A stretch of DNA of 64,000 bases from Rhizobium glycinendophyticum (GTDB lineage: Bacteria > Pseudomonadota > Alphaproteobacteria > Rhizobiales > Rhizobiaceae), in contig NZ_VFYP01000004.1 of NCBI RefSeq assembly GCF_006443685.1, forward strand, positions 62,001 to 126,000. Reading direction: 5' to 3'. This document shows, one piece after another, positions 1-64,000 of this stretch. The notes under the pieces are model-generated. The model ran no database searches and had not been told where the DNA came from. It saw only the letters and a program-made list of their open reading frames with translations. The stretch's first letter is position 1, and each line of letters starts with the position of its first letter. The position numbers were made by a program, and so were the translations under genes.

Positions 1-1
1 C

Positions 2-586
2 AACGATCTGGTGACGACGCTGATCGTCATCCCGATGATGCTCTCGCCCGCCGTCGTCGGCAATTTCTGGACCTTCCTCTATCAGCCGCAGATCGGCCTG
101 GTGAACTATGCCGTCGAATTCCTGACCGGCATTCCCGCCGACAGCTTCTCGATGCTCGGCCCGGGCGGCTGGGCACGCTGGGCGATCGTCATCGTCGACA
201 CCTGGATGTGGACGCCCTTCGTCATGCTAATCTGCCTGGCCGGCCTGCGCTCCATTCCCGACTACATCTATGAGGCAGCGGAAGTCGACCGCGCATCGAA
301 GTGGCGGCAGTTCTGGACGATCACGCTCCCGATGGCGCTGCCGTTCCTGATGCTCGCGGTCCTTTTTCGCGGCATCGAGAACTTCCGCATGTTCGACCTC
401 GTGGTCCTTCTGACCGGCGGCGGGCCGGGGGACGAAACGCTGCTCGCCTCGATCGACCTCAAGCGTGAGGCCTTTGAAAAATGGCGCACCGGCTATTCCA
501 GTGCCTACGCGATCGTCCTCTTCGTCACGGTCTTCGGTCTCGCCTCCATCTATGTGAAGGCCCTGAACAAGGTGAAAGAACGATGA
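2..586 (+). CDS. Carbohydrate ABC transporter permease (MalF type), 5' end outside window
   Basis: This is an inner-membrane permease of a binding-protein-dependent sugar or polyol importer. The reading frame is open from base 2, so the start lies upstream and 194 C-terminal residues are visible. The EAA loop that docks on the ATPase is clear (EAAEVDRASKWRQFW), and several hydrophobic segments flank it, including IVLFVTVFGLASIYV near the C-terminus. The stop overlaps the next permease in an ATGA junction, so the two are translationally coupled. The substrate cannot be read from the sequence; the downstream dihydroxyacetone-kinase-family gene hints at a polyol or ketose. The binding protein is presumably upstream of the window. 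Confidence 0.9.
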   Translation, partial: NDLVTTLIVIPMMLSPAVVGNFWTFLYQPQIGLVNYAVEFLTGIPADSFSMLGPGGWARWAIVIVDTWMWTPFVMLICLAGLRSIPDYIYEAAEVDRASKWRQFWTITLPMALPFLMLAVLFRGIENFRMFDLVVLLTGGGPGDETLLASIDLKREAFEKWRTGYSSAYAIVLFVTVFGLASIYVKALNKVKER

Positions 587-1527
587 GCGCCCATTCCGTC
601 ACCGAACCGTCGACCGCCTCCAAGTGGTTGGCCGGCATCCTCGTCGGACTTTACGCGGTGATCACGCTGATCCCGCTGCTGTGGATCATTTCGACGAGCT
701 TCAAATCCGGCCCGGACTCGATCAGCTATCCGCCGAAGGTCGTCTTTCAGCCGACACTCGAAGGCTATGTCAACCTCTTCACGACGCAGTCGCGCCCCTC
801 GGCGGCAGACCTCGCCAAGCTGCCGCCACCGACCACCTGGTATGACAAGATCACCCGCGAAAGAGGCATGATCATCTCGGGTCCGTCGCGCTTTGGGCAA
901 CGCTTCCTGAACTCGGTCATCATAGGCTTCGGCTCGACATTCTTGTCGATCTTCCTCGGAACGCTCGCCGCATATGCTTTCAGCCGCTTCAGGGTGCCGC
1001 TCAAGGACGACCTCCTGTTCTTCATCCTCTCGACCCGCATGATGCCGCCGATCGCGGTTGCCATCCCGATCTACCTGATGTTCCGCCAGCTCGGTCTCTC
1101 GGACACCCATCTCGGCATGATCCTGCTTTATACGGCGGTCAACCTGTCGCTGTCGGTCTGGCTGCTCAAGGGCTTCATCGACGAAATCCCGCGCGAATAT
1201 GAGGAGGCGGCACTCATCGACGGCTACACCCGCTTCCAGGCGTTCTACAAAGTGGTGCTGCCGCAGGCGGCAACGGGCATCGCCTCGACCGCGATCTTCT
1301 GCCTGATCTTTGCCTGGAACGAATATGCCTTCGCGGTCCTGCTGACGAGCGGCAATGCCCAGACGGCGCCGCCCTTCATCCCGACCATCCTGTCTGTCGG
1401 CGGCGGCATCGACTGGCCGGCCGTGGCGGCGGCTGCGACCCTGTTCCTCTTGCCCGTCGTCATCTTCACCGTGCTGTTGCGCAAGCATCTGCTGCGCGGC
1501 ATCACCTTCGGAGCCGTGCGCAAATGA
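583..1527 (+). CDS. Carbohydrate ABC transporter permease (MalG type)
   Basis: This is the second membrane subunit of the importer that begins at the window edge, 314 residues. I chose the ATG at 583 because it overlaps the preceding stop (ATGA) and is followed by a short cytoplasmic stretch and a first membrane helix (ILVGLYAVITLIPLLWII). The EAA loop reads EEAALIDGYTRFQAF. A polar insert of about 60 residues follows helix 1, as in other MalG-type permeases. The gene ends in an ATGA overlap with a small membrane protein gene. The family assignment is firm; the substrate is inferred only from the neighbours. Confidence 0.92.
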   Translation: MSAHSVTEPSTASKWLAGILVGLYAVITLIPLLWIISTSFKSGPDSISYPPKVVFQPTLEGYVNLFTTQSRPSAADLAKLPPPTTWYDKITRERGMIISGPSRFGQRFLNSVIIGFGSTFLSIFLGTLAAYAFSRFRVPLKDDLLFFILSTRMMPPIAVAIPIYLMFRQLGLSDTHLGMILLYTAVNLSLSVWLLKGFIDEIPREYEEAALIDGYTRFQAFYKVVLPQAATGIASTAIFCLIFAWNEYAFAVLLTSGNAQTAPPFIPTILSVGGGIDWPAVAAAATLFLLPVVIFTVLLRKHLLRGITFGAVRK

Positions 1528-1712
1528 TGAACTTTCTTGCCCGCCTCAGCCGGTTCCGCCGGTCCGAATGGGAGCTGCTCGCTTCGGCGTTCATTGCACT
1601 TGGTGTTGTCATGCTGATGCAGCCATTGTCGCTGACGCTCTTTACCCTCTCCTTTCCGGTGACGCTGATCGGAACCGTCATGTTCATCGTCGTCAGTCAT
1701 TTTCCGGAGTAA
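1524..1712 (+). CDS. Small two-helix membrane protein of the ABC operon
   Basis: This is a 62-residue protein of unknown function wedged between the permease and ATPase genes. Its start overlaps the permease stop (ATGA), and its stop lies three bases before the ATPase start, so it is an integral part of the operon. After a basic amphipathic N-terminus (FLARLSRFRRSEW) there are two hydrophobic segments, at about residues 17-33 and 38-58. Rhizobial glycerol transporter operons also carry a small membrane protein (glpU), but this one does not look like the DUF2160-type protein I know from there. It could be an accessory or stabilising subunit of the permease pair. I do not recognise the family. 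Confidence 0.7.
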   Translation: MMNFLARLSRFRRSEWELLASAFIALGVVMLMQPLSLTLFTLSFPVTLIGTVMFIVVSHFPE

Positions 1713-1715
1713 GTG

Positions 1716-2813
1716 ATGGCTCAGATTCGCGTTCAAAACCTGCGCAAGGACTTCGGAGCCTTCAATGCGGTGAAGTCCTCCACCTTCACCGTCGAGGACG
1801 GTGAGTTCTTCATGCTGCTTGGGCCCTCCGGCTGCGGCAAGACGACGACGCTGCGCATGATGGCAGGCCTCGAACTGCCGACAAGTGGCGAGATCTATAT
1901 CGGCGGCGAAGAGGTGGGCATGAAGCGCGCAAGCGAGCGCGACATTGCCTTCGTCTTCCAGATGTTTGCGCTCTATCCGCACATGAACGTGCGAAAGAAC
2001 ATCTCCTATCCGCTGGTCAGCCAGGGCTTCTCCCGCTCCGACGTCGAGCGTCGCGTGGCGGAGGTTGCCCGCATCCTGCAGATCGAGTCCATTCTCGACA
2101 AACCGGTCGGCGGTCTCTCAGGCGGCGACCGCCAGCGTGTCGCCCTTGGCCGTGCGATCGTACGCGAGCCCAAGGCCTTCTTCATGGACGAGCCGCTCGG
2201 CGCGCTCGATGCGGAGTTCCGTGAGCACATGGCAGAGGAGTTGCGCGCGCTGCATGACCGCATGGGCGCGACCACCGTCTACGTCACCCACGACCAGCTG
2301 GAAGCCATGCAGATGGGCGACAAGATCGTCGTCATGAACCATGGCGTCATTGAGCAGTTCGGAAAACCGCAGCAGATCTACGACTGGCCGGCGACCAAGT
2401 TCGTGGCAAAGTTCATCGGCTCGCCGCCCATGTCCTTCCTGGAATTCGACGGCGCCATCGACGAGGGGGGCAATGTGGTGACGATCGGCGGAACCCGCAT
2501 CGAAGTTCCGATGTCCCGCGAAGGCCGCAAGGGGGCGTTGACCCTAGGTGTCAGGCCGGAACATGTCCGCCTCTCGGATGCTGCAGGTCTTCGCGGACGG
2601 GTGGCCGCCGTGGAATATCTCGGGACCACGCAGATCGTCACGATCGAAACCGCCCACGGAGAGATCAAGGCGCGGACGGCATCGAGCCATGCCATACGGG
2701 CGGATGCCGCAGTCGGGCTTGAATTCGATCGCCGCTCCCTCACCCTGTTCGACGCGAAGAGCGGGCGGGCCCTCGTGTCCGAAGCCAATGAAGGAGTCCT
2801 CACCCGTGGCTGA
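1716..2813 (+). CDS. ABC transporter ATPase 1 (UgpC/MalK type)
   Basis: This is a 365-residue nucleotide-binding subunit of the importer. Walker A is GPSGCGKTT, Walker B ends in AFFMDEPLGALD, and the switch histidine lies in VYVTHDQLEAMQ. The signature is LSGGDRQRV, with Asp in place of the usual Gln. The C-terminal third is the regulatory OB-fold (TOBE-like) domain of the MalK group. The start is the ATG at 1716, preceded by a CCGGAG ribosome site. A second, different ATPase follows directly, so the transporter probably uses an ATPase heterodimer, as in rhizobial glycerol (GlpS/GlpT) systems. Confidence 0.92.
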   Translation: MAQIRVQNLRKDFGAFNAVKSSTFTVEDGEFFMLLGPSGCGKTTTLRMMAGLELPTSGEIYIGGEEVGMKRASERDIAFVFQMFALYPHMNVRKNISYPLVSQGFSRSDVERRVAEVARILQIESILDKPVGGLSGGDRQRVALGRAIVREPKAFFMDEPLGALDAEFREHMAEELRALHDRMGATTVYVTHDQLEAMQMGDKIVVMNHGVIEQFGKPQQIYDWPATKFVAKFIGSPPMSFLEFDGAIDEGGNVVTIGGTRIEVPMSREGRKGALTLGVRPEHVRLSDAAGLRGRVAAVEYLGTTQIVTIETAHGEIKARTASSHAIRADAAVGLEFDRRSLTLFDAKSGRALVSEANEGVLTRG

Positions 2814-3801
2814 AGTCGTCATCTCCAGCATAGGCAAATCGTTTGGCGCAGCCCATGCGCTCGACGACGTGACGATGACCGTCCCAGACGGCTCCTTCGT
2901 CGTGCTCCTCGGCCCGACCGGCGCCGGAAAAACTACGCTGTTGCGCCTGGTTTCCGGCCTCGAAACACAGGACAGCGGCGACATCCGGATTGGTGGTCAG
3001 TCGATGACCGGGCTGACACCCGCACAGCGCAATGTCGCGATGGTCTTTCAGCAATATTCCCTCTACCCGCATATGACGGTGCGGCAGAATCTCGAATTTC
3101 CGCTGCAATCACCATTGCTCCGCACGCCGCAGGCGGTGATCGATCAGAAGGTGAAAGCCATTGCCGATGTCCTGCAGATCGCTCACAAGCTCGACAACAG
3201 GGCAACTGCCCTTTCGGGTGGCGAGATGCAGCGCGTGTCGATCGGCCGGGCGCTGGTCCGCAATCCGCAGATCTATCTCATGGATGAGCCTCTGAGCTCG
3301 CTCGACGCGAAACTTCGTGCTGATCTTCGCGTTGAACTGAAGAACATCCAGGCCCGGTCCGCGGCCACTTTCCTCTATGTGACCCATGACCAGATCGAGG
3401 CGATGACCATGGCGACCCATGTCGGCGTGCTCAAGGAAGGGCGCCTGGTGCAGTTCGGATCCCCGCGCGAGATCTACGAAGCCCCGGTCAGCATCTATGC
3501 CGCGACCCGTCTCGGCCAGCCGCGCATCAACGTCCTGCCCGCACATCTCTTCCCCGGAACACCCGCCAGAGCCCATTCAATCGGGCTTCGGCCCGAGCAC
3601 ATTCGCCAGGGAGAAGGCCAGGAAGCGAAGGTAATCCGGGTCGAGCATCTTGGTGATCAGACGCGCCTTCATCTGATCGTCGGGGACCACCCGATCATCA
3701 CCGTCACCGATGCCCATACCGCCCTCAAGGGCGGCGACACCATCAAAATCCAGCCGCACGAGCCGCTTTATTTCGACGCGGCCGGACAGCGTCTCGTCTA
3801 A
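2806..3801 (+). CDS. ABC transporter ATPase 2 (UgpC/MalK type)
   Basis: This is the second nucleotide-binding subunit, 331 residues. Walker A is GPTGAGKTT, the signature LSGGEMQRVSIGRAL, Walker B IYLMDEPLSSLD and the switch region FLYVTHDQIEAMT. I chose the GTG at 2806: an AAGGAG ribosome site lies at 2791-2796 with suitable spacing, and the codon overlaps the stop of ATPase 1 by eight bases. An in-frame ATG at 2788 lies upstream of that site and is less likely. The C-terminal OB-fold domain is shorter than in ATPase 1. The gene is followed after 11 bases by the kinase gene. Confidence 0.9.
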   Translation: MAEVVISSIGKSFGAAHALDDVTMTVPDGSFVVLLGPTGAGKTTLLRLVSGLETQDSGDIRIGGQSMTGLTPAQRNVAMVFQQYSLYPHMTVRQNLEFPLQSPLLRTPQAVIDQKVKAIADVLQIAHKLDNRATALSGGEMQRVSIGRALVRNPQIYLMDEPLSSLDAKLRADLRVELKNIQARSAATFLYVTHDQIEAMTMATHVGVLKEGRLVQFGSPREIYEAPVSIYAATRLGQPRINVLPAHLFPGTPARAHSIGLRPEHIRQGEGQEAKVIRVEHLGDQTRLHLIVGDHPIITVTDAHTALKGGDTIKIQPHEPLYFDAAGQRLV

Positions 3802-3812
3802 GGGAGGGTCTC

Positions 3813-5465
3813 ATGTCTCAATTCCTCAACAGCAGGGAAAATGCCGTCACCGAAGCGATCGACGGCGTGCTCATGGCCTCGGCAGGAGCCTTGAGCCGTC
3901 TCGACGGCTATCCCCATATCCGCGTTGTGGTGCGATCCGACTGGGACAAATCGAAGGTGGCGATCGTCTCGGGCGGCGGATCGGGCCATGAGCCGGCCCA
4001 TGCCGGCTTCGTCGGACGCGGCATGCTGACGGCTGCCGTCTGTGGCGATGTCTTCGCCTCGCCGAGCGTCGATGCGATCCTCGCCGCCATCCTTGCGGTG
4101 ACCGGCCCGCTGGGCTGCCTGCTAATCGTCAAGAATTACACGGGCGACCGCCTGAACTTTGGCCTCGCGGCCGAGCGTGCCCGTGCCTTCGGGCTCAATG
4201 TCGGCATGGTGATCGTCGACGACGACATCGCCCTTCCCGATCTGCCGCAGTCGCGCGGCGTCGCAGGCACGCTTTTCGTGCACAAGATCGCCGGTGCGAT
4301 GGCGGAAAACGGCGCAAGCCTCGATGCCGTCATCGACACCGCCCGGCGGGTCATCGCCAATACCCGCTCGATCGGCATCTCGCTCGACACCTGCACCGTG
4401 CCGGGCTCCCCGAAGGAAGCCCGCATCCCGCCCGGCCGCGCCGAACTCGGTCTTGGCATTCATGGCGAAGCCGGTGTCGAGCAGATCGACTATGACGGCG
4501 TCCGGGGCGCCGTGGCCGCCATGACGGAAAAACTTGCCGCTGGCATGGAGGATAAGCCGCATGTCGTTCTCTTGAACAACTTGGGCGGCACTTCCGTCCT
4601 GGAAATGGCCGTCGTCGTCAACGAACTGGTGCAGTCCCCGATCGGCGCGCGCATCGCCCATATCGTCGGACCGGCACCGATGATGACCTCGCTCGACATG
4701 CACGGCTTTTCGATTTCGGTCATGCCGGCGGAAAAGGCCGATCTCGACCTGCTGGCCAAGCCCGTCGGGCTCGCAGCCTGGCCGGGCGTCTCGGCCATCC
4801 GACCGGTCAACATCATCGCTCTGCCCGATGGCCTGACCCCGATTGCGCCGCTCGCCTCCGAGCATTTGCCGACCCGCCAATTCCTCACCGAATGCTGCAA
4901 GCTCCTGATCGAGGCTGAAAAGGACCTGAACGCGCTCGACGCCAAATCCGGCGACGGCGACACCGGCTCGACCTTGGCAAGTGCCGCACGCGCCCTGATC
5001 GAAGCCCTTGACCGCCTGCCTTTGGCCGATCACACACAACTCCTGCGCGCCATGGGGCAGGAGCTTAGTCAGACCATGGGCGGTTCGTCAGGTGTCTTGC
5101 TCGCCATCTTCTTTGCTGCGGCGGGCGATGGAGCCTCAAGCGGGCTCGGAATGCGCGATGCACTGAACGCTGGCCTTACCCGCATGCAGGAAATCGGCGG
5201 CGCAAAACTCGGCGACCGCACGATGATCGATGCACTCTCGCCTGCACTTGACGCCTACGACAAGGGTTTCGCGGCAGCGGCAAGCGCTGCCCGCGCCGGC
5301 GCTGACCTCACCGCTACCTACGTCAAGGCTCGAGCCGGGCGGGCAGCATATATCAATGCCCAACAGCTTGAAGGACACGTCGATCCAGGTGCAGAGGCAG
5401 TCGCGCGTCTCTTCGAGTTCCTCGCGCGCCGCCATGGCGGATCGCAGGGAAAAGCCGCAGAGTGA
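3813..5465 (+). CDS. Dihydroxyacetone-kinase-family protein (DhaK-DhaL fusion)
   Basis: This is an ATP-dependent ketose kinase of the Dak family, 550 residues, in which the substrate domain and the ATP domain are fused. The DhaK part has the glycine motif GGGSGHEP (residues about 54-61) and the substrate-binding histidine in GIHGEAG (His217), which in characterised enzymes forms a hemiaminal with the ketose. The DhaL part has the magnesium/ATP motif GDGDTGST (about 381-388). A strong ribosome site (AAGGGAGG) precedes the ATG. Family members phosphorylate dihydroxyacetone, and some act on erythrulose. Being last in a polyol-type transporter operon, it likely phosphorylates the oxidised form of the imported polyol. 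The exact substrate is unknown. Confidence 0.88.
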   Translation: MSQFLNSRENAVTEAIDGVLMASAGALSRLDGYPHIRVVVRSDWDKSKVAIVSGGGSGHEPAHAGFVGRGMLTAAVCGDVFASPSVDAILAAILAVTGPLGCLLIVKNYTGDRLNFGLAAERARAFGLNVGMVIVDDDIALPDLPQSRGVAGTLFVHKIAGAMAENGASLDAVIDTARRVIANTRSIGISLDTCTVPGSPKEARIPPGRAELGLGIHGEAGVEQIDYDGVRGAVAAMTEKLAAGMEDKPHVVLLNNLGGTSVLEMAVVVNELVQSPIGARIAHIVGPAPMMTSLDMHGFSISVMPAEKADLDLLAKPVGLAAWPGVSAIRPVNIIALPDGLTPIAPLASEHLPTRQFLTECCKLLIEAEKDLNALDAKSGDGDTGSTLASAARALIEALDRLPLADHTQLLRAMGQELSQTMGGSSGVLLAIFFAAAGDGASSGLGMRDALNAGLTRMQEIGGAKLGDRTMIDALSPALDAYDKGFAAAASAARAGADLTATYVKARAGRAAYINAQQLEGHVDPGAEAVARLFEFLARRHGGSQGKAAE

Positions 5466-5987
5466 TGCAGTGCGACACGGCACAACCTGAAACCGGAAAC
5501 GATTGAAGGGCTCGCTGATTGCTCGCGCCGCCTGCTCGAGGGTGGAGCTGACGCCCCCGGTAGCGCTTCTGCGATCGCCTACGAGGCGGCGATGCTTCTT
5601 TACGACGACGTATTTGGCTCGCATCCGGTCGTCAGCCAAGAGTTCCGTGCGATGCAACATGTGATCGACCACATCAATTCCAATCTGCAGCAGCCGCTGC
5701 CGGTCGAAAAGCTGGCGGAGGTATCAGGCCTCAGCCGTGCCCATTTCTCCCGCGTCTTTGCTGCCAGCGAAGGCATGCCACCGGCAGAGTTCGTCCTGCA
5801 AAAGCGCTTGCAAAGGGCGACCAAACTCTTAACCAGAGAGGTTCAGATGTCCGTCAAGGAAGTGTCGATCCTGTCCGGTTTCGAAGATCCCAATTACTTC
5901 GCCAAGGTGTTCAGGCGCCATTTCGGTGCAAGCCCCACGGAGTTCCGCACGACCGGAATGTATTCGAGTGTCGCGGCGAAGAGCTGA
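5466..5987 (+). pseudogene. N-terminally truncated AraC-family regulator
   Basis: The frame directly behind the kinase stop codon stays open and reads as an AraC-type linker (HNLKPETIEGLADCSRRLL) followed by a complete double helix-turn-helix domain with the family patterns VEKLAEVSGLSRAHFSRVF and GFEDPNYFAKVFRRHFGASP. The N-terminal ligand-binding domain of about 130 residues is missing. The first ATG in frame is at 5592 and would give 131 residues starting inside the linker. The upstream kinase is complete, so the missing half was lost by deletion rather than hidden in another frame. A DNA-binding fragment could still be made from 5592, but no clear ribosome site supports it. The intact form presumably regulated the polyol operon. 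Confidence 0.72.
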
Positions 5988-6022
5988 CCGCCGGGCTTTA
6001 CGTTCCGAACGCGCCGTCGGCC

Positions 6023-7107
6023 TCAGTTCCCCGCAGTCTGCAGATCATGTGCCCGCATCGCATGCGTCCGGATGGTTCCCAGCACGCTTTCCGCATGGGC
6101 CTTGAGCGCGCCGGCCTCGCCGTCTTTCGCATAGGCCTCGATCAACGCGATCGCATTTTCATGAGCCGTGATCTGGGTCGAGAAATAGGCCTGGTCGAAG
6201 TCGGCCTCGGCTGCGCCCTTCAGCGCATCCAGCTGCTGACGGTGCTCGTCGCTCATTTTGGGTGTAAGGGCGACATTGTCGGCCTTTGCCGCTTCGATAA
6301 GGCCGGCTGAGGCCTTTTCATGATCGCGCAGCATCTGATTGGCGAAATCGATCGCCTTCGGGTCCTTGCCGCGCTCGATCACGAGACGGGCAATCATCGG
6401 CCGCTGCCCATTGGACAGACGGGCGGCAAAATTTGCGAGCACCCCGGTATAGGGATTGGAAAGCGCCTGACCCGCGCCGAAGACATTGAAGAGCCTCAGG
6501 GCCACCGCCTCGACGCCGTAGGCTTCGGCAAAGATCAGGCACTGGCGTTCCTGCGAATATTTTGTGAGAGCATAGATCGAGGAGAGGTCGACCGGCTTTT
6601 CTTCATCCGTCGGCACGGGCACGAGCGGCTGGCCATCGGCAGATTTCAGGTCCCATTGACCGGCCTTCACATGCTCGGCGCGGCGACGGACGAGACCGAG
6701 GCTTTGCCCATCGGCAGCCTCATACCGACCCTCGCCATAGACGCTCATCGAGGAGGCAACGACGAGTTTCTTGATCGGCTTCCCGATCATCGCCTCAAGC
6801 AGGACAGCCGTGCCCAGATCATTGGCGCCGACATAGCGGGCGATTTCGTACATCGACTGGCCGACACCGACTTCGGCAGCCAGATGCACCACGCCATCTA
6901 CGCCGTCGAGCGCTTCTTCTATGACCTCCCGGTCACGCACATCGCCGCGCAGAACCTCGACTTCATCTGGTAACACCGCTTCCGTATCGCCATGCACCTG
7001 CTCGAGAGCGCGTCGAGAACACGCACGTCATAGCCATTTTCGAGAAGTTCTTCCGTCACGTGACGGCCGATGAAACCGCGGCCGCCAGTCACTAAAATTC
7101 TTGTCAT
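6023..7107 (-). pseudogene. Frameshifted NAD-dependent epimerase fused to a DUF4142 C-terminus
   Basis: The gene starts at 7107 with an SDR Rossmann motif (ILVTGGRGFIGRHVTEELL). It shifts frame at about 7008-7013, then continues as a sugar-nucleotide epimerase with HLAAEVGVGQSM, SSMSVYGEG and the catalytic YxxxK (YALTKYSQE). At about 6393, just after SNGQRPMI, the epimerase sequence stops and the frame continues as the C-terminal part of a ferritin-like DUF4142 protein (ERGKDPKAIDFANQMLRDHE onward). Typical epimerases of this kind go on for over 100 residues and contain an RDFVHVxDVA-type motif, absent here. Two lesions, a frameshift and a deletion fusion, make this a relic. A single-base sequencing error could explain the frameshift but not the fusion. 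Confidence 0.8.
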
Positions 7108-7212
7108 GGTAACCCTCTGAAACACGGAAAACAGGTGTGGTATCAGAGGGCCGAACCGGAGCAGGGAACGAAGGTTCCTGCTGCTGCTGCATCTTTTTCA
7201 TCAATGTCATCA

Positions 7213-7231
7213 TCAATGACTTCATCATTGA
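7213..7231. promoter_or_regulatory. Inverted repeat TCAATGA-N5-TCATTGA
   Basis: This perfect 7-base inverted repeat with a 5-base spacer lies in the 190-base divergent region between the epimerase relic and the DUF1003 gene. It is embedded in an AT-rich stretch with further copies of the core TCATCAATG. It could be an operator or part of a promoter. No regulator is adjacent, so the role is open. Confidence 0.35.
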
Positions 7232-7297
7232 CTTAATGCCGGGGGGGAACCGGACACCTTGGTGCGTGTTGGGCGGCTGTTCACCCAAGGGATTTTT

Positions 7298-7840
7298 ATG
7301 ACACGCGAGGGACGCAGTGCGACACACGACGGCCCCAGCGAGGTCTCGAGCGTCATTGACCAGAACATGGAAGCGCTAATCCAACGTCAGCGCGAAAACG
7401 AGAAAGACCGGTCATTTCAGGAAAAAGTCGCCGGTGGGATCACCCGTTTTGCCGGCAGCATGGTCTTCGTCTACCTTCATCTCGCCTTTTTCGGGACTTG
7501 GATCACCGTCAATCTTGGACTGGTTCCGATCATGTCGCCTTTCGACCCCACATTGGTGATCCTGGCAATGGTCGCTTCCGTCGAGGCAATCTTCATTTCA
7601 ACCTTCGTCCTGATCAGCCAGAACCGGATGGCGGCAGAAAGCGAGAAACGCGCAGAGCTTGCCCTGCAGATCTCGCTGCTGAACGAGCATGAAACGACGC
7701 GCATCATCACCATGCTTTCGGCCATCGCCGAAAAGCTCAATGTCGGTACAGAGGTCCATCCGGAGGAACTTGCGGAACTGAAGCAGGATGTGTCGCCCGA
7801 AGTTGTGCTTGCGGAGATCGAGCGGCGAAAGCCGGATTAG
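7298..7840 (+). CDS. DUF1003 family membrane protein
   Basis: This is a 180-residue protein with the architecture of the DUF1003 family. A charged N-terminus (QRENEKDRSFQEKVAGGITRF) is followed by two membrane helices, SMVFVYLHLAFFGTWITVNL and LVILAMVASVEAIFISTFVL, and then a long charged C-terminal coiled region starting SQNRMAAESEKRAEL. The ATG at 7298 is preceded by an AAGGGA ribosome site. The cellular role of the family is not established. It stands alone here: the upstream gene is divergent and the next gene starts 100 bases downstream with its own ribosome site. Confidence 0.85.
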   Translation: MTREGRSATHDGPSEVSSVIDQNMEALIQRQRENEKDRSFQEKVAGGITRFAGSMVFVYLHLAFFGTWITVNLGLVPIMSPFDPTLVILAMVASVEAIFISTFVLISQNRMAAESEKRAELALQISLLNEHETTRIITMLSAIAEKLNVGTEVHPEELAELKQDVSPEVVLAEIERRKPD

Positions 7841-7940
7841 GTTGAGAGCTTCTTCTTCATCTTCTTTGACTCCCAAGGGAACAGACCCGGAGATCGGCGG
7901 TTCGAGCCCTCGATCCCGGCCGATGTTCTGGAGGACAAAC

Positions 7941-8927
7941 ATGGACACGACGAACCACCGCCGCAGCGAGGAACTCGTTTCGGCAGGTCCCGCCGCCGGC
8001 GAACTTGCCATAGAGCGCAGCACATTGCGTGCACCTGATGCAAACGAGGTGCGCGTGCGGCTGGAAGGCTGCGGCGTCTGCGCATCCAACCTCACGCCCT
8101 GGTCCGGCCCCGACTGGATGACGTTCCCCACGGAACCCGGTGGTCTCGGCCACGAAGGCTGGGGGCGCGTCGATGCCGTTGGAAGCGACGTCGATTCATT
8201 CAACGTGGGCGACCGCGTCGCGATGCTCAGCTACCACGCCTATGCCAGCCACGATTTTGCGCCCGCCGATATGGTGGTGGCACTGCCGAAGGCTCTCGAC
8301 GGTCAGCCGTTTCCGGGAGAACCCCTCGGCTGTGCGATGAACATCTTTCGCCGCTCGGAGATCAAGGCAGGTCAGACAGTGGCGATTGTCGGCATCGGCT
8401 TTCTCGGCGCCCTTCTAACCCAGCTCGCCACCAAAGCCGGCGCCCGCGTCATCGCCATTTCCCGGCGACCGGATTCGCTTGAAATCGCAAAAGCGATGGG
8501 GGCGGAAGTCACCATTGCGATGGACGACCACTGGCGGATCATCGAGGAGGTGCGAGGCCTGACCAAGGATAAGTTCTGCGACTGCGTGATCGAGGCGGTG
8601 GGCAAACAATGGCCGCTCGACCTCGCCGGCGAACTGACCAAGGAGCGCGGGCGGCTGGTCATTGCAGGCTATCACCAGGATGGCCCACGCCAGGTCAATA
8701 TGCAGATGTGGAACTGGCGCGGGCTCGACGTCATCAATGCCCATGAGCGCGATCCTGCTGTCTACATTGACGGCATTCGGGAAGCGGTTGCCGCAGTGAC
8801 CGATGGACGGCTCGACCCGACACCGCTCTATACGCACCGGTATCCGCTGGAGAAACTCGACGAAGCTCTGAACGACACCCGTGACAGGCCCGATCACTTC
8901 CACAAAGCCCTGGTGGTCTACCCATGA
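7941..8927 (+). CDS. Zinc-type MDR alcohol/polyol dehydrogenase without structural zinc lobe
   Basis: This is a medium-chain dehydrogenase/reductase of 328 residues. Catalytic zinc ligands are visible in GCGVCASN and GLGHEGWG, and the NAD(P)-binding Rossmann motif is VGIGFLGALLTQLA. The cysteine cluster that binds the structural zinc in classical alcohol dehydrogenases is absent, and the protein is correspondingly short. The start at 7941 has a GGAGG site six bases upstream; an ATG at 7923 would place that site inside the gene. It overlaps the next gene in ATGA and so is co-translated with a Gfo/Idh/MocA oxidoreductase. The pair probably oxidises a sugar or polyol in two steps; the substrate is unknown. 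Confidence 0.83.
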   Translation: MDTTNHRRSEELVSAGPAAGELAIERSTLRAPDANEVRVRLEGCGVCASNLTPWSGPDWMTFPTEPGGLGHEGWGRVDAVGSDVDSFNVGDRVAMLSYHAYASHDFAPADMVVALPKALDGQPFPGEPLGCAMNIFRRSEIKAGQTVAIVGIGFLGALLTQLATKAGARVIAISRRPDSLEIAKAMGAEVTIAMDDHWRIIEEVRGLTKDKFCDCVIEAVGKQWPLDLAGELTKERGRLVIAGYHQDGPRQVNMQMWNWRGLDVINAHERDPAVYIDGIREAVAAVTDGRLDPTPLYTHRYPLEKLDEALNDTRDRPDHFHKALVVYP

Positions 8928-9982
8928 GCGGCCTTGCAGAGACCCGGGCCCTTGCCGAAAACCCCGCCAAGACTGGTAGCAAGGCGAGTAGCGTGACAAA
9001 ACGCTTGCGGATCGGCTTCCTTGGAGTCGGATGGATCGGCCGGCATCGTATGGAAGCCATGCTTGCGACAGGGCTTGCCGACGCGGTCGCCATCGCCGAT
9101 CCGTCAGCAGAGATGCTTGACGCTGCTCTCGCTGTTGCCCCCGAGGCGCAACAGGCGCATGACCTCGACAACCTGCTGACCCATGATCTTGACGGCCTGG
9201 TGATCGCCACGCCAAGCGCTGCCCATGCAGCCCAATCCATTGAAGCCCTGAAGAGAGGCGTGCCCGTCTTTTGCCAGAAGCCGCTCGGCCCAAGTGCAGC
9301 AGAGGTCGAGGCTGTGGTTGAGGCCGCCCGCCAGAATGATCTTCTGCTCGGAGTGGACCTCTCCTACCGCCAGACCGATGGGATGCAACGCATCAAGGCG
9401 CTGCTCGACGAGCAGGCATTGGGCGAGACCTTCGCCGCCGATCTCGTGTTCCACAACGCCTATGGTCCCGACAAGCCGTGGTTCTATGACAGATCCCTGT
9501 CCGGTGGCGGTTGCGTCATCGATCTCGGTGTCCATCTGGTAGATTTGGCACTCTGGTCTTTGGGTTTTCCCGAGGTCGATGAGGTCTCGTCGACCTTGCT
9601 GTCCAAGGGCCGCCCCGTCGGGCCTGATAGCGACGAGGTGGAAGATTATGCTGTCGCTAACCTGACCCTCAAAGGTGGCGCGGTTGTCCGGATTGCCTGC
9701 TCCTGGCGGCTCCAGGCCGGCACAGAGGCCATCATTCAGGCAAGCTTCTACGGCACGCAGGGTGGTGCCAGCCTGCAGAATGTCGACGGTTCCTTCTACA
9801 AGCTGACAGCCGACCGGTTCCTTGGCACGTCCACGGAAAGCCTTGCCGGTCTCCAAGAGGACTGGGGTGGCTTTGCCGCAGCCGCCTGGATCAGGCAACT
9901 TGCACAAGACCCGGGCTTTGATCCGGATTGCGAGCACCTCGTCCAGAGTGCAAAGGTCCTCGACAGGATCTATGGCAGATAG
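8924..9982 (+). CDS. Gfo/Idh/MocA family oxidoreductase
   Basis: This is an NAD(P)-dependent sugar or inositol dehydrogenase-like protein of 352 residues. The Rossmann motif IGFLGVGWIGRHRMEAM begins near residue 29, the sugar-binding EKP-like motif appears as FCQKPLGPS, and the C-terminal alpha/beta domain contains the pattern GGGCVIDLGVHLVDLALW. The N-terminal 25 residues precede the fold; a GTG at 8993 is an alternative start, but the ATGA overlap with the dehydrogenase favours 8924. The role is likely a second redox step on the same sugar derivative. No transporter or regulator is directly attached, and the following gene opens a separate locus after 218 bases. Confidence 0.87.
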   Translation: MSGLAETRALAENPAKTGSKASSVTKRLRIGFLGVGWIGRHRMEAMLATGLADAVAIADPSAEMLDAALAVAPEAQQAHDLDNLLTHDLDGLVIATPSAAHAAQSIEALKRGVPVFCQKPLGPSAAEVEAVVEAARQNDLLLGVDLSYRQTDGMQRIKALLDEQALGETFAADLVFHNAYGPDKPWFYDRSLSGGGCVIDLGVHLVDLALWSLGFPEVDEVSSTLLSKGRPVGPDSDEVEDYAVANLTLKGGAVVRIACSWRLQAGTEAIIQASFYGTQGGASLQNVDGSFYKLTADRFLGTSTESLAGLQEDWGGFAAAAWIRQLAQDPGFDPDCEHLVQSAKVLDRIYGR

Positions 9983-10167
9983 ATCTCTCATCTCGTTACA
10001 GTTTGCCATCTCAATGCCACCTGTCGGCGCAAATCCGGCAGGTCAGCGCCTATAGGTGCGAGCCATGTCACAGACATCTGACGTGGCTGCGGGATTGGAG
10101 CCTTTAGGCCACGAGATCGTGGGTGCCTAAGCGTGCTCACGGCCCACTTGTCAACATCCGGATTTTT

Positions 10168-10177
10168 GATACATATC
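10168..10177. promoter_or_regulatory. GATACATATC near-palindrome upstream of the ArsR-type gene
   Basis: The sequence lies 24 bases before the proposed regulator start, in the 218-base gap behind the oxidoreductase. Its GATACAT core recurs at 11213-11219 just upstream of the arabinofuranosidase. This fits an autoregulated operator for the ArsR-type protein. Nothing else stands out in the gap. Confidence 0.35.
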
Positions 10178-10200
10178 GAAGATCAACAGAGGTGTACCAG

Positions 10201-11121
10201 GTGAGCAGCCGTTTTCTCATGATCACGCCGGAGGACGGCAAGGATGTCCTCAGGTGCCTCGCCGCCCCCGCCCGGCTTTCCATCCTCGAAATTCTGCACG
10301 CCAAGGGATCGCTTAACGTCAACGAGATTGCCGACCTCCTCGATCTGCCGCAATCGACGACCTCCACGCATATCAATCAGATGGAGGAAGCGGGCCTGAT
10401 CCGGACCGAAGTACAGAAGGCGCGCAAGGGCAGCCAGAAGATCTGTCACGCCGTTCATGACGAGATCGTGCTCACCTTTACGCGCCCCAGTGAGGCCTCG
10501 GATGAAGCGATCGAAGTCTCGATGCCGGTTGGCCTTTATAGCGGCTATGACGTCTATGCGCCTTGTGGCATGTGTGGCCCGGATGCCATCATCGGATACC
10601 TTGATAACCCCGATACCTTCCTGTCGCCCGACCGCATGAAGGCCGGGCTGCTCTGGTTTACCCGTGGCTATGTCGACTACCAGTTTCCCAACAATGCCCG
10701 GATCAAGGGAGCGCCGATCCGGGAGCTGGAGCTGCTACTGGAACTGTCGTCTGAGGTACCGGGGACCTCGGAGAACTGGCCGTCAGATATTACCATCTCG
10801 ATCAACGGGAAGGCGATTGCCACATGGACCTCTCCCGGTGATTTCGGGGATCGGCGGGGCAAACTCACGCCGGACTGGTGGAAGCTGCGCGGCAGCCAGT
10901 ACGGTGTGCTGAAGAGTTTTCGCGTGACGGACAGCGGCACATTCATCGACGGCATGCGGGTCTCGGATATCACGCTCCATGATCTTGAATTGCTGGAGCA
11001 TCGCTCCGTGAGAGTGAGGATCGAAGTTCCGGAAAAGGCCGAACATCCCGGCGGAATCAATATCTTCGGCCGCGGATTCGGCAATTACGACCAGGACATC
11101 GTCCTTCGCATCAAGACGTGA
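10201..11121 (+). CDS. ArsR-type transcriptional regulator with large C-terminal domain
   Basis: This protein of about 306 residues starts with a winged helix of the ArsR type (LRCLAAPARLSILEILHAKG, then VNEIADLLDLPQSTTSTHIN as recognition region). It is followed by roughly 200 residues that do not belong to the usual metal-sensing ArsR fold. That part contains YAPCGMCGPDA and many beta-strand-like segments. I chose the GTG at 10201; the ATG at 10219 is an alternative, because neither has a strong ribosome site. The gene sits directly upstream of the arabinofuranosidase operon in the same orientation and shares an upstream motif with it, so it probably senses an arabinose-containing ligand. 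Calling the C-terminal domain a sugar sensor is inference. Confidence 0.78.
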   Translation: MSSRFLMITPEDGKDVLRCLAAPARLSILEILHAKGSLNVNEIADLLDLPQSTTSTHINQMEEAGLIRTEVQKARKGSQKICHAVHDEIVLTFTRPSEASDEAIEVSMPVGLYSGYDVYAPCGMCGPDAIIGYLDNPDTFLSPDRMKAGLLWFTRGYVDYQFPNNARIKGAPIRELELLLELSSEVPGTSENWPSDITISINGKAIATWTSPGDFGDRRGKLTPDWWKLRGSQYGVLKSFRVTDSGTFIDGMRVSDITLHDLELLEHRSVRVRIEVPEKAEHPGGINIFGRGFGNYDQDIVLRIKT

Positions 11122-11175
11122 TCACGATTGATTTTCCCACTGATATTGCCGGATTGACCTCCGGCCCATCCCGTG

Positions 11176-11197
11176 TATCATATCCTCAATTATGATA
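11176..11197. promoter_or_regulatory. Inverted repeat TATCATA-N8-TATGATA upstream of abfA
   Basis: This is a perfect 7-base inverted repeat with an 8-base spacer, centred about 48 bases upstream of the abfA start codon. It lies in the only AT-rich stretch between the regulator and abfA and is a good candidate for the operator bound by the adjacent ArsR-type protein. Confidence 0.5.
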
Positions 11198-11199
11198 TA

Positions 11200-11216
11200 T
11201 ATCCGAAAAGCGGATA
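11200..11216. promoter_or_regulatory. Inverted repeat TATCCG-AAAAG-CGGATA upstream of abfA
   Basis: This second perfect inverted repeat, with 6-base arms and a 5-base spacer, directly follows the first one and ends six bases before the GGAGG ribosome site of abfA. Its right arm overlaps a GATACAT core shared with the region upstream of the regulator gene. It may be a second operator or a leader hairpin. Confidence 0.45.
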
Positions 11217-11234
11217 CATTCGGAGGAAATGCAC

Positions 11235-12743
11235 ATGCGGGCTGTCGGCACCGTTCACCGCGATTACAAAATCAGCACGATCGATCCGCGTCTTTATGGC
11301 TCCTTCGTCGAGCATCTGGGTCGCGCGGTGTACACCGGGATCTACGAGCCCGATCATCCGACCGCCGATGAAAACGGCATGCGTCAGGACGTCATTGACC
11401 TCGTGAGAGAACTCGACGTTCCCGTGGTCCGGTATCCCGGCGGCAACTTCGTGTCGGCTTATAACTGGGAAGACGGCATCGGTCCCAAGGAAGATCGCCC
11501 GGTTCGCCTCGATCTCGCCTGGCACACATCGGAATCCAATCAGGTCGGCATCCACGAATTCGCCGATTGGGCGAAGGCTGCCAACACAGAGATGATGCTC
11601 GCCGTCAATCTCGGCTCTCGTGGCCTCGATGAAGCCCGCGCCTTCCTCGAATATGTCAATCATCCCGGCGGCAGCTACTGGTCGGATCTGCGCCGCAAGA
11701 ACGGCCGGGAGGAGCCGTGGAACGTCAAGCTCTGGTGCCTCGGAAACGAAATGGACGGCCCCTGGCAGATCGGCCAGAAGACGGCCGAAGAATACGGCCG
11801 CGTCGCCTTCGAAACCGCCAAGGCCATGCGCGCCTTCGACAAGTCGATCGAACTGGTGGTCTGCGGTTCCTCTTCGCCAAAGATGCCGACCTATCCAGCC
11901 TGGGAAGCGACCGTTCTCGACTACACCTATGACAGCGTCGATTACATCAGCCTGCATATGTATTTCGAGAACCATGCCGGCGACACGACCGCCTATCTGG
12001 CGCAGAACGCGCGGCTGGACGATTACATTGAGACCATCGCCTCCGTGATCAAGGTGACCAAGGCGAAGAAGCGCTCGAAGAAGGACGTCTATATCAGCTT
12101 CGACGAGTGGAACGTCTGGTATCATTCCAACGAAGCCGACCGAAAGGTTCTCGAAGGTCGCGATGGCTGGCCGCATGCGCCGGAACTCTTGGAAGACATC
12201 TACAATTTCGAGGACGTTCTCCAGGTCGGCTGCATTCTCAACACCTTCATCCGCCGCGCGGACGTGGTGAAGGTCGGCTGCCTGGCGCAGCTCGTCAACG
12301 TCATTGCCCCGATCATGACCGTTCCGGGTCGCCCTGCCTGGCGGCAGACGACCTATTACCCATACCTCTTCGCCTCGCGCTATGGCCGCGGCACCTCCTA
12401 CCAGCTGTCGATCGACTGCCCGAGTTACAAGACCGACTTCGCCGAAGCCGTTCCCTATCTCGATGTCTCGGCCGTCGAGAGCGACGCCGACGGGGCGCTG
12501 ACCCTCTTCATCGTCAACCGCCACGAGACCGACGCCATCACACTCGATGTTGCGCTCGAAGGCTTCGGCGCTCGCCAGGTGATCATGGACAAGGTGATCG
12601 CGGGCCATGCGCTGAAAGCCGTGAACGGACCGGACAGCCAGGCGGTCGCCCCCGCCGATGGCAGCGGTATCGAGGTCGAAGGCGGACGCATCACGGGAGA
12701 GATCGCACCGCTCAGCTACCGGATGATCCGGCTCGGCCAGTAA
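11235..12743 (+). CDS. abfA: Alpha-N-arabinofuranosidase, GH51
   Basis: This cytoplasmic glycoside hydrolase of family 51 removes L-arabinofuranosyl residues from arabino-oligosaccharides. The protein has 502 residues, normal for the family. The acid/base Glu172 lies in CLGNEMDGPWQ and the nucleophile Glu291 in ISFDEWNVWY, matching the spacing in characterised GH51 enzymes. I chose the ATG at 11235 because GGAGG at 11222-11226 has proper spacing to it, whereas the ATG at 11229 is too close. No signal peptide is present, so hydrolysis follows import. The ABC transporter encoded just downstream presumably imports the oligosaccharide substrate. Confidence 0.95.
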   Translation: MRAVGTVHRDYKISTIDPRLYGSFVEHLGRAVYTGIYEPDHPTADENGMRQDVIDLVRELDVPVVRYPGGNFVSAYNWEDGIGPKEDRPVRLDLAWHTSESNQVGIHEFADWAKAANTEMMLAVNLGSRGLDEARAFLEYVNHPGGSYWSDLRRKNGREEPWNVKLWCLGNEMDGPWQIGQKTAEEYGRVAFETAKAMRAFDKSIELVVCGSSSPKMPTYPAWEATVLDYTYDSVDYISLHMYFENHAGDTTAYLAQNARLDDYIETIASVIKVTKAKKRSKKDVYISFDEWNVWYHSNEADRKVLEGRDGWPHAPELLEDIYNFEDVLQVGCILNTFIRRADVVKVGCLAQLVNVIAPIMTVPGRPAWRQTTYYPYLFASRYGRGTSYQLSIDCPSYKTDFAEAVPYLDVSAVESDADGALTLFIVNRHETDAITLDVALEGFGARQVIMDKVIAGHALKAVNGPDSQAVAPADGSGIEVEGGRITGEIAPLSYRMIRLGQ

Positions 12744-12769
12744 CCAATCGACGACGGGGAGGAGAAACC

Positions 12770-13867
12770 ATGTCGGCTTCGATTGAAATTGACAATGTCA
12801 CCAAGCGCTACGGCGCGCTAACCGTACTTGAGGAGATCTCGCTCTCCATCGAGGCCGGAGAGTTCGTGGTCTTTCTCGGCCCTTCGGGCTGCGGCAAGTC
12901 CACGCTGCTCAGGATGATCGCCGGCCTGGAGGACGTCACGGCTGGGACCATTTCGGTCAGTGGCAACCGGGTGGACACGCTACCGCCGGGCAAGCGTGGC
13001 GTGGCGATGGTGTTCCAGTCCTATGCGCTCTATCCGCATATGACAGTGAAACAGAACATGTCCTTCGGCCTCGAAAATATCGGGATGGCGAAGGACGAGA
13101 TCGAGCGCCGCGTGCTCGCCGCTGCAGAAACGCTCGAGATCGGGCATCTGCTCGATCGCAAGCCGGCGAAACTCTCGGGCGGCCAGCGTCAGCGCGTCGC
13201 CATCGGGCGCGCCATCGTCAAGGAGCCGAAAGCCTTCCTCTTCGACGAGCCGCTGTCGAACCTCGATGCAGCGCTGAGAGGCCGCACGCGTCTGGAACTC
13301 GCTCAACTCCACCATCGCCTCGGCTCGACGATGATCTTCGTCACGCATGATCAGGTAGAGGCGATGACGCTCGCCGACCGGATCGTCATCATGAACGCCC
13401 GCAAGATCGAACAGATCGGCACGCCGATGGATGTCTATCAGCGGCCTGCCACCAAATTCGTCGCTGGCTTCATCGGCTCGCCCGCCATGAACTTCCTGCC
13501 GGTTACGGGCTGGAAACAAGGCAGCTCCGGTCTTGCTGTCACGACGGCGGGCCTCGGACACGTCGAGACCCGCTTCAACGTTCCTGAAGGGATCACCCCC
13601 GAGGGCACGACGCTCGGCATTCGCGCCGAGGACATTACTGTGCTGACCGATGGAAGTGCCGGTGTGCCGGTGACAGCCGAAGTGATCGAGCGTCTCGGGG
13701 ATCGCTCGCTGGTCTATGGCGTCCTCGACGACGGCAGCAAGTTCGTCGTGGAGGCGGACGGTCGCTCCCTGATCAAAGCGGGCGACCGGCTGATGGTCTC
13801 GGTTGACGCCAGCGCCTTACACCTCTTCGGCGCTGATGGACGGGCTTACTCCAGGAGGGCGGACTGA
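12770..13867 (+). CDS. ABC transporter ATPase (UgpC/MalK type), arabinoside locus
   Basis: This is a nucleotide-binding subunit of 365 residues. Walker A is GPSGCGKST, the signature LSGGQRQRVAIGRAI, Walker B AFLFDEPLSNLD and the switch region IFVTHDQVEAMT. A C-terminal OB-fold regulatory domain completes the MalK-type architecture. The ATG at 12770 follows a GGGGAGGAG ribosome site. It lies between abfA and the two permease genes, and all appear to be one operon with gaps under 30 bases. It likely energises uptake of arabinose-containing oligosaccharides. MalK-type ATPases can be shared between importers, so exclusivity cannot be inferred. Confidence 0.93.
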   Translation: MSASIEIDNVTKRYGALTVLEEISLSIEAGEFVVFLGPSGCGKSTLLRMIAGLEDVTAGTISVSGNRVDTLPPGKRGVAMVFQSYALYPHMTVKQNMSFGLENIGMAKDEIERRVLAAAETLEIGHLLDRKPAKLSGGQRQRVAIGRAIVKEPKAFLFDEPLSNLDAALRGRTRLELAQLHHRLGSTMIFVTHDQVEAMTLADRIVIMNARKIEQIGTPMDVYQRPATKFVAGFIGSPAMNFLPVTGWKQGSSGLAVTTAGLGHVETRFNVPEGITPEGTTLGIRAEDITVLTDGSAGVPVTAEVIERLGDRSLVYGVLDDGSKFVVEADGRSLIKAGDRLMVSVDASALHLFGADGRAYSRRAD

Positions 13868-13868
13868 C

Positions 13869-14750
13869 ATGGCCGAAAGCTATCGCCGCAGCCAATGGAG
13901 CCACGGGCTTTTCATCCTGCCCTATCTGCTGGTCTTCCTAGCTCTGCTGGTGTTCCCGCTCTTCTGGGGCATGTGGCTGAGCCTTCACAAGGTCGACCTC
14001 TTCGGTCCCGGCCGATTTGTCGGCCTGACCAACTACATCCGCGTCGCCGGCGATGCCGTCTTCCTGCAAGCGCTGCGCAACACCGTTGTCTTCGTGCTGG
14101 TGAGCGTCCCCACGCTGGTCGCGCTTGGCCTCTTTCTGGCGCTCGCTCTCAATCGCACGACGCGCACGACCAGCTTCTTCCGCGGACTGTTCTTCTCGTC
14201 CTCGGTCCTCTCGGTCACCATCGTCACGCTGATCTGGCGCTTTGTGTTCATTCCTGGAGACGGCCTTCTCTCCGTCTTGTCCGAGCAAGCCGGCTGGCAG
14301 CAGATCAATTTCATCTCGACACAAGGCTGGTCGCTCTTTGCCGTTGGCGTTACCACGGTCTGGTGGTGCGTCGGGCTGCCGATGATGCTCTTCCTCGCGG
14401 CCCTTCAGCAGGTACCCCAGGATCTTTATGAGGCTGCCGCCCTCGACAATGCGAGCCCATGGCGGGTTCTGACACGTGTCACCCTGCCCTCGATTGCGCG
14501 CACCATCATGCTCGTCACGATCATCCAAATTGTCTTCCAGTTCCAGCTGTTCGGCCAGGCGCAGTTGATGACCAATGGCGGCCCGAACGGCTCTTCGCGC
14601 CCGCTCGTCATGTATATCTACGAAGTCGGCTTTATCCGCTGGGATGTCGGCCGTGCTGCTGCTGCCTCGCAATATCTCTTCCTGATCATCCTGATCGCGG
14701 CCATGGCGCAATATGTCGTGTCCTCGCGCAAGACGGAGGACGGCGCATGA
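13869..14750 (+). CDS. Sugar ABC transporter permease (MalF type), arabinoside locus
   Basis: This inner-membrane subunit has 293 residues and about six hydrophobic helices, starting with FILPYLLVFLALLVFPLFWG. The EAA loop is YEAAALDNASPWRVLTRVTL. It begins one base after the ATPase stop and ends with an ATGA overlap with the second permease. The N-terminus lacks the long extension of E. coli MalF. Position between the ATPase and the second permease of the arabinofuranosidase operon suggests transport of arabino-oligosaccharides. Confidence 0.92.
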   Translation: MAESYRRSQWSHGLFILPYLLVFLALLVFPLFWGMWLSLHKVDLFGPGRFVGLTNYIRVAGDAVFLQALRNTVVFVLVSVPTLVALGLFLALALNRTTRTTSFFRGLFFSSSVLSVTIVTLIWRFVFIPGDGLLSVLSEQAGWQQINFISTQGWSLFAVGVTTVWWCVGLPMMLFLAALQQVPQDLYEAAALDNASPWRVLTRVTLPSIARTIMLVTIIQIVFQFQLFGQAQLMTNGGPNGSSRPLVMYIYEVGFIRWDVGRAAAASQYLFLIILIAAMAQYVVSSRKTEDGA

Positions 14751-15598
14751 ACCCGCCGAACGACACTTACAGGCCAGACGTGCTGACGGCCAACCGACCG
14801 CTGCTCTGGGGCGCGGCCTTCCTCTCCGTCATCATGATGGCACCGGTCGCCTGGCTGGTCGGTCTCTCGATCAAGAGCAACCAGGACCTCATGGTTGGCA
14901 CGGACTCGGTTTTCCGGGCACCTTACACAATCGCCAACTATCTCAATATCCTGCATTCCTCTCAGGTCTTCGGCTGGTTCTTCAACAGCCTCGTGGTTGC
15001 CACTGGCGAGACGCTGATGGTTTTGATCCTCTCGTCGCTCGCCGGTTACGGCTTTGCGCGGCTGGAGTTCCCGTTCCGCCGCACGCTGTTCATCATCGTG
15101 CTCTTTGGGCTCGCGGTACCGGAACAGGCCGTCATCATCGCCCGGCACCAGATGTTCAACTGGTTCGGCCTGCACAATACCTATCTTGGCCTGATGCTGC
15201 CGGGCATGTCCGGTGCCTTCGGCGTCTTCCTGATGACGCAATTTTTCCGGGCAATCCCGAAGGATATCGACGAAGCGGCCCTGCTCGACAACGCATCGCA
15301 ATGGCGGATCTTCTGGAAGATCATGCTGCCGCAGACCCTGCCCGCACAGGCAACGCTTGGCATATTCACCTTCCTGCATGGCTGGAACGACTACTGGTGG
15401 CCGCTGATCTCGGCGACCAAGAAGGAAATGTACACGCTGACCGTCGGCCTTGCCTCGTCGCAGTCCAACTTCGCCCAGAGCGAGGGCCTGGGATTTCTCG
15501 CGGCTCAGGCGGTCTTTGCGAGTGTCCCGGCGCTCATCGTCTACGTGATTTTCCAGAAACACATCGTGACTGCCGTTTCGGGCGGCGCGGTGAAGTGA
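14747..15598 (+). CDS. Carbohydrate ABC transporter permease (MalG type), arabinoside locus
   Basis: This is the second membrane subunit, 283 residues, starting at the ATGA overlap with the preceding permease. The EAA loop reads DEAALLDNASQWRIFWKIML, and the C-terminus ends with a hydrophobic helix and the family-typical short tail FQKHIVTAVSGGAVK. Helix 1 (LLWGAAFLSVIMMAPVAWLV) follows a short polar N-terminus. The binding-protein gene follows after 76 bases, so the operon order is glycosidase, ATPase, permease, permease, binding protein. Confidence 0.92.
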   Translation: MNPPNDTYRPDVLTANRPLLWGAAFLSVIMMAPVAWLVGLSIKSNQDLMVGTDSVFRAPYTIANYLNILHSSQVFGWFFNSLVVATGETLMVLILSSLAGYGFARLEFPFRRTLFIIVLFGLAVPEQAVIIARHQMFNWFGLHNTYLGLMLPGMSGAFGVFLMTQFFRAIPKDIDEAALLDNASQWRIFWKIMLPQTLPAQATLGIFTFLHGWNDYWWPLISATKKEMYTLTVGLASSQSNFAQSEGLGFLAAQAVFASVPALIVYVIFQKHIVTAVSGGAVK

Positions 15599-15674
15599 AG
15601 CCTACCCGGTCGGAGAGGAGCCGACCGGATCCGTTCAACAGGGTCAAGAGACCTGAAAAAGGGAGTGAGACATC

Positions 15675-16985
15675 ATGAAACGCATCCTACTGACCACCGT
15701 TGCAATGATTGCGCTCGGTTATGGCGCGTCTGCCCAGGCCCAGACGAAGATCGAGCTGCAGCGCTTCTTTGGCGCTTGCGAGGCAGATTATGGCAAGGTG
15801 ACCGACGTCTCCGCAGCGGTTGGCGAATGCGGTATCATCACCGCCCTTGTCAACAAGTTCGAGGCCGACAACCCGGATATCGACGTGAACGTTACCACGG
15901 TTGAGTGGCCGGGCTACGATCAGCTGAATGCGCAGATGGCTTCGGGCGCTGCCCCTGATGTCGTCTCCATGCATTACTCGGCAATCTCGGACTATCAGAG
16001 CCGCGGCCTGATCGAGCCGATCGACGATGTACTGGCAGCCCAGGGCGTAACCCCTGACAGCTTTACCGATGCCGGACGTGCGGGCGTCACCAAGGAAGGC
16101 AAGCTGTACGGCCTGCCCTTCGACAACTGGACGATGCTCGTCCACGTCAACCTGAACCTGATGAAGCAAGCCGGCCTCGTCAACGCGGACGGTACACCGA
16201 TCCTGCCGAAGTCGGGCGAAGAGCTGATTGCCCAAGGCAAGCAGTTCAAGGAAAAGACCGGCAAGCCCTATCTGATCCAGATTATGGCCAATGAGACGGC
16301 CTCTTACACCCGCATCCTCTACACCCTCCTGCAGCAGCAGAATTCGGACTTCTTCTCCGACCCGACCGCGATCAAGCTCAACACGCCGGAGGCAAAAGCC
16401 GCCGTCGAGCTGATGAAGGCGACGAAGGATGAGGGCATCTCGACCACTGGCCTCGATTATGCGGCAGCCGTCTCAGGCTTTGCCAATGGCGAAGGCGGGA
16501 TCGCCGTCAATGGTACCTGGCTGATCGGCGACTACGTCGCCCAGGCGGAAAAGGAAGGCACGGCATTGTCGAACGGTTACACCGTTTATCCCGTGCCGCA
16601 GCTCTTCCCTGGTCAGGACAGTACCTATGCCGACGGTCATAGCTGGGTAATGCCGAAGAAGGACCGTTCGCCCGAACAGGTGGCGGCAATCGGCAAGCTG
16701 TTCAAGTTCCTGACCGAGAACGACTTCCAGTGGGCTCGCAACGGTCACCTGCCCGCGGTCAAGGCAGTCTTCGACATGCCGGAGTTCAAGTCGCTGCCGC
16801 ATCGCGACAATATCGCCAAGATCGCCCAGACAGGTCGCTCGCTGCCGGCTGAAGTCCAGCGCCAGTTCCCGATCCAGGACATCATCGGCGAAGAAGTCGG
16901 CGCTGCAGTGAACGGTGACAAGTCTGTCGACGAGGCGCTGACATCGGCCGAAAGCCGGATTAACGAACTGCTCGGCGATCTCTGA
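15675..16985 (+). CDS. Extracellular solute-binding protein (family 1), arabinoside locus
   Basis: This periplasmic receptor of a sugar ABC importer has 436 residues. The N-terminus is a classical Sec signal (KRILLTTVAMIALGYGASAQAQ) with likely cleavage after an AQA motif. The mature part follows the family-1 pattern, with VEWPGYDQLNAQMASGAAPD and GLPFDNWTMLVHVN near the N-terminal lobe. A GGGAG ribosome site precedes the ATG. It is the last gene of the arabinofuranosidase operon and is followed by a strong terminator. The likely ligand is an arabinose-containing oligosaccharide, inferred from context. Confidence 0.92.
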   Translation: MKRILLTTVAMIALGYGASAQAQTKIELQRFFGACEADYGKVTDVSAAVGECGIITALVNKFEADNPDIDVNVTTVEWPGYDQLNAQMASGAAPDVVSMHYSAISDYQSRGLIEPIDDVLAAQGVTPDSFTDAGRAGVTKEGKLYGLPFDNWTMLVHVNLNLMKQAGLVNADGTPILPKSGEELIAQGKQFKEKTGKPYLIQIMANETASYTRILYTLLQQQNSDFFSDPTAIKLNTPEAKAAVELMKATKDEGISTTGLDYAAAVSGFANGEGGIAVNGTWLIGDYVAQAEKEGTALSNGYTVYPVPQLFPGQDSTYADGHSWVMPKKDRSPEQVAAIGKLFKFLTENDFQWARNGHLPAVKAVFDMPEFKSLPHRDNIAKIAQTGRSLPAEVQRQFPIQDIIGEEVGAAVNGDKSVDEALTSAESRINELLGDL

Positions 16986-17017
16986 ACACCATCCCTCCCC
17001 TGGGCCTCCCTGGCCTG

Positions 17018-17050
17018 CCCCGCGCACTCCGGTGTGCGGGGCCTTTTTGT
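17018..17050 (+). terminator. Rho-independent terminator of the arabinoside operon
   Basis: A 10-base-pair GC-rich stem (CCCCGCGCAC against GTGTGCGGGG, one G-U pair) with a TCCG loop is followed by CCTTTTTGT. It stands 32 bases after the binding-protein stop. The rest of the gap to the convergent hydrolase gene at 17173 shows nothing recognisable. Confidence 0.9.
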
Positions 17051-17172
17051 CAGAACAAGAGCAGTCGAAAGCGACCATTGAAGACCGATGGTCACCGTGC
17101 GGCTCGGGCTTTTGAAGTCGTCTGTCGCTCACTCGACACTCAGCACATCCGCTGTTGCTTAAGTGCGTTTTC

Positions 17173-17799
17173 TCAGAGACCTTCGATGAAGGCGAGGATG
17201 TCTGCTTCCGAGACGACATCGGCATATTTGGCATTCATGTCGAACAGATTGGCCTCATGCGGGGCCGAATGCCGATCCCCGCAGGCGTCGCGCACGACAG
17301 TGGTGATGAAGCCATACGACATGGCGTCAACGCAGGTGGCGCGCACGCAGCCGCTCGTCGTCAAGCCGGTCAGGATGACGTTATCGACCCCCATGCAGGT
17401 GAGCATCGAGGCGAGCGAGGTGCCGAAAAAAGCGCTCGGATATTGCTTGGTGATGACGAATTCATCCGGGAAGGGCTCAAGCCCCGCAGGCCAGGCGCCA
17501 AGCGGATTGCCTGCGGTGAAACAGGCAAGCGGCTTTGCCTTCTGGAAGAAGCGGCCACCGTCAAGACCAGAGGGGTGGAGCACGACGCCGGTCAGGATCA
17601 CGGGCAGACCTTTTTCCCGGGCGGCTGCTCGAATGCGCAATGCACTGGCAAGCGCTGCATCGACACCGGCATAAAGCGGGCTTGTCGGCTCGAAATAGGC
17701 CTCGACAAAATCCACCAGCACCAGAGCCGGCTTTTTACCGAAGCCGATCCGGTTGTCATAGGCCTTGGCGTAATTGGCGGCGAGATCGGCATCGGTCAT
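17173..17799 (-). CDS. Isochorismatase-family amidohydrolase (N-carbamoylsarcosine amidase-like)
   Basis: This cysteine hydrolase has 208 residues. The catalytic triad of the family is visible as Asp30 (LVLVDFVEAYF), Lys118 (VITKQYPSAFFGT) and Cys151 (TTSGCVRATCVDAM). The N-terminal NRIGFGKKPAL pattern is closer to N-carbamoylsarcosine amidase and maleamate amidase than to RutB. Known members cleave small amides or carbamoyl groups to acid plus ammonia. It is the last gene of the minus-strand catabolic operon, with its start overlapping the preceding stop (ATGA). Here it probably releases ammonia from a late ring-opened intermediate; the substrate is unknown. Confidence 0.88.
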   Translation of the reverse strand: MTDADLAANYAKAYDNRIGFGKKPALVLVDFVEAYFEPTSPLYAGVDAALASALRIRAAAREKGLPVILTGVVLHPSGLDGGRFFQKAKPLACFTAGNPLGAWPAGLEPFPDEFVITKQYPSAFFGTSLASMLTCMGVDNVILTGLTTSGCVRATCVDAMSYGFITTVVRDACGDRHSAPHEANLFDMNAKYADVVSEADILAFIEGL

Positions 17800-18668
17800 G
17801 GGTCACTCCCGATTTCGGAAAATTTCTGCTCGAAGGCCCAGACATCGTCAAAGCCAAGCAGGGTGTTGAAGTCCTTGAAGGGATAGAGATCGACGGCATC
17901 AGTGGTGATGCCGTTGTCCAGAAGGTCCCGATAGGCGTGGCGGACCGCATGGCCATGGGCGAGGAAGCCGAGCGCCGGGTAGATCGCAATGCCATAGCCG
18001 AGCGCCTGGAGTTCGCTGGCAGTCATCAGCGGGGTGCGCCCGCCGTTGACCATGTTGGCCAAAAGCGGGCGATCGATTTCAGCGGCAATCTGGCGGACCT
18101 CATCCGCGCTCTCCGGAGATTCGATGAATATGATATCAGCGCCGGCTGCGGCATAGGCCTTTGCCCGCCGGATCGCCTCGTCGAGACCCAGGCCTGTACG
18201 GGCATCGGTCCGGGCGATCACTAGAAAATCGTCGCTCTTCCGGCTATCGACGGCGACCTCGATCTTCTTGACCATGTCCGTCATCGGCACCACGCGACGG
18301 TTGGGTGTATGCCCGCATTTCTTCGGGAATTCCTGGTCTTCCAACTGGATGGCGCTCACGCCGACATACTCATAACCGCGCACCGTGTGGCGCACGTTGA
18401 GGAGACCGCCATAACCGGTATCGGCATCGGCGATCACGGGCGTCTTGGTCAGCTTGACGATCTGGGCGATGCGCTCGATCATGTCGCGATAAGTGGCAAT
18501 ACCGGCATCGGGGATGCCGAGATACGAGGCTACCGTTCCATAGCCGGTGACATAAAGCGCCTTGAAGCCCATATTGTCGGCAATAAGGGCTGAGATCATG
18601 TCATAGACGCCGGGCGCAAGGATGAAATCTCCGGCGGCGAGTGCTTGTTTCAAGGCTGGATCCGGCAT
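17796..18668 (-). CDS. Isocitrate lyase/PEP mutase superfamily enzyme
   Basis: This 290-residue TIM-barrel enzyme of the ICL/PEPM superfamily has the metal-binding aspartates in ADADTGYGG (about 80-88) and the family catalytic loop KKCGH (116-120, Cys118), which points to a lyase rather than a mutase. Relatives include 2-methylisocitrate lyase, oxaloacetate decarboxylase and 2,3-dimethylmalate lyase of nicotinate catabolism. Its start and the upstream amidase stop share one base (TAATG). In this operon it likely cleaves a C-C bond in the dicarboxylate left after nitrogen removal. The exact reaction cannot be read from sequence. Confidence 0.87.
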   Translation of the reverse strand: MPDPALKQALAAGDFILAPGVYDMISALIADNMGFKALYVTGYGTVASYLGIPDAGIATYRDMIERIAQIVKLTKTPVIADADTGYGGLLNVRHTVRGYEYVGVSAIQLEDQEFPKKCGHTPNRRVVPMTDMVKKIEVAVDSRKSDDFLVIARTDARTGLGLDEAIRRAKAYAAAGADIIFIESPESADEVRQIAAEIDRPLLANMVNGGRTPLMTASELQALGYGIAIYPALGFLAHGHAVRHAYRDLLDNGITTDAVDLYPFKDFNTLLGFDDVWAFEQKFSEIGSDP

Positions 18669-19981
18669 TAGGCTTCAGGCTTTCCATGAGATTTCAAAAT
18701 AGGTGCGATCCGTGCGGCGTGGGCGAGCAGATGGCTGTCGGCAAAACGCTGCGCGATCAGGGTGACGCCGATCGGCAGGCTGTCCCGCTCCAGAGCGACG
18801 GGAACATTGATGCAGGGCACCCCGAGCAAGGTCCAGGAGGCGTTGAAGAGAGGGTCGCCTGGCCGGCGACCGACCGGCGCAAAACCCGGGGCACTCGGCG
18901 CGACCACAGCATCGAAATCGGCGGCAATCTCATCGAAGGCAATGCGCGAAAGCGCCATGGCATCATAGGCGCGCGCAAGATCGGCAAGGCTTGAACCGTC
19001 ACGGTTCTCTACGCGGTGGTGGAAATCATCGTGAAGCTCGCCTCCGTGACGAGCAGCCAGATTGCGAAACGCGGCCTGGCCCTCGCGGTGCAGGATCACG
19101 CGGTGCTGGGCGTCGAGTGCCTTGGAATCCTCCGGCAGTTCCAGCCGGGTTACAAGATGGCCGGCAGAGGAAAGGCGTTCGGCGGCAAGGCTCAAGGCTT
19201 TCAGGCTTTCTGGCGCCAGCTTGTCGCGATAGGGACCGCTGGTGATGGCTATCCGTAGCTGCCCGGTTGCCGTTGCCTCCGGCTCAAGCGGTTCGTTGAG
19301 GCCAAGCACGCCGGCCATCAACGCCAGATCCGCAACCGAGCGGCCATACCAGCCGACGGTATCGAAGCTCAGCGCATAGATCTTTACGCCCTCCCGGCTG
19401 ACGCGGCCAAAGCTCGGTTTCATCGCATAGACGCCGCAGAACGAGCCGGGACGGATGGTCGAGCCGCCGGTCTGGGTGGCAAGGGCGAGCGGCACGTGGA
19501 AGTCGGCAACGGCTGCAGCCGAGCCGGCGGAGGAGCCACCGGACGTGCGGGTCAGGTCATGGGGATTGCCGGTTGCCGCATCGCGACCGGCTGCAGCAAA
19601 TTCCGTTGTGTCCGTCTTGCCGAGCACAATCGCGCCTTCTGCACGCAGGAAATCGACGACCGCAGCATCTGCTGCGGGGCGGAAACCTTGGTAAAGTGGC
19701 GAATTGTGCGTAGTCGGCAGATCGGCAGTGTCGAAGACATCCTTCACCCCAATTGGCAGGCCGTGAAGGCGTCGACGTTTGTCGAGAGGAACAGCGTCCA
19801 ATCGCGCCGCTTCGGCAAGCGCATTCGAATTTAGCGCCAACCAGGCTTTGACGTCTCCGTCTCGCTCTGCAATGCGGGCAAGACAGGCAGAGACGAGATC
19901 CCGGGAGGACAGCGCTCCTTCCCGCATGGCAGCAAGTGCCTCGGTCGCGCTCAGCCGCTGAATTTGGACAGCATTCATCAT
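18668..19981 (-). CDS. Amidase signature family hydrolase (second of the operon)
   Basis: This amidase has 437 residues and a complete Ser-cisSer-Lys triad: Lys80 (GLPIGVKDVFDT), cis-Ser150 (TSGGSSAGSAAA) and nucleophile Ser174 (QTGGSTIRPGS). The start is a tandem ATGATG that overlaps the stop of the preceding amidase by one base (TGATG); I give the first ATG. The overall length is close to AtzE/GatA-like amidases. It is cytoplasmic, with no signal peptide. In this operon it would hydrolyse an amide or ureide product made downstream of the RutA-type monooxygenase. Substrate specificity cannot be deduced. Confidence 0.9.
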   Translation of the reverse strand: MMNAVQIQRLSATEALAAMREGALSSRDLVSACLARIAERDGDVKAWLALNSNALAEAARLDAVPLDKRRRLHGLPIGVKDVFDTADLPTTHNSPLYQGFRPAADAAVVDFLRAEGAIVLGKTDTTEFAAAGRDAATGNPHDLTRTSGGSSAGSAAAVADFHVPLALATQTGGSTIRPGSFCGVYAMKPSFGRVSREGVKIYALSFDTVGWYGRSVADLALMAGVLGLNEPLEPEATATGQLRIAITSGPYRDKLAPESLKALSLAAERLSSAGHLVTRLELPEDSKALDAQHRVILHREGQAAFRNLAARHGGELHDDFHHRVENRDGSSLADLARAYDAMALSRIAFDEIAADFDAVVAPSAPGFAPVGRRPGDPLFNASWTLLGVPCINVPVALERDSLPIGVTLIAQRFADSHLLAHAARIAPILKSHGKPEA

Positions 19982-21543
19982 CACATCTGCCCCGCAGGCG
20001 TTGCATGATGAAAGCCGGTCACGGCTTGAAAGGCTGCCCCGAGGCTCAAGCAAAGCGCATCATCACCCGGCCGGCCGACCACTTGGATTCCGGTCGGCAA
20101 TCCGGTGCGACCAAGGCCGGACGGCAACATCAAGGCTGGCAGTCCCGTGACATCGAAGATCATCGTGTTACGGGAAATGACGGACTGAAACGCATGCGCC
20201 GTGTCGTTGACAACGACGGTGAGATCTTCGAGCCGGCCGGCCTCACCACCAAGTCCCGCTGTCACTATCAGGTCTATGCCCTGCATGGCTCTGACAAAAG
20301 CAGCCCGCGCCTCCGCCCGAAGCTGAAGCGCCCGCCCGTAGTCCACGGCCGAAAACTGAAGACCATTGTTCAACCGGTGCAACATGCCCCTGTCGAAGAG
20401 CTCGGCGCGGTCGAGCCGCGTGCCATGCAGTGTCGCCAGTTCACTTTGCAGGATGACCCAGCCCGCCTCATGCCAAGCTTCGATATCGAGCGCCGGGAAG
20501 GGCACAAGCATACAGCCGAGACCTTCCAGTCGGGCAAGGGCAGACTGCCAATTCGCAAGCACCGCATTGTCAACGTGGTCGGTGAACCAGACCTCGGGCA
20601 CCCCAATGCGCACCCCTCTCACAGACGCGTTGGACAGCACAGCCCGGCAGTCGTTCAGAAGTCCTGTATTCGGAAGGGCCGTCATAAAGGGGAGAACACG
20701 GGCAAGATCCCGCGCCGAGCGCGCCATCGGCCCGACGTGATCGAGCGTCCATGAGAGTGGCGCAACGCCTTCCCGGGACACGAGCTCTCGGGTGGGTTTG
20801 AAACCCGTCGTGCCGCACCAGCAGGACGGCACCCGTATCGAGCCGCCGGTGTCGGTGCCAATTGCGAGCGGCATCAGGCGCGCGGCCAAGGCAGCGCCCG
20901 ATCCCGTGGACGAGCCGCCGGTCCAGCGCGCGGCATTCCAGGGATTGGTGACGACGCCGAAGCGCGGATTGTGTGGCGAACCGGCAGCGAATTCGGTCGT
21001 CGCGGTCATGGCAAAGGGAATGGCGCCAGCTGCCCTGAGGCGTGCCACGGCTGCGGCATCGGCCGGCGCGATACGGTTGCCGGTGAACAAAGAGCCCGAG
21101 GTGACGACGGCCCCCTCGACGTCGATGATGTCCTTGACGCCAAAAGGGATGCCTTCAAGTGGCCTCGGATTGCCGGCCTTCCAGCGCGCATCGCTCTCGG
21201 CTGCTGCCGCTTTCGCGCCGGGCACGAGCCGCAACACGGCCTCACGGCCCGTCCTCGTTGCCGAGATCGCAGTGATCAGGCTTGCCAAAGCAGCAGACGG
21301 GCTGAGTGCGCCTTGGGAAAAAGCGCCCAGAAGCGTTTCGACATCGGCAGCGGCAACCGATCCCGGCAGGGAAGCCGGGACCAATTGGTAAGGTGACACA
21401 GAACCAATTGTTTCACTTAGCGCCGAGCCGCCTGAAGCCGGCCAATCGGGCGAGCTTGGATCGACAATCGAGAGCGGGTCAAGGTCAGCGGTCAGACCGG
21501 TGTCCTCAGCACGTGCCAGAGGGGCATTCGGCACCGGCGTCAC
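19981..21543 (-). CDS. Amidase signature family hydrolase (first of the operon)
   Basis: This amidase has 520 residues and a complete triad: Lys137 (IPFGVKDIIDVEG), cis-Ser211 (WTGGSSTGSG) and nucleophile Ser235 (GTDTGGSIRVPS). It carries an N-terminal extension of about 60 residues, rich in Pro, Ser and Ala, before the amidase fold. The start is a GTG at 21543, one base after the monooxygenase stop, with GAGG just upstream, so it may depend on translational coupling. It is paralogous to, but clearly different from, the next gene. Two amidases in tandem behind a ring-opening monooxygenase suggest successive amide cleavages. Confidence 0.9.
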   Translation of the reverse strand: MTPVPNAPLARAEDTGLTADLDPLSIVDPSSPDWPASGGSALSETIGSVSPYQLVPASLPGSVAAADVETLLGAFSQGALSPSAALASLITAISATRTGREAVLRLVPGAKAAAAESDARWKAGNPRPLEGIPFGVKDIIDVEGAVVTSGSLFTGNRIAPADAAAVARLRAAGAIPFAMTATTEFAAGSPHNPRFGVVTNPWNAARWTGGSSTGSGAALAARLMPLAIGTDTGGSIRVPSCWCGTTGFKPTRELVSREGVAPLSWTLDHVGPMARSARDLARVLPFMTALPNTGLLNDCRAVLSNASVRGVRIGVPEVWFTDHVDNAVLANWQSALARLEGLGCMLVPFPALDIEAWHEAGWVILQSELATLHGTRLDRAELFDRGMLHRLNNGLQFSAVDYGRALQLRAEARAAFVRAMQGIDLIVTAGLGGEAGRLEDLTVVVNDTAHAFQSVISRNTMIFDVTGLPALMLPSGLGRTGLPTGIQVVGRPGDDALCLSLGAAFQAVTGFHHATPAGQM

Positions 21544-21544
21544 C

Positions 21545-22627
<1,083 letters not shown>

Positions 22628-22662
22628 CTTGGTTCCCCTTTTTATGAGCCAAACGCATGCAC

Positions 22663-22677
22663 TATGTACGAACTAAT
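22663..22677. promoter_or_regulatory. Predicted GntR operator upstream of the rutA-like operon
   Basis: TATGTACGAACTAAT lies 36 bases upstream of the monooxygenase start. It matches the site at 23807-23821 (reverse strand TATGTACGTACTAAT) in 14 of 15 positions and shares its core with 25270-25284. GntR/HutC regulators bind such short palindromes, and the regulator gene lies 230 bases upstream. The rest of this 281-base gap (22628-22908) is AT-rich with no other clear element. Confidence 0.65.
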
Positions 22678-22908
22678 GCAAAAAACTCTCCGACTGTCCA
22701 GCCGAAAATGATGCATGTTTAGGCGTGCATATTTTATGTGCATTCGGCGAAATTACGCGCAAGAACAACTGCCGCCGAATGGATCAGGCGACGTCGGAGT
22801 GGGCAAAACCACGGGCCAGAAGCTCAAGAAAGAAAAACGAGCACGGTTGCCACCACCCCATCGCTCAGAGCGCGATAAGGCCGGCATTCTTTAGAAATCA
22901 GCGAGGGG

Positions 22909-23673
22909 TCAGCCCTCGGCGCGCAACGTGGTGGTGAAGGTGAAACGCTCTGCCGGCAGGACTTGGAAGGCGTATTCCAAAAGGCGACGGCCGGAGCCGT
23001 AATAGCGGCGGGTCACGACGAGCGCCAAATCTCCCGGCTTGACGTCGAGCTTGGAGGCGATCACCTCGTCCAGCACAAGAGGCTTTATATCCTGCTGAAT
23101 TTCCTGGATTTTCTCGCCGGTAAACTGCTCGATATAATGGAAGATCGCGCTGCGTGCGACGGTGATATCCTTAACGGCAGCCGACAATTTCGAATCGACA
23201 TAGACCTCATTCCAGGAAAATGGCCTGCTGCGGTTGCCCGGGTAACGAATGCCGGCCATATGGAAGAATTTTCGACCTGGTCGGCAGCCGAGCTCGACGG
23301 CAAGCTTGCCTTGGGCGGAAATCTCCTCCTTGGTGTCAATGACGAATTCGGTCTCAGCAGCGATTTCGAAAAGCTCGGAGCGTGAATGGGCAATGAAGCG
23401 CTTGCGCTCCGGGTCAAATCCCGCCTCGACGCGGGTCCCCACACCCTTTCGGGCTGAGAGACGTCCCTTGTTGCGCAAAGTCCCGATTGCCTGGCGCACC
23501 GTCTGACGGCTGACGCCGAGAGCCGCCGCAATTTCGTTTTCCGTCGGCAGAAGCGAACCCACCGGATAGTCGCCATTGCTGATGCGACCCTCCAAATGGT
23601 GGGCCACCTGAAGATAAAGCGGAGCCGTATCAAGTTCAGGTTTCCAGTTGGTGTGCTTCTGATCCACGTCCAT
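22909..23673 (-). CDS. GntR family (HutC/UTRA) transcriptional regulator
   Basis: This protein has 254 residues. The winged-helix domain shows the GntR pattern (PLYLQVAHHLEGRISNGDYP, then LPTENEIAAALGVSRQTVRQ and LRNKGRLSARKGVGTRV). The remaining 170 residues match the chorismate-lyase-like UTRA ligand domain, ending in YYGSGRRLLEYAFQVLPAERF. I chose the ATG at 23673, since the frame open further upstream runs through a predicted operator and lacks conserved residues. It sits between the two operons of the catabolic locus, with matching palindromes upstream of itself and both operons. It is likely the local repressor, released by the substrate or an intermediate. Confidence 0.88.
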   Translation of the reverse strand: MDVDQKHTNWKPELDTAPLYLQVAHHLEGRISNGDYPVGSLLPTENEIAAALGVSRQTVRQAIGTLRNKGRLSARKGVGTRVEAGFDPERKRFIAHSRSELFEIAAETEFVIDTKEEISAQGKLAVELGCRPGRKFFHMAGIRYPGNRSRPFSWNEVYVDSKLSAAVKDITVARSAIFHYIEQFTGEKIQEIQQDIKPLVLDEVIASKLDVKPGDLALVVTRRYYGSGRRLLEYAFQVLPAERFTFTTTLRAEG

Positions 23674-23806
23674 GGCAGTCCCCGCCGGCACAACCGCCGG
23701 ACCAATCCCAGTGCCTGTGTTCAATCCTCTTTCGTCATAAAACGCAAACGGAATCCCGCCGTCTGAACGCGGCTCGTGCGGTGACTTGCGGATAACCCGT
23801 AAATCA

Positions 23807-23821
23807 ATTAGTACGTACATA
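23807..23821. promoter_or_regulatory. Predicted GntR operator in the gntR/MFS divergent region
   Basis: The reverse strand reads TATGTACGTACTAAT. The site lies between the divergently transcribed GntR gene and the MFS transporter gene, 34 bases before the transporter start. One site could control both genes, which would make the regulator autoregulated. Confidence 0.65.
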
Positions 23822-23854
23822 TCCTAGCAACCAATCCTCGGATCATTGGGCCAT

Positions 23855-25075
23855 ATGTCGGATCTCATTGCCGGAGAGGCGCCGCCCGCGCGCCGCGTCT
23901 CGTCCCTCCTCCAGACGCTTGCAGCCGCAACGCTTATCCAGATCGTGGCGACCGCGAGCGTGCTGGCGCTCACGGCAATCGCTCCGACCGTGGCTGCCGA
24001 TCTCGATATCGGCGCCTACTGGATCGGCTACCAGATCAGCCTGATTTATGCGTCGGGCATGTTTTCGTCGGCTGTCGCTGGCACGCTGGTGCAGCGTTTC
24101 GGGCCGGTGCGCATCGAGCAGGTCGCGCTCATCTGCTTCGTGCTCGGCTTTGCCGGCATTGCAAGCGCCAGTATCCCGCTGATCGTTGTCGCCTCGCTCT
24201 TCATCGGCATTGGCTACGGGCTGAACAACCCGGCCTCGTCGGAGATGCTGAGCCGCGTGACGCCACAGTCCAAACGCAACATCGTTTTTTCCTTGAAGCA
24301 ATCAGGAGTGCCACTCGGCGGCATCCTGGCAAGCTTCGCCTTTCCCTTCCTGTCGCGTTATGTCGACTGGCACGTGGCACTGCTGATCGGTGCGCTTGCG
24401 CCACTCTCGACCATGGGGCTGCTGGCGATAACCCATGCCGCAGACCCGATCGTTCCGGCCTCGTCCCGCTCGCTTTTGAAGGGGCTCATCGAAGAACAAT
24501 CGACGATCTGGCGCCATCCGCGCCTGCGTGCGCTATGCGGCCTGGGATTTGCCTATTCGGCGATGCAGTTGTCGATCTCCGCCTTTGCCGTCGTCACCCT
24601 CGTGCATGATGCGGGATGGTCACTGCTGTCGGCCGGCTCGGTCGCTGCGGCAATGCAGCTGGCGGGCGCGCTGGGTCGCGTCTTCTGGGGCGTCGTCGCC
24701 GACCGGATCGGCGGCGGCTTTCTGACGCTCGCCCTGCTCGGCCTCCTCGGCGGCACGGGCTATGCGCTTCTCTTTTTTTTGCAAGACCTGCCCGTCGTCC
24801 TGCAAGTCACCCTCTTCGTTTTGACCGGTGGCGTCACGATCGGCTGGAATGGGGTACTCCTGGCAGAAGTGGCGCACAACGCCCCCCATGGCCGCGTCGG
24901 CGCCATTACCGGTGGCGTTCTGGTCTACACCTTCATCGGTGTCATCGTCGGCCCCTCGTCCTTTGCCGCCGTCTATGCGCTGACCGGCCACTACGGCGCG
25001 AGCTTCATGATCTTCTCGCTGTTCGGCCTTGCCGGCATGATCGTCGCCTGGCGGGCCCATCGCAACCGCACCTGA
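23855..25075 (+). CDS. MFS transporter
   Basis: This 406-residue integral membrane protein of the major facilitator superfamily has about twelve hydrophobic segments. The loop between helices 2 and 3 carries the degenerate family pattern GTLVQRFGPVRIEQ, and the C-terminal half has the matching GRVFWGVVADRIGGG. I chose the ATG at 23855; a TTG nine bases earlier is possible. It is divergent from the GntR gene and shares a predicted operator with it. It likely takes up the substrate of the catabolic locus or exports an intermediate, alongside the ABC transporter encoded next. A second transporter class in one locus is notable. Confidence 0.88.
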   Translation: MSDLIAGEAPPARRVSSLLQTLAAATLIQIVATASVLALTAIAPTVAADLDIGAYWIGYQISLIYASGMFSSAVAGTLVQRFGPVRIEQVALICFVLGFAGIASASIPLIVVASLFIGIGYGLNNPASSEMLSRVTPQSKRNIVFSLKQSGVPLGGILASFAFPFLSRYVDWHVALLIGALAPLSTMGLLAITHAADPIVPASSRSLLKGLIEEQSTIWRHPRLRALCGLGFAYSAMQLSISAFAVVTLVHDAGWSLLSAGSVAAAMQLAGALGRVFWGVVADRIGGGFLTLALLGLLGGTGYALLFFLQDLPVVLQVTLFVLTGGVTIGWNGVLLAEVAHNAPHGRVGAITGGVLVYTFIGVIVGPSSFAAVYALTGHYGASFMIFSLFGLAGMIVAWRAHRNRT

Positions 25076-25253
25076 TCCATATGTACTGACAAAGCAAGCA
25101 CGCGACACGGCCCGAAGCCATGCTGCGCGCGCTCAGTCTTGTCTGTGGATTTGGTCCTTCGAGGCAGTTTGAACACGATTCAAGCGCCAGAATGGTGGGC
25201 TTTTTGGCAATCGCCGCTTTTATGTGCAGCGCAAAAAAATAGGCAAAAGCCAG

Positions 25254-25283
25254 TTGACGTCTCTCTGACTATGTACGTACATT
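25254..25283 (+). promoter_or_regulatory. Predicted sigma-70-like promoter of the ABC/amidase/rutF operon
   Basis: TTGACG at 25254-25259 is followed after 18 bases by TACATT at 25278-25283. The predicted GntR palindrome overlaps the -10 element, as expected for a repressor site. The promoter lies 74 bases upstream of the binding-protein start. The remainder of the 281-base gap behind the MFS gene has only a single ATGTAC half-site at 25081. Confidence 0.5.
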
Positions 25284-25284
25284 A
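25270..25284. promoter_or_regulatory. Predicted GntR operator upstream of the ABC transporter operon
   Basis: The site contains the perfect 12-base palindrome ATGTACGTACAT (25271-25282). It shares the TATGTACGTAC core with the reverse-strand reading of the site at 23807-23821 and overlaps the predicted -10 element. Confidence 0.68.
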
Positions 25285-25356
25285 TCTGTCAGCAGCCCTC
25301 TCAAGCTGCAGCAGAACTCACCGGAAAATCCGGGATTACAGAGGGGAATGTTGATC

Positions 25357-26457
25357 ATGCGCCTGCTTATCGCCAGTTCGTTCTTGGCCGCCTCCACTGC
25401 TGCGGTCATCGCCACACCCGCCGCTGCAGATCCGATGGCCGACGCCAAGGCCATTATCGAGCAGCACCGTGCGATGCCGGTCTTCGAGGCACCCGGTGAG
25501 CCTTTCGACGCCAAGGCCTGCATGGCAGACAAGAAGGTCTTGTCGATCCCGATCTCGATGACCATTCCTTTCAATGTCGAGCTGCAAAAGGCTATGGCTT
25601 CGGCAGCCGAAGAGGTCGGCTTCACCTATACGACCTGGGACAACCAGCTCAAAATCGACCAGTGGGTACAGGGGATTTCGCAGGCGATCAGCCAGAAATA
25701 CGACGTCATCGATCTCGCGGGCGGCCTTAATCCGGAAGTGCTCGGGCCGCAGCTCGGCGAGGCCCGTGCCGCCGGCCTGAAGATCTCCACGACCCATTTC
25801 TATGACGTCACGCAGCCGGCCGTCGACAGCGTCGACTATTCCGGCAAGGTCGACTTCACCGGTGCTGGTAAGCTGCTGGCCGCCTGGGCCTATGTGCAGA
25901 CCGAGGGTAAGCCGAACGTTCTGATCATCGGCTCGTCCGACGTGCTTCCGTCGATCCCCTTCGTCCAATCGATCCAGGACGAGTTGAAGACGCTCTGCCC
26001 GGATTGCGTTCAGAAACATCTCGACGTTCCGGTTTCCGAATGGGCGACCAAGATCCAGTCCGGCACCCAGTCTGCGCTGCTGGCCGACCCGTCGATCAAC
26101 TACATCCTGCCGATCTATGATTCCATGTCGCAGTTCGTCGTACCGGCGCTGCGCATCACCGGATCGGAAGGGTCCGTGAAGCTCGCAAGCTTCAACGGCA
26201 CACCTTTCGTGCTCGACATGGTGCGCGAAGGACAGGTTGAGATGGATATCGGCGAAAGCCTCGGCTGGGCCGGTTATGCGGCGATCGACAACATCATGCG
26301 CATGCTCTGCGGCAAGCCGGAAGTGGCGAAGCTCAACGTACCCCTCCTGGTCTTCGACAAGGACAATATCCAGACCGCAGGCGTGCCCGCCAACTTCAAC
26401 GACGGCTATGGCGACGCCCATCTCGATGGCTTCCGCAAGCTGTGGAAGCTGAAGTAA
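25357..26457 (+). CDS. Periplasmic substrate-binding protein, ribose-type ABC transporter
   Basis: This periplasmic type-1 binding protein has 366 residues. The N-terminus is a Sec signal (RLLIASSFLAASTAAVIATP) with AAA/DP at the likely cleavage site. The body shows the ribose/galactose-binding pattern, including FNVELQKAMASAAEEVGF and the late IGESLGWAGYAAIDNIM. I chose the ATG at 25357, which is ten bases from the GAGGGG ribosome site; the ATG at 25348 is one base away from it. It is the first gene of the plus-strand ABC, amidase and rutF operon under a predicted GntR operator. The ligand is unknown and probably is the substrate of the catabolic locus. Confidence 0.9.
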   Translation: MRLLIASSFLAASTAAVIATPAAADPMADAKAIIEQHRAMPVFEAPGEPFDAKACMADKKVLSIPISMTIPFNVELQKAMASAAEEVGFTYTTWDNQLKIDQWVQGISQAISQKYDVIDLAGGLNPEVLGPQLGEARAAGLKISTTHFYDVTQPAVDSVDYSGKVDFTGAGKLLAAWAYVQTEGKPNVLIIGSSDVLPSIPFVQSIQDELKTLCPDCVQKHLDVPVSEWATKIQSGTQSALLADPSINYILPIYDSMSQFVVPALRITGSEGSVKLASFNGTPFVLDMVREGQVEMDIGESLGWAGYAAIDNIMRMLCGKPEVAKLNVPLLVFDKDNIQTAGVPANFNDGYGDAHLDGFRKLWKLK

Positions 26458-26487
26458 GCTCCGACTGACAAAAGCAGGAGCCGTCTC

Positions 26488-28035
26488 ATGACCGAGAATG
26501 CCGTGCTCACCATGAACAACATCCGCATGCGGTTCGGCAGCTATTACGCGCTCAAGGGTGTTTCGCTGTCGATACGCCGCGGCGAGGTGTTCGGGCTACT
26601 CGGCCAGAACGGCTCCGGCAAGTCGACGATGATCAAGGTGCTCGCGGGCTTCCACCAGCCGGAGGAGGGCTCGGAAGTGATCCTGTGGGGGCAGACCATG
26701 CCCCTGCCGCTCAATCCCATGGAGATCAAGAAGCGCGGCGTCACCTTCGTGCATCAGCATCTGGGTCTCGTTTCCTCATTGACCGTGATGGAAAACATGC
26801 GCGTCACCGCGCTCGGCCAGAAGACACCTCTGTTCGTCAACTGGAAGAAAGAAGCGGCTGCAATCTCCAGGCTGTTTGCGGAATTCGACCTCACCATCGA
26901 TCCCTTTGAGACAGTTGCGAACCTGCCGCCGGTCGAACGGGCCTTCGTCGCCATTATCCGCGCCTTTGAAGAACTGCGTGCCTCAGATGCCGGCTATGGC
27001 GGTGAGGGTATTCTCGTCCTCGACGAACCCACCCCCTTCCTGCCGGCGGACGATGTGCAGCGGCTGTTTGCCCTCATCCGCTCGATCGTCAAGACCGGCG
27101 CCTCCGTGGTCATCGTCACGCATGACATTGACGAGGTGCGCGACATCACCGACCGGGTGGCGATCTTACGCGATGGAGAACTGGTCGACGTGCTCGATAC
27201 CAAAGTCGCCGAGCGGCAGTCGATCCTCGACACGATCGTCGGCTCGCGGATCGATGCGTTCGAGAAGAAGCGTATGGCAAATGCCGGCGTACCGGCGGCT
27301 GTCAGCGTGCGCGGTTTTTCCGATGGCACGAACACGCCTTTCAACTTCGAGATCCGGGCGGGCGAAACGCTTGGTGTCACCGGTCTGATCGGCTCGGGCT
27401 TTGCAGCCCTCCCCTATCTCCTCTACGGCGCACGCAGTGGCACCGGCGAGATTACCCTTGACGGCCGAACGATCTCGCTTTCCACGATCACGCCGCTTGC
27501 CGCGCAAAAACTCGGCATCGCCTTCCTGCCCGGCGACCGTCTGGGGGCGGCGGGCATCGGTACGCTGTCTGTCACCGACAATATCACCCTTCCCGTGCTC
27601 CATGGCCTGTTGAAGCCCTACGGCCTCGATCGTCCCGGCATGACGCGCGAGGCGGCCCGGCTGGCACAGATCCATGATGTCAGACCGCAGGATCCGAACC
27701 TGCCGCTCGGCTCTCTTTCGGGCGGCAACCAGCAAAAGGTGCTGCTCGCCAAGTGGCTCCAGATCAAGCCCAAGCTGTTGATGCTGGACGAACCGACGCA
27801 GGGCGTCGATTTCGGCGCCCGCCAGCAGATCTTCAAGGCGCTCGACCGGGCAGCAGCGGAGGGCACGGCGATCCTCTGTGCTTCGACCGACAACGAGCAG
27901 CTTGAGCAGATCTGCGACCGGATCATCGTGTTTTCGCGCGGCCGGCCCGTCATCGAGCTCAAGGGTGCCGAGATCTCCAGAAAATCCATCACCGAAGCCT
28001 GTTTCCACAGCCATGACGCGGAGGCTGCAGAATGA
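26488..28035 (+). CDS. Ribose-type ABC transporter ATPase (tandem NBD)
   Basis: This RbsA-like protein of 515 residues has two fused nucleotide-binding domains. Domain 1 has a good Walker A (GQNGSGKST, about 39-47) and Walker B (ILVLDEPT), but where LSGGQ is expected it reads NLPPVERAFVAIIRAF. Domain 2 has an intact signature (LSGGNQQKVLLAKWL) and Walker B (LLMLDEPTQGVDF) but a degenerate Walker A (GLIGSGFAALP). So probably only one composite ATP site is catalytic. A CAGGAG site precedes the start, and the stop overlaps the permease gene in ATGA. It energises uptake for the catabolic locus. Confidence 0.9.
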   Translation: MTENAVLTMNNIRMRFGSYYALKGVSLSIRRGEVFGLLGQNGSGKSTMIKVLAGFHQPEEGSEVILWGQTMPLPLNPMEIKKRGVTFVHQHLGLVSSLTVMENMRVTALGQKTPLFVNWKKEAAAISRLFAEFDLTIDPFETVANLPPVERAFVAIIRAFEELRASDAGYGGEGILVLDEPTPFLPADDVQRLFALIRSIVKTGASVVIVTHDIDEVRDITDRVAILRDGELVDVLDTKVAERQSILDTIVGSRIDAFEKKRMANAGVPAAVSVRGFSDGTNTPFNFEIRAGETLGVTGLIGSGFAALPYLLYGARSGTGEITLDGRTISLSTITPLAAQKLGIAFLPGDRLGAAGIGTLSVTDNITLPVLHGLLKPYGLDRPGMTREAARLAQIHDVRPQDPNLPLGSLSGGNQQKVLLAKWLQIKPKLLMLDEPTQGVDFGARQQIFKALDRAAAEGTAILCASTDNEQLEQICDRIIVFSRGRPVIELKGAEISRKSITEACFHSHDAEAAE

Positions 28036-29042
28036 CGACGCTCGATATGCCAACGACCAAACCGATCACCCGGCCGAAGAGCCGTTTCACCCTGAAGACG
28101 GAGGCCGAACGCTTTGCGCTGGTGGGTGCCTGGCTGCTTCTGATCATGATCTTCGGCACGCTGATGCCCGACAGTTTCTTGAGCTGGCGCAGCTTCTCGA
28201 CGCTGTTTGGCTCGCAGGCCGTGCTTGTGGTGCTGACGCTTGCCATCATCATTCCGCTGACGTCAGGCGATTTCGATCTCTCCGGCGCTTCAACGCTGAC
28301 GATGAGCTCAATGCTGATTGCGGTCCTCAACGTCAAGCTCGGCTGGCCGATCGTGCCGGTCATGCTGATTGCCCTTGCAAGCGGCTTGATCATCGGGGCA
28401 GTCAACGCCTTTTTTGTCCTCTACTTCCGCATCCACTCCTTGATCGTGACACTCGGCGTCGGCACCTTCGTCAACGGCCTGATCCTCTGGGTCAGCAATT
28501 CGCAGACCATCTCCGGTGTTTCGATGGGTCTTGTGCAATGGGTGATTATCAATCGCTTCCTCGGCATTCCACTGGCCTTCTTCTATGCACTGATCCTTGC
28601 GGGGGTGATCTGGTATGCGCTGGAATTCACCATCCCAGGTCGCAAGCTGCTCTTCGTTGGCCGGGGCCGCGAAGTCTCGCGCCTGAACGGCATCGATGTG
28701 GACCGCGTGCGGGCCACCTCCTTCGTTCTGTCGGGTCTGATTTCGGCCTTTGCCGGCATGCTCTATGCGGGCATGACCGGCTCGGCCGATCCGCTATCGG
28801 GGCTCAACCTGCTGCTGCCGGCCTTTGCCGCTGCCTTTCTCGGCGCCACGACCATTTCGCCCGGTCGCTTTAACGCCTTTGGTGCTGTCATCAGCGTCTA
28901 CTTTCTCGTGACCGGCATCACCGGGCTCACCATGCTCGGCGCTGATGCCTATGTACAGAACCTGTTTTATGGCGGCGCCCTGGTCATTGCCGTGTCGCTC
29001 AGCCAGCTCGTTCGCAACCGTCAGCCACAGGATTTCAGCTGA
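28032..29042 (+). CDS. Ribose-type ABC transporter permease
   Basis: This RbsC-like inner-membrane permease has 336 residues and about nine hydrophobic segments. The conserved loop for the family is recognisable as FVGRGREVSRLNGIDVDRV, followed by FVLSGLISAFAGMLYAG. The start overlaps the ATPase stop in ATGA, and the stop shares one base with the start of the following small gene (TGATG). A single permease gene implies a homodimer. It completes the binding protein, ATPase and permease set of the locus. Confidence 0.91.
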   Translation: MTTLDMPTTKPITRPKSRFTLKTEAERFALVGAWLLLIMIFGTLMPDSFLSWRSFSTLFGSQAVLVVLTLAIIIPLTSGDFDLSGASTLTMSSMLIAVLNVKLGWPIVPVMLIALASGLIIGAVNAFFVLYFRIHSLIVTLGVGTFVNGLILWVSNSQTISGVSMGLVQWVIINRFLGIPLAFFYALILAGVIWYALEFTIPGRKLLFVGRGREVSRLNGIDVDRVRATSFVLSGLISAFAGMLYAGMTGSADPLSGLNLLLPAFAAAFLGATTISPGRFNAFGAVISVYFLVTGITGLTMLGADAYVQNLFYGGALVIAVSLSQLVRNRQPQDFS

Positions 29043-29245
29043 TGGATACGCGCCAGATCATGGAAGCTCTGGCCGAAGCCTATTGGAAGCGGCCGGCCGT
29101 CGAGGCGGAACTGGTTGCGATGATCGGCGAGCTGACGCGTGACGCAGAGAAGATCGCCGGGCGCGTGCCCGCCGGCCGCTCCGATCTCTTCGGCATCGAA
29201 CCATCGAGCTTCGACGCGGTGCTGCTGTCGGAGGTCACCCGATGA
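29042..29245 (+). CDS. Small AtzG/GatC-like putative amidase partner
   Basis: This is a 67-residue acidic protein with no signal or membrane segment. It looks alpha-helical at the N-terminus (MEALAEAYWKRPAVEAELVA) and ends in an extended segment, GRSDLFGIEPSSFDAVLLSE. It is coupled by one-base and four-base overlaps to the permease before it and the amidase behind it. In cyanuric acid catabolism the small AtzG protein, a GatC relative of similar size encoded next to the amidase AtzE, is required for a stable AtzE complex. The size, position and helical character match, so I infer a structural partner of the downstream amidase. Residue-level homology is not proven. Confidence 0.65.
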   Translation: MDTRQIMEALAEAYWKRPAVEAELVAMIGELTRDAEKIAGRVPAGRSDLFGIEPSSFDAVLLSEVTR

Positions 29246-30663
29246 GCGACACCGATCCGAAAAACCTGCGCGAGGCCGCCGGGTTGATCCGATCCGGCAA
29301 GATTTCGTCGGTCGAACTGACCATGGCGGCACTTGACCGGGCCAAGGCCAGCCGAGAGCGGCTGAATGCCTTCATCGAAATCGAGGAAGAGACAGCCCTT
29401 GCCGCCGCTCAGGCTTCGGATGCAGCGCTTGCAAGTGGAAAGGCGCTTGGGCCGCTCCATGGCGTGCCGCTTGCCCACAAGGACATGTATGACCGCGCCG
29501 GTTTCGTCACCGGCTGCGGCTCAAAGATCCGCGCAACCCATATGGCCACCTCCACTTCGACGGTGATGCAGAGGCTTGAAGCGGCCGGTGCGATCTCGAT
29601 CGGGCGGCTCAATATGAGCGAATTCGCCATGGGACCGACCGGCCACAACTTCCACCATGGCCGTGCCATCAATCCTGTTGACCCCGAGCGTATCACCGGC
29701 GGTTCGTCCTCCGGCTCGGGTGCGGCGGTCGGCGGCGGTGTGGTGCTCGCCGCGCTTGGCTCCGATACAGGCGGATCGATCCGTCTGCCGGCTGCCTGTT
29801 GCGGCGTGGTCGGCATCAAGCCAACGCAGGGGCGGGTCAGCCGACATGGCGCCATGCCGCTGTCGTTTTCGCAGGATTGCATCGGTCCGCTGGCCCGCTC
29901 GGTCGAGGATGCCTATCTGCTGCTGCAGTTGATCTCGGGGCCCGACGGACAGGATACGACCTGTGCTGCCATCGATCCGCCGGGTGCGCTCACCAGCGAC
30001 CTTTCCTCCCTGAGGATCGGGATAGCCGGCGGAATTTTCGCCGACAATCTCGATGCCGAGACGGCCAAGGGGGTGGAGATTGCAGCAAAGGTTTTGGCTG
30101 ACAGCGCCCAAAGCGTTACGGCCGCAACGATCCCTGATTTCTCCGCCATTGCCGAACTTGCCAATGCTGTTGCCATGGCCGAAGCCGGAAGTTTTCATTT
30201 CGACTGGATGCGGGACCGACCAGAAGACTATGGCCCGCAGGTCCGCATGCGGCTCTCGCAGTCGCTCGCCATTCCCGCGCCAATCTATCTGCGGGCATTG
30301 CAGGCCCGCTCGATTATGCTCGAGCAATTCCTGGACGCAGCCTTTGCCAAGGCCGATGTGCTGATTGCCCCGACCATGCCATTCGTCGTGCCGCTCTCCG
30401 CAGATGTCGATGTCGGATCGAGCCCCTCGATGAATGCTGTCACCAGCGCCATGACGTCGCTGACGCGGCCCTTCAGCTATCTGGGGCTGCCGGTGGTGAC
30501 CGTTCCCGTCGGCGTCTCGGCGCAAGGACTGCCCGTGGCGCTGCAGATCATCGCCCGGCCCTGGCGCGAAGATCTGGCAGCCAGCATCGCCCTTCATCTC
30601 GAAAGCAGGCTGGCAGTGCCGGCCTTTCAATCCATGTCCACCTTGAACAGGCCAGCGGCATGA
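29242..30663 (+). CDS. Amidase signature family hydrolase (AtzE/GatA-like)
   Basis: This 473-residue amidase has a complete triad: Lys80 ([11 protein letters not shown]), cis-Ser155 ([10 protein letters not shown]) and nucleophile Ser179 ([12 protein letters not shown]). The C-terminal part has the family pattern [15 protein letters not shown]. It overlaps the small AtzG-like gene upstream (ATGA) and is followed by the flavin reductase. It is the third amidase of the locus and the only one on the plus strand. Its length and small partner fit the AtzE-AtzG type, which hydrolyses carboxybiuret; a ureide or carbamoyl amide substrate is plausible but not shown. Confidence 0.9.
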
Positions 30664-30698
30664 CCGCAGCGCCCCGAGAGCCCGAAAGGATCTTTTCG

Positions 30699-31223
30699 AT
30701 GAACACCGTTCCGACCCTGACCGCACCTGTCGAACCCTTGAGCGACGTCAGTCAGAAGGCTTTTCGCGACGCCATGGCGAAGATGGCGGCCGCCGTCAAC
30801 ATCATCACGACCGATGGACCCGCCGGCAAAGCCGGCTTTGCCGCAACCGCCGTCTGCAGCGTGACCGACAGCCCGGCCTCGCTGCTGATCTGTCTGAACC
30901 GCAGCGCCTCCGTATTCGAGACGGTGATCGCCAATGGGGTTGTCAGCGTCAACGTGCTGTCAGCTGAACACCAGGTTCTGTCGTCACTGTTCGGCGGCAA
31001 GACGCCGGTCGAGGAGCGCTTTGCGGCTGCCGACTGGCATCTTGGGGTAACCGGGGCGCCGATGTTGTCGGATGCGATGGTGTCCTTCGACTGCACCATC
31101 ACAGAGACCCAGGACATCGGCACCCACCGCATCCTGTTCTGTTCGGTGAAGGCAATCGAAGAACGCGACGCCTCCGGTGCGCTGCTCTACTATAAGCGTA
31201 GCTACCACCATCTGCCCGCCTGA
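30699..31223 (+). CDS. rutF: RutF-type flavin reductase
   Basis: This NADH:FMN reductase of 174 residues supplies reduced flavin to the RutA-type monooxygenase. The match to RutF is strong: [57 protein letters not shown] and [10 protein letters not shown] chose the ATG at 30699, which has AGGA eight bases upstream; the ATG at 30660 overlapping the amidase stop gives a 13-residue extension without homology. It ends the plus-strand operon, about 8 kb from rutA on the opposite strand. The pairing of RutA and RutF under one regulator supports a shared pathway. Confidence 0.9.
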
Positions 31224-31276
31224 CCCATCGACGCCCGATCAGCCAACCGAAGTAGAAAACTTCCAACGGTTACCAG

Positions 31277-31291
31277 GTAAATATTTTCTTG
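31277..31291. promoter_or_regulatory. Shared 15-mer upstream of lacR (candidate LacR site)
   Basis: GTAAATATTTTCTTG lies 50 bases before the lacR start. The same 15-mer with one mismatch occurs at 32456-32470 upstream of lacE. The upstream flank TTACC-A-GGTAA (31270-31280) is a small inverted repeat. The arrangement suggests autoregulation of lacR. Confidence 0.5.
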
Positions 31292-31340
31292 AGATTTTCT
31301 CGCCGCCCTTCCATAAGCGGTGGCGAGGAGTTCTCGTGCC

Positions 31341-32402
31341 ATGGTCACAATCAAGGAAATCGCCAAGGCGGTCGGCGTGTCGTCCGGTACGGTCTCGCGC
31401 GTCTTGAACTACGACCAGACGCTCTCGATCTCCGAGCCGAAGCGGCAAGCCATTATCGAAACGGCCGAGGCGCTGAACTATGCGACGCCACGTGCGCGGC
31501 GAAGTGCCCAGGTCCAGCCGCTGCAGATTGCCATGGCAAGCCACGCGGATGTCTCGGCTCGCATAGCCGTTATTCACTTCCTCGCCCCGAACGAAGAGCT
31601 GGTCGATCCCTATTATGTTGGTGTTCGCCTGGCCATCGAGGCGCGGTGTCGAGAATACAAGATCGAGATCGCAAGGGTGTTCAACCCCGATGTGCCGGTA
31701 GATCCTTCTTTACTCGCAGGGCTGTCGGCCGCCATCATCGTGGGCCATCATCCTCGCGCGGAGATCGAGAGCCTTGCGCGGACCTGCCCGCATCTGATCA
31801 TGGCCGACTACAATCCGCGTATGCCGCAGTTCGACTGCGTGCGGGCGGATCTCGGCGAGGCGACCGTCAATATCCTCGATAGTCTCGACCGGGCGGGCTA
31901 CGGCCGGATCGGTTTCGTCGGCGGTTACGAGTTGATGGACAATGACGCGCTGATGCATGGCGAGCAGCGCTGCAAGGCCTTCATCGAATGGCATGAGGCG
32001 CGCGGCCGCTATAAGCCGCAACTGCTGGCGCTCGGCCAGAGCGAGCGTTTCGGGCAGAACCTTCGCCTGGAAACAGGCTATCAGCAGGCTCGGACCCTCC
32101 TCGCACTACCCGAACGACCCGATGCCATCGTCGCGGCAAACGACAACATGGCAATCGGCACCTACCGGGCCATCCAGGAAGCGGGGCTAAAGATTCCGGA
32201 AGATATCGCCGTGATTGCTTTCAACGACATACCGGTTGCACAGTTTCTGGTCCCGCCGCTTTCCACCATGCGTATTCCCGGTGAACTGATTGGCGAAACC
32301 GCAGTCGACCTGATGGTTGAGCGCCTGAACGGCCGCGACTATTCCAAACATGTGACGATCCCGACCCAGATGGTCTGGCGCGGAAGTGCACGCAAACCGT
32401 GA
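31341..32402 (+). CDS. lacR: LacI family regulator of the lactose operon
   Basis: This LacI/GalR-type protein has 353 residues. The N-terminal helix-turn-helix and hinge are typical (TIKEIAKAVGVSSGTVSRVL), followed by a periplasmic-binding-protein-like effector domain with RIGFVGGYELMDND and AIVAANDNMAIGTYRA. The ATG at 31341 has GAGGAG ten bases upstream. It lies directly before the lactose transport and beta-galactosidase genes in the same orientation, as lacR does in Sinorhizobium. It presumably represses lacEFGZK until a galactoside is bound. A 15-base motif is shared between its own upstream region and that of lacE. Confidence 0.88.
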   Translation: MVTIKEIAKAVGVSSGTVSRVLNYDQTLSISEPKRQAIIETAEALNYATPRARRSAQVQPLQIAMASHADVSARIAVIHFLAPNEELVDPYYVGVRLAIEARCREYKIEIARVFNPDVPVDPSLLAGLSAAIIVGHHPRAEIESLARTCPHLIMADYNPRMPQFDCVRADLGEATVNILDSLDRAGYGRIGFVGGYELMDNDALMHGEQRCKAFIEWHEARGRYKPQLLALGQSERFGQNLRLETGYQQARTLLALPERPDAIVAANDNMAIGTYRAIQEAGLKIPEDIAVIAFNDIPVAQFLVPPLSTMRIPGELIGETAVDLMVERLNGRDYSKHVTIPTQMVWRGSARKP

Positions 32403-32455
32403 TCAAAGCCTCCTGATAAGATTCCAGAGACTTACCGCAGCGCACAAAATATTTA

Positions 32456-32470
32456 GTAAAAATTTTCTTG
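32456..32470. promoter_or_regulatory. Shared 15-mer upstream of lacE (candidate LacR site)
   Basis: GTAAAAATTTTCTTG differs in one position from the 15-mer upstream of lacR at 31277-31291. It lies 79 bases upstream of the lacE start in an AT-rich island of otherwise GC-rich DNA, a plausible promoter and operator position. Confidence 0.5.
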
Positions 32471-32548
32471 GCTGTGTTCCGATTTTCGGGAATAGTGATT
32501 GTGAGGCAGGGGATGAGGCTGCCGTTCAAGTCACAATGGGAGGAACAC

Positions 32549-33817
32549 ATGGATTACTCACGCGTGCTCAAGCGCTCCGTCTCGGCGGCCCTGACGGGTG
32601 CTGCACTTCTTTGCAGCACCGCCGCCTTTGCCGGTGAAGTCACCGTCTGGTGCTGGGACCCGAACTTCAACGTCGCGATCATGAAGGAGGCTGCAGCGCG
32701 CTACACCGCGAAGCATCCCGACACAACCTTCAACATCGTCGACTTCGCCAAGGCTGACGTCGAGCAAAAGCTGCAGACGGGCCTTGCTTCCGGCATGACC
32801 GACACGCTGCCGGATATCGTCCTGATCGAGGATTACGGCGCGCAGAAATATCTGCAGTCCTTCCCCGGCGCCTTTGCCGCGCTCACCGACAAGATCGACT
32901 ATTCCGGCTTTGCCAAGTACAAGGTCGATCTGATGACGCTTGAGGGTCAGGTCTACGGCGTGCCTTTCGATTCGGGCGTGACTGGTCTCTACTATCGCAA
33001 GGATTACCTTGAGCAGGCGGGCTACAAGGCTTCCGACATGGAGAACCTGACCTGGGACCGCTTCATCGAGATCGGCAAGGACGTGAAGGCCAAGACCGGC
33101 CACGAGATGATGGCGCTCGATACCAATGACGGCGGCCTGATCCGCATCATGATGCAGTCCGGCGGCAAGTGGTATTTCAACGATGACGGCAGCCTCAACA
33201 TTACGGGCAATGCTGCGCTGAAAGCGGCACTCGAAACCCAGGCACGCATCGTCAACGAAGGCGTTGCCAAGCAGACCAGCGGCTGGAATGACGGCATCAA
33301 TGCGCTGACGTCCGGCGATGTCGCCTCGGTCCTGATGGGCGTCTGGATCACCGGCACCGTCAAGTCGCAGGCCGACCAAGCCGGCAAGTGGGCGCTGACC
33401 GCCATTCCGAAGCTCAACATCGAGGGCGCGACCGCTGCCTCGAACCTCGGCGGTTCCAGCTGGTATGTCCTCGAAGCTTCTGCGGAGAAGGACGAAGCGA
33501 TCGACTTCCTCAATGAAGTCTACGCCAAGGATCTCGACTTCTATCAGAAGATCCTGACCGAACGCGGCGCGGTCGGCTCGCTGCTGGCTGCCCGCACCGG
33601 TGAAGCCTATCAGAAGCCGGATGATTTCTTCAGCGGCCAGACCGTCTGGCAGAACTTTGCCGACTGGCTCGTCCAAGTGCCGGCCGTCAATTACGGCGTC
33701 TTCACCAATGAACTCGATACGGCCGTCACCGCAAACTTCCCGGCATTGCTGAAAGGCACGCCGGTGGATGACGTCCTCAAGGCGATCGAAAGCCAGGCCG
33801 CCGGCCAGATCCAATAA
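32549..33817 (+). CDS. lacE: Lactose/galactoside ABC transporter binding protein
   Basis: This periplasmic family-1 solute-binding protein has 422 residues. A Sec signal is present (KRSVSAALTGAALLCSTAAF, cleavage likely after AFA). The mature start GEVTVWCWDPNFNVAIMKEA is characteristic for this receptor group. The ATG at 32549 follows GGGAGG; in-frame upstream codons have no site. The operon order binding protein, permease, permease, GH2 beta-galactosidase, ATPase equals rhizobial lacEFGZK. It should bind lactose or related beta-galactosides. A hairpin without T-tract follows the gene. Confidence 0.88.
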   Translation: MDYSRVLKRSVSAALTGAALLCSTAAFAGEVTVWCWDPNFNVAIMKEAAARYTAKHPDTTFNIVDFAKADVEQKLQTGLASGMTDTLPDIVLIEDYGAQKYLQSFPGAFAALTDKIDYSGFAKYKVDLMTLEGQVYGVPFDSGVTGLYYRKDYLEQAGYKASDMENLTWDRFIEIGKDVKAKTGHEMMALDTNDGGLIRIMMQSGGKWYFNDDGSLNITGNAALKAALETQARIVNEGVAKQTSGWNDGINALTSGDVASVLMGVWITGTVKSQADQAGKWALTAIPKLNIEGATAASNLGGSSWYVLEASAEKDEAIDFLNEVYAKDLDFYQKILTERGAVGSLLAARTGEAYQKPDDFFSGQTVWQNFADWLVQVPAVNYGVFTNELDTAVTANFPALLKGTPVDDVLKAIESQAAGQIQ

Positions 33818-33826
33818 TCTCATCCC

Positions 33827-33856
33827 ACAGGGGCTCTTGTCGTCAGGGGCCCCTGT
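33827..33856 (+). other. Intercistronic hairpin behind lacE
   Basis: ACAGGGGC and GCCCCTGT form a perfect 8-base-pair stem around a 14-base loop, ten bases after the lacE stop. There is no T-tract, so it is more likely an mRNA stabiliser that raises binding-protein output relative to the permeases than a terminator. Confidence 0.6.
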
Positions 33857-33937
33857 CCTCCCGGAGACGTGCGGCGGAAACGCCGCGCGGCTTCCTTTCG
33901 CATAACCAGGTCCACTGATCGGGTTCGGGGACACCGC

Positions 33938-34834
33938 ATGGCCACCACATCCAGATCAAGCTTGAAGCGTTACTTCGACGTGAACGGGTGGCTGTTCGTG
34001 GCGCCCGCCGTCGCGCTGATCTCGCTTTTCATGATATATCCGATCATCCGCTCGCTCATCCTATCCTTCTATTCGGGTCGCGGGATGATGTTGAAGTTTT
34101 CCGGCAGCGGAAATCTCGTGCGGCTCTGGAACGACCCCGTTTTCTGGAAGGCGCTGGAGAACACGGTGATCTTTTTCATCGTCCAGGTGCCGATCATGAT
34201 CACCATGGCGCTGATCCTGGCAGCCATGCTGAACAATCCGAAACTGCGCTATTCCGGCCTCTTCCGGACGATGATCTTCCTGCCCTGCGTTTCCTCGCTG
34301 GTCGCCTATTCCATCCTGTTCAAGAGCATGTTCTCGCTCGACGGCGTGGTGAATAACACGCTGCTGGCAATGGGCATCATTGGCGAGCCGATCGGCTGGC
34401 TGACCGACCCCTTCTGGGCCAAGGTCCTGATCATCATCGCCATCACCTGGCGCTGGACCGGCTACAACATGATCTTCTATCTGGCGGCTCTCCAGAATAT
34501 CGATCGCTCGATTTATGAGGCGGCGAAAATCGACGGCGTGCCGTCCTGGGGGCGCTTCGCCTTCCTGACGATCCCGATGCTCAAACCCGTGATCCTGTTC
34601 ACGACCATCACCTCGACGATCGGCACGCTGCAGCTCTTTGACGAGGTCTACAACTTCACCGAAGGCAAAGGCGGACCTGCAGATTCGACGCTGACGCTGT
34701 CGCTCTACATCTACAACCTGACCTTCCGCTTCATGCCGAGCTTCGGTTATGCCGCGACCGTCTCCTATGTGATCGTGCTGATGGTGGCGGTCCTCTCCTT
34801 CCTGCAGTTTTACGCCGCGAGGGAACGCGCATGA
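33938..34834 (+). CDS. lacF: Lactose ABC transporter permease
   Basis: This MalF-type inner-membrane permease has 298 residues. The first helix is WLFVAPAVALISLFMIYPII and the EAA loop is YEAAKIDGVPSWGRFAFLTI. I chose the ATG at 33938, since the open frame upstream of it is only basic, nonconserved sequence. The ribosome site is weak (GGGG at 33927-33930). It is coupled to the second permease by an ATGA overlap. Position in the lacEFGZK order supports the assignment. Confidence 0.87.
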   Translation: MATTSRSSLKRYFDVNGWLFVAPAVALISLFMIYPIIRSLILSFYSGRGMMLKFSGSGNLVRLWNDPVFWKALENTVIFFIVQVPIMITMALILAAMLNNPKLRYSGLFRTMIFLPCVSSLVAYSILFKSMFSLDGVVNNTLLAMGIIGEPIGWLTDPFWAKVLIIIAITWRWTGYNMIFYLAALQNIDRSIYEAAKIDGVPSWGRFAFLTIPMLKPVILFTTITSTIGTLQLFDEVYNFTEGKGGPADSTLTLSLYIYNLTFRFMPSFGYAATVSYVIVLMVAVLSFLQFYAARERA

Positions 34835-35652
34835 GGATCACGCTTCGCCGCCATCTGCCTGATATCGTGCAGTATAGCGTCCTATCGCTTGCGGCCTTCC
34901 TCTCGGTCTTTCCCTTTATCTGGATGGTCATCGGGGCGACCAACACCACGAGCCAGATCATCCGCGGCAAGGTCACCTTCGGTACTGCGCTGTTCGACAA
35001 CATCGCCTCCTTTTTCGCGCAGGTGGATGTGCCGCTGGTTTTCTGGAATTCCGTCAAGATTGCACTTGTCGGCACGGCACTGACACTGCTCATATCTTCG
35101 CTTGCCGGTTACGGCTTCGAGATGTTCCGCTCGAAACTGCGCGAACGCGTCTATACCGTGATCCTGCTGACGCTGATGGTGCCGTTTGCGGCGCTGATGA
35201 TCCCGCTCTTCATGCTGATGGGTCAGGCGGGGCTGCTGAATACGCATATTGCGATCATGCTGCCGATGATCGCGTCCGCCTTCATCATCTTCTACTTCCG
35301 TCAGGCTTCAAAGGCCTTTCCGACCGAACTTCGCGATGCGGCGAAGGTGGACGGCCTGAAGGAGTGGCAGATCTTTTTCTACATCTATGTGCCGGTGATG
35401 CGCTCGACCTATGCGGCGGCCTTCGTCATCGTCTTCATGCTGAACTGGAACAACTATCTCTGGCCGCTGATCGTGCTGCAGTCGAACGACACCAAGACGA
35501 TCACGCTCGTCGTGTCCTCGCTGGCTTCCGCCTATTCGCCCGAATACGGCACCGTGATGATCGGCACGATCCTGGCCACGCTTCCCACACTTCTCGTTTT
35601 CTTCGCCATGCAACGTCAGTTCGTGCAGGGCATGCTCGGCTCCGTTAAATAG
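34831..35652 (+). CDS. lacG: Lactose ABC transporter permease
   Basis: This MalG-type permease has 273 residues. Helix 1 is YSVLSLAAFLSVFPFIWMVI and the EAA loop appears in the degenerate form LRDAAKVDGLKEWQIFFYI. The C-terminus ends in the typical short tail RQFVQGMLGSVK. The start overlaps the lacF stop (ATGA). The beta-galactosidase gene follows after nine bases. The pair with lacF forms the translocation channel. Confidence 0.88.
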   Translation: MRITLRRHLPDIVQYSVLSLAAFLSVFPFIWMVIGATNTTSQIIRGKVTFGTALFDNIASFFAQVDVPLVFWNSVKIALVGTALTLLISSLAGYGFEMFRSKLRERVYTVILLTLMVPFAALMIPLFMLMGQAGLLNTHIAIMLPMIASAFIIFYFRQASKAFPTELRDAAKVDGLKEWQIFFYIYVPVMRSTYAAAFVIVFMLNWNNYLWPLIVLQSNDTKTITLVVSSLASAYSPEYGTVMIGTILATLPTLLVFFAMQRQFVQGMLGSVK

Positions 35653-35661
35653 GACTTTGAA

Positions 35662-37905
35662 ATGCGCATTATCGAGACTTTCAACAAGGACTGGACCTTC
35701 CGCGCCGGGTTTGAGCCGGCTTTCGCTTCGGCTGCCCAGCCGGGCGAGAAGGTCCAGCTTCCCCATACGGCGGTCGAGCTGCCATACAATTATTTCGATG
35801 AGAAGAGCTACCAGAAGGCCTTTACCTATCAGAAGGTCATTGCCTGGGACCCGCATTTCGAGGGCCGCGAAGTGTCGCTGGTGTTCGATGCAGCCATGAC
35901 CGACAGCGTGGTCTATTTGAACGGTAGTGAGATCACCGCGCACAAGGATGGTTACACGCCGTTCGAAGCACGGCTCACGCCGCATCTGAAGGCCGGCGAC
36001 AACCTGCTGACGGTCAAGATCGACGGTTCGGAAAACCCCGAGATACCGCCCTTCGGCGGCGTGATCGATTATCTCACCTATGCCGGCATCTATCGCGACG
36101 TCTGGCTCAAGATCACCGCGCCGGTTTCGATCAAGAACGTCAAGATCGAGACGCCGGATGTGCTTGCCGAGACCAAGCAGGTGACGGCCAAAGTCTGGAT
36201 CTCCAATCCGACCGATCAGGTACTCTCCGGCAAGGTCACGGCTGTTCTGAAGGATGGCGCAGGTCAGGAGATCACGCGGACCGAGGCGACCGTCTCCGGC
36301 GCCGAGGTTTCGCTCGGCCTCTCCGGGCTCAAGGGCATCACGCTCTGGGATATCGACAATCCTGCGCTCTATCATCTCACGGTGACGCTCGAGACGGCTT
36401 CCGGCACCGACGCCGTGACAAACCGTTTCGGCTTCCGTTCTGCGGAATACACGATCGACGGTTTCAAGCTGAATGGTCGCGTGGTGAAGCTTCGCGGCCT
36501 CAACCGTCACCAGGCCTGGCCGCATCTGGGTTACGCCATGGGCCGGCGCGGCCAAGAGAAGGACGCCGATATCCTGAAATTTGACCTCGCCTGCAACATC
36601 GCCCGCACCTCACATTATCCGCAGTCGAAATATTTCCTCGACCGCTGCGACGAGATCGGCCTGCTGGTCTTCGAGGAGATTCCCGGCTGGCAGCATATCG
36701 GTGGCGATGTCTGGAAGGCGGAAAGCGTTCAGAACGTGCGCCGGATGATCGAGCGCGACTGGAACCACCCCTCGATCATCATCTGGGGGGTGCGCATCAA
36801 CGAGAGCCAGGACAGTCACGACTTCTACGTTGCGACGAACGCCATGGCCCGTTCGCTCGATACCACCCGCCAGACCGGCGGTGTTCGCTACATCACCGAG
36901 AGCGAGCTGCTCGAAGACATCTACACGATGAACGACTTCATTCTCGGCATGGAGGAGCTACCGGGCCATAATCGTGAGCGGCTGGTTCTGCGCGACCAGC
37001 GCGAGGTCACGGGCCTCGACCGCAAGGTTCCCTACATGATCACCGAATATGGCGGGCACATGTATCCGACCAAGCGCTTCGACCAGGAGCAGCGCCAGGC
37101 AGAGCATGTCGGCCGGCATCTGGCGATCCTGAATGCAGCCGCCGGCGACCCATCAATTTCGGGTTCCACCGGTTGGTGCATGTTCGACTACAACACCCAC
37201 AAGGACTTCGGCTCCGGCGACCGCATCTGCTATCACGGCGTTCTCGACATGTATCGCGAGCCGAAATTTGCGGCTTACGCCTATGCCTCGCAGGGCGATC
37301 CGAAGGACAAGGTCGTGCTGCAGCCGGTCAGTTTCTGGGCGCGCGGCGAGCGGAATATCGGCGGCGTGCTGCCGCTGATCGTGCTGACCAATTGCGACTA
37401 CGTCGAAATCCGCATGGGCCACATCGTCAAACGGATCAAGCCGGATCGGAAGAGCTATCCGCACCTGCCGCATCCGCCCTGCATTCTCGATCACAGCATG
37501 GTCACACCGGAAGAATTCGGCGAATGGGGCATGACCTGGCGGGACGGCGAACTCGTCGGCTTCGTCGGCGGAAGAGAGGTGGTCAGACGCCATCTGCCGG
37601 CCGATCCGCTGCCAACGACCCTCGATATCGCCGCTGACGATACCGAACTGCGGGTGGGCGAGAAGGACACGGTGCGCGTCATCCTGCGGGCACTCGATCA
37701 GGGCGGCAATGTCATGGGCTTCTTCGACGATCCGGTCGAGGTCTCGCTTGAGGGTCCGGGCCGCATCGTTGGCCCCACGCTTCTCTCCTTCAAGGGCGGG
37801 GCCGTCGGCGTCTATGTCGAAGCCGGAAACGAGGTCGGGCGCTTGACGCTGACGGCCAATTGCCGTCCCTTCGGTACCAAGCGCATCACCTTCAACGTCA
37901 CCTGA
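35662..37905 (+). CDS. lacZ: Beta-galactosidase, GH2
   Basis: This is a cytoplasmic glycoside hydrolase of family 2, 747 residues, shorter than E. coli LacZ. Domain order is an N-terminal jelly roll with FTYQKVIAWDPHFEGREVSL, an immunoglobulin-like domain, and the TIM barrel beginning near RGLNRHQAWPHLG. The acid/base is Glu381 (WGVRINESQD) and the nucleophile Glu462 (YMITEYGGHMYP). A further beta-rich C-terminal domain follows. No signal peptide is present, so it cleaves imported galactosides. Its place between the permease and ATPase genes matches lacZ1 of Sinorhizobium. Confidence 0.9.
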   Translation: MRIIETFNKDWTFRAGFEPAFASAAQPGEKVQLPHTAVELPYNYFDEKSYQKAFTYQKVIAWDPHFEGREVSLVFDAAMTDSVVYLNGSEITAHKDGYTPFEARLTPHLKAGDNLLTVKIDGSENPEIPPFGGVIDYLTYAGIYRDVWLKITAPVSIKNVKIETPDVLAETKQVTAKVWISNPTDQVLSGKVTAVLKDGAGQEITRTEATVSGAEVSLGLSGLKGITLWDIDNPALYHLTVTLETASGTDAVTNRFGFRSAEYTIDGFKLNGRVVKLRGLNRHQAWPHLGYAMGRRGQEKDADILKFDLACNIARTSHYPQSKYFLDRCDEIGLLVFEEIPGWQHIGGDVWKAESVQNVRRMIERDWNHPSIIIWGVRINESQDSHDFYVATNAMARSLDTTRQTGGVRYITESELLEDIYTMNDFILGMEELPGHNRERLVLRDQREVTGLDRKVPYMITEYGGHMYPTKRFDQEQRQAEHVGRHLAILNAAAGDPSISGSTGWCMFDYNTHKDFGSGDRICYHGVLDMYREPKFAAYAYASQGDPKDKVVLQPVSFWARGERNIGGVLPLIVLTNCDYVEIRMGHIVKRIKPDRKSYPHLPHPPCILDHSMVTPEEFGEWGMTWRDGELVGFVGGREVVRRHLPADPLPTTLDIAADDTELRVGEKDTVRVILRALDQGGNVMGFFDDPVEVSLEGPGRIVGPTLLSFKGGAVGVYVEAGNEVGRLTLTANCRPFGTKRITFNVT

Positions 37906-37916
37906 GCGAGGCTGAA

Positions 37917-39005
37917 ATGGCAGAGGTCCGGCTCACCGATATCCGCAAGTCCTATGGGTCGCTCGAGGTCATCAAGGGGGTAAACCTCGAGGTGCGCTCC
38001 GGGGAGTTCGTCGTCTTCGTCGGCCCCTCCGGCTGCGGCAAGTCCACGCTGCTCCGAATGATCGCGGGGCTTGAGGATATCTCCTCCGGAGAGCTGACGA
38101 TCGGCGGCAGCGTGATGAACGATGTCGATCCGTCGAAGCGCGGGATCGCCATGGTGTTCCAGACCTATGCGCTCTATCCGCACATGACCGTGCGCGAGAA
38201 TATGGGCTTTGCCCTGCGTTTTGCCGGCATGGCGAAGGATGAGATCGAGGCCCGCGTCAATGCGGCGGCGAAGATCCTCGAACTCGGACCGCTGATGGAC
38301 CGCAAACCGAAGGCCTTGTCCGGCGGCCAGCGCCAGCGTGTCGCCATCGGCCGGGCCATCGTGCGTCAGCCGGACGTCTTCTTGTTCGACGAGCCGCTAT
38401 CCAATCTCGATGCGGAACTGCGCGTGCATATGCGCGTCGAGATTGCCCGGTTGCACAAGGAGCTGAACGCCACCATCGTTTATGTCACGCATGATCAGGT
38501 AGAAGCGATGACGCTCGCCGACAAGATCGTCGTGCTACGCGCCGGTCGCGTCGAGCAGGTGGGTGCGCCGCTCGCACTCTATGACGATCCCGACAACGCC
38601 TTTGTCGCGGGCTTCATCGGTTCGCCGCGGATGAATTTCCTGCCAGCCAGGGTGACCGCCGTCGGCAGCGGCACGGTGACTGTCGCGCTCACCGCTCAGC
38701 CCGAAACCATCTTGACGCTCCCGGTGACACAGACCTGCCAGACAGGAGACGCCGTACAACTCGGCGTGCGGCCAGAACATTTTCTGACCGAAGGCCAGGG
38801 AGAGGCACAGCTGACAGCACAGGTCGACGTGATCGAGCATCTAGGCAACACGAGCTATGTCTATTCCCACATCACGCCGGGCGAACAGATTATCATCGAG
38901 CGAGAGGAACGCCGTGGCACCGACCGGAAGACCGACCAGATCACCGTCGGACTGTCAGCCGCCCACTGCCTTCTCTTTGATCACAAGGATGAGCGGATAC
39001 GCTGA
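37917..39005 (+). CDS. lacK: Lactose ABC transporter ATPase
   Basis: This MalK-type ATPase has 362 residues. Walker A is GPSGCGKST, the signature LSGGQRQRVAIGRAIV, Walker B VFLFDEPLSNLD and the switch region VYVTHDQVEAMT. A C-terminal OB-fold regulatory domain is present. The ATG at 37917 lies 11 bases behind the lacZ stop with GAGG upstream. It is the last gene of the lac operon. The next 246 bases carry the promoter and leader of the amide operon; no separate lac terminator is obvious. Confidence 0.9.
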   Translation: MAEVRLTDIRKSYGSLEVIKGVNLEVRSGEFVVFVGPSGCGKSTLLRMIAGLEDISSGELTIGGSVMNDVDPSKRGIAMVFQTYALYPHMTVRENMGFALRFAGMAKDEIEARVNAAAKILELGPLMDRKPKALSGGQRQRVAIGRAIVRQPDVFLFDEPLSNLDAELRVHMRVEIARLHKELNATIVYVTHDQVEAMTLADKIVVLRAGRVEQVGAPLALYDDPDNAFVAGFIGSPRMNFLPARVTAVGSGTVTVALTAQPETILTLPVTQTCQTGDAVQLGVRPEHFLTEGQGEAQLTAQVDVIEHLGNTSYVYSHITPGEQIIIEREERRGTDRKTDQITVGLSAAHCLLFDHKDERIR

Positions 39006-39095
39006 CGAGCAATCGTCCACGCGACCGAATGAGCAAGCGACGAATTCCATTCCCCTGGTGTTGTGCAAGCACGCGTGTTTTGCCAATAAGGCCGC

Positions 39096-39125
39096 TTGAC
39101 AAAGCTCGGCTGAGCAGATTTTAAT
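39096..39125 (+). promoter_or_regulatory. Sigma-70-type promoter of the amide operon
   Basis: TTGACA at 39096-39101 and TTTAAT at 39120-39125 are separated by 18 bases, close to consensus. Transcription would start near 39132 and give a leader of about 120 bases before amiC. Confidence 0.6.
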
Positions 39126-39182
39126 CAAGCCCATAAAGTAAGCACTCTCGCTTCCATCTCAAATTCGGCGTTCATCGTCACC

Positions 39183-39196
39183 GGGCAACAAAGCCC
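39183..39196 (+). promoter_or_regulatory. Candidate antiterminator hairpin in the ami leader
   Basis: GGGC-AACAAA-GCCC forms a small hairpin with a six-base loop. Its 3' arm is part of the 5' arm of the terminator at 39190, so the two structures exclude each other. ANTAR proteins stabilise hairpins with six-base loops; the A at loop position 1 fits the consensus, but position 4 is A rather than G. Confidence 0.45.
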
Positions 39197-39235
39197 ACAA
39201 CGCCCCTTAACCGGGATCCGCGTTGTGGGCTTTTT
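39190..39235 (+). terminator. Leader terminator (attenuator) upstream of amiC
   Basis: AAAGCCCACAACGC pairs perfectly with GCGTTGTGGGCTTT over 14 base pairs around a 16-base loop and runs into a T-tract. It ends only 17 bases before the amiC start and lies behind a promoter, so it would stop transcription before the operon unless relieved. AmiR encoded second in the operon is an ANTAR antiterminator. Confidence 0.85.
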
Positions 39236-39251
39236 CGTATTTGGAAATCGC

Positions 39252-40388
39252 ATGCAACAGTCGGCTAAAATCGGCGTCCTCTATTCGACCACCGGCCCCT
39301 ACGGGGCCATGGGACGGGATGCGCATGGCGGCGTCGCATTTGCTTTCCACGAATATCATGCGCGTGGCGGAGACAAGATCGAGCCCGTCTTCTACGATCC
39401 TCAGGGCGATCTCGCTGCCTATCTCGAAGGTGCGCGCAGCCTGATCCGTGACCACGGCTGCCGCCATATCATCGGCACCATCACGTCTGCCGCCCGCAAG
39501 GAAGTACTGCCGCTGGTCGAAAAACACGACAGCCTGCTGTGGTATGCCTGCCCTTATGAGGGTTTCGAAGCTAATGAGAACGCACTTTATATCGGCGGCT
39601 GCCCGAACCAGCACCTGATCCCGCTCTTCGAACATCTGATCCCTCGCTACGGCGCCCGCCCCTATCTCGTCGGCGCGAACTATGTGTGGGGCTGGGAAAT
39701 GAATCGGCTCGCGCGCGAACTGATCGCCAATGCCGGCGGCTCTGTTCTCGGCGAGCGCTATCTGCCGATAGAGGAAACCGGTGTCGAACGGATCATCGCT
39801 GATATTGCCGAAAAGCGACCGAGCTTCATCCTCAACAACCTGATCGGCCCGTCGAGCTACGCCTTCCTGGAGGCCATGAGAGAGCTCGGCAACCGTGATC
39901 CTGCCTTCCTGCCGGAAAACTGTCCGGTTGCCAGTTGCGACCTGCAGGAGTCGGAACTTGAGGAAGTGGAAGACGGGGCGGCCATCGGCCAGCTCTGTGC
40001 TGCCTCCTATTTCAACACATTCAACAGCGTCGAGAACCAAGATTTCCAGGCGCGTCTGCGTGCATTCGATCCTGATCTCGGTCCCGTCTCCAGCATCTTC
40101 GCCAGCGCCTACACGGCAGCAACGCTCTGCATCGCGGCAATCGAGGCGAGGTCGACCGATGAGCCAGCTGGCGTTCGCGACCATATCCTGTCCCGCACCT
40201 GGCCAGGTCTGTTCGGCGATATGGCCTTCGATAACAAGACCAATCATGCGAGCCTGCCCTTCCTGCTCGGCCGGGTGAATGCGACCCGCAGCTTCGACGT
40301 CATCGCCTCACGACTGCCTCTTGCCGCCGACCCCTATCTCACCGCTGCGAGCAGCCGCGCGCAACCCTGGCTGAGGATGGCAAAATGA
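39252..40388 (+). CDS. amiC: AmiC-like amide-sensing protein
   Basis: This type-1 periplasmic-binding-fold protein has 378 residues and no signal peptide, so it acts in the cytoplasm. It resembles AmiC of the Pseudomonas amidase operon and related short-chain amide or urea receptors (IGVLYSTTGPYGAMGRDAHG at the N-terminus, LVGANYVWGWEMNRL later). AmiC binds AmiR and releases it when an amide is bound. The ATG at 39252 has GGAA five bases upstream, and the start lies just behind the leader terminator. The stop overlaps amiR (ATGA), as expected for a co-made complex. Confidence 0.88.
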   Translation: MQQSAKIGVLYSTTGPYGAMGRDAHGGVAFAFHEYHARGGDKIEPVFYDPQGDLAAYLEGARSLIRDHGCRHIIGTITSAARKEVLPLVEKHDSLLWYACPYEGFEANENALYIGGCPNQHLIPLFEHLIPRYGARPYLVGANYVWGWEMNRLARELIANAGGSVLGERYLPIEETGVERIIADIAEKRPSFILNNLIGPSSYAFLEAMRELGNRDPAFLPENCPVASCDLQESELEEVEDGAAIGQLCAASYFNTFNSVENQDFQARLRAFDPDLGPVSSIFASAYTAATLCIAAIEARSTDEPAGVRDHILSRTWPGLFGDMAFDNKTNHASLPFLLGRVNATRSFDVIASRLPLAADPYLTAASSRAQPWLRMAK

Positions 40389-40969
40389 TCTCCAAGACAC
40401 CGAATTTTACCGGCTGGAGAGCGGTGATCCTCGCGGAAGAGGACTCCAATGTCGAAAGACTGCGCCGCCAGCTCTCGCTGCTCGGTCTGTCGTCTGCCAT
40501 GCAATGGCTGCCGCTGGGCGGTGGGGACCTGCCGGATCTCGTGATCGTCGACGCCGACCGTGGCTGGGATGAACTGCTCCCCTGGCCAGCCAAACGTCCG
40601 GCACGCCCGGTCGTGGCCCTTCTCGGCTCGGAAGCGCCTGGCCGCATTGCCTGGGCGATCAGCTGTGGTGCAGGCGCCATCGTTCCTAAACCCGTCACCT
40701 CGGCATCCGTCTATCCGGCACTGGTGCTGGCCGTCAGCAGTCATGAGCAGCGGAAAGAAGAGGAAGCGCGCATTGCCCATCTTGAAGAGCGACTCCGCCT
40801 TCGCCCTGTGGTCTTTGCCGCCATCGAACGACTGAAAGTCCAAAAATCCATCGATGAGGAAGCCGCCTATGCCCTGTTGCGGGACAATGCCATGCGCCAG
40901 CGCATGCCGATCGAACGGCTTGCCGCCCTTTTCCTCGGCGGCGCTGATGTCATGCGGGAGGTCGGCTGA
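40385..40969 (+). CDS. amiR: AmiR/NasT-type ANTAR antiterminator
   Basis: This 194-residue protein has a receiver-like N-terminal domain without a clear phosphorylation site (LVIVDADRGWDELL), a coiled linker (RKEEEARIAHLEERLRLR) and a C-terminal ANTAR RNA-binding domain (AAIERLKVQKSIDEEAAYAL, then LRDNAMRQRMPIERLAALFL). ANTAR proteins bind leader hairpins and prevent terminator formation. It overlaps amiC and the following permease gene by four bases and one base. A matching target, a strong leader terminator, lies just before amiC, so the operon is probably controlled by amide-induced antitermination. Confidence 0.9.
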   Translation: MISKTPNFTGWRAVILAEEDSNVERLRRQLSLLGLSSAMQWLPLGGGDLPDLVIVDADRGWDELLPWPAKRPARPVVALLGSEAPGRIAWAISCGAGAIVPKPVTSASVYPALVLAVSSHEQRKEEEARIAHLEERLRLRPVVFAAIERLKVQKSIDEEAAYALLRDNAMRQRMPIERLAALFLGGADVMREVG

Positions 40970-41817
40970 TGCGTGTCTTGCGTGAAATTCTGCGCCAACC
41001 CTCGGCCTTGTTCGGCTTCATCATCATCCTGATCGTCGCGATTGGCGCTCTTGGCGCGCCTCTTCTCGCGCCTTTCAATCCGGACGAACAGATGTTTGAC
41101 GGGCTCACGCTGGAAGGGGCGCCGATGCCCCCCGGCAGCCCCTTCCTGCTCGGAACGGACACGCTCGGCCGCGATCTCCTGTCCCGCATGCTCTTTGGTG
41201 CAAGGACATCCCTGCTGATCGGGCTTGTGGCCAACGGGGTGGCGGTTGCCATAGGCCTGCTTGTCGGCATTACCGCAGGTTATATGCGCGGCTTTGCCGG
41301 CAATCTTCTGATGCGGTTCACCGATCTGATGATGGCTTTTCCCGCACTCCTGCTCGCGATCGTTCTCGCGGCGCTCCTCAAGCCCAGCCTCTGGATCGTT
41401 GCAATGGTGATTGCGCTGGTCAACTGGGTGCAGGTTGCGCGCATCGTCTATACCGAAACGCGCGGTCTGGTCGAACGTGACTTCATCCTGGCCGAGCGCT
41501 CGCTGGGTGCCGGCCACGGGCGTATCCTGTTCCTCCACATCCTCCCCCATCTCATCCCGACGGCAATCGTCTGGGGCACGCTCGGGATCGCAACCACCGT
41601 GCTGCTTGAGGCAACTCTGTCCTTTCTTGGCATTGGTGTGCAGCCGCCGAACCCGTCCTGGGGCAACATCATCTTCGAGAGCCAAAGCTACTTCCAGGCG
41701 GCCCCTTGGTTGGTGTTCTTCCCCGGCGCCGTGATCCTGCTCACTGCACTCGCCTTCAATCTGGTCGGAGACGCGCTTCGCGATCTTCTCGATCCGACCC
41801 AGCGCGGGAGGGGATGA
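40969..41817 (+). CDS. Dipeptide/nickel-type ABC transporter permease (DppC type)
   Basis: This 282-residue inner-membrane permease has the DppC-type hallmark GTDTLGRDLLSRMLFGARTS behind the first helix and the coupling loop ERSLGAGHGRILFLHILPHL. Helices such as LIGLVANGVAVAIGLLVGIT follow. It overlaps amiR by one base and the next permease by one base. The transporter of this operon belongs to the peptide/opine/nickel family, while the operon enzyme is an amidase, so an amide or small N-acyl compound is the likely cargo. Confidence 0.9.
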   Translation: MRVLREILRQPSALFGFIIILIVAIGALGAPLLAPFNPDEQMFDGLTLEGAPMPPGSPFLLGTDTLGRDLLSRMLFGARTSLLIGLVANGVAVAIGLLVGITAGYMRGFAGNLLMRFTDLMMAFPALLLAIVLAALLKPSLWIVAMVIALVNWVQVARIVYTETRGLVERDFILAERSLGAGHGRILFLHILPHLIPTAIVWGTLGIATTVLLEATLSFLGIGVQPPNPSWGNIIFESQSYFQAAPWLVFFPGAVILLTALAFNLVGDALRDLLDPTQRGRG

Positions 41818-42737
41818 TGCTCCAGCTTCTCGCCAAGCGGCTCGTGCAGTCGGCGCTCATCCTGTTCGGCGTCTCCGCCATCACCTTCGTTCTGCTCTAT
41901 GCCCTGCCGGCCGATCCTGCACGGATGATTGCAGGACGCAGTGCGACGGCCCAGACGGTTGCCAATATTCGCCACGAGCTCGGTCTCGACAAACCGCTCA
42001 TCGTCCAGTTTGGCCATTATGTAGGCGGCCTCGTCCACGGCGATCTTGGACGTTCCTACGCCCAGAAAACGCAAGTTGCCACCCTGATCGCCGCCCGGCT
42101 TCCGGCAACGCTGACACTGATGGCGGCAGGCATCGCACTCGAGGTTCTCTTCGGCATGCTGCTCGGGGTCACGGCAGCGCTTCATCGCGGCAAGCTTGCC
42201 GACCGGGTGATCATGATGTCCTCCTTCGTCGGGGTGTCCGCCCCGCAATTCGTCGTCGCCCTTCTCCTCCTCTATGTCTTTGCTGCCACGCTGGGCTGGT
42301 TCCCGATGTCGGGTTACGGCACAGCAGCTCATGTGATCCTTCCGGCTGCCACCCTCGGCCTGCTCGGTGCCGGCTGGTATGCCCGCATGGTTCGCTCGGC
42401 AATGATCGACGTGCTGAACCAGGATTATGTGCGCACCGCCCGCGCCAAGGGGCTTTCACGCGCCCGGGTCGTGCTGCGCCATGCGCTGCCCAATGCGACG
42501 CTTCCGATCGTCGCCATGATCGGGATCGACATTGGTCAGTTCATGGGCGGCGTCGTGGTGGTCGAGGCGGTCTATGGCTGGCCCGGCATCGGCCAGCTCG
42601 CCTGGCAGGCGATCCAGCAGGTCGACATTCCCATCATCATGGGTGTCACGCTCACCTCGGCCCTCGCCATCATCCTCGGCAATCTTCTTGCCGATGTCAT
42701 CGCGCCGGCGATTGACCCGCGCATCCGTTCACACTGA
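41817..42737 (+). CDS. Dipeptide/nickel-type ABC transporter permease (DppB type)
   Basis: This DppB-type permease has 306 residues with the typical opening LLAKRLVQSALILFGVSAIT and the coupling loop RTARAKGLSRARVVLRHALP. I chose the second ATG of an ATGATG at 41814, the one at 41817, because GGGAGG at 41806-41811 is too close to the first and the junction then forms TGATG with the preceding stop. The order DppC before DppB is reversed compared with most dpp operons. Confidence 0.9.
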   Translation: MLQLLAKRLVQSALILFGVSAITFVLLYALPADPARMIAGRSATAQTVANIRHELGLDKPLIVQFGHYVGGLVHGDLGRSYAQKTQVATLIAARLPATLTLMAAGIALEVLFGMLLGVTAALHRGKLADRVIMMSSFVGVSAPQFVVALLLLYVFAATLGWFPMSGYGTAAHVILPAATLGLLGAGWYARMVRSAMIDVLNQDYVRTARAKGLSRARVVLRHALPNATLPIVAMIGIDIGQFMGGVVVVEAVYGWPGIGQLAWQAIQQVDIPIIMGVTLTSALAIILGNLLADVIAPAIDPRIRSH

Positions 42738-42764
42738 AGCCTGACAACAACAAGGGGAACCCGT

Positions 42765-44384
42765 ATGTTCAGACGCTTGCTTCTCAACTCAACCGCCGCA
42801 GCCTTGATGGCATTTCTGCCATCTGTGGCGGGGGCACAGGATACTCCGGCGAAGGGCGGCGACATCGTCGTCACCTACAAGGACGATATCACCACGCTCG
42901 ATCCGGCCATCGGTTATGACTGGGTGAACTGGTCGATGATCAAGAGCCTCTACTCCCGCCTGATGGACTATGAGCCGGGCACGGCCAATCTCGTGCCGTC
43001 GCTTGCCGAAACCTTCGATGTCTCGCCCGACGGCCTCACCTACACCTTCAAGCTGCGTCCGGGGGTAAAATTCTCGAACGGCCGCACGGTCGTCGCTTCC
43101 GACGTCAAATATTCGATTGAACGCGCCGTCAATCCGAAGACCCAAGGTCCGGGTGCCGGCTTCTTCGGGGCGATCGCAGGCTTCGACGCCGTCTCCGGCG
43201 GCACCTCGGAAACGCTTTCGGGCATCGAAACGCCTGACGATCAGACCGTAATCTTCAAACTCTCCCGTCCTGACGCCACCTTCCTCCACGTGCTCGCGAT
43301 CAACTTCGCCTCCGTCGTGCCGAAGGAAGCCGTGGAAGCCGCCAACGGCGATTTCGGCAAGCAGCCCGTCGGCTCCGGCACTTTCATCCTGAAGGACTGG
43401 ACGATCGGCCAGAAGCTGGTGTTCGATCGCAACCCCGACTACTTCAACAAGGACCTGCCTTATATCGACAAGGTGACCGTCGAAGTCGGCCAGGAGCCGC
43501 TGGTGGCGCTGCTGCGTCTGCAGAAGGGTGAAGTCGACATCGCCGGCGACGGCATCCCGCCGGCCAAATTCCTCGAGATCAAGAACTCGCCGGAAGGTGC
43601 GCAAATGATCGTCGACGGCGAACAGCTGCACACGGGCTATCTGACCCTCAATACCAAGATAAAGCCGCTCGACGACGTCAAGGTTCGTCAGGCGATCAAC
43701 ATGGCCGTCAACAAGGAGCGCATCACCCGCATCCTGAACGGCCGCGCGACGCCGGCAAACCAGCCGCTGCCGCCGCTGATGCCAGGCTATGACAAAGGCT
43801 TCACCGGTTACGCCTATGACGTCGAGAAGGCCAAGGCCCTTCTTGCCGAAGCCGGTTATCCCGACGGCTTCGAGACCGTGCTGTTCTCGACCAATACCGA
43901 CCCGCAGCCACGTATTGCCCAGGCGATCCAGCAGGATCTCGCGGCGATCGGCATCAAGGCCGAAGTGCGTGCGCTTGCGCAGGGCAATGTGATTGCGGCC
44001 GGCGGCACCGAAGGCGAAGCGCCGATGGTCTGGTCGGGCGGCATGGCCTGGATCGCAGACTTCCCGGATCCGTCCAACTTCTACGGCCCGATCCTCGGTT
44101 GCGCCGGGGCGGTTCAGGGCGGCTGGAACTGGTCATGGTATTGCAACGAAGCGCTCGACAAGCGGGCCATTGAGGCCGATTCCATGTCGGACCCGGACAA
44201 GGTTGCCGAGCGTCAGGCCGCCTGGGGCAAGATCTTCACCGACATCATGGCAGATGCCCCCTGGGTACCAGTCATCAACGAACGGCGTGTGGTTGCCAAG
44301 TCGGCCCGCATGGGCGGCCCGGACAACATCTACATCGATCCGACCCGGGTCATCAATTACGACGCGATCTTCGTGAAGCAATAA
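42765..44384 (+). CDS. Periplasmic substrate-binding protein, dipeptide/opine family 5
   Basis: This family-5 periplasmic receptor has 539 residues with a Sec signal (LLLNSTAAALMAFLPSVAGA, cleavage after AGA). Core patterns include LVPSLAETFDVSPDGLTYTF, FKLRPGVKFSNG and VRQAINMAVNKERI. An AAGGGGAA site precedes the ATG. It delivers the ligand to the permease pair encoded upstream. Peptides, opines or N-substituted amides are possible; the amidase encoded next favours an amide. A stable hairpin follows the gene. Confidence 0.92.
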   Translation: MFRRLLLNSTAAALMAFLPSVAGAQDTPAKGGDIVVTYKDDITTLDPAIGYDWVNWSMIKSLYSRLMDYEPGTANLVPSLAETFDVSPDGLTYTFKLRPGVKFSNGRTVVASDVKYSIERAVNPKTQGPGAGFFGAIAGFDAVSGGTSETLSGIETPDDQTVIFKLSRPDATFLHVLAINFASVVPKEAVEAANGDFGKQPVGSGTFILKDWTIGQKLVFDRNPDYFNKDLPYIDKVTVEVGQEPLVALLRLQKGEVDIAGDGIPPAKFLEIKNSPEGAQMIVDGEQLHTGYLTLNTKIKPLDDVKVRQAINMAVNKERITRILNGRATPANQPLPPLMPGYDKGFTGYAYDVEKAKALLAEAGYPDGFETVLFSTNTDPQPRIAQAIQQDLAAIGIKAEVRALAQGNVIAAGGTEGEAPMVWSGGMAWIADFPDPSNFYGPILGCAGAVQGGWNWSWYCNEALDKRAIEADSMSDPDKVAERQAAWGKIFTDIMADAPWVPVINERRVVAKSARMGGPDNIYIDPTRVINYDAIFVKQ

Positions 44385-44402
44385 GCTTCTATCGACGCTT
44401 TT

Positions 44403-44429
44403 CCGTCCCCCGGCGTGTTCGGGGGACGG
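44403..44429 (+). other. Intercistronic hairpin behind the family-5 binding protein
   Basis: CCGTCCCCCG and CGGGGGACGG form a perfect 10-base-pair stem with a 7-base loop, 18 bases after the stop. No T-tract follows, and the amidase gene starts 40 bases later, so mRNA stabilisation or partial attenuation is more likely than full termination. Confidence 0.65.
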
Positions 44430-44469
44430 TCCATCCAACAAAAACAAGCTGGACATCCGGAGCCATCCC

Positions 44470-45414
44470 ATGTGCGTCGCCTGCAACCACACCATTCACC
44501 GCGCCCAACACAATTTCGGCTGGAACCGCGACTTCCCGCCGGCGCTGACCGCAAAGCCCGGCGAAACGATCCTGTTCGAGTGCATGGATTCCTCCGGGGG
44601 CCAGATCGGTCCCGATGCGACGCTTGAAACACTCGCCAACCTCGACTTTGGCAAGATCAACCCGGTGTCCGGCCCCGTTTACGTCGAAGGCGCTGAGCCC
44701 GGCGACGCGCTAAAAGTTACCATCCGCAAGTTTCATCCGTCGGGCCATGGCTGGACCGCGAATATTCCAGGCTTCGGCCTGCTTGCCGACCAATTCAAGG
44801 ATCCGGCTCTGCATGTCTGGTCCTATGATACGGCGTCCATGGCGCCCGCCGCTTACGGCCCCGGTGGCAAGGTGCCGCTCAAACCCTTTACCGGCACGAT
44901 CGGCGTAGCACCGGCAGAAGCAGGGCTCCATTCCGTCGTCCCGCCGCGGCGCGTCGGCGGCAACATGGACATCCGCGATCTGACGGCAGGGGTGACACTT
45001 TACCTGCCGATCGAAGTCGAAGGCGCACTGTTCTCCGTCGGCGACACCCATGCCGCCCAGGGTGACGGCGAAGTCTGCGGCACGGCCATCGAAAGCCAGA
45101 TGAATGTCGAGCTCACGCTTGACCTGGTGAAGGGTGCCAACCTCAAGACGCCGCGCTTCACCACCACCGAACCCGTTACTCGCCATCTCGACGGCGCCGG
45201 CTACGAGGTGACGACCGGCATCGGTCCCGATCTGATGACCGGCGCCCAGGAAGCCGTCATGCGAATGATCGATCTTCTGACCGCCGAACACGGCATGAAC
45301 CCCGTTGATGCCTATATGCTCTGCTCGGTCTGCGGCGACTTGCGCATCAGCGAGATCGTCGACATGCCAAACTGGGTCGTGTCCTTCTATTTCCCGAGGA
45401 TCGTGCTCCAGTGA
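44470..45414 (+). CDS. Acetamidase/formamidase family amidohydrolase
   Basis: This cytoplasmic amidase of the FmdA/AmdA family has 314 residues and hydrolyses short amides to carboxylate and ammonia. Family patterns are ETILFECMDSSGGQIGPDAT near the N-terminus, PAEAGLHSVVPPRRVGGNMD and FSVGDTHAAQGDGEVCGTAI in the middle. The ATG at 44470 follows CGGAG. It overlaps the ATPase gene at GTGA. It is the enzymatic output of the amiC/amiR-controlled operon. Whether the substrate is formamide, acetamide or a larger amide brought in by the transporter is open. Confidence 0.9.
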   Translation: MCVACNHTIHRAQHNFGWNRDFPPALTAKPGETILFECMDSSGGQIGPDATLETLANLDFGKINPVSGPVYVEGAEPGDALKVTIRKFHPSGHGWTANIPGFGLLADQFKDPALHVWSYDTASMAPAAYGPGGKVPLKPFTGTIGVAPAEAGLHSVVPPRRVGGNMDIRDLTAGVTLYLPIEVEGALFSVGDTHAAQGDGEVCGTAIESQMNVELTLDLVKGANLKTPRFTTTEPVTRHLDGAGYEVTTGIGPDLMTGAQEAVMRMIDLLTAEHGMNPVDAYMLCSVCGDLRISEIVDMPNWVVSFYFPRIVLQ

Positions 45415-47075
45415 CGGCTACCTCTCGTCAGCCGGTCCTCGCGGTCCGTAATCTCTCCGTCGACGCGCGCACGCCGACAGGCCTGAAACGCATCCTGAAC
45501 GATGTGAGTTTCGAGATCGCCGCTGGAGAGACCTTGTGCCTTGCCGGTGAATCCGGCTCGGGCAAGTCCGTGACCTCGCTTGCCATCATGGGACTTTTGC
45601 CGAAGGCGGCGCTTAGGGTCGCATCCGGTGAGATCAGGCTTGGCGAAGAAAGCCTGCTTGGGCTGCCTGAACGGGCCATGCGCCGCATCCGTGGCCGTGA
45701 CGTGGCGATGATCTTTCAGGAGCCGATGACGTCGCTTAACCCTGTCATGACGATCGGCGCCCAGATGACGGAGGCGATCCGCGAGCATCGGGAAGACAGC
45801 ACCGAGAGCCCGGAAACGATTGCCCGCCAGATGCTCGATGCCGTTCACATGACAGAGGCGCAGCGTCGCCTCACACAGTACCCGCACGAGCTCTCAGGCG
45901 GCATGCGCCAGCGCGTGATGATCGCAATGGCGCTCTCCTGCCGTCCCAAGGTCCTGATTGCCGATGAACCGACAACAGCACTCGACGTCACCGTCCAGGC
46001 GCAGATCCTGACACTGATCCGGGAACTGCGCCGGGAGTTCCAGACCTCGATCCTGATGATCACCCACGACATGGGCGTGGTCGCCGAAATGGCGGACCGG
46101 GTCGCTGTCATGCAGCAGGGGCGCGTGGTCGAACAGGGTGATGCCCTTCAAATTTTCGAAGAACCCGCACAGCCCTATACCCGCCAATTGCTGGCCGCGG
46201 TTCCGCGGCTTGGCGCCCTTGCCGGGACAACGGTTCCGCCGAAGGTGACCGCCCACCCTCCCCTGCCCGCGTCGCCCCAGCCCGTGCTCGAAGTCCTCGA
46301 CCTCAGCGTGACCTATGGCAAGAAGACCGGCTGGTTCTCACGAAGCAAGACGCCGGAACCGACCGTCAAGAAGGTCGGCTTCGACCTGAAAGCCGGCGAG
46401 ACGCTCGGCCTCGTCGGTGAGAGCGGTTCGGGAAAATCAACGACCGGCAAGGCCGTGCTCGGCCTAATCCCCTTCGACGGCAGTGTCCGCATTGCGGGAC
46501 GCGAAGTCTTTCCGTCATCCCCCTCGATCATGCTGCCGGTGCGTCGCAGCGCCCAGATGATCTTCCAGGATCCCTATGCCTCGCTTGATCCGCGCATGAG
46601 TGTGGGTGCAGCGATCGCCGAACCGTTGGTCATTCACGGTATCGCCAACGCATCGGAGCGCAAGGACCGGGTGGCCGCACTCCTCAAACGGGTTGAACTG
46701 CCCCCAGAGGCTGCCGAGCGTTATCCGCACGAATTTTCTGGCGGGCAGCGCCAACGGATCTGCATTGCACGCGCCCTTGCGCTCAAACCACAACTGATCG
46801 TCGCCGACGAAAGCGTGGCCGCCCTCGACGTGTCGGTCCGGGCTCGCGTGCTCGACCTGATGCTGGAACTGCAGGAAGAAATGGGGCTCGCCTATCTCTT
46901 CATCTCACACGACATGGCCGTCATCGAGAAGATGTCGCACAATGTCGCTGTCATGCGCGGTGGAGAAATTGTCGAGATCGGGCCGCGCGCCCAGGTCTTC
47001 GAGAACCCGCGCGATCCCTATACCCGGGCCTTGATGGCCGCCGTTCCTATCCCCGATCCGCGTCGGTATCGTTGA
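45411..47075 (+). CDS. Dipeptide-type ABC transporter ATPase (DppD-DppF fusion)
   Basis: This 554-residue protein fuses two nucleotide-binding domains. Each has Walker A GESGSGKS; the signatures are [15 protein letters not shown] and [15 protein letters not shown]; Walker B motifs are [12 protein letters not shown] and [12 protein letters not shown], with Ser instead of Pro in the second. Domain 1 ends with the oligopeptide-type tail [19 protein letters not shown]. The start is a GTG at 45411 overlapping the amidase stop. Fusion of DppD and DppF is common in rhizobial systems. It ends the amide operon, followed by a terminator. Confidence 0.9.
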
Positions 47076-47110
47076 CCACGAAAGGGGAATTCCGGCCTCC
47101 CTTGTGAGAA

Positions 47111-47149
47111 AATGAGCGATACTTGGACCTTTTATCGCTCATTTTTTTA
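47111..47149 (+). terminator. Terminator of the amide operon built from two Fic-site half repeats
   Basis: AATGAGCGATA and TATCGCTCATT form an 11-base-pair stem with an 11-base loop, followed by a seven-T run. The same ATGAGCGATA half-site recurs in the next inverted repeat over the fic start, so this element may double as an operator. Confidence 0.75.
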
Positions 47150-47156
47150 GGGCACA

Positions 47157-47186
47157 ATGAGCGATAAACAGGAATTTATCGCTCAT
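47157..47186. promoter_or_regulatory. Perfect inverted repeat spanning the fic ribosome site and start
   Basis: ATGAGCGATAAA and TTTATCGCTCAT are perfect 12-base arms around CAGGAA. The AGGA ribosome site lies in the spacer, and the right arm runs into the ATG at 47185. Binding here as DNA, or folding as RNA, would shut off fic expression. Two more half-sites lie at 47112-47121 and 47131-47142. Confidence 0.7.
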
Positions 47187-48333
47187 GGCGTGGAATTGGC
47201 AACTGGAGGGGTGGCCTCACTTCGAGTGGCAACCGCCGCGACTACGGCTCAGGGAGCAGGCATTCACGGAGAACGCGGCGGTCGCCGTCGGCACCATGCG
47301 CCATATAGGTTCGGAAGACCGAGAAGAGCTTGTGATCGAGTTGCTGAGCTCGAACGCGATAAGCACATCGGCAATAGAAGGTGAGATCCTGGATCGTGAC
47401 AGTGTCCAATCCTCTCTTCGCCGACAACTGGGAATGTCTGCAGCCAACCTGCGCAGCAGGCCGGCCGAAGCAGGCATCGCCGAGATGATGGCAGATCTCT
47501 ACCGGCGTCCGCTGTCCCCGATTTCCGAGCAGCGACTTTTCGAATGGCACCGCATGGTCATGAACGGTCGCCGGGACCTCAGCCAGATCGGGAGCTACCG
47601 CAGTCATGACGAGCCGATGCAGATCGTCTCAGGCGCGTTGGGCCGCGAGCGAGTGCATTTCGAGGCACCGCCATCCGACCGTCTGGCGAAAGAGATGGGC
47701 ATGTTCCTCGAATGGCTTGACCGCACTTCTCCAGGTGGGCCTGAGCCATTGCCCACACTGGCACGTGCCGGCATTGCCCATCTTTGGTTTGAAAGTATTC
47801 ACCCCTTCGAGGACGGCAATGGCCGTATCGGGCGTGTGATCGCCGAAAGTATCCTTGCTCGCGCGATCTCCACGCCAACATTCAGCGCATTGTCGAAAAC
47901 CTTGTTGAAGCATCGCAAGGATTATTACGCCAGGTTGGAGGCTGCAAGCACCACGCTCCTCATCGACGACTGGCTCTCATGGTTCGCGGACCGGGCTCTT
48001 GAGGCGCAGGCGTCAGCGGACGATCTGGTCGGGTTCCTGATCGAAAAGACACGGTTCATGGACCGATTGAGAGGCATAATAAATGAACGGCAGGAAAAGG
48101 TCCTCCTGCGCATGCTGGCGGAGGGGCCGGAAGGATTTGAGGGAGGTCTGAGCGCCGGCAATTATGCGACAATCACCGGGGCCCCACCCTCCACTATTAC
48201 TCGGGACCTTTCCGATCTTGTCGATAAGGGCGCTCTACTGCGCTCAGGCGAGCGCAAGGCAACGCGCTACAGGTTGAACCTCGCGACCCAATCGGAAAGA
48301 CCAGTTGCCACCCGCCTCCACCCGGAGCGATAA
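47185..48333 (+). CDS. Fic family protein with C-terminal winged helix
   Basis: This 382-residue Fic protein has an N-terminal DUF4172-like segment, the inhibitory motif TSAIEG (Thr61, Glu65, Gly66) and the complete active-site motif HPFEDGNGRIGR (His206 onward). The motif predicts AMP transfer to a protein hydroxyl, kept in check by the N-terminal inhibitory helix. The C-terminal 80 residues form a winged-helix candidate (GNYATITGAPPSTITRDLSD, LVDKGALLRS). The ATG at 47185 lies at the end of a perfect inverted repeat, with AGGA 11 bases upstream. The winged helix together with the four upstream repeats suggests autoregulation. Target proteins are unknown. Confidence 0.88.
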   Translation: MAWNWQLEGWPHFEWQPPRLRLREQAFTENAAVAVGTMRHIGSEDREELVIELLSSNAISTSAIEGEILDRDSVQSSLRRQLGMSAANLRSRPAEAGIAEMMADLYRRPLSPISEQRLFEWHRMVMNGRRDLSQIGSYRSHDEPMQIVSGALGRERVHFEAPPSDRLAKEMGMFLEWLDRTSPGGPEPLPTLARAGIAHLWFESIHPFEDGNGRIGRVIAESILARAISTPTFSALSKTLLKHRKDYYARLEAASTTLLIDDWLSWFADRALEAQASADDLVGFLIEKTRFMDRLRGIINERQEKVLLRMLAEGPEGFEGGLSAGNYATITGAPPSTITRDLSDLVDKGALLRSGERKATRYRLNLATQSERPVATRLHPER

Positions 48334-48342
48334 AAGCGTCGA

Positions 48343-49455
48343 TCAGATCGTCTTGCTGAAGCTATCGGTGAACTCTACCGAGCCATCCCCGCGGCTTGCT
48401 TCGCAAAGAACGACGTCCAAGGCTTCGGCCATCACGTTCACCACGGCAAAGCCGCCCATGTAACCGGCCTTCGGCTTGAAGATGTCGATGCCGTCCCGAT
48501 TGTAGATCATGGCTGTTTCGTGCTGGTGGCCGTGAAACAGAGCAATGACATTGTAGGGTTTCAGGATCTCGACCATCTTCGCGCGATCCTCTTCACTCCA
48601 CCAGTGAGGCGGACCGCTCCCCTGCGTATCGAAAGTCCGTTTTTCGGCATCCCACATTTCGGTGGAGAAGGGATCCCATCCATAGTGCTGAAACAGGATC
48701 ACTGGCTTGCGGTTGGCAGCGTAGGTGGCAAGGTCTGCGGCAAGCCAGTCCAGTCCGGAGATCGCGCCTTTCACGGTGTCCCCCGCGAAGCGCTGGGTCT
48801 GGACGAGGTGTACGTTCGGCCAGTCCCAGGAATAGCAGTCGGATTCGACGTCGTAGTTGGTCACAGGGACCGGAGGCTTGAAGAAGACCGTCGAGCGGTG
48901 GTTCATCTCGACATAGTCGCGAAGCTCGCGGCGGTACCAGTCGACATGCGGCGGTCCATCCTGATCGAGGTCGTGATTGCCGAGGCCCAGATACACCGGA
49001 AAATGCACACGGTCTTGTCCGACACCCTGTTCATACCTCTGGCTGAACTGGCGCAACTGGTAGCCTTCCCCCGGAAGCGCGCGCTGACCGCCGCCGTCAT
49101 CGGTCAGATCTCCGCCGGTCACGACGCCTCTTGGGGTCGCCATCCGTTTCCCTGCGCCCATGAGGTTGGTCGGCTTGCCGGAGATCTCATTTGGCCAAAA
49201 CAGCCGGGGGACGCTATTGATGGCCCGGACATGCCTCAGCAGATTGGCGTCGGTCTTGCCTTCTTCGGCGCAGTTCGGTGCCAGGCCATTGGCCATCCGG
49301 CAGGCGTGAATGTCGTTGGTGAAGATGAAGGTCGAGCTTTCCGGCTTCTGCGCTGCCATCAGTCTCGGCGGCAAAACCAGGCCGGCGCTTGCGGTTGCCG
49401 TGAGGGAACTCAGAAATCTCCGTCTGCTCAGCAGCGGAAAGTTGTTTCGGCTCAT
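48343..49455 (-). CDS. TAT-exported calcineurin-like metallophosphoesterase
   Basis: This 370-residue phosphoesterase has a twin-arginine signal (LSRRRFLSSLTATASAGLVL). Metal-binding motifs follow in order: FTNDIHACRM, VVTGGDLTDDGG, LGLGNHDLDQDG, ILFQHYGWDP and ALFHGHQHETA. The first ligand box reads NDIH rather than the usual DxH. I chose the ATG at 49455 because it places the RR motif near residue 11; an ATG further upstream is possible. It is predicted to act in the periplasm on a phosphoester. It is convergent with fic, and its neighbours give no clue to the substrate. Confidence 0.83.
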   Translation of the reverse strand: MSRNNFPLLSRRRFLSSLTATASAGLVLPPRLMAAQKPESSTFIFTNDIHACRMANGLAPNCAEEGKTDANLLRHVRAINSVPRLFWPNEISGKPTNLMGAGKRMATPRGVVTGGDLTDDGGGQRALPGEGYQLRQFSQRYEQGVGQDRVHFPVYLGLGNHDLDQDGPPHVDWYRRELRDYVEMNHRSTVFFKPPVPVTNYDVESDCYSWDWPNVHLVQTQRFAGDTVKGAISGLDWLAADLATYAANRKPVILFQHYGWDPFSTEMWDAEKRTFDTQGSGPPHWWSEEDRAKMVEILKPYNVIALFHGHQHETAMIYNRDGIDIFKPKAGYMGGFAVVNVMAEALDVVLCEASRGDGSVEFTDSFSKTI

Positions 49456-49582
49456 TTCGTTTGCCACTCTTTGCATCCATGTGTGACTGCTTGCAGCCCC
49501 CCACATGTCTGACCGCACCTGTTTTTATGCCAGACTAGAATTGCTCGACCTTGGCGTCCAGAGCCCCTGGTCCGCATAGACT

Positions 49583-50923
49583 TCAGTCAAACTCCAGCGT
49601 GGCTTCAAAGACGGTTTCCCCCTCGACAGAGGCAAGGGAGCGCAGCGTGAGGCGGCCGTTCATCTGCGCCATGAGGCGATCGACGATGGCAAGGCCCAGA
49701 CCCGATCCCGGCAGGGTCGAGCGCCCACGGCGAAAACGCTGCCGATACTGGTCAACATCCTCCCCGCCCGACCCCGGCATGACATTGCTCACGCGGATGC
49801 GCCGGCCCTGTGATAGGTGGACCTCAACGGGTCTGTCCTCAACACCATATTTCGACGCATTTTCGAGGAGGTTCTTGAAGGCAATGCCAAAGGCATCCGG
49901 ATCGATTTGCAATGGGACCGGCACATCAGGCAGGTCTTTGCCGACTTCAATCGTGACCCCGGGATGAGCCCGGATAAAGTCGTCCAGCACGAGGTCGAAT
50001 AACGGCAGAAGCTCCGTTGGTTCCGCGGCGCTGCCAATACCGGCCTCGGCGCGGGCGAGCTGCAGGAGCTTTTCCAGCATGGCCGAGAGGCGCCGTAACG
50101 CCGACTGCACCTGGAGCGCCCTTGCGCGTGCGGGACTGTCGGCAAGATCGGTGACCAGGATCTCGGTTTGCGCCAATGCTCCGGCAAGAGGTGTGCGCAG
50201 TTCATGCGCGCTGTTGGCCGCAAGATCCCGCTCCGCCTGAAGCGAGGCGGTCAGGCGTTCGAGCAGCGTGTTGATCGAGCCCGGGATCGCGGCAAGTTCC
50301 GCCGGCAGATCCTCCATCAAGATCGGCGTCATGTTGGTGCCATCCCGTTCGGCGATCGCGTCGCCGAGTCGAGCCACGGGAGCGGTCGCTCGAGAAACGA
50401 GCCACCAGGTGGCAAGCATGCCGAGCGGCAAGAGGACCATGATCGGCAACAACAGGGCAAGCGCGCTTTCAAGCGTTGCCTCGCGACGATGGGCGAGCGA
50501 ATCCGCCATTTGCACGAAGAGGCTGCCGCTCACCGTCTCGACAGTAAAGATGCGTCGGTCCCCGTCATCTGTGAAACCGGAGACCAGCGGTGCCCCGTAA
50601 GGCTCTGGACTAACGTTATTGGAGTGGAGTAGGACACGACCCGTTGCGTCACGTACCTGATAGGTCAGATATTCGTCGTGCAATCCGGGTTTCGGATCCG
50701 CGATCCGGTAAGGCTCCTCCCGCGCCTCACGCCGAAAAAGATCATCGACCACGAGCGGCACCAGGCGCTCCGTGGTTTCCTGAAGAGCACTGTCAAAGAC
50801 CTCGTCAAACTCATCGCGCATCACGGAGATGCCGAGCAGCACTGCAATTGTCCAGAAGACGAACAACAGTCCCGACAATGAGGCGATCAATCTGCGCGAC
50901 AGGCTGGCCGGTTTCCTTGCCAT
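49583..50923 (-). CDS. Sensor histidine kinase (QseC/PhoQ-like)
   Basis: This membrane sensor kinase has 446 residues. Transmembrane helix 1 is SGLLFVFWTIAVLLGISVM, then a periplasmic domain of about 120 residues, helix 2 ALALLLPIMVLLPLGMLATW, a HAMP-like linker, the H-box NSAHELRTPLAGALAQTE, and an ATPase domain with NLLENASKYG and GSGLGLAIVDRLM. The glycine-rich G1 box DxGxG is replaced by a divergent NVMPGSGGE stretch. The ATG at 50923 is one base behind the stop of the response regulator gene, so the pair is one operon. The signal is unknown. Confidence 0.88.
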   Translation of the reverse strand: MARKPASLSRRLIASLSGLLFVFWTIAVLLGISVMRDEFDEVFDSALQETTERLVPLVVDDLFRREAREEPYRIADPKPGLHDEYLTYQVRDATGRVLLHSNNVSPEPYGAPLVSGFTDDGDRRIFTVETVSGSLFVQMADSLAHRREATLESALALLLPIMVLLPLGMLATWWLVSRATAPVARLGDAIAERDGTNMTPILMEDLPAELAAIPGSINTLLERLTASLQAERDLAANSAHELRTPLAGALAQTEILVTDLADSPARARALQVQSALRRLSAMLEKLLQLARAEAGIGSAAEPTELLPLFDLVLDDFIRAHPGVTIEVGKDLPDVPVPLQIDPDAFGIAFKNLLENASKYGVEDRPVEVHLSQGRRIRVSNVMPGSGGEDVDQYRQRFRRGRSTLPGSGLGLAIVDRLMAQMNGRLTLRSLASVEGETVFEATLEFD

Positions 50924-50924
50924 A

Positions 50925-51581
50925 TCATACAATCCTGTAACCGAGCCCACGTACCGTCTCGATGGCGTCTTTGCCGAGCTTGCGACGCAAGCGGCTGACA
51001 TAGACTTCGACCGTATTGCTCTCCACTTCCGCACCGAATTCATAGAGGGCTTCCTCGATCTGGCCCTTAGAAACGATGGCATGACGACGCGCGATCAGCC
51101 GATCAAGGACTGCCCATTCGCGCGAGGAGAGACTTACATCGGTGCCGTCAGCCGCCACCAGGCGGCGCTCAGCAACGAAAACCTTGAGTGCGCCGATCGT
51201 TACTTCCGGCAAAGGTTGGGCGCCATAACGGCGCGAGACGGCCTGGATGCGCGCCTGCAACTCGCCGAGATCGACCGGTTTCACCAGATAGTCATCCGCC
51301 CCGGCATTCAGCCCGGCGATTCGGTCGGACACCTGGTCATGGGCTGTCATGATGATCACAGGGGTTGCATCCCGCCGACTGCGCATCTGCTTGAGAATGT
51401 CGATGCCATTTCCGTCCGGCAGCCGCAGGTCGAGCAGCACCAGATCATAAGGAGCCGCGGCGAGACTGGCCTCGCTTGCTTCCCGGGTCATTGACCAGTC
51501 AACGGCGTGGCCCTGCCGGCGCACATAGGTCCTGACCGCGTCGCCTAACACCTCATCGTCTTCAACCAAAAGCACGCGCAT
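50925..51581 (-). CDS. OmpR-family response regulator (QseB-like)
   Basis: This 218-residue two-component regulator has the acidic pocket VEDDE, phosphoacceptor Asp51 (LVLLDLRLPDG), the conserved MTAHD and Lys in DDYLVKPVDLGEL, and a C-terminal winged helix ending EVYVSRLRRKLGKDAIETVR followed by GLGYRIV. It is transcribed with the histidine kinase, whose gene begins one base after its stop. The group includes QseB and PmrA-type regulators that often control envelope genes. The target genes are not evident here. Confidence 0.92.
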   Translation of the reverse strand: MRVLLVEDDEVLGDAVRTYVRRQGHAVDWSMTREASEASLAAAPYDLVLLDLRLPDGNGIDILKQMRSRRDATPVIIMTAHDQVSDRIAGLNAGADDYLVKPVDLGELQARIQAVSRRYGAQPLPEVTIGALKVFVAERRLVAADGTDVSLSSREWAVLDRLIARRHAIVSKGQIEEALYEFGAEVESNTVEVYVSRLRRKLGKDAIETVRGLGYRIV

Positions 51582-51679
51582 GGGTCCGCCTGTGAAGCCT
51601 TTCAGATCACAGGGTAGTTCGTAATCGTCAGCATCAAAAGGTCAACCGCAGTTCTCCGTCGAAACGTCGAGCTCGCATC

Positions 51680-51732
51680 AGGGTTTGTCAACCCTTCGCA
51701 TGCGAGATCGGAACCGCTGCGTGTCGCATGCG
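51680..51732. promoter_or_regulatory. Repeat-rich region upstream of the PRC-barrel gene
   Basis: AGGGTT-TGTC-AACCCT (51680-51695) is an inverted repeat, directly followed by TCGCATGCGA (51696-51705). TCGCATGCG recurs at 51724-51732, 28 bases on. The cluster lies in the divergent region between the response regulator and the PRC-barrel gene and may contain regulator sites. Confidence 0.35.
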
Positions 51733-51767
51733 TTCACCATGCTCCTACAAAACATGGAGGAACGACA

Positions 51768-52064
51768 ATGGATCACAGCAAGCATGTCCGCCTCGCCCCG
51801 ACCGAACTGACCCCTTCCGTCCTTCAGGGCGCCACCGTCTATGGTGCCGACGACCACAAGGTCGGGAAGGTTGACCACGTTCACGGCATCGGTGCCAGCA
51901 GCCAGGCAATCGTGGATGTCGGCGGCTTTCTCGGGATCGGTGCCAAGCCTGTGGCAGTCCCGCTGACCGACCTCGATTTCATGCGTGACGAGGATGGTGA
52001 CGTCCATGCGGTCACATCCTGGACCAAGGACCAGTTGAAAAACATGCCTGAACACCGGCACTAA
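51768..52064 (+). CDS. PRC-barrel domain protein
   Basis: This 98-residue protein has a single PRC-barrel-like beta domain: LQGATVYGADDHKVGKVDHV, then VDVGGFLGIGAKPVAVPLTD. There is no signal peptide or membrane segment. A strong ATGGAGGA site precedes the ATG, and a terminator follows, so it is a monocistronic gene with good translation. Short PRC-barrel proteins are common and often stress-induced in rhizobia; the molecular role is unknown. It is divergent from the two-component operon. Confidence 0.83.
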   Translation: MDHSKHVRLAPTELTPSVLQGATVYGADDHKVGKVDHVHGIGASSQAIVDVGGFLGIGAKPVAVPLTDLDFMRDEDGDVHAVTSWTKDQLKNMPEHRH

Positions 52065-52084
52065 CTGATCACCAACCCCTCATC

Positions 52085-52115
52085 GAAACCCGGCCAACGT
52101 GTCGGGTTTCTTTTT
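52085..52115 (+). terminator. Rho-independent terminator behind the PRC-barrel gene
   Basis: GAAACCCG and CGGGTTTC form an 8-base-pair stem with a 10-base loop, followed by five T residues. It lies 20 bases behind the stop and just before the convergent xthA gene. Confidence 0.85.
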
Positions 52116-52126
52116 AGATCTCTGAC

Positions 52127-52894
52127 TTAGATATCGATCCAGACGGGCGCGTGGTCGCTCGTGTGCGGCCATTCTCTCACGAAGCGATCTATCCCTGCCC
52201 GCTTCAGGTCAGGGGTGAGCTGTGGACTCAACAGAAAATGGTCGATGCGCAGACCTGCATCGCGGGCATAGGCGTTTCGAAGGTATTTCCAGAACGTATA
52301 GAGCCGCTGCTGCGGATAAAGGTGTCGCAAGGCGTCTGTCCAGCCTTGATCCACAAGATTGGCGTAGGCCCTGCGAACCTCCGGACGGAACAGGGCGTCA
52401 TCGGCCCACCGCTCCGGATTGTAGACGTCCAGGTCCGTTGGCATGACGTTGAAATCACCGATCAGCGCCGTCTTCAGCTCAAGATCCAGAAGCCCGGCTG
52501 CATAGTCCTGCAGCCGCTTGAACCAACGAAGCTTGTAATTAAACTTCGGCCCGGGAGCAGGATTGCCATTGGGAAGGTAAAGACAGCCAAAGATGATCCC
52601 GTCGATGGCCGCTTCGATATAGCGGCTCTGCTGGTCGTGCGCGTCTCCAGGCAGCCCGCGGCGGGTTTCAATCGGCTCTCGGTCACGCGCAAGAATAGCC
52701 ACGCCGTTCCAGGAGGTCTGGCCATGCCATACCGCCCCGTATCCCGCTCGCTCCAGGGCGCGGTGGGGAAACTTGGCGTCCGGCGCCTTCAACTCCTGAA
52801 GGCAGACGACGTCGGGGCGTGCCTCTGAAAGCCATCGAAGAAGAAGCTCCAGCCGGCCATTTATGCCGTTCACATTGTATGTTGCGACCTTCAC
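52127..52894 (-). CDS. xthA: Exodeoxyribonuclease III
   Basis: This AP endonuclease and 3'-5' exonuclease of the XthA group has 255 residues and acts in base excision repair. Conserved boxes are VATYNVNGINGRL, VVCLQELKAPD (metal Glu), IGDFNVMPTDLDVYN, RIDHFLLSP and TSDHAPVW (catalytic His). I chose the GTG at 52894: it puts the protein start where XthA proteins begin and falls after the stop of the preceding gene. An ATG at 52933 would add 13 nonconserved residues and overlap that gene. Alphaproteobacteria often have two xth paralogues; this may be one of them. Confidence 0.92.
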   Translation of the reverse strand: MKVATYNVNGINGRLELLLRWLSEARPDVVCLQELKAPDAKFPHRALERAGYGAVWHGQTSWNGVAILARDREPIETRRGLPGDAHDQQSRYIEAAIDGIIFGCLYLPNGNPAPGPKFNYKLRWFKRLQDYAAGLLDLELKTALIGDFNVMPTDLDVYNPERWADDALFRPEVRRAYANLVDQGWTDALRHLYPQQRLYTFWKYLRNAYARDAGLRIDHFLLSPQLTPDLKRAGIDRFVREWPHTSDHAPVWIDI

Positions 52895-52907
52895 CGAACA
52901 ATGCTCG

Positions 52908-53216
52908 TCAACCGCGCGAAACCTCCACGGCACCGGTTTCGCTCAGACTGCGTTGCACGGTGTCGAGTTGCGCCGCCGCAATATCCACCGAGACCTCGAT
53001 CTGACCTTCGAGCGGCGCGTCGTGACGGTCGCCATCCTCGTGGTCGACATCACCGCCTGAGGGTGCGGTGCCTGCGGTATTTTTGGACGTCGTAGACTGG
53101 ACGAAGATATCGGGGCGTGCGACCCGGTACTGCTGCACAAGATGCTCGACCGCACGGTCTGCAGCCGCCCGGGTTTCAAATCGGGCTCGGATGGTGGTGG
53201 TGCTGTCGTCGGCCAT
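52908..53216 (-). CDS. Conserved hypothetical protein, 102 aa
   Basis: This is a small cytoplasmic protein I do not recognise by family. The first 40 residues (TTTIRARFETRAAADRAVEH, LVQQYRVARPDIFVQS) and the last 35 (IEVSVDIAAAQLDTVQRSLS, ETGAVEVSRG) look like two alpha/beta halves of one ferredoxin-like fold. They are joined by an acidic, Gly/Asp-rich linker. Such a layout resembles short stress proteins of the general-stress type. It lies 13 bases upstream of xthA on the same strand and probably shares its mRNA. The 249-base gap upstream (53217-53465) shows nothing recognisable. Confidence 0.7.
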   Translation of the reverse strand: MADDSTTTIRARFETRAAADRAVEHLVQQYRVARPDIFVQSTTSKNTAGTAPSGGDVDHEDGDRHDAPLEGQIEVSVDIAAAQLDTVQRSLSETGAVEVSRG

Positions 53217-53465
53217 GGCATGCTCCTGTTGATTTGATGACAGGAGGCAAACGCATCAGGACGCTCCAGGTTCGGATTGCGATGCGCGATGGTTTTGGAT
53301 GGCCATGCTTACTTCTCCGCCTGCCTCGGGCAGGGATTGACATCGAGGCCTCGCAAGAGGGCCACCCGGGCGGGGGCGCCCAGGTGGCTTGCTCGGATAC
53401 TCCCAAGTGACGGCAACCACGTGGCGGACGTGGAGGTCTGGTAGCCTGGGACGTCTCGCGAACCC

Positions 53466-54365
53466 TTACTTCACCAAAGCGTTGAACGCTGCCGCCTGGC
53501 TGTCGACCCAGGCTTCGAAGCCCTGCGGCTCCAGTCCGGTCAAGGTCTTGTAATCGGCTGTGACCTTCGCAAGTCCACCGACCCCGATCATCGTGTCAAC
53601 CGATGCAAAGACCCGTGCGAGCGGTTCCGGCAGTCCGGCACCAACCATGCCCTGGACCAAGCCTTCGAGCGGCACTTCAACGACGGAGATCTTCTTGCCG
53701 GCAGCGGCACCGATCAGAGCAGCAATGTCGGCATGGCTGTACGCCTTCGTGCCCGTCAGCGTATAGACCGTTTTGCCCTCGGTCGGCGCGACCAGGGCTG
53801 CGGCAACAGCGCGACCGATGTCGTCGCGCAGGATATGGGCAATCCCACCGCCAGCGGCAGCCGAATACCAGTGGCCGGATGCCAATGCAGACGATGCCGA
53901 GAGGAAGACGTTTTCGAAGTACCAGTTGTTGCGCAGGATCGTCCAAGCGGGAATGGTGCTGGCCTTGATCGCCGCTTCCGTTCCCTCGTGGTCAGGCGCA
54001 AAGAGCAGTGGAGAATTGGCTGGCTCCGGCATCGATGTGTAGAGGAGATGCTGGACACCTGCCTTTTCGGCTGCCGCGATCGCAGCCTTGTGCTGGATGA
54101 GGCGGTGACCCGGGCGGTCGAGCGCGTCGGTGCTGATGATCAGGACCCGCCCGGCTTCGGCAAACGCCTTCTCCATCGAAGCGGCGTCGTCGAAATCAAC
54201 AACCCGGGTCTGGATGCCCTTGGCTACCCATTCCGACAGGGTTTCCGGTTTGCGGCTGCCAGCGATGATGTCGCCGGGCGCCACTTGATAGGTCTCCGTC
54301 AGGTGGCGAAGAACGCTTTGACCGAGCTTACCGGAGGCGCCGGTCACGAGATATTTTGCAGTCAT
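53466..54365 (-). CDS. qorB: NAD(P)H:quinone oxidoreductase-like NmrA/SDR protein
   Basis: This atypical SDR of the NmrA group has 299 residues, like E. coli QorB (YtfG). The nucleotide motif is LVTGASGKLGQSVLRHL, followed by a quinone-reductase-like core with HLLYTSMPEPANSPLLFAPD and TILRNNWYFENV. It lacks the SDR YxxxK. It is divergent from an HxlR regulator gene, the same pairing as qorB/ytfH in enterobacteria and qor2/qorR in corynebacteria, so it likely reduces quinones under redox control. The substrate is inferred from the family. Confidence 0.87.
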   Translation of the reverse strand: MTAKYLVTGASGKLGQSVLRHLTETYQVAPGDIIAGSRKPETLSEWVAKGIQTRVVDFDDAASMEKAFAEAGRVLIISTDALDRPGHRLIQHKAAIAAAEKAGVQHLLYTSMPEPANSPLLFAPDHEGTEAAIKASTIPAWTILRNNWYFENVFLSASSALASGHWYSAAAGGGIAHILRDDIGRAVAAALVAPTEGKTVYTLTGTKAYSHADIAALIGAAAGKKISVVEVPLEGLVQGMVGAGLPEPLARVFASVDTMIGVGGLAKVTADYKTLTGLEPQGFEAWVDSQAAAFNALVK

Positions 54366-54412
54366 GGGCTATTTACCTTTGCGAGGATCGCACTTCGAGA
54401 ATAGGACAACCT

Positions 54413-54438
54413 TGAAAACAGTGCTGGTCTGTTTTTCA
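54413..54438. promoter_or_regulatory. Candidate QorR operator in the qorB/qorR divergent region
   Basis: TGAAAACAG (54413-54421) and CTGTTTTTCA (54429-54438) form an inverted repeat with one bulged T. It lies centrally in the 151-base region between the divergent qorB and HxlR genes, so one dimer could control both. Confidence 0.5.
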
Positions 54439-54516
54439 GAGTTAGGTTAGATTGCAGATCGAGAAATTGCCGTAAAGTAGGCAGTTTTTTAGAACCAGGT
54501 CGGACGGAGAATACCA

Positions 54517-54969
54517 ATGACGGCGCATGTGAGACTGAACCCGGATTTCGACCTGGCGATCGAGGCGGTCAAAACACTGATGGCGCAACCGAAGGACGGT
54601 CCGTTCGATCCGAGCAACTGCCCCGTGCGGGACGTGCTGTCGCATATCGGCGACAAATGGGCATCTTTGATCCTGCAGGTGCTCGGCGTGCGGCGTCACC
54701 GCTTCGGCGAACTGCGCCGCGCCATTCCGGATATATCGCAGGCCATGTTGACCAGCACCTTGCGCAGCCTGCAGCGGGACGGGCTCGTGCATCGGGAGGT
54801 CTTCCCGACCCAGCCACCCAGCGTCGAGTACAGCCTGACCGAGCTGGGGCAGTCGCTTTTGGGACCGGTTGCCGCTCTCGTCCTCTGGTCCCTTGAGCAT
54901 CACGGCCGTATCCAGCAGTCCCGACTGGTCTATGATGGCGAAAACCCACCTGCCCGGAAGTTGCGTTAG
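54517..54969 (+). CDS. qorR: HxlR family regulator (QorR/YtfH-like)
   Basis: This 150-residue winged-helix regulator of the HxlR family has the opening [20 protein letters not shown], then [20 protein letters not shown] and [15 protein letters not shown]. It has a single cysteine, Cys35, in the position that QorR-type members use as a thiol redox switch. The N-terminus is about 25 residues longer than the minimal family length. The gene is divergent from qorB. It is probably a repressor inactivated by oxidants or quinones. Confidence 0.86.
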
Positions 54970-55078
54970 CACCACCTCGGATGGCCCACGGGTCGGTATT
55001 GCAAGCATCTTGTAAACCATTCCCATGAACCGTTCTTATATGAAAACTGGATTATATGCGTCCCACTAGGAGGCAATT

Positions 55079-56371
55079 ATGATCCGTGATTTCTTACAGG
55101 ACCGGCGCGGCAATTTTGGCATGATGACCGCTCTTTTGATGGTACCGCTGATCGGCGTTGCCGGTTTCGCGCTCGACGTCAGCGACGCGCTGCTTGCACG
55201 CAACTCGCTGCAAGCCTCGGCTGACGCAGCAGCCCTTGCAGCCGTCGCACAAAACTCGATCGGCGTCTCCCAGGCCATGTTGATGACAAGCGACGGTCAG
55301 GTCGCGGCCGCCATGGCCGATGCCAAAAAGGTCTTCCTCGGGCAGGCAGGAAATTCCACGGATTACACGTTGCTCAGCGCGGATGTCGATGTGGTCAAGG
55401 CAGGCAGCCAGCTGAAGGCCGTCTTCTCCTACAAGGCGGAAGTGCCGACCACGTTGTCGCGCATTCTCGGCAAGAGCAAGATGACGGTGTCTGGCGTTGC
55501 CGAGGCAATATTCCAAACCGAAACGTTTCGCGATTTCTATCTGCTGCTCGACAACACACCCTCGATGGGCGTAGGTGCGACGTCAGCCGATGTCAGCAAG
55601 ATGGTCGCGAACACCAGCGACAAATGCGCGTTCGCTTGTCATATCGTCAAGGACGGCGTTGAAGACAAGAACAGCTATTACAACCTCGCCAAGAAGCTGG
55701 GGGTCACCATCCGCATCGACGTTGTCGCCTCGGCAACTTCGGCCTTGATGGACACCGCGAAGTCGAGCCGCAGGAGCTCCAATCAATATCGGATGGCCGT
55801 CTATACATTCGGCGAGAAGGCCGAAGATACCAAGCTACTTGAGGTATCGTCGCTGACCAGCGACCTCGATTCCGTCAAAACGAAGGCCGCCAAGATCGGC
55901 CTGATGTCGATCCCCTACCAGGGATATGACAACGACCAGCAGACGGATTTCGATCGGGCGCTGTCCAATGTCGGCAAACTGATGGGCACGGCAGGCACAG
56001 GCTCCTCGGCATCAAATCCGGAGAAAGTGGTCTTCTTCGTCTCCGACGGTGTGGGCGACGCCTACAAGCCGACCACCTGCACCAAGAAACTCAACGGCGG
56101 GCGATGCCAGGAGCCGATCGATGTCACGCAATGCACGGCACTGAAGGCGAAGGGCTATCGGATCGCGGTGCTCTATACAACATACCTGCCGCTTCCAACC
56201 AACGACTGGTACAACAACTGGATCAAGCCCTTCCAGAGCGAAATCCCGACGCGGATGGCAGCCTGCGCCTCCCCCGGTCTTTATTTCGAGGTCAGTCCGA
56301 GTCAGGGCATTTCGGAAGCGATGTCCGCCATGTTCCTGAAGATTGTCAACACACCGCGCCTGTCAGGCTGA
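55079..56371 (+). CDS. TadG-like pilus assembly protein with VWA-like domain
   Basis: This 430-residue envelope protein opens with a TadE/TadG-type signal-anchor: a short basic head (DRRGNFGMM) and one helix (TALLMVPLIGVAGFALDVSD), followed by the conserved ARNSLQASADAAALAA. A von Willebrand A-like region follows with a MIDAS-like DNTPSMG (Thr and Ser kept) and VVFFVSDGVGD. A pair of cysteine-containing loops (CAFACH and CTKKLNGGRC) may form disulfides in the periplasm. An AGGAGG site precedes the ATG. No other tad genes are in the window, so this is an orphan TadG-like protein. Confidence 0.83.
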   Translation: MIRDFLQDRRGNFGMMTALLMVPLIGVAGFALDVSDALLARNSLQASADAAALAAVAQNSIGVSQAMLMTSDGQVAAAMADAKKVFLGQAGNSTDYTLLSADVDVVKAGSQLKAVFSYKAEVPTTLSRILGKSKMTVSGVAEAIFQTETFRDFYLLLDNTPSMGVGATSADVSKMVANTSDKCAFACHIVKDGVEDKNSYYNLAKKLGVTIRIDVVASATSALMDTAKSSRRSSNQYRMAVYTFGEKAEDTKLLEVSSLTSDLDSVKTKAAKIGLMSIPYQGYDNDQQTDFDRALSNVGKLMGTAGTGSSASNPEKVVFFVSDGVGDAYKPTTCTKKLNGGRCQEPIDVTQCTALKAKGYRIAVLYTTYLPLPTNDWYNNWIKPFQSEIPTRMAACASPGLYFEVSPSQGISEAMSAMFLKIVNTPRLSG

Positions 56372-56408
56372 AGTTGTTGGATATTCTGATCACGTTGCCG
56401 AACATGCT

Positions 56409-57524
56409 TCAGGAATTGCCTGACGGGTCCGCGCGCCGAAAGCTCACAGCATTTCCCCCGCTGAAGCACAGACCGTGATCCTCGAAGGCTTTGCGGATCG
56501 CGCTCATCGAAGCGGGCCGTGTCGCGCGTTCGCCCTCGGCCTCGATACGGCGGATCGACGAGACGGAGATCCCCGAGAGGTCGGACAAGTCGCCCAGGGT
56601 CCATTGCAGCATGGCGCGGCCGGCCCTGATCTGCATCGGTGTCAGATCATAGCCATCATCGGTGTCCCGGCCGCCCCGCGTGTTGAGGTCGTCATGCAAC
56701 ATGATGATCCCGAGCCATTCATGCGAGCGTCCGCCCTTCTTGATGATCGGGACGGCACGGGCGTGGAACCACTGGTATTCTCCGGTGACGCACCGCAAAC
56801 GATGATTGACCATGTAAGGGGTGAGCGTGCGCACCGACTGGTTCCAAGCGGTCGCGACCCGCTGACGGTCATCCGGATGAACGGCATCGATCCAATTGCC
56901 TCGCGCGACATGGACCTCCAGTTGTCCAGTCAGCGCCGTCCAGCCGTGGGAATAGATGGGACTGCCATCTGCCGTCGCACGCCATTCCATGGTCGCCAGA
57001 GAGTTGACCAATGCACGATAACGTCCGAGCGTATCCTCAATCGTCTCGCGGCTTTCGTGTTGGGCGGTGACATCGATCACAATGCCGATCGATCGGGAAG
57101 GCTGCTGCGCATCATCGAGCACGACCTCCGACCGGAAGTCTATCCAGCGCACTGTTCGGTCGGCGCGCACGATGCGAAAGCGGCGCTCGACGGGAACTCC
57201 ACTTCGGATCATCAGCCATATGTTTTCCGCCTGGGCCCGGTCTTCGGGATGCGCGAAATCGGCAATCTCCGCGATACGGAAATGCGCTCCAGCCTCCAGG
57301 CCCAGGAGCCTCAACAACCCAGCACTTGGACAGCAGGTGACACCCGTGCTGTCACAGGACCAGAAGCCCACAGTTCCGCGATCTTCCGCAAGCTTCAGGT
57401 ACTGAATTACTACCGCTTCCCGCGACTGACCGCCCTCATCTCCACGATCGGAGCCATCGATTTGTCTCTCGATGACGGATTCGGATGCGATTTCGGACAG
57501 CACTTCGAGCGGACTGGCATTCAT
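56409..57524 (-). CDS. PAS-PAS-XRE sensor regulator
   Basis: This 371-residue cytoplasmic protein has two PAS/PAC units: the first at about residues 42-155 (GFWSCDSTGVTCCPSAGLLR through RSIGIVIDVTAQ), the second at about 165-285 (MEWRATADGSPIYSHGWTAL through WLGIIMLHDDL). It ends in an XRE-like helix-turn-helix (TPMQIRAGRAMLQWTLGDLS, then GISVSSIRRIEAEGER). A DNA-binding domain at the C-terminal end of tandem PAS domains, with no kinase or cyclase output, makes it a one-component sensor. It is convergent with the TadG-like gene. The signal and targets are unknown. Confidence 0.82.
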   Translation of the reverse strand: MNASPLEVLSEIASESVIERQIDGSDRGDEGGQSREAVVIQYLKLAEDRGTVGFWSCDSTGVTCCPSAGLLRLLGLEAGAHFRIAEIADFAHPEDRAQAENIWLMIRSGVPVERRFRIVRADRTVRWIDFRSEVVLDDAQQPSRSIGIVIDVTAQHESRETIEDTLGRYRALVNSLATMEWRATADGSPIYSHGWTALTGQLEVHVARGNWIDAVHPDDRQRVATAWNQSVRTLTPYMVNHRLRCVTGEYQWFHARAVPIIKKGGRSHEWLGIIMLHDDLNTRGGRDTDDGYDLTPMQIRAGRAMLQWTLGDLSDLSGISVSSIRRIEAEGERATRPASMSAIRKAFEDHGLCFSGGNAVSFRRADPSGNS

Positions 57525-57793
57525 GGTTCACTTCCCTGTCCTGAGGACTAAGGATATCTGCAGGATTTTCGGGTAAAACGCTAGCGCGGCCCAATTGTGA
57601 CGGCAAGTCCCTTGCCACCCGGTTGGGACGGCATGAGATCCAAGGCCGGCGCTCCCTTTCCACTGAGGGTCCGCCTATGGCCGGTGCGGACCGCTCGTGG
57701 TGCGATCAGACACTTGCCGCAGAACGAACGGCATGGCAGGACTGCGACGGTGGCGCAAGCCGCCGACGCAATACCGATCAAAAAGAGATTTTC

Positions 57794-57949
57794 ATGTCGA
57801 ACGTCATCAAGTTCGAGCGCCCGCCGGAGCCCAAGGCGCCGAAGCCGAAGAAGACGCTGTCTCCTGCCCGCCGCAAAGCTCTGATCTTTGCCGGCATCGC
57901 TGTCGCCTTCGTCGCGACCTGGGGCTATTTCACCCTCTTTGGCAGTTGA
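57794..57949 (+). CDS. Small single-helix membrane protein, 51 aa
   Basis: This small protein has a basic, proline/lysine-rich head (NVIKFERPPEPKAPKPKKTL) and one membrane helix (ALIFAGIAVAFVATWGYFTL) near the C-terminus, so it should be anchored with the basic part in the cytoplasm. The AAAAGAGAT site in front of the ATG is modest. The codon use and the Lys/Pro bias support a real gene. I do not recognise a named family. The 269 bases upstream, back to the PAS regulator gene, hold no recognisable element. Confidence 0.65.
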   Translation: MSNVIKFERPPEPKAPKPKKTLSPARRKALIFAGIAVAFVATWGYFTLFGS

Positions 57950-57961
57950 CCTTCAAGGCAC

Positions 57962-58882
57962 TCATTCGCCTTGCAACTCGAGCGCCTGACGAACGAGGGC
58001 GCCGCGGGCACCAATGACCTTTCGAGCGAGCGCTGCGCCCGCTGCTGCCGCGTCCGCCATAGAGGCGCCGACAAGTTCGGCGGCAAGATAACCCGCGTTG
58101 AAGCTGTCGCCTGCAGCTGTCGTATCGACGACTATCTGGGCGGACGGCACAGAAACTGTGTCCAGGCGCCCCATGGCGTCTGCAATTGTAACGTCACCAG
58201 GCCCGTTTTTCACCACCACCCGCGACGTGCCCTGATCGCGATAGCGCGCTACGGTATCGGCGGGACTGGCATCGCCGAAATGCGCAGCCTCATCGTCGAA
58301 AGAGGGAAGGCAAAGGCTGCTCAAAGCAGCGGCCCGATGGATCCAGCCACGCATGCTGTCGGCATTATCCCAGAGCCGCGGGCGCAGATTTGGGTCGAAC
58401 ACCACCTGTCCGCCCCGCCCGGCAAACTGCGACAGGATTTCCAGAAGGGCCACGCGATCTCCGGCGGGAAGGATTGCAAGAGTGATGCCCGACCAATAGG
58501 CAACATCAGCATCCTGCAATGCTGCAGCGACTGCGGCGGGATCGCTGGCGAGCCGCCGCGCGGCACTGTCGTTGCGCCAGTAGGTAAAGCTTCGTTCACC
58601 GTCCCTGAGGCTGATATGGTAGAGACCGATCGTCTTTTCAGCGAGACGCCGGATGTGCTGCGTGCCAATTCGTTCGGTGGCAAGGAAATCGACGAGGCGC
58701 TGTGAAAGCGTATCGGTACCGACGGCCGTCAGATAGTCGATCTGCCAGTCACTCCCGAGCATCCCCCTCAGGTACCAGGCCGTGTTGAGCGTATCGCCGG
58801 CAAAACCCATGGAAAGCAGCCCCGGGGTCCCCGTCTCCGAGAGCTCGCCCATGCATTCGCCAATTGCGACGATCCGTCCCAT
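57962..58882 (-). CDS. PfkB family sugar kinase (2-keto-3-deoxygluconate kinase-like)
   Basis: This 306-residue ribokinase-family enzyme has the N-terminal substrate pattern IGECMGELSETG and GFAGDTLNTAWYLRG, and the C-terminal catalytic motif DTTAAGDSFNAGYLAAEL with the base Asp. The substrate region (YHISLRDGERSFTYWRNDSA) is typical of 2-keto-3-deoxygluconate kinases, which phosphorylate KDG in uronate or Entner-Doudoroff-type catabolism. A GAGGAAGAC site precedes the ATG. No other KDG pathway gene is in view, so KdgK is the best guess from family pattern alone. Confidence 0.85.
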   Translation of the reverse strand: MGRIVAIGECMGELSETGTPGLLSMGFAGDTLNTAWYLRGMLGSDWQIDYLTAVGTDTLSQRLVDFLATERIGTQHIRRLAEKTIGLYHISLRDGERSFTYWRNDSAARRLASDPAAVAAALQDADVAYWSGITLAILPAGDRVALLEILSQFAGRGGQVVFDPNLRPRLWDNADSMRGWIHRAAALSSLCLPSFDDEAAHFGDASPADTVARYRDQGTSRVVVKNGPGDVTIADAMGRLDTVSVPSAQIVVDTTAAGDSFNAGYLAAELVGASMADAAAAGAALARKVIGARGALVRQALELQGE

Positions 58883-59064
58883 GTCTTCCTCCTCATTCTA
58901 GTCTGTCCCGTGCATACTGCGCAGCTACCGGGCCGTCGACTGGAAATCGCCCGCGTCAAACGAGATGACGGAGAGAGGAGCAGTTTGAAACGACCCAAGA
59001 GCAGAGATTGATTGATGAGCCGCTCCCGTTGACCTCTGGCCTGCGCGTCGCAAAGTTGCGGTTT

Positions 59065-60597
59065 TCAAGCGATGGGCGAAAGAGCAAAGAAGCTGTCGAA
59101 CCCTTCAAGGGGCGCTTCGGCGACAATCCGCGCCAGGGTCCCCTGCGCGGCAAGATCCTCTTCCAGCGCCTCCACTTCCGACGAGAGCGGCCGATCGGAG
59201 CGATAGAAGGCGGAATGAGCTCGCGTGACCTCCTGCAGCATGCGGGCTATGCCCTCCGGGCGGTCGCCGAGAATATCATTGCCTTGCGCTGCAAACATCG
59301 CCTCGAGCGCTGCCATGCGCTTTAGAGCCTCCACCTGTCGTTCGAAGCGTTCCACGATCAGCGGCAAGAAGGCCGCCTCATCTTCGATACCGCCTGCAAC
59401 GACCAGCGACTGGGGAGACAGTGCAGCGGTCATTGAGGTTACGCGCATGTAGAGATCGCCGACCAGCTTCAGCGCTGGCCCGAAACCGGTTGCAACGGCG
59501 CCGCCGGGCACGAGATTGACTGGCAGGTCGCGCCGTCCGCCATTTGCGAGCAGGACACAGCGGTTGAACACATTGCGCGCGACATGAGCGATTACCAGTT
59601 GGCCTGCCTGCATGGCGATGGCGACTTCAAGTGGCAGTGACCCGCCTGAGGTCAGCACCTCGCCCTCCACCACGACGGGATTGTCATCACTCCGGCCGGT
59701 CGCCTTCAGGATAACGGCTCCGATGCGCGAGATTTCAGCGACGGCGACGCCGAAGATCTGCGGCAACATGCGCAGGCTCAGCGGATCCTGCACATGCGAA
59801 GCGTCGTTCCACTGCCAGTCTGCCGATGTTTCGGTCAGCCAGCGGCCTATCTTGGACTGCGTCGTGCAGCCCACGGTGACGGCGGAACGCCAAGGCGCGC
59901 GGGCCGCCCCGAGTGTTGCGGACGACATCAGTGCGGTCGCCATCAGCACGCGCAGCACCCGGGCGGCATCGCGCACCGCAACGGCGCTTGCCGCGTAACC
60001 GACACCATTGACGGACAGGGACGCAAGTGCGTCGCGGGGCGCAAGCTTGATCGGCACCATACCGAGTTCGGCAAATACGTCAGCCGTCTTGCGGCGCAGC
60101 CCCCGGTAATAGACCTCGCCGACGCCGGTCAACACCGAGCCGATCTGGCCCATCAAGCCGATATCGGCGCAACCGATCGAGCCGGTGCGGCGCACGACCG
60201 GGATGACATCCCGTGCCAGCAACGCCGCAAAAGCCTCAACCAGTTGCGGCGAACAGCCGGAATAGCCTGTCAGCGCTGTATTGATGCGGATGGCGATGGC
60301 CTTGCGAACGGTCGGGATCGGGAATGGCGCGCCAGTACCGAAATGGTGGGCGTGGACGAGGCCGAGATTGAACTGCCCCAGTTCGTCGTCGCTCCAGTCG
60401 GTATCCTTCATCGCGCCGACGCCGGTATTGGCACCGTATATGGTTTCACCCCGGGTAATGGCCGCCTCGAGACCGCGCCGACCTTCGCGGACGCGGGCCA
60501 TTCCTTCCGGGCTCATGGCAACGGCTACGGCACCGCTGCCTATGGCATCGAGAGCGGCAAAATCGAGAGGCTTCGCATCGAGAAGGACGGTTGTCAC
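59065..60597 (-). CDS. Aromatic amino acid ammonia-lyase homologue lacking the MIO triad
   Basis: This is a 510-residue member of the HAL/PAL superfamily, normal length for HutH. Active-site Tyr54 is present (TIYGANTGVG). In place of the Ala-Ser-Gly triad that cyclises to the MIO cofactor, residues 143-145 are Cys-Ala-Asp (TGSIGCADIGLMGQ). In the QDxYSLR box the Tyr is Leu (VQDPLSLRMLPQ). Both losses argue against a classical ammonia-lyase reaction by electrophilic MIO. The fold appears intact along its length, so it is not a decayed gene. It may catalyse an MIO-independent elimination or isomerisation. It stands alone, with no hut genes adjacent. Confidence 0.85.
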   Translation of the reverse strand: MTTVLLDAKPLDFAALDAIGSGAVAVAMSPEGMARVREGRRGLEAAITRGETIYGANTGVGAMKDTDWSDDELGQFNLGLVHAHHFGTGAPFPIPTVRKAIAIRINTALTGYSGCSPQLVEAFAALLARDVIPVVRRTGSIGCADIGLMGQIGSVLTGVGEVYYRGLRRKTADVFAELGMVPIKLAPRDALASLSVNGVGYAASAVAVRDAARVLRVLMATALMSSATLGAARAPWRSAVTVGCTTQSKIGRWLTETSADWQWNDASHVQDPLSLRMLPQIFGVAVAEISRIGAVILKATGRSDDNPVVVEGEVLTSGGSLPLEVAIAMQAGQLVIAHVARNVFNRCVLLANGGRRDLPVNLVPGGAVATGFGPALKLVGDLYMRVTSMTAALSPQSLVVAGGIEDEAAFLPLIVERFERQVEALKRMAALEAMFAAQGNDILGDRPEGIARMLQEVTRAHSAFYRSDRPLSSEVEALEEDLAAQGTLARIVAEAPLEGFDSFFALSPIA

Positions 60598-60728
60598 AGG
60601 ATCTCCAGCAGGAAGGGGTAGCGCGACAGGAAGGGCTTTGCCGCATTATGCTACAGGGACCTTGCGTCGCGCAGACGGCAGAAATCGCAGGTTCCAGGTC
60701 TACCTGCGACGGAGAGACACCAGGTCAA

Positions 60729-61133
60729 CTAGGGGTCGGGCGCAATCACATGCAAGTTAGGGAAATAGCTTCGATAGCGCCCGACATCCCGGGTGAGAAG
60801 GGAAAGACCTTCGACGGCGGCAGGCGCGCCAATACAGAAATCCGGAAGTACGCTGCCGCGCTGACCGCCAGCACTGCGGTATTGCGCGAACACCTTGGCG
60901 GCTAGAAACAGCGCGGACTTCGGCATGCGGACATGGGTAAGCTCAGCCTCGGCAACGAAAGCGTCAAGCTGTTCTATCCGGGCGTAACGGGCTGCAAGTT
61001 CAGCATAGACGACATCGTTGATAAGAACGGGACGATCAATGGCAGTGTTTTCAAGCTGCGCAACCGACCAATGGGCCCAAACCGGGTCATCGGTCACAAC
61101 GTCGAGAAGAACATTGGTATCGACAAGAATCAC
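60729..61133 (-). CDS. vapC: PIN-domain ribonuclease toxin (VapC)
   Basis: This 134-residue PIN-domain endoribonuclease shows conserved acidic residues in ILVDTNVLLDVV, VVYAELAARY and LPDFCIGAPAA, with a later RDVGRYRSYFP. The start is a GTG at 61133 overlapping the stop of the antitoxin frame (GTGA), typical for type II toxin-antitoxin pairs. VapC proteins cleave RNA, often tRNA, when free of VapB. The toxin frame is intact, while the antitoxin frame in front of it is shifted. Confidence 0.88.
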   Translation of the reverse strand: MILVDTNVLLDVVTDDPVWAHWSVAQLENTAIDRPVLINDVVYAELAARYARIEQLDAFVAEAELTHVRMPKSALFLAAKVFAQYRSAGGQRGSVLPDFCIGAPAAVEGLSLLTRDVGRYRSYFPNLHVIAPDP

Positions 61134-61367
61134 GCCTCATCGCCTCGAGTGAGCGCCATGATCTCGTCAGTGGAAAGACCTTTGCCCGCATGACCCCGCA
61201 AGCGTTCGAAGAGGCTCTTCGTGGGCTGTGCATCAGCTCGCGTCAGGACCACGCTGCCGTCCGTCCCGCGGCGGAATTCGACTTCACTGCCGGGGACGAT
61301 ACCAAGGAGGTCCCGGACGGACTTCGGGATCGTAACCTGCCCCCTTGGATGTGACTGTGCTTGCCAT
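61130..61367 (-). pseudogene. vapB: AbrB-type antitoxin (VapB), frameshifted near the start
   Basis: The frame opens with ATG at 61367 as MASTVTSKG and is then disrupted: a run of five C on the plus strand (61340-61344) adds one base. Reading with four C gives a complete SpoVT/AbrB antitoxin: KGQVTIPKSVRDLLGIVPGS, EVEFRRGTDGSVVLTRADAQ, then a C-terminal toxin-binding tail ending LSTDEIMALTRGDEA with its stop overlapping vapC. As given, translation from 61367 ends after 27 residues, and no alternative start codon lies in the second frame before the conserved part. Homopolymer sequencing error, a true lesion or programmed slippage are all possible. Confidence 0.8.
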
Positions 61368-61452
61368 GGCCGCCATCGGTAATACTAGATGGCAACAAGG
61401 TATTACTTCATGGGGGATTCCGCAAGACAACGCATATGCTCTTCACCATAGG

Positions 61453-62256
61453 TCACTTCTCCGCGCAAATGGCATACCGATGCTGGGTCGCGCGCTCGAG
61501 GCCCTTCAGCAGCGAAAAATTCTTCCGTTGCGTGCGATGAATGGCCGACATGTTGGCGTCGATCGTCACCTTGGTGAACCCCGCCTCTCTCAGCAGAGAT
61601 GCAACCACGTCTGCACGGGCGCCCTTGGAGAAATAGACTGCCTGGAGGATCCGGTTGTGCGTCTCCGCCATGTCTGCATTCGGCGCACCATGAAGGGCAT
61701 CTTTCGCGAGACCGAGCTTCGCGGCCAGCCGTGTCAGGCGCTTCAGAAGCTGCGTGACCAGGGAGGTGTTGACGAAGTCGCCATCAACGATGAGGACTTT
61801 GCCACCGGGCTTCAGGACACGGTGCCATTCGCGGAAACAGGCGAGCGGATCGACCAGGGTCCAAACCAGGTGGCGGTTGGTGATCACGTCATAGGACGCA
61901 TCCGGCTCCATGGTTCGCTCGGCATCCCCCATCAGGAAACGGATCTTTCTCCCGCGTTTGGCAGCCTTCGCCCGGGCCCGTTCCAGCATCGGCTCCGACC
62001 AGTCGAGCCCGGTGACAAGGAAGCCGAGATCGTCCAGCAGATGCGAGACGACCGCCGTGCCGCAGGCAAGGTCGAGCGCCGCTTTGCCCTGCCCATCGCC
62101 CAGATGTTTCCGGAAGAGCGTATGCCAGGCGGCACGCTCTTCTTCCGAAAAGATCTCATGACCAGGCTGGGTATCAAAGGTCTCGGCACGCGCAGACCAG
62201 TAGGCCTTGATCTCGTCGCGCAAATCATGGTTGGAGACAGAGCTAAGTCCTTGCAT
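61453..62256 (-). CDS. Class I SAM-dependent methyltransferase
   Basis: This 267-residue methyltransferase has motif I ALDLACGTAVVSHLLDDLGF, the acidic post-I residue in GLDWSEPML, motif II VITNRHLVWTLVDP and motif III RVLKPGGKVLIVDGDF. The family pattern resembles ubiquinone/siderophore-type methyltransferases acting on small molecules. It is divergent from the iron-complex binding protein across a 116-base region that contains a RirA-type box. A link with siderophore uptake or modification is therefore possible but rests on position only. Confidence 0.85.
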   Translation of the reverse strand: MQGLSSVSNHDLRDEIKAYWSARAETFDTQPGHEIFSEEERAAWHTLFRKHLGDGQGKAALDLACGTAVVSHLLDDLGFLVTGLDWSEPMLERARAKAAKRGRKIRFLMGDAERTMEPDASYDVITNRHLVWTLVDPLACFREWHRVLKPGGKVLIVDGDFVNTSLVTQLLKRLTRLAAKLGLAKDALHGAPNADMAETHNRILQAVYFSKGARADVVASLLREAGFTKVTIDANMSAIHRTQRKNFSLLKGLERATQHRYAICAEK

Positions 62257-62313
62257 AGTATGGTGTCTTTCAGTTGGGCCATAGTTGTTGGAACACTTCT
62301 AAAAGAAATTTCT

Positions 62314-62328
62314 TGACTGCGAAAGTCA
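62314..62328. promoter_or_regulatory. RirA-type iron-responsive operator (IRO box)
   Basis: TGACTGCGAAAGTCA fits TGA-N9-TCA, the operator recognised by RirA in rhizobia, and is an inverted repeat (TGACT and AGTCA). It overlaps a TTGACT -35-like element 45 bases upstream of the binding-protein start. Iron-replete RirA would repress the transporter and perhaps the divergent methyltransferase. Confidence 0.7.
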
Positions 62329-62372
62329 TAAAAACATAGATCACGACACAATCGCAAACAGGAGACGTGACT

Positions 62373-63512
62373 GTGTTCAAGATGGAGAAGGTGGCCTCCG
62401 CCGCCGCGATTTCGCTCGCCCTTTTTTCTAGCGTGGCAATCGCTGGCGAGACCGTGAAGATCAAGGATATTACCGGCCGTGAAGTCGAGGTGACAGTGCC
62501 GGTAGAGCGCGTCATTCTAGGCGAGGGCCGGCAGATTTATTTCACAGCAGCGCTTGATACCGATAAGCCCTTCGGCCGTGTCGTCGGCTGGCGTGACGAC
62601 TTCAAGAAGGCCGATCTGGACGGCTACAACATCTACCTCCAAAAGTTCCCGGAGATGGAAAAGATCCCGACCTTCGGCGGCATGAAGGACGGCACCTTCG
62701 ACATCGAACAGGCCGTGGCACTGAAGCCCGACGTGATCATCATGAACACGGAAGCAAAATCCGCCACGGAAGAAAGCGGCTATATCGAGAAGCTGGCCGC
62801 CGTCGGCATTCCGCTCGTCTATATCGACTTCCGCGAAAAGCCGATGGAGCACACCGACGATTCCATGCGCATCATCGGCAAGCTGTTCGGCAAGGAAGAG
62901 CGCGCCGAGGAGTTCGTGAAATTCCATGACGAACAGATCGCCCGCGTCACGGATGTTCTCGCCAAGCAGGCCGACCTCAAGAAGCCTGTGGTCTTCATGG
63001 AGCGCGCCGGCGGCTATTCCGACGATTGCTGCATGTCCTTCGGCAACGAGAATTTTGGCAAAATGGTCGAACTCGCCGGCGGCATCAATATGGCCAAGGA
63101 CTTCATTCCCGGCACATTCGGAAACGTCAATCCGGAACAGATCATCGCCTCCAATCCGGATCAGGTCATCGTGACAGGCTCGAACTGGGAACTCTACGTT
63201 CCGGGCGGCAAGTGGGTCGGTGTCGGCCCGGGTGCCGACCAGACCGAAGCAACCCGCAAACTTGCCGACCTGATGACACGTCCCGCCTTCACCGACATCA
63301 AGGCCGTCAAGGATGGCAATGTGCACGCGATCTGGCACCAGTTCTACAACAGCCCCTACCAGTTCGTTGCCGTCCAGCAGATCGCCAAGTGGCTGCATCC
63401 TGACCTGTTCAAGGATCTCGACGCCGACCGGACGTTCCAGGAACTGCATACGCGCTTCCTGCCGGTCGACTACAAGCCGGGCTACTTCGCCTCGCTGAAG
63501 ACCGGATCCTGA
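62373..63512 (+). CDS. Iron-complex ABC transporter substrate-binding protein
   Basis: This is a periplasmic receptor of the FecB/FepB/BtuF type, 379 residues. A Sec signal (KVASAAAISLALFSSVAIAG) is followed by the family opening VKIKDITGREVEVTVPVERV. The lobe pattern IEQAVALKPDVIIMNTEAKS and the later NPEQIIASNPDQVIVTG are typical. A Cys-Cys pair (DDCCMSFGNENFG) is unusual for this group. I chose the GTG at 62373, eight bases behind AGGAG; a GTG at 62367 is too close and the ATG at 62382 too far. The next gene is the permease, and a RirA-type box lies upstream, so the cargo is probably a ferric siderophore or haem. Confidence 0.88.
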   Translation: MFKMEKVASAAAISLALFSSVAIAGETVKIKDITGREVEVTVPVERVILGEGRQIYFTAALDTDKPFGRVVGWRDDFKKADLDGYNIYLQKFPEMEKIPTFGGMKDGTFDIEQAVALKPDVIIMNTEAKSATEESGYIEKLAAVGIPLVYIDFREKPMEHTDDSMRIIGKLFGKEERAEEFVKFHDEQIARVTDVLAKQADLKKPVVFMERAGGYSDDCCMSFGNENFGKMVELAGGINMAKDFIPGTFGNVNPEQIIASNPDQVIVTGSNWELYVPGGKWVGVGPGADQTEATRKLADLMTRPAFTDIKAVKDGNVHAIWHQFYNSPYQFVAVQQIAKWLHPDLFKDLDADRTFQELHTRFLPVDYKPGYFASLKTGS

Positions 63513-63521
63513 AATTTCTCC

Positions 63522-63545
63522 GGGCCGGCGGCTGACCGTCGGCCC
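63522..63545 (+). other. Intercistronic hairpin behind the iron-complex binding protein
   Basis: GGGCCGGCGG and CCGTCGGCCC form a 10-base-pair stem with one G-U pair and a CTGA loop, ten bases after the stop, without a T-tract. It is the third such hairpin behind a binding-protein gene in this window. Confidence 0.6.
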
Positions 63546-63583
63546 ATTGCCTCGGCAAGACAATTTTTTGCAGGACCGAAACC

Positions 63584-64000
63584 ATGGCCTCGACAATCGA
63601 AACGGCCCTTCCCGCTTCAGGGGATATCTACCGCAGCCTGACCGCGAGGCGCCTAGCGATCCTGATCGGGCTTAGCCTCTGTCTTCTTGTGTCGATCGCG
63701 GTCGACATGGCCTACGGACCTGCTCGCTACAGCCTCTCCGACGTCATCTCGACCATCTGGAACCCGGCCGGGGCTGGCAACCAGCTGCGGGTCGTTATCT
63801 GGGACATCCGCATGCCGATCGCCCTGATGGCGGTGACCGTCGGCGCTTGTCTGTCGCTTGCGGGCGCGCAGATGCAGACAATTCTCGCCAATCCGCTGGC
63901 AAGCCCCTTCACACTTGGCATTTCGGCGGCCGCCGGTTTCGGCGCAGCGCTCGGCCTTGTGGCCGGCGTCGCGGTCTTTCCGGCCGCTGTGCAATACATG
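63584..64000 (+). CDS. FecCD-type iron-complex ABC transporter permease (3' end outside window)
   Basis: The first 139 residues of a FecCD/BtuC-type permease are visible; the frame is open to the window edge. Helix 1 is RLAILIGLSLCLLVSIAVDM, followed by the family motif VVIWDIRMPIALMAVTVGAC (usually R-LPR), then LSLAGAQMQTILANPLASPF and TLGISAAAGFGAALGLV, which match the strongly conserved GxxxQxxxxNPLAxPxxLG region. The ATG at 63584 has AGGA eight bases upstream. It forms the transporter with the binding protein encoded just before. Confidence 0.92.
   Translation, partial: MASTIETALPASGDIYRSLTARRLAILIGLSLCLLVSIAVDMAYGPARYSLSDVISTIWNPAGAGNQLRVVIWDIRMPIALMAVTVGACLSLAGAQMQTILANPLASPFTLGISAAAGFGAALGLVAGVAVFPAAVQYM

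What the first reader, a model, noticed from the sequence alone, without database searches (positions are those of the whole stretch)
17173..31223. A RutA/RutF-based catabolic island that is not the classical rut operon
Seen: a RutA-type monooxygenase, a RutF-type reductase, three amidases with complete triads, an AtzG-like small protein, an isochorismatase-family amidohydrolase, an ICL/PEPM-family lyase, an MFS transporter, a ribose-type ABC transporter and a GntR regulator in divergent operons. Known: RutA opens uracil with FMN and O2, and RutF reduces FMN. No rutB, rutC, rutD, rutE or rutG equivalents are visible. Inferred: a ring-opening pathway for a different N-heterocycle, ureide or cyclic amide. 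Nitrogen would be stripped by successive amidases, and the remaining dicarboxylate cleaved by the ICL-type lyase. I do not know this gene set as a described pathway.
Basis: partly seen in the sequence, partly recalled or inferred. Interest (0 to 1): 0.78.

Follow-up and report, generated by a model that had tools for sequence, protein, structure and literature searches.

The report
Second RutA ring-opening pathway in rhizobia
A soil bacterium that already carries the standard uracil-degrading gene set has a second, separately controlled set of genes built around a sister enzyme, which probably opens a related nitrogen-containing ring that has not yet been identified.

Summary
At 17173-31223 lie a genuine RutA-family monooxygenase, a RutF-like reductase, three amidase-signature enzymes with complete triads, an isochorismatase-type amidohydrolase, an ICL/PEPM lyase, MFS and ribose-type ABC transporters, and a GntR regulator.

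New facts: (1) the same genome has a separate canonical rut operon (rutA, B, C, D, F), so this is a second system; (2) the island RutA falls outside the canonical clade (AU p 0.0019) but keeps the oxygen-pocket residues, T105 being Ser; (3) RutA and the amidase AmdA sit together in 39 of 40 related loci (35 of 36 found by AmdA alone), in Rhizobiaceae, other Alphaproteobacteria and Actinomycetota; (4) a 12-bp operator-like site precedes rutA, the MFS gene and the ABC operon, and its pattern occurs nowhere else in the 4.84-Mb genome; (5) five relatives carry RutE, one a Rid protein.

Best reading: a dedicated Rut-type pathway opening a uracil-like ring other than plain uracil, stripping nitrogen with amidohydrolases and ending in a small acid. 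The ICL step is accessory (12 of 29 Rhizobiaceae-type loci). The substrate is unknown. Ten literature searches showed no description. New variant of a known kind.

The parts
17173..17799 (-). Isoch: isochorismatase-superfamily amidohydrolase of the N-carbamoylsarcosine amidohydrolase / NicF (maleamidase) type; proposed to release NH3 from the ring-opened ureido or half-amide acid
   Evidence: PF00857 113 bits; closest solved structures 26st (N-carbamoylsarcosine amidohydrolase, 144.5 bits) and 3ot4/3uao (listed as putative isochorismatase; that it is NicF is recalled), RutB only weak; RutB HMM 41.6 vs cut-off 378; D30/K118/C151/R176
17796..18668 (-). ICL: ICL/PEPM-superfamily lyase with KKCGH; proposed 2-substituted-malate (or oxaloacetate) cleavage; accessory
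   Evidence: prpB HMM 277.1 vs cut-off 354.4; closest PDB petal death protein 1zlp; relatives near LeuCD hydro-lyase genes in 3 of 5 plasmid contexts opened; in 12 of 40 relatives
18668..19981 (-). AmdB: amidase-signature enzyme closest to malonamidase E2; ORF opens at 20053 (TTG), likely ATG near 19981 overlapping the AmdA stop
   Evidence: PDB 208 bits to malonamidase E2, next family 148; K62/S131/S155/R158 equivalents aligned
19981..21543 (-). AmdA: amidase-signature enzyme, near-constant partner of this RutA
   Evidence: PF01425 289 bits; closest PDB 6c62 biuret hydrolase, 161.6 bits; with RutA in 39 of 40 relatives
21545..22627 (-). RutA paralogue: FMNH2/O2-dependent amide monooxygenase
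   Evidence: TIGR03612 626.8 bits; 544 bits to E. coli RutA structures; outside canonical clade; L65, N134, V136, W139, F224 kept, T105 is Ser
22664..22675 (-). operator-like site TAGTTCGTACAT, 48 bp before rutA
22909..23820 (-). GntR/HutC-type regulator with UTRA domain; true start probably near 23673 because the ORF start overlaps the operator-like site
   Evidence: PF00392 68.7 bits, PF07702 56.6 bits; alternative starts
23809..23820 (+). operator-like site TAGTACGTACAT, 37 bp before the MFS ORF, in the divergent GntR/MFS gap
23846..25075 (+). MFS transporter
   Evidence: PF07690 124 bits
25271..25282 (+). operator-like perfect palindrome ATGTACGTACAT, 77 bp before the binding-protein gene
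25348..26457 (+). ABC transporter substrate-binding protein (Peripla_BP_4)
   Evidence: PF13407 86.4 bits
26488..28035 (+). ABC transporter double ATPase (ribose/galactofuranose type)
   Evidence: PF00005, two stretches; NCBIfam YtfR 320.9 vs cut-off 850
28032..29042 (+). ABC transporter permease
   Evidence: PF02653 88.8 bits
29042..29245 (+). 67-aa helical protein in the AtzG/GatC position before AmdC
   Evidence: 26 relatives have it, by tblastn; no Pfam, PDB or fold match; three predicted helices
29242..30663 (+). AmdC: AtzE-like amidase-signature enzyme
   Evidence: TIGR02715 371.1 vs cut-off 425.75; best PDB hit 6c62 biuret hydrolase, 272 bits (that this is AtzE is recalled)
30660..31223 (+). 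RutF-like NAD(P)H:FMN reductase
   Evidence: TIGR03615 245.8 vs cut-off 254.75; PF01613 119 bits

Best explanation
The island is one GntR-controlled catabolic regulon, a second Rut-type pathway beside the genome's canonical rut operon. The ABC and MFS transporters import a nitrogen heterocycle. RutF supplies FMNH2, and the RutA paralogue uses it with O2 to open a conjugated ring amide, as E. coli RutA does with uracil, giving an open-chain ureido or amido acid. AmdA, Isoch, AmdC with its small partner, and AmdB then hydrolyse the ureide and half-amide bonds and release ammonia. The remaining short oxo- or dicarboxylic acid enters central metabolism: through RutE where the locus has it, or through the ICL-type lyase in some Rhizobiaceae. 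The substrate is most likely a uracil-like pyrimidine or cyclic ureide other than plain uracil. Shown by computation: family membership, conserved catalytic residues, a clade separate from canonical RutA, conserved gene partnership, a shared operator-like site, co-residence with canonical rut. Inferred: every reaction, the order of steps, the regulator's binding and the substrate.
For: Separate canonical operon in the same genome: RutA 695.6 bits, RutB 441.6 over cut-off, RutC, RutD and RutF beside it. Of 199 family genomes (own included), 12 carry a RutA of the canonical score band, 10 one of the island band, 5 both. Window RutA inside the canonical clade rejected, AU p 0.00188. Oxygen-pocket residues kept, T105 to Ser in 29 of 29 Rhizobiaceae island rows; T105S kept about 80% activity in E. 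coli RutA (PMC7662398 passage). RutA with AmdA in 39 of 40 relatives, ABC genes in 35 of 40; AmdA beside 9 of 10 island-band RutAs. RutA distances track the binding protein (r 0.925), permease (0.953) and AmdA (0.867). Operator-like pattern only at the three island sites genome-wide. RutE in 5 and Rid in 1 of 40 relatives.
Against: No substrate is identified. Rut-type partners (RutE, Rid) in some relatives leave room for plain uracil or thymine. Hydrolase content varies between loci: AmdB 26, AmdC 29, Isoch 29, ICL 12 of 40, so the downstream route may differ or the labels may mislead. The window genome itself gave no RutE match (no positive control). Five of the ten genomes with an island-band RutA lack a RutA of the canonical band, so in those the island could serve for uracil. 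Ser at 105 is also found in 12 of 19 other RutA-family rows, so it does not mark the island. RutF is just under its family cut-off. AmdA-linked RutAs are not one clade (at least 3 changes). The operator-like site is mostly absent from the non-Rhizobiaceae loci, L148 and L154 excepted, and two near-matches in the window alone are not significant (10 of 100 shuffles).
Confidence: 0.58

Rival explanations
1. The island is simply an alternative uracil/thymine pathway: RutA opens uracil or thymine, and the amidases and NicF-like enzyme stand in for RutB-RutD, used under other conditions or for thymine.
For: RutA is 65% identical to E. coli RutA with the same catalytic pocket; RutE in 5 and Rid in 1 of 40 relatives; 5 of the 10 genomes with an island-band RutA have no canonical-band RutA.
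Against: The other 5 of the 10, the window genome among them, also have a canonical-band RutA, more than chance (Fisher p 3.6e-5 for the 9 AmdA-linked ones; 3.3e-4 without the own genome; kinship not corrected); RutA is a separate clade; three amidases plus an amidohydrolase exceed what uracil needs; the operator pattern occurs nowhere outside the island.
Confidence: 0.2
2. The substrate is not a pyrimidine of the uracil kind but an imide, a barbiturate-like ring or a pyridone; the amidases act as acylurea and half-amide hydrolases (AtzE-like AmdC, malonamidase-like AmdB, maleamidase-like Isoch) and the ICL lyase cleaves the resulting 2-substituted malate.
For: AmdC closest to biuret hydrolase 6c62, AmdB to malonamidase E2 with its R158 equivalent, Isoch close to N-carbamoylsarcosine amidohydrolase with a 54% relative in a nicotinate-type cluster and another relative directly after a leuD gene; ICL relatives near LeuCD in 3 of 5 contexts opened; hydantoinase-like gene in 3 of 40 relatives.
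Against: RutE in 5 relatives suggests a malonic-semialdehyde-like product; ICL is absent from 28 of 40 loci; E. coli RutA needs a pyrimidine with an intact amide (PMC7662398 passage).
Confidence: 0.18
3. The genes are unrelated neighbours with no common pathway.
For: The two halves are divergent, and ICL, AmdB and Isoch come and go.
Against: Conserved order across 29 Rhizobiaceae-type loci and parts of it in 11 others; shared operator-like site; congruent distances.
Confidence: 0.02

Closest known systems
Rut pathway (rutABCDEFG) of Escherichia coli
   Same: RutA-family amide monooxygenase with a RutF-like reductase; an isochorismatase-superfamily hydrolase; RutE (5 of 40) and a Rid protein (1 of 40) in related islands
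   Different: No RutB, RutC, RutD, RutE or RutG in the window island; three amidase-signature enzymes, ICL-type lyase, ABC and MFS import, GntR instead of RutR; RutA in a different clade; co-resident with a canonical rut operon
Cyanuric acid / biuret degradation (AtzE with AtzG)
   Same: AmdC is AtzE-like (371 bits, best PDB hit the biuret hydrolase 6c62) with a small protein encoded just before it
   Different: Under the AtzE cut-off; small protein has no detectable AtzG similarity; no cyanuric acid hydrolase gene recognised in the island
Nicotinate pathway maleamidase NicF and N-carbamoylsarcosine amidohydrolase
   Same: Isoch shares the TTSGCVRA and GDR motifs and the lysine stretch seen in the aligned structures; a 54% identical relative sits in a Pantoea nicotinate-type cluster
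   Different: No NicX, NicC, NicD or NicE in the island
Malonamidase E2
   Same: AmdB's closest solved relative, with the K62/S131/S155/R158 equivalents
   Different: Different gene context; activity untested
Methylisocitrate lyase / petal death protein (2-alkylmalate lyase type)
   Same: ICL has the KKCGH loop and near full-length similarity
   Different: Below the cut-off of each of the 8 NCBIfam models it matched; no methylcitrate-cycle genes in the island; missing in most relatives

Membership tests
RutA (TIGR03612) | score over curated cut-off 498.3 | tested here: met
   626.8 bits
RutA (TIGR03612) | oxygen-pocket residues L65, T105, N134, V136, F224 | tested here: met
   four identical; T105 is Ser in the window, in 29 of 29 Rhizobiaceae island rows, 7 of 8 distant ones and 12 of 19 other rows, Thr in 16 of 16 canonical rows; T105S retains about 80% activity (PMC7662398 passage)
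RutA (TIGR03612) | opens uracil/thymine | not testable with these tools
   needs assay
canonical rut operon | rutB, rutC, rutD, rutE, rutG beside rutA | tested here: not met
   none in the island; Isoch 41.6 bits vs RutB cut-off 377.95; the genome's rut operon is elsewhere
canonical rut operon | RutA inside the canonical RutA clade | tested here: not met
   AU p 0.00188
RutF (TIGR03615) | score over curated cut-off 254.75 | tested here: not met
   245.8 bits, its best hit
AtzE (TIGR02715) | score over curated cut-off 425.75 | tested here: not met
   AmdC 371.1, AmdA 221.2, AmdB 182.4
AtzG | sequence or fold similarity to a solved or Pfam AtzG/GatC-type family | tested here: inconclusive
   no Pfam or PDB sequence match; no useful fold match
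N-carbamoylsarcosine amidohydrolase / NicF type | closest relatives and catalytic D-K-C with GDR motif | tested here: met
   alignments; catalytic roles recalled
N-carbamoylsarcosine amidohydrolase / NicF type | activity on that substrate | not testable with these tools
   needs assay
malonamidase E2 type | K62, S131, S155 and R158 equivalents in AmdB | tested here: met
   alignment; the roles, R158 included, are recalled
methylisocitrate lyase (TIGR02317) | score over curated cut-off 354.4 | tested here: not met
   277.1 bits

The most novel reading that the evidence does not exclude
RutA is not a uracil-only enzyme family but a family of amide oxygenases with several substrate classes, and this island is the first outlined pathway of a second class: oxidative opening of a substituted pyrimidine or cyclic ureide, followed by acylurea and half-amide hydrolysis to a small dicarboxylic or oxo acid, spread as one regulon among rhizobia and, in shortened or altered form, among other Alphaproteobacteria and soil actinobacteria.
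Probability: 0.5. Interest if true: 0.68.

Novelty: new variant of a known kind. Interest (0 to 1): 0.55.

Why it matters
RutA is the model enzyme for flavin-N5-peroxide chemistry, and uracil and thymine are its known natural substrates. A conserved sister clade with its own transporters, hydrolases and regulator, in several genomes that also carry a canonical rut operon, is a concrete handle on a second substrate of this chemistry. It would fill a gap in how soil and plant-associated bacteria use heterocyclic nitrogen, and it is directly testable with one deletion mutant and two purified proteins.

Tried and rejected
Literature: the ten full-text searches gave, in the titles and start-of-abstract lines listed (at most 20 rows per search, often out of more papers), no paper on a RutA-amidase pathway. 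The library holds open-licence PMC papers only. Riboflavin/lumichrome catabolism (PMC12746152, outline with abstract and passages) was considered because it also uses several amidases; the terms 'Rut' and 'luciferase' do not occur in its main text, so I dropped it.

RutB family membership of Isoch: rejected (41.6 bits vs 378). Methylcitrate-cycle role for the lyase: rejected for lack of prpC/prpD in the island and the sub-cut-off score. Opines, trigonelline, pyridone amides, orotate and willardiine as substrates: thought of from memory, with no evidence for or against.

Caveats. Of the 40 relatives, 33 (L009-L041) are from the AmdA scan, which gave 78 loci; the other 45 (L042-L086; AmdA at most 46% identical over the best segment, or the fragment L049 at a contig end) were left out. 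Three more (L148, L154, L164) were also found by AmdA, so 35 of 36 AmdA-found loci have RutA; four (L159-L162) were found by RutA and taken from the nine with AmdA. L153 (40% AmdA) was left out. Five G-genome loci repeat named ones, judged by equal contig length, and were not counted twice. Isoch counts include L010 (35%), L016 and L036 (65-69%, opposite strand). Mantel correlations do not remove species relatedness, and AmdC there includes cross-hits between amidases. The AU-test group was set by operon context but run after the first tree was seen. The 9/12 site before rutA is reached by about 1 in 10 shuffled upstream regions (191 of 2000); its weight lies in its constancy (same 12-mer in 25 of 40 loci) and. 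The pattern was built from the three sites, so only its absence elsewhere is new. AmdA was rare in drawn samples, own genome included: 1 of 398 phylum, 2 of 385 class, 3 of 297 order genomes (only the best 3-5 candidates per genome were scored).
Full report
What is there. On the minus strand run GntR, RutA, AmdA, AmdB, ICL and Isoch; on the plus strand MFS, then a binding protein, double ATPase and permease, a 67-aa protein, AmdC and RutF. Several neighbours touch or overlap by a few bases (RutA-AmdA, AmdB-ICL, ICL-Isoch, permease-small protein-AmdC-RutF), as in operons. The flanks hold sugar genes: a protein with an alpha-L-arabinofuranosidase C-terminal domain at 11229-12743 and a GH2 protein at 35662-37905.

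It is a second system. The window's genome (G000, 4.84 Mb) carries another RutA at C1:1819411-1820475 with 695.6 bits, followed by RutB (441.6 bits, over cut-off), RutC (70% to E. coli), RutD (42%) and RutF (54%). The island RutA is 61% identical to that canonical one. In a sample of 199 genomes of the family, own included, 17 have a RutA at E <= 1e-140. Twelve fall in a 690-714 bit band, and all 12 have RutB and RutC beside them. Ten fall in a 616-633 bit band, and 9 of these have AmdA beside them; the tenth (G308) does not, and has a further RutA of 548.5 bits. Five genomes have both bands. The overlap is more than chance (Fisher p 3.6e-5 with the 9 AmdA-linked ones, 3.3e-4 without the own genome), though kinship was not corrected for. 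The genome also has two hydantoinase/dihydropyrimidinase genes over cut-off elsewhere, so a reductive pyrimidine route may exist too; I did not test that.

RutA. In a tree of 72 sequences the canonical clade (16 rows) has support 100/99 and the Rhizobiaceae island clade (29 rows) 100/99. Without eight long-branched rows (64 kept) the canonical clade has 100/100, and forcing the window RutA into it is rejected (AU p 0.00188). AmdA-linked RutAs are not a single clade: at least 3 changes of the label are needed. With the numbering of the structural papers (offset 19 from the MKIGVF start, which I inferred from the sequence), L65, N134, V136, W139 and F224 are unchanged in the window, while T105 is Thr in 16 of 16 canonical rows and Ser in 29 of 29 Rhizobiaceae island rows, 7 of 8 distant island rows and 12 of 19 other rows. 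In E. coli RutA, changes at T105, N134 and V136 abolished activity except T105S, which kept about 80% (PMC7662398, passages seen). T105 and N134 coordinate the oxygen (PMC10005588, passages seen). The chemistry should therefore be the same. Differences from canonical RutA at 135, 137, 142, 304-306 and 309 could shift the substrate (inference).

Conservation. From one scan with AmdA plus plasmid and genome hits I kept 40 relatives. RutA is present in 39 of 40 (35 of the 36 found by AmdA); the exception is a Solirubrobacterales contig (L032). The binding protein, ATPase and permease are in 35 of 40 each, RutF-like in 31, Isoch in 29, AmdC in 29, AmdB in 26, ICL in 12, RutE in 5, a hydantoinase-like gene and a CobW GTPase in 3, a nitrilase-like gene in 3, and a Rid protein in 1 (thresholds in bits set by me). 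Of the 29 Rhizobiaceae-type loci, RutA, GntR and MFS are in 29, and the ABC genes, AmdC and RutF in 28. Contig ends explain some misses of ICL and Isoch (L009, L015, L021). Counting the window, the aligned parts of RutA and AmdA lie within 300 bp of each other in 37 of 40 loci that have both; in three actinobacteria the gap is 1.3-2.0 kb. Pairwise distances of RutA track those of the binding protein (r 0.925), permease (0.953) and AmdA (0.867), with no shuffle of 2000 as high, and Isoch less well (0.627, one of 2000).

One regulon. A perfect palindrome ATGTACGTACAT lies 77 bp before the binding-protein gene, TAGTACGTACAT 37 bp before the MFS gene, and TAGTTCGTACAT 48 bp before rutA. Across relatives the first is perfect in 22 of 35 loci (0 of 1750 shuffled regions), the second scores 10 of 12 in 22 of 31 (13 of 1550 shuffles reach 10), and the third is the identical 12-mer in 25 of 40 (a match of at least 9 of 12 is reached in 191 of 2000 shuffles). 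Outside the Rhizobiaceae only L148 and L154 show good sites. The pattern WWGTWCGTACAT, built from the three, occurs at those three places only in the whole genome, with none for its reversed control. That ties both halves to one local regulator, presumably the HutC-type GntR. The GT-N4-AC architecture fits that subfamily from memory.

The hydrolases. AmdC's best solved relative is the biuret hydrolase 6c62 (272 bits; AtzE by recall), and it scores 371 against the AtzE cut-off of 426. AmdB is closest to malonamidase E2 (208 bits; the next family has 148) and aligns its K62, S131, S155 and R158. Isoch is closest to N-carbamoylsarcosine amidohydrolase and far from RutB. A 54% relative sits in a Pantoea cluster with 2,5-dihydroxypyridine dioxygenase and an Asp/Glu racemase, the slot of NicF as I recall it, and a 72% relative follows a leuD gene in Novosphingobium sp. 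ES2-1. The ICL protein is closest to petal death protein. Of five plasmid contexts of its relatives that I opened, three have LeuCD hydro-lyase genes close by (Skermanella and Roseomonas directly, Azospirillum in the same gene run beside a second ICL homologue) and two, Caballeronia and Bosea, do not. That suggests 2-substituted malates (inference). AmdA has no close solved relative (6c62, 161.6 bits).

Mechanism. Import; oxidative opening of a conjugated ring amide by RutA/RutF; release of ammonia by AmdA and Isoch, with AmdC acting on an acylurea-like and AmdB on a half-amide-like intermediate; then the acid goes to RutE (Palleronia L148, Pararhizobium L040, Rhizobium AAP43 L022, L154, L161), or, in 12 of 40 loci, possibly to the ICL lyase (two loci, L022 and L040, have both). 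RutE (NCBIfam 299 and 301 bits against a cut-off of 152 in L148 and L040) and the Rid protein (PF01042 100 bits; under the RutC cut-off) argue that the skeleton ends as a malonic-semialdehyde-like acid, hence a pyrimidine-like substrate. The ICL, NicF-like and malonamidase-like proteins argue for a dicarboxylate half-amide. Both can be met by a substituted pyrimidine or cyclic ureide, which is my choice, but no tool here can decide it.

Known or new. None of the ten literature searches showed a description of this gene set in what was listed. Parts are known; the combination, the separate RutA clade and the co-residence with canonical rut make it a new variant of a known kind.

Noticed in passing
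L115 (G000:C1:1811000-1823000): The genome's canonical rut operon (A, B, C, D, F; no E or G hit in the 12 kb) appears to sit inside a suf iron-sulphur gene cluster; the suf genes were recognised by eye from ORF starts only.
   Followed up: partly
L138-L140 (G095) and L102/L109/L112/L114 (G138): Two alphaproteobacterial genomes carry four RutA-family genes each (those of G138 under the family cut-off), with no RutB or RutC hit in the stretches I looked at: the RutA family has further branches.
   Followed up: partly
L042:604-11400: A Chloroflexi contig has three distant RutA-like genes (24-26% identity) followed by five amidase-signature genes in a row.
   Followed up: no
L171, L173, L016:11512-18762: A separate module of arylmalonate-decarboxylase/maleate-isomerase-family protein, an Isoch relative and an SDR (with FAD monooxygenase in L171 and L173, ICL in L171 and L016) recurs in Novosphingobium, Thioclava and Agrobacterium rosae; it looks like a substituted-maleamate pathway.
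   Followed up: partly
L175:9980-10618: A protein in a nicotinate-type cluster of Pantoea sp. At-9b is annotated as N-carbamoylsarcosine amidohydrolase; its context suggests maleamidase (NicF).
   Followed up: no
L143 (G308:C9:63000-82500): A Rhizobiaceae genome has two RutA paralogues (60% and 74% identical to the window's) 8.5 kb apart, with no AmdA found beside them.
   Followed up: partly
L177 and L178 (G000:C1:2795566-2796912 and 531584-532942): Two hydantoinase/dihydropyrimidinase genes over the TIGR02033 cut-off elsewhere in the same genome; a reductive pyrimidine route may also exist.
   Followed up: no
window 59065-60597: Aromatic amino acid lyase (histidine ammonia-lyase family, PF00221, 284.6 bits).
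   Followed up: no
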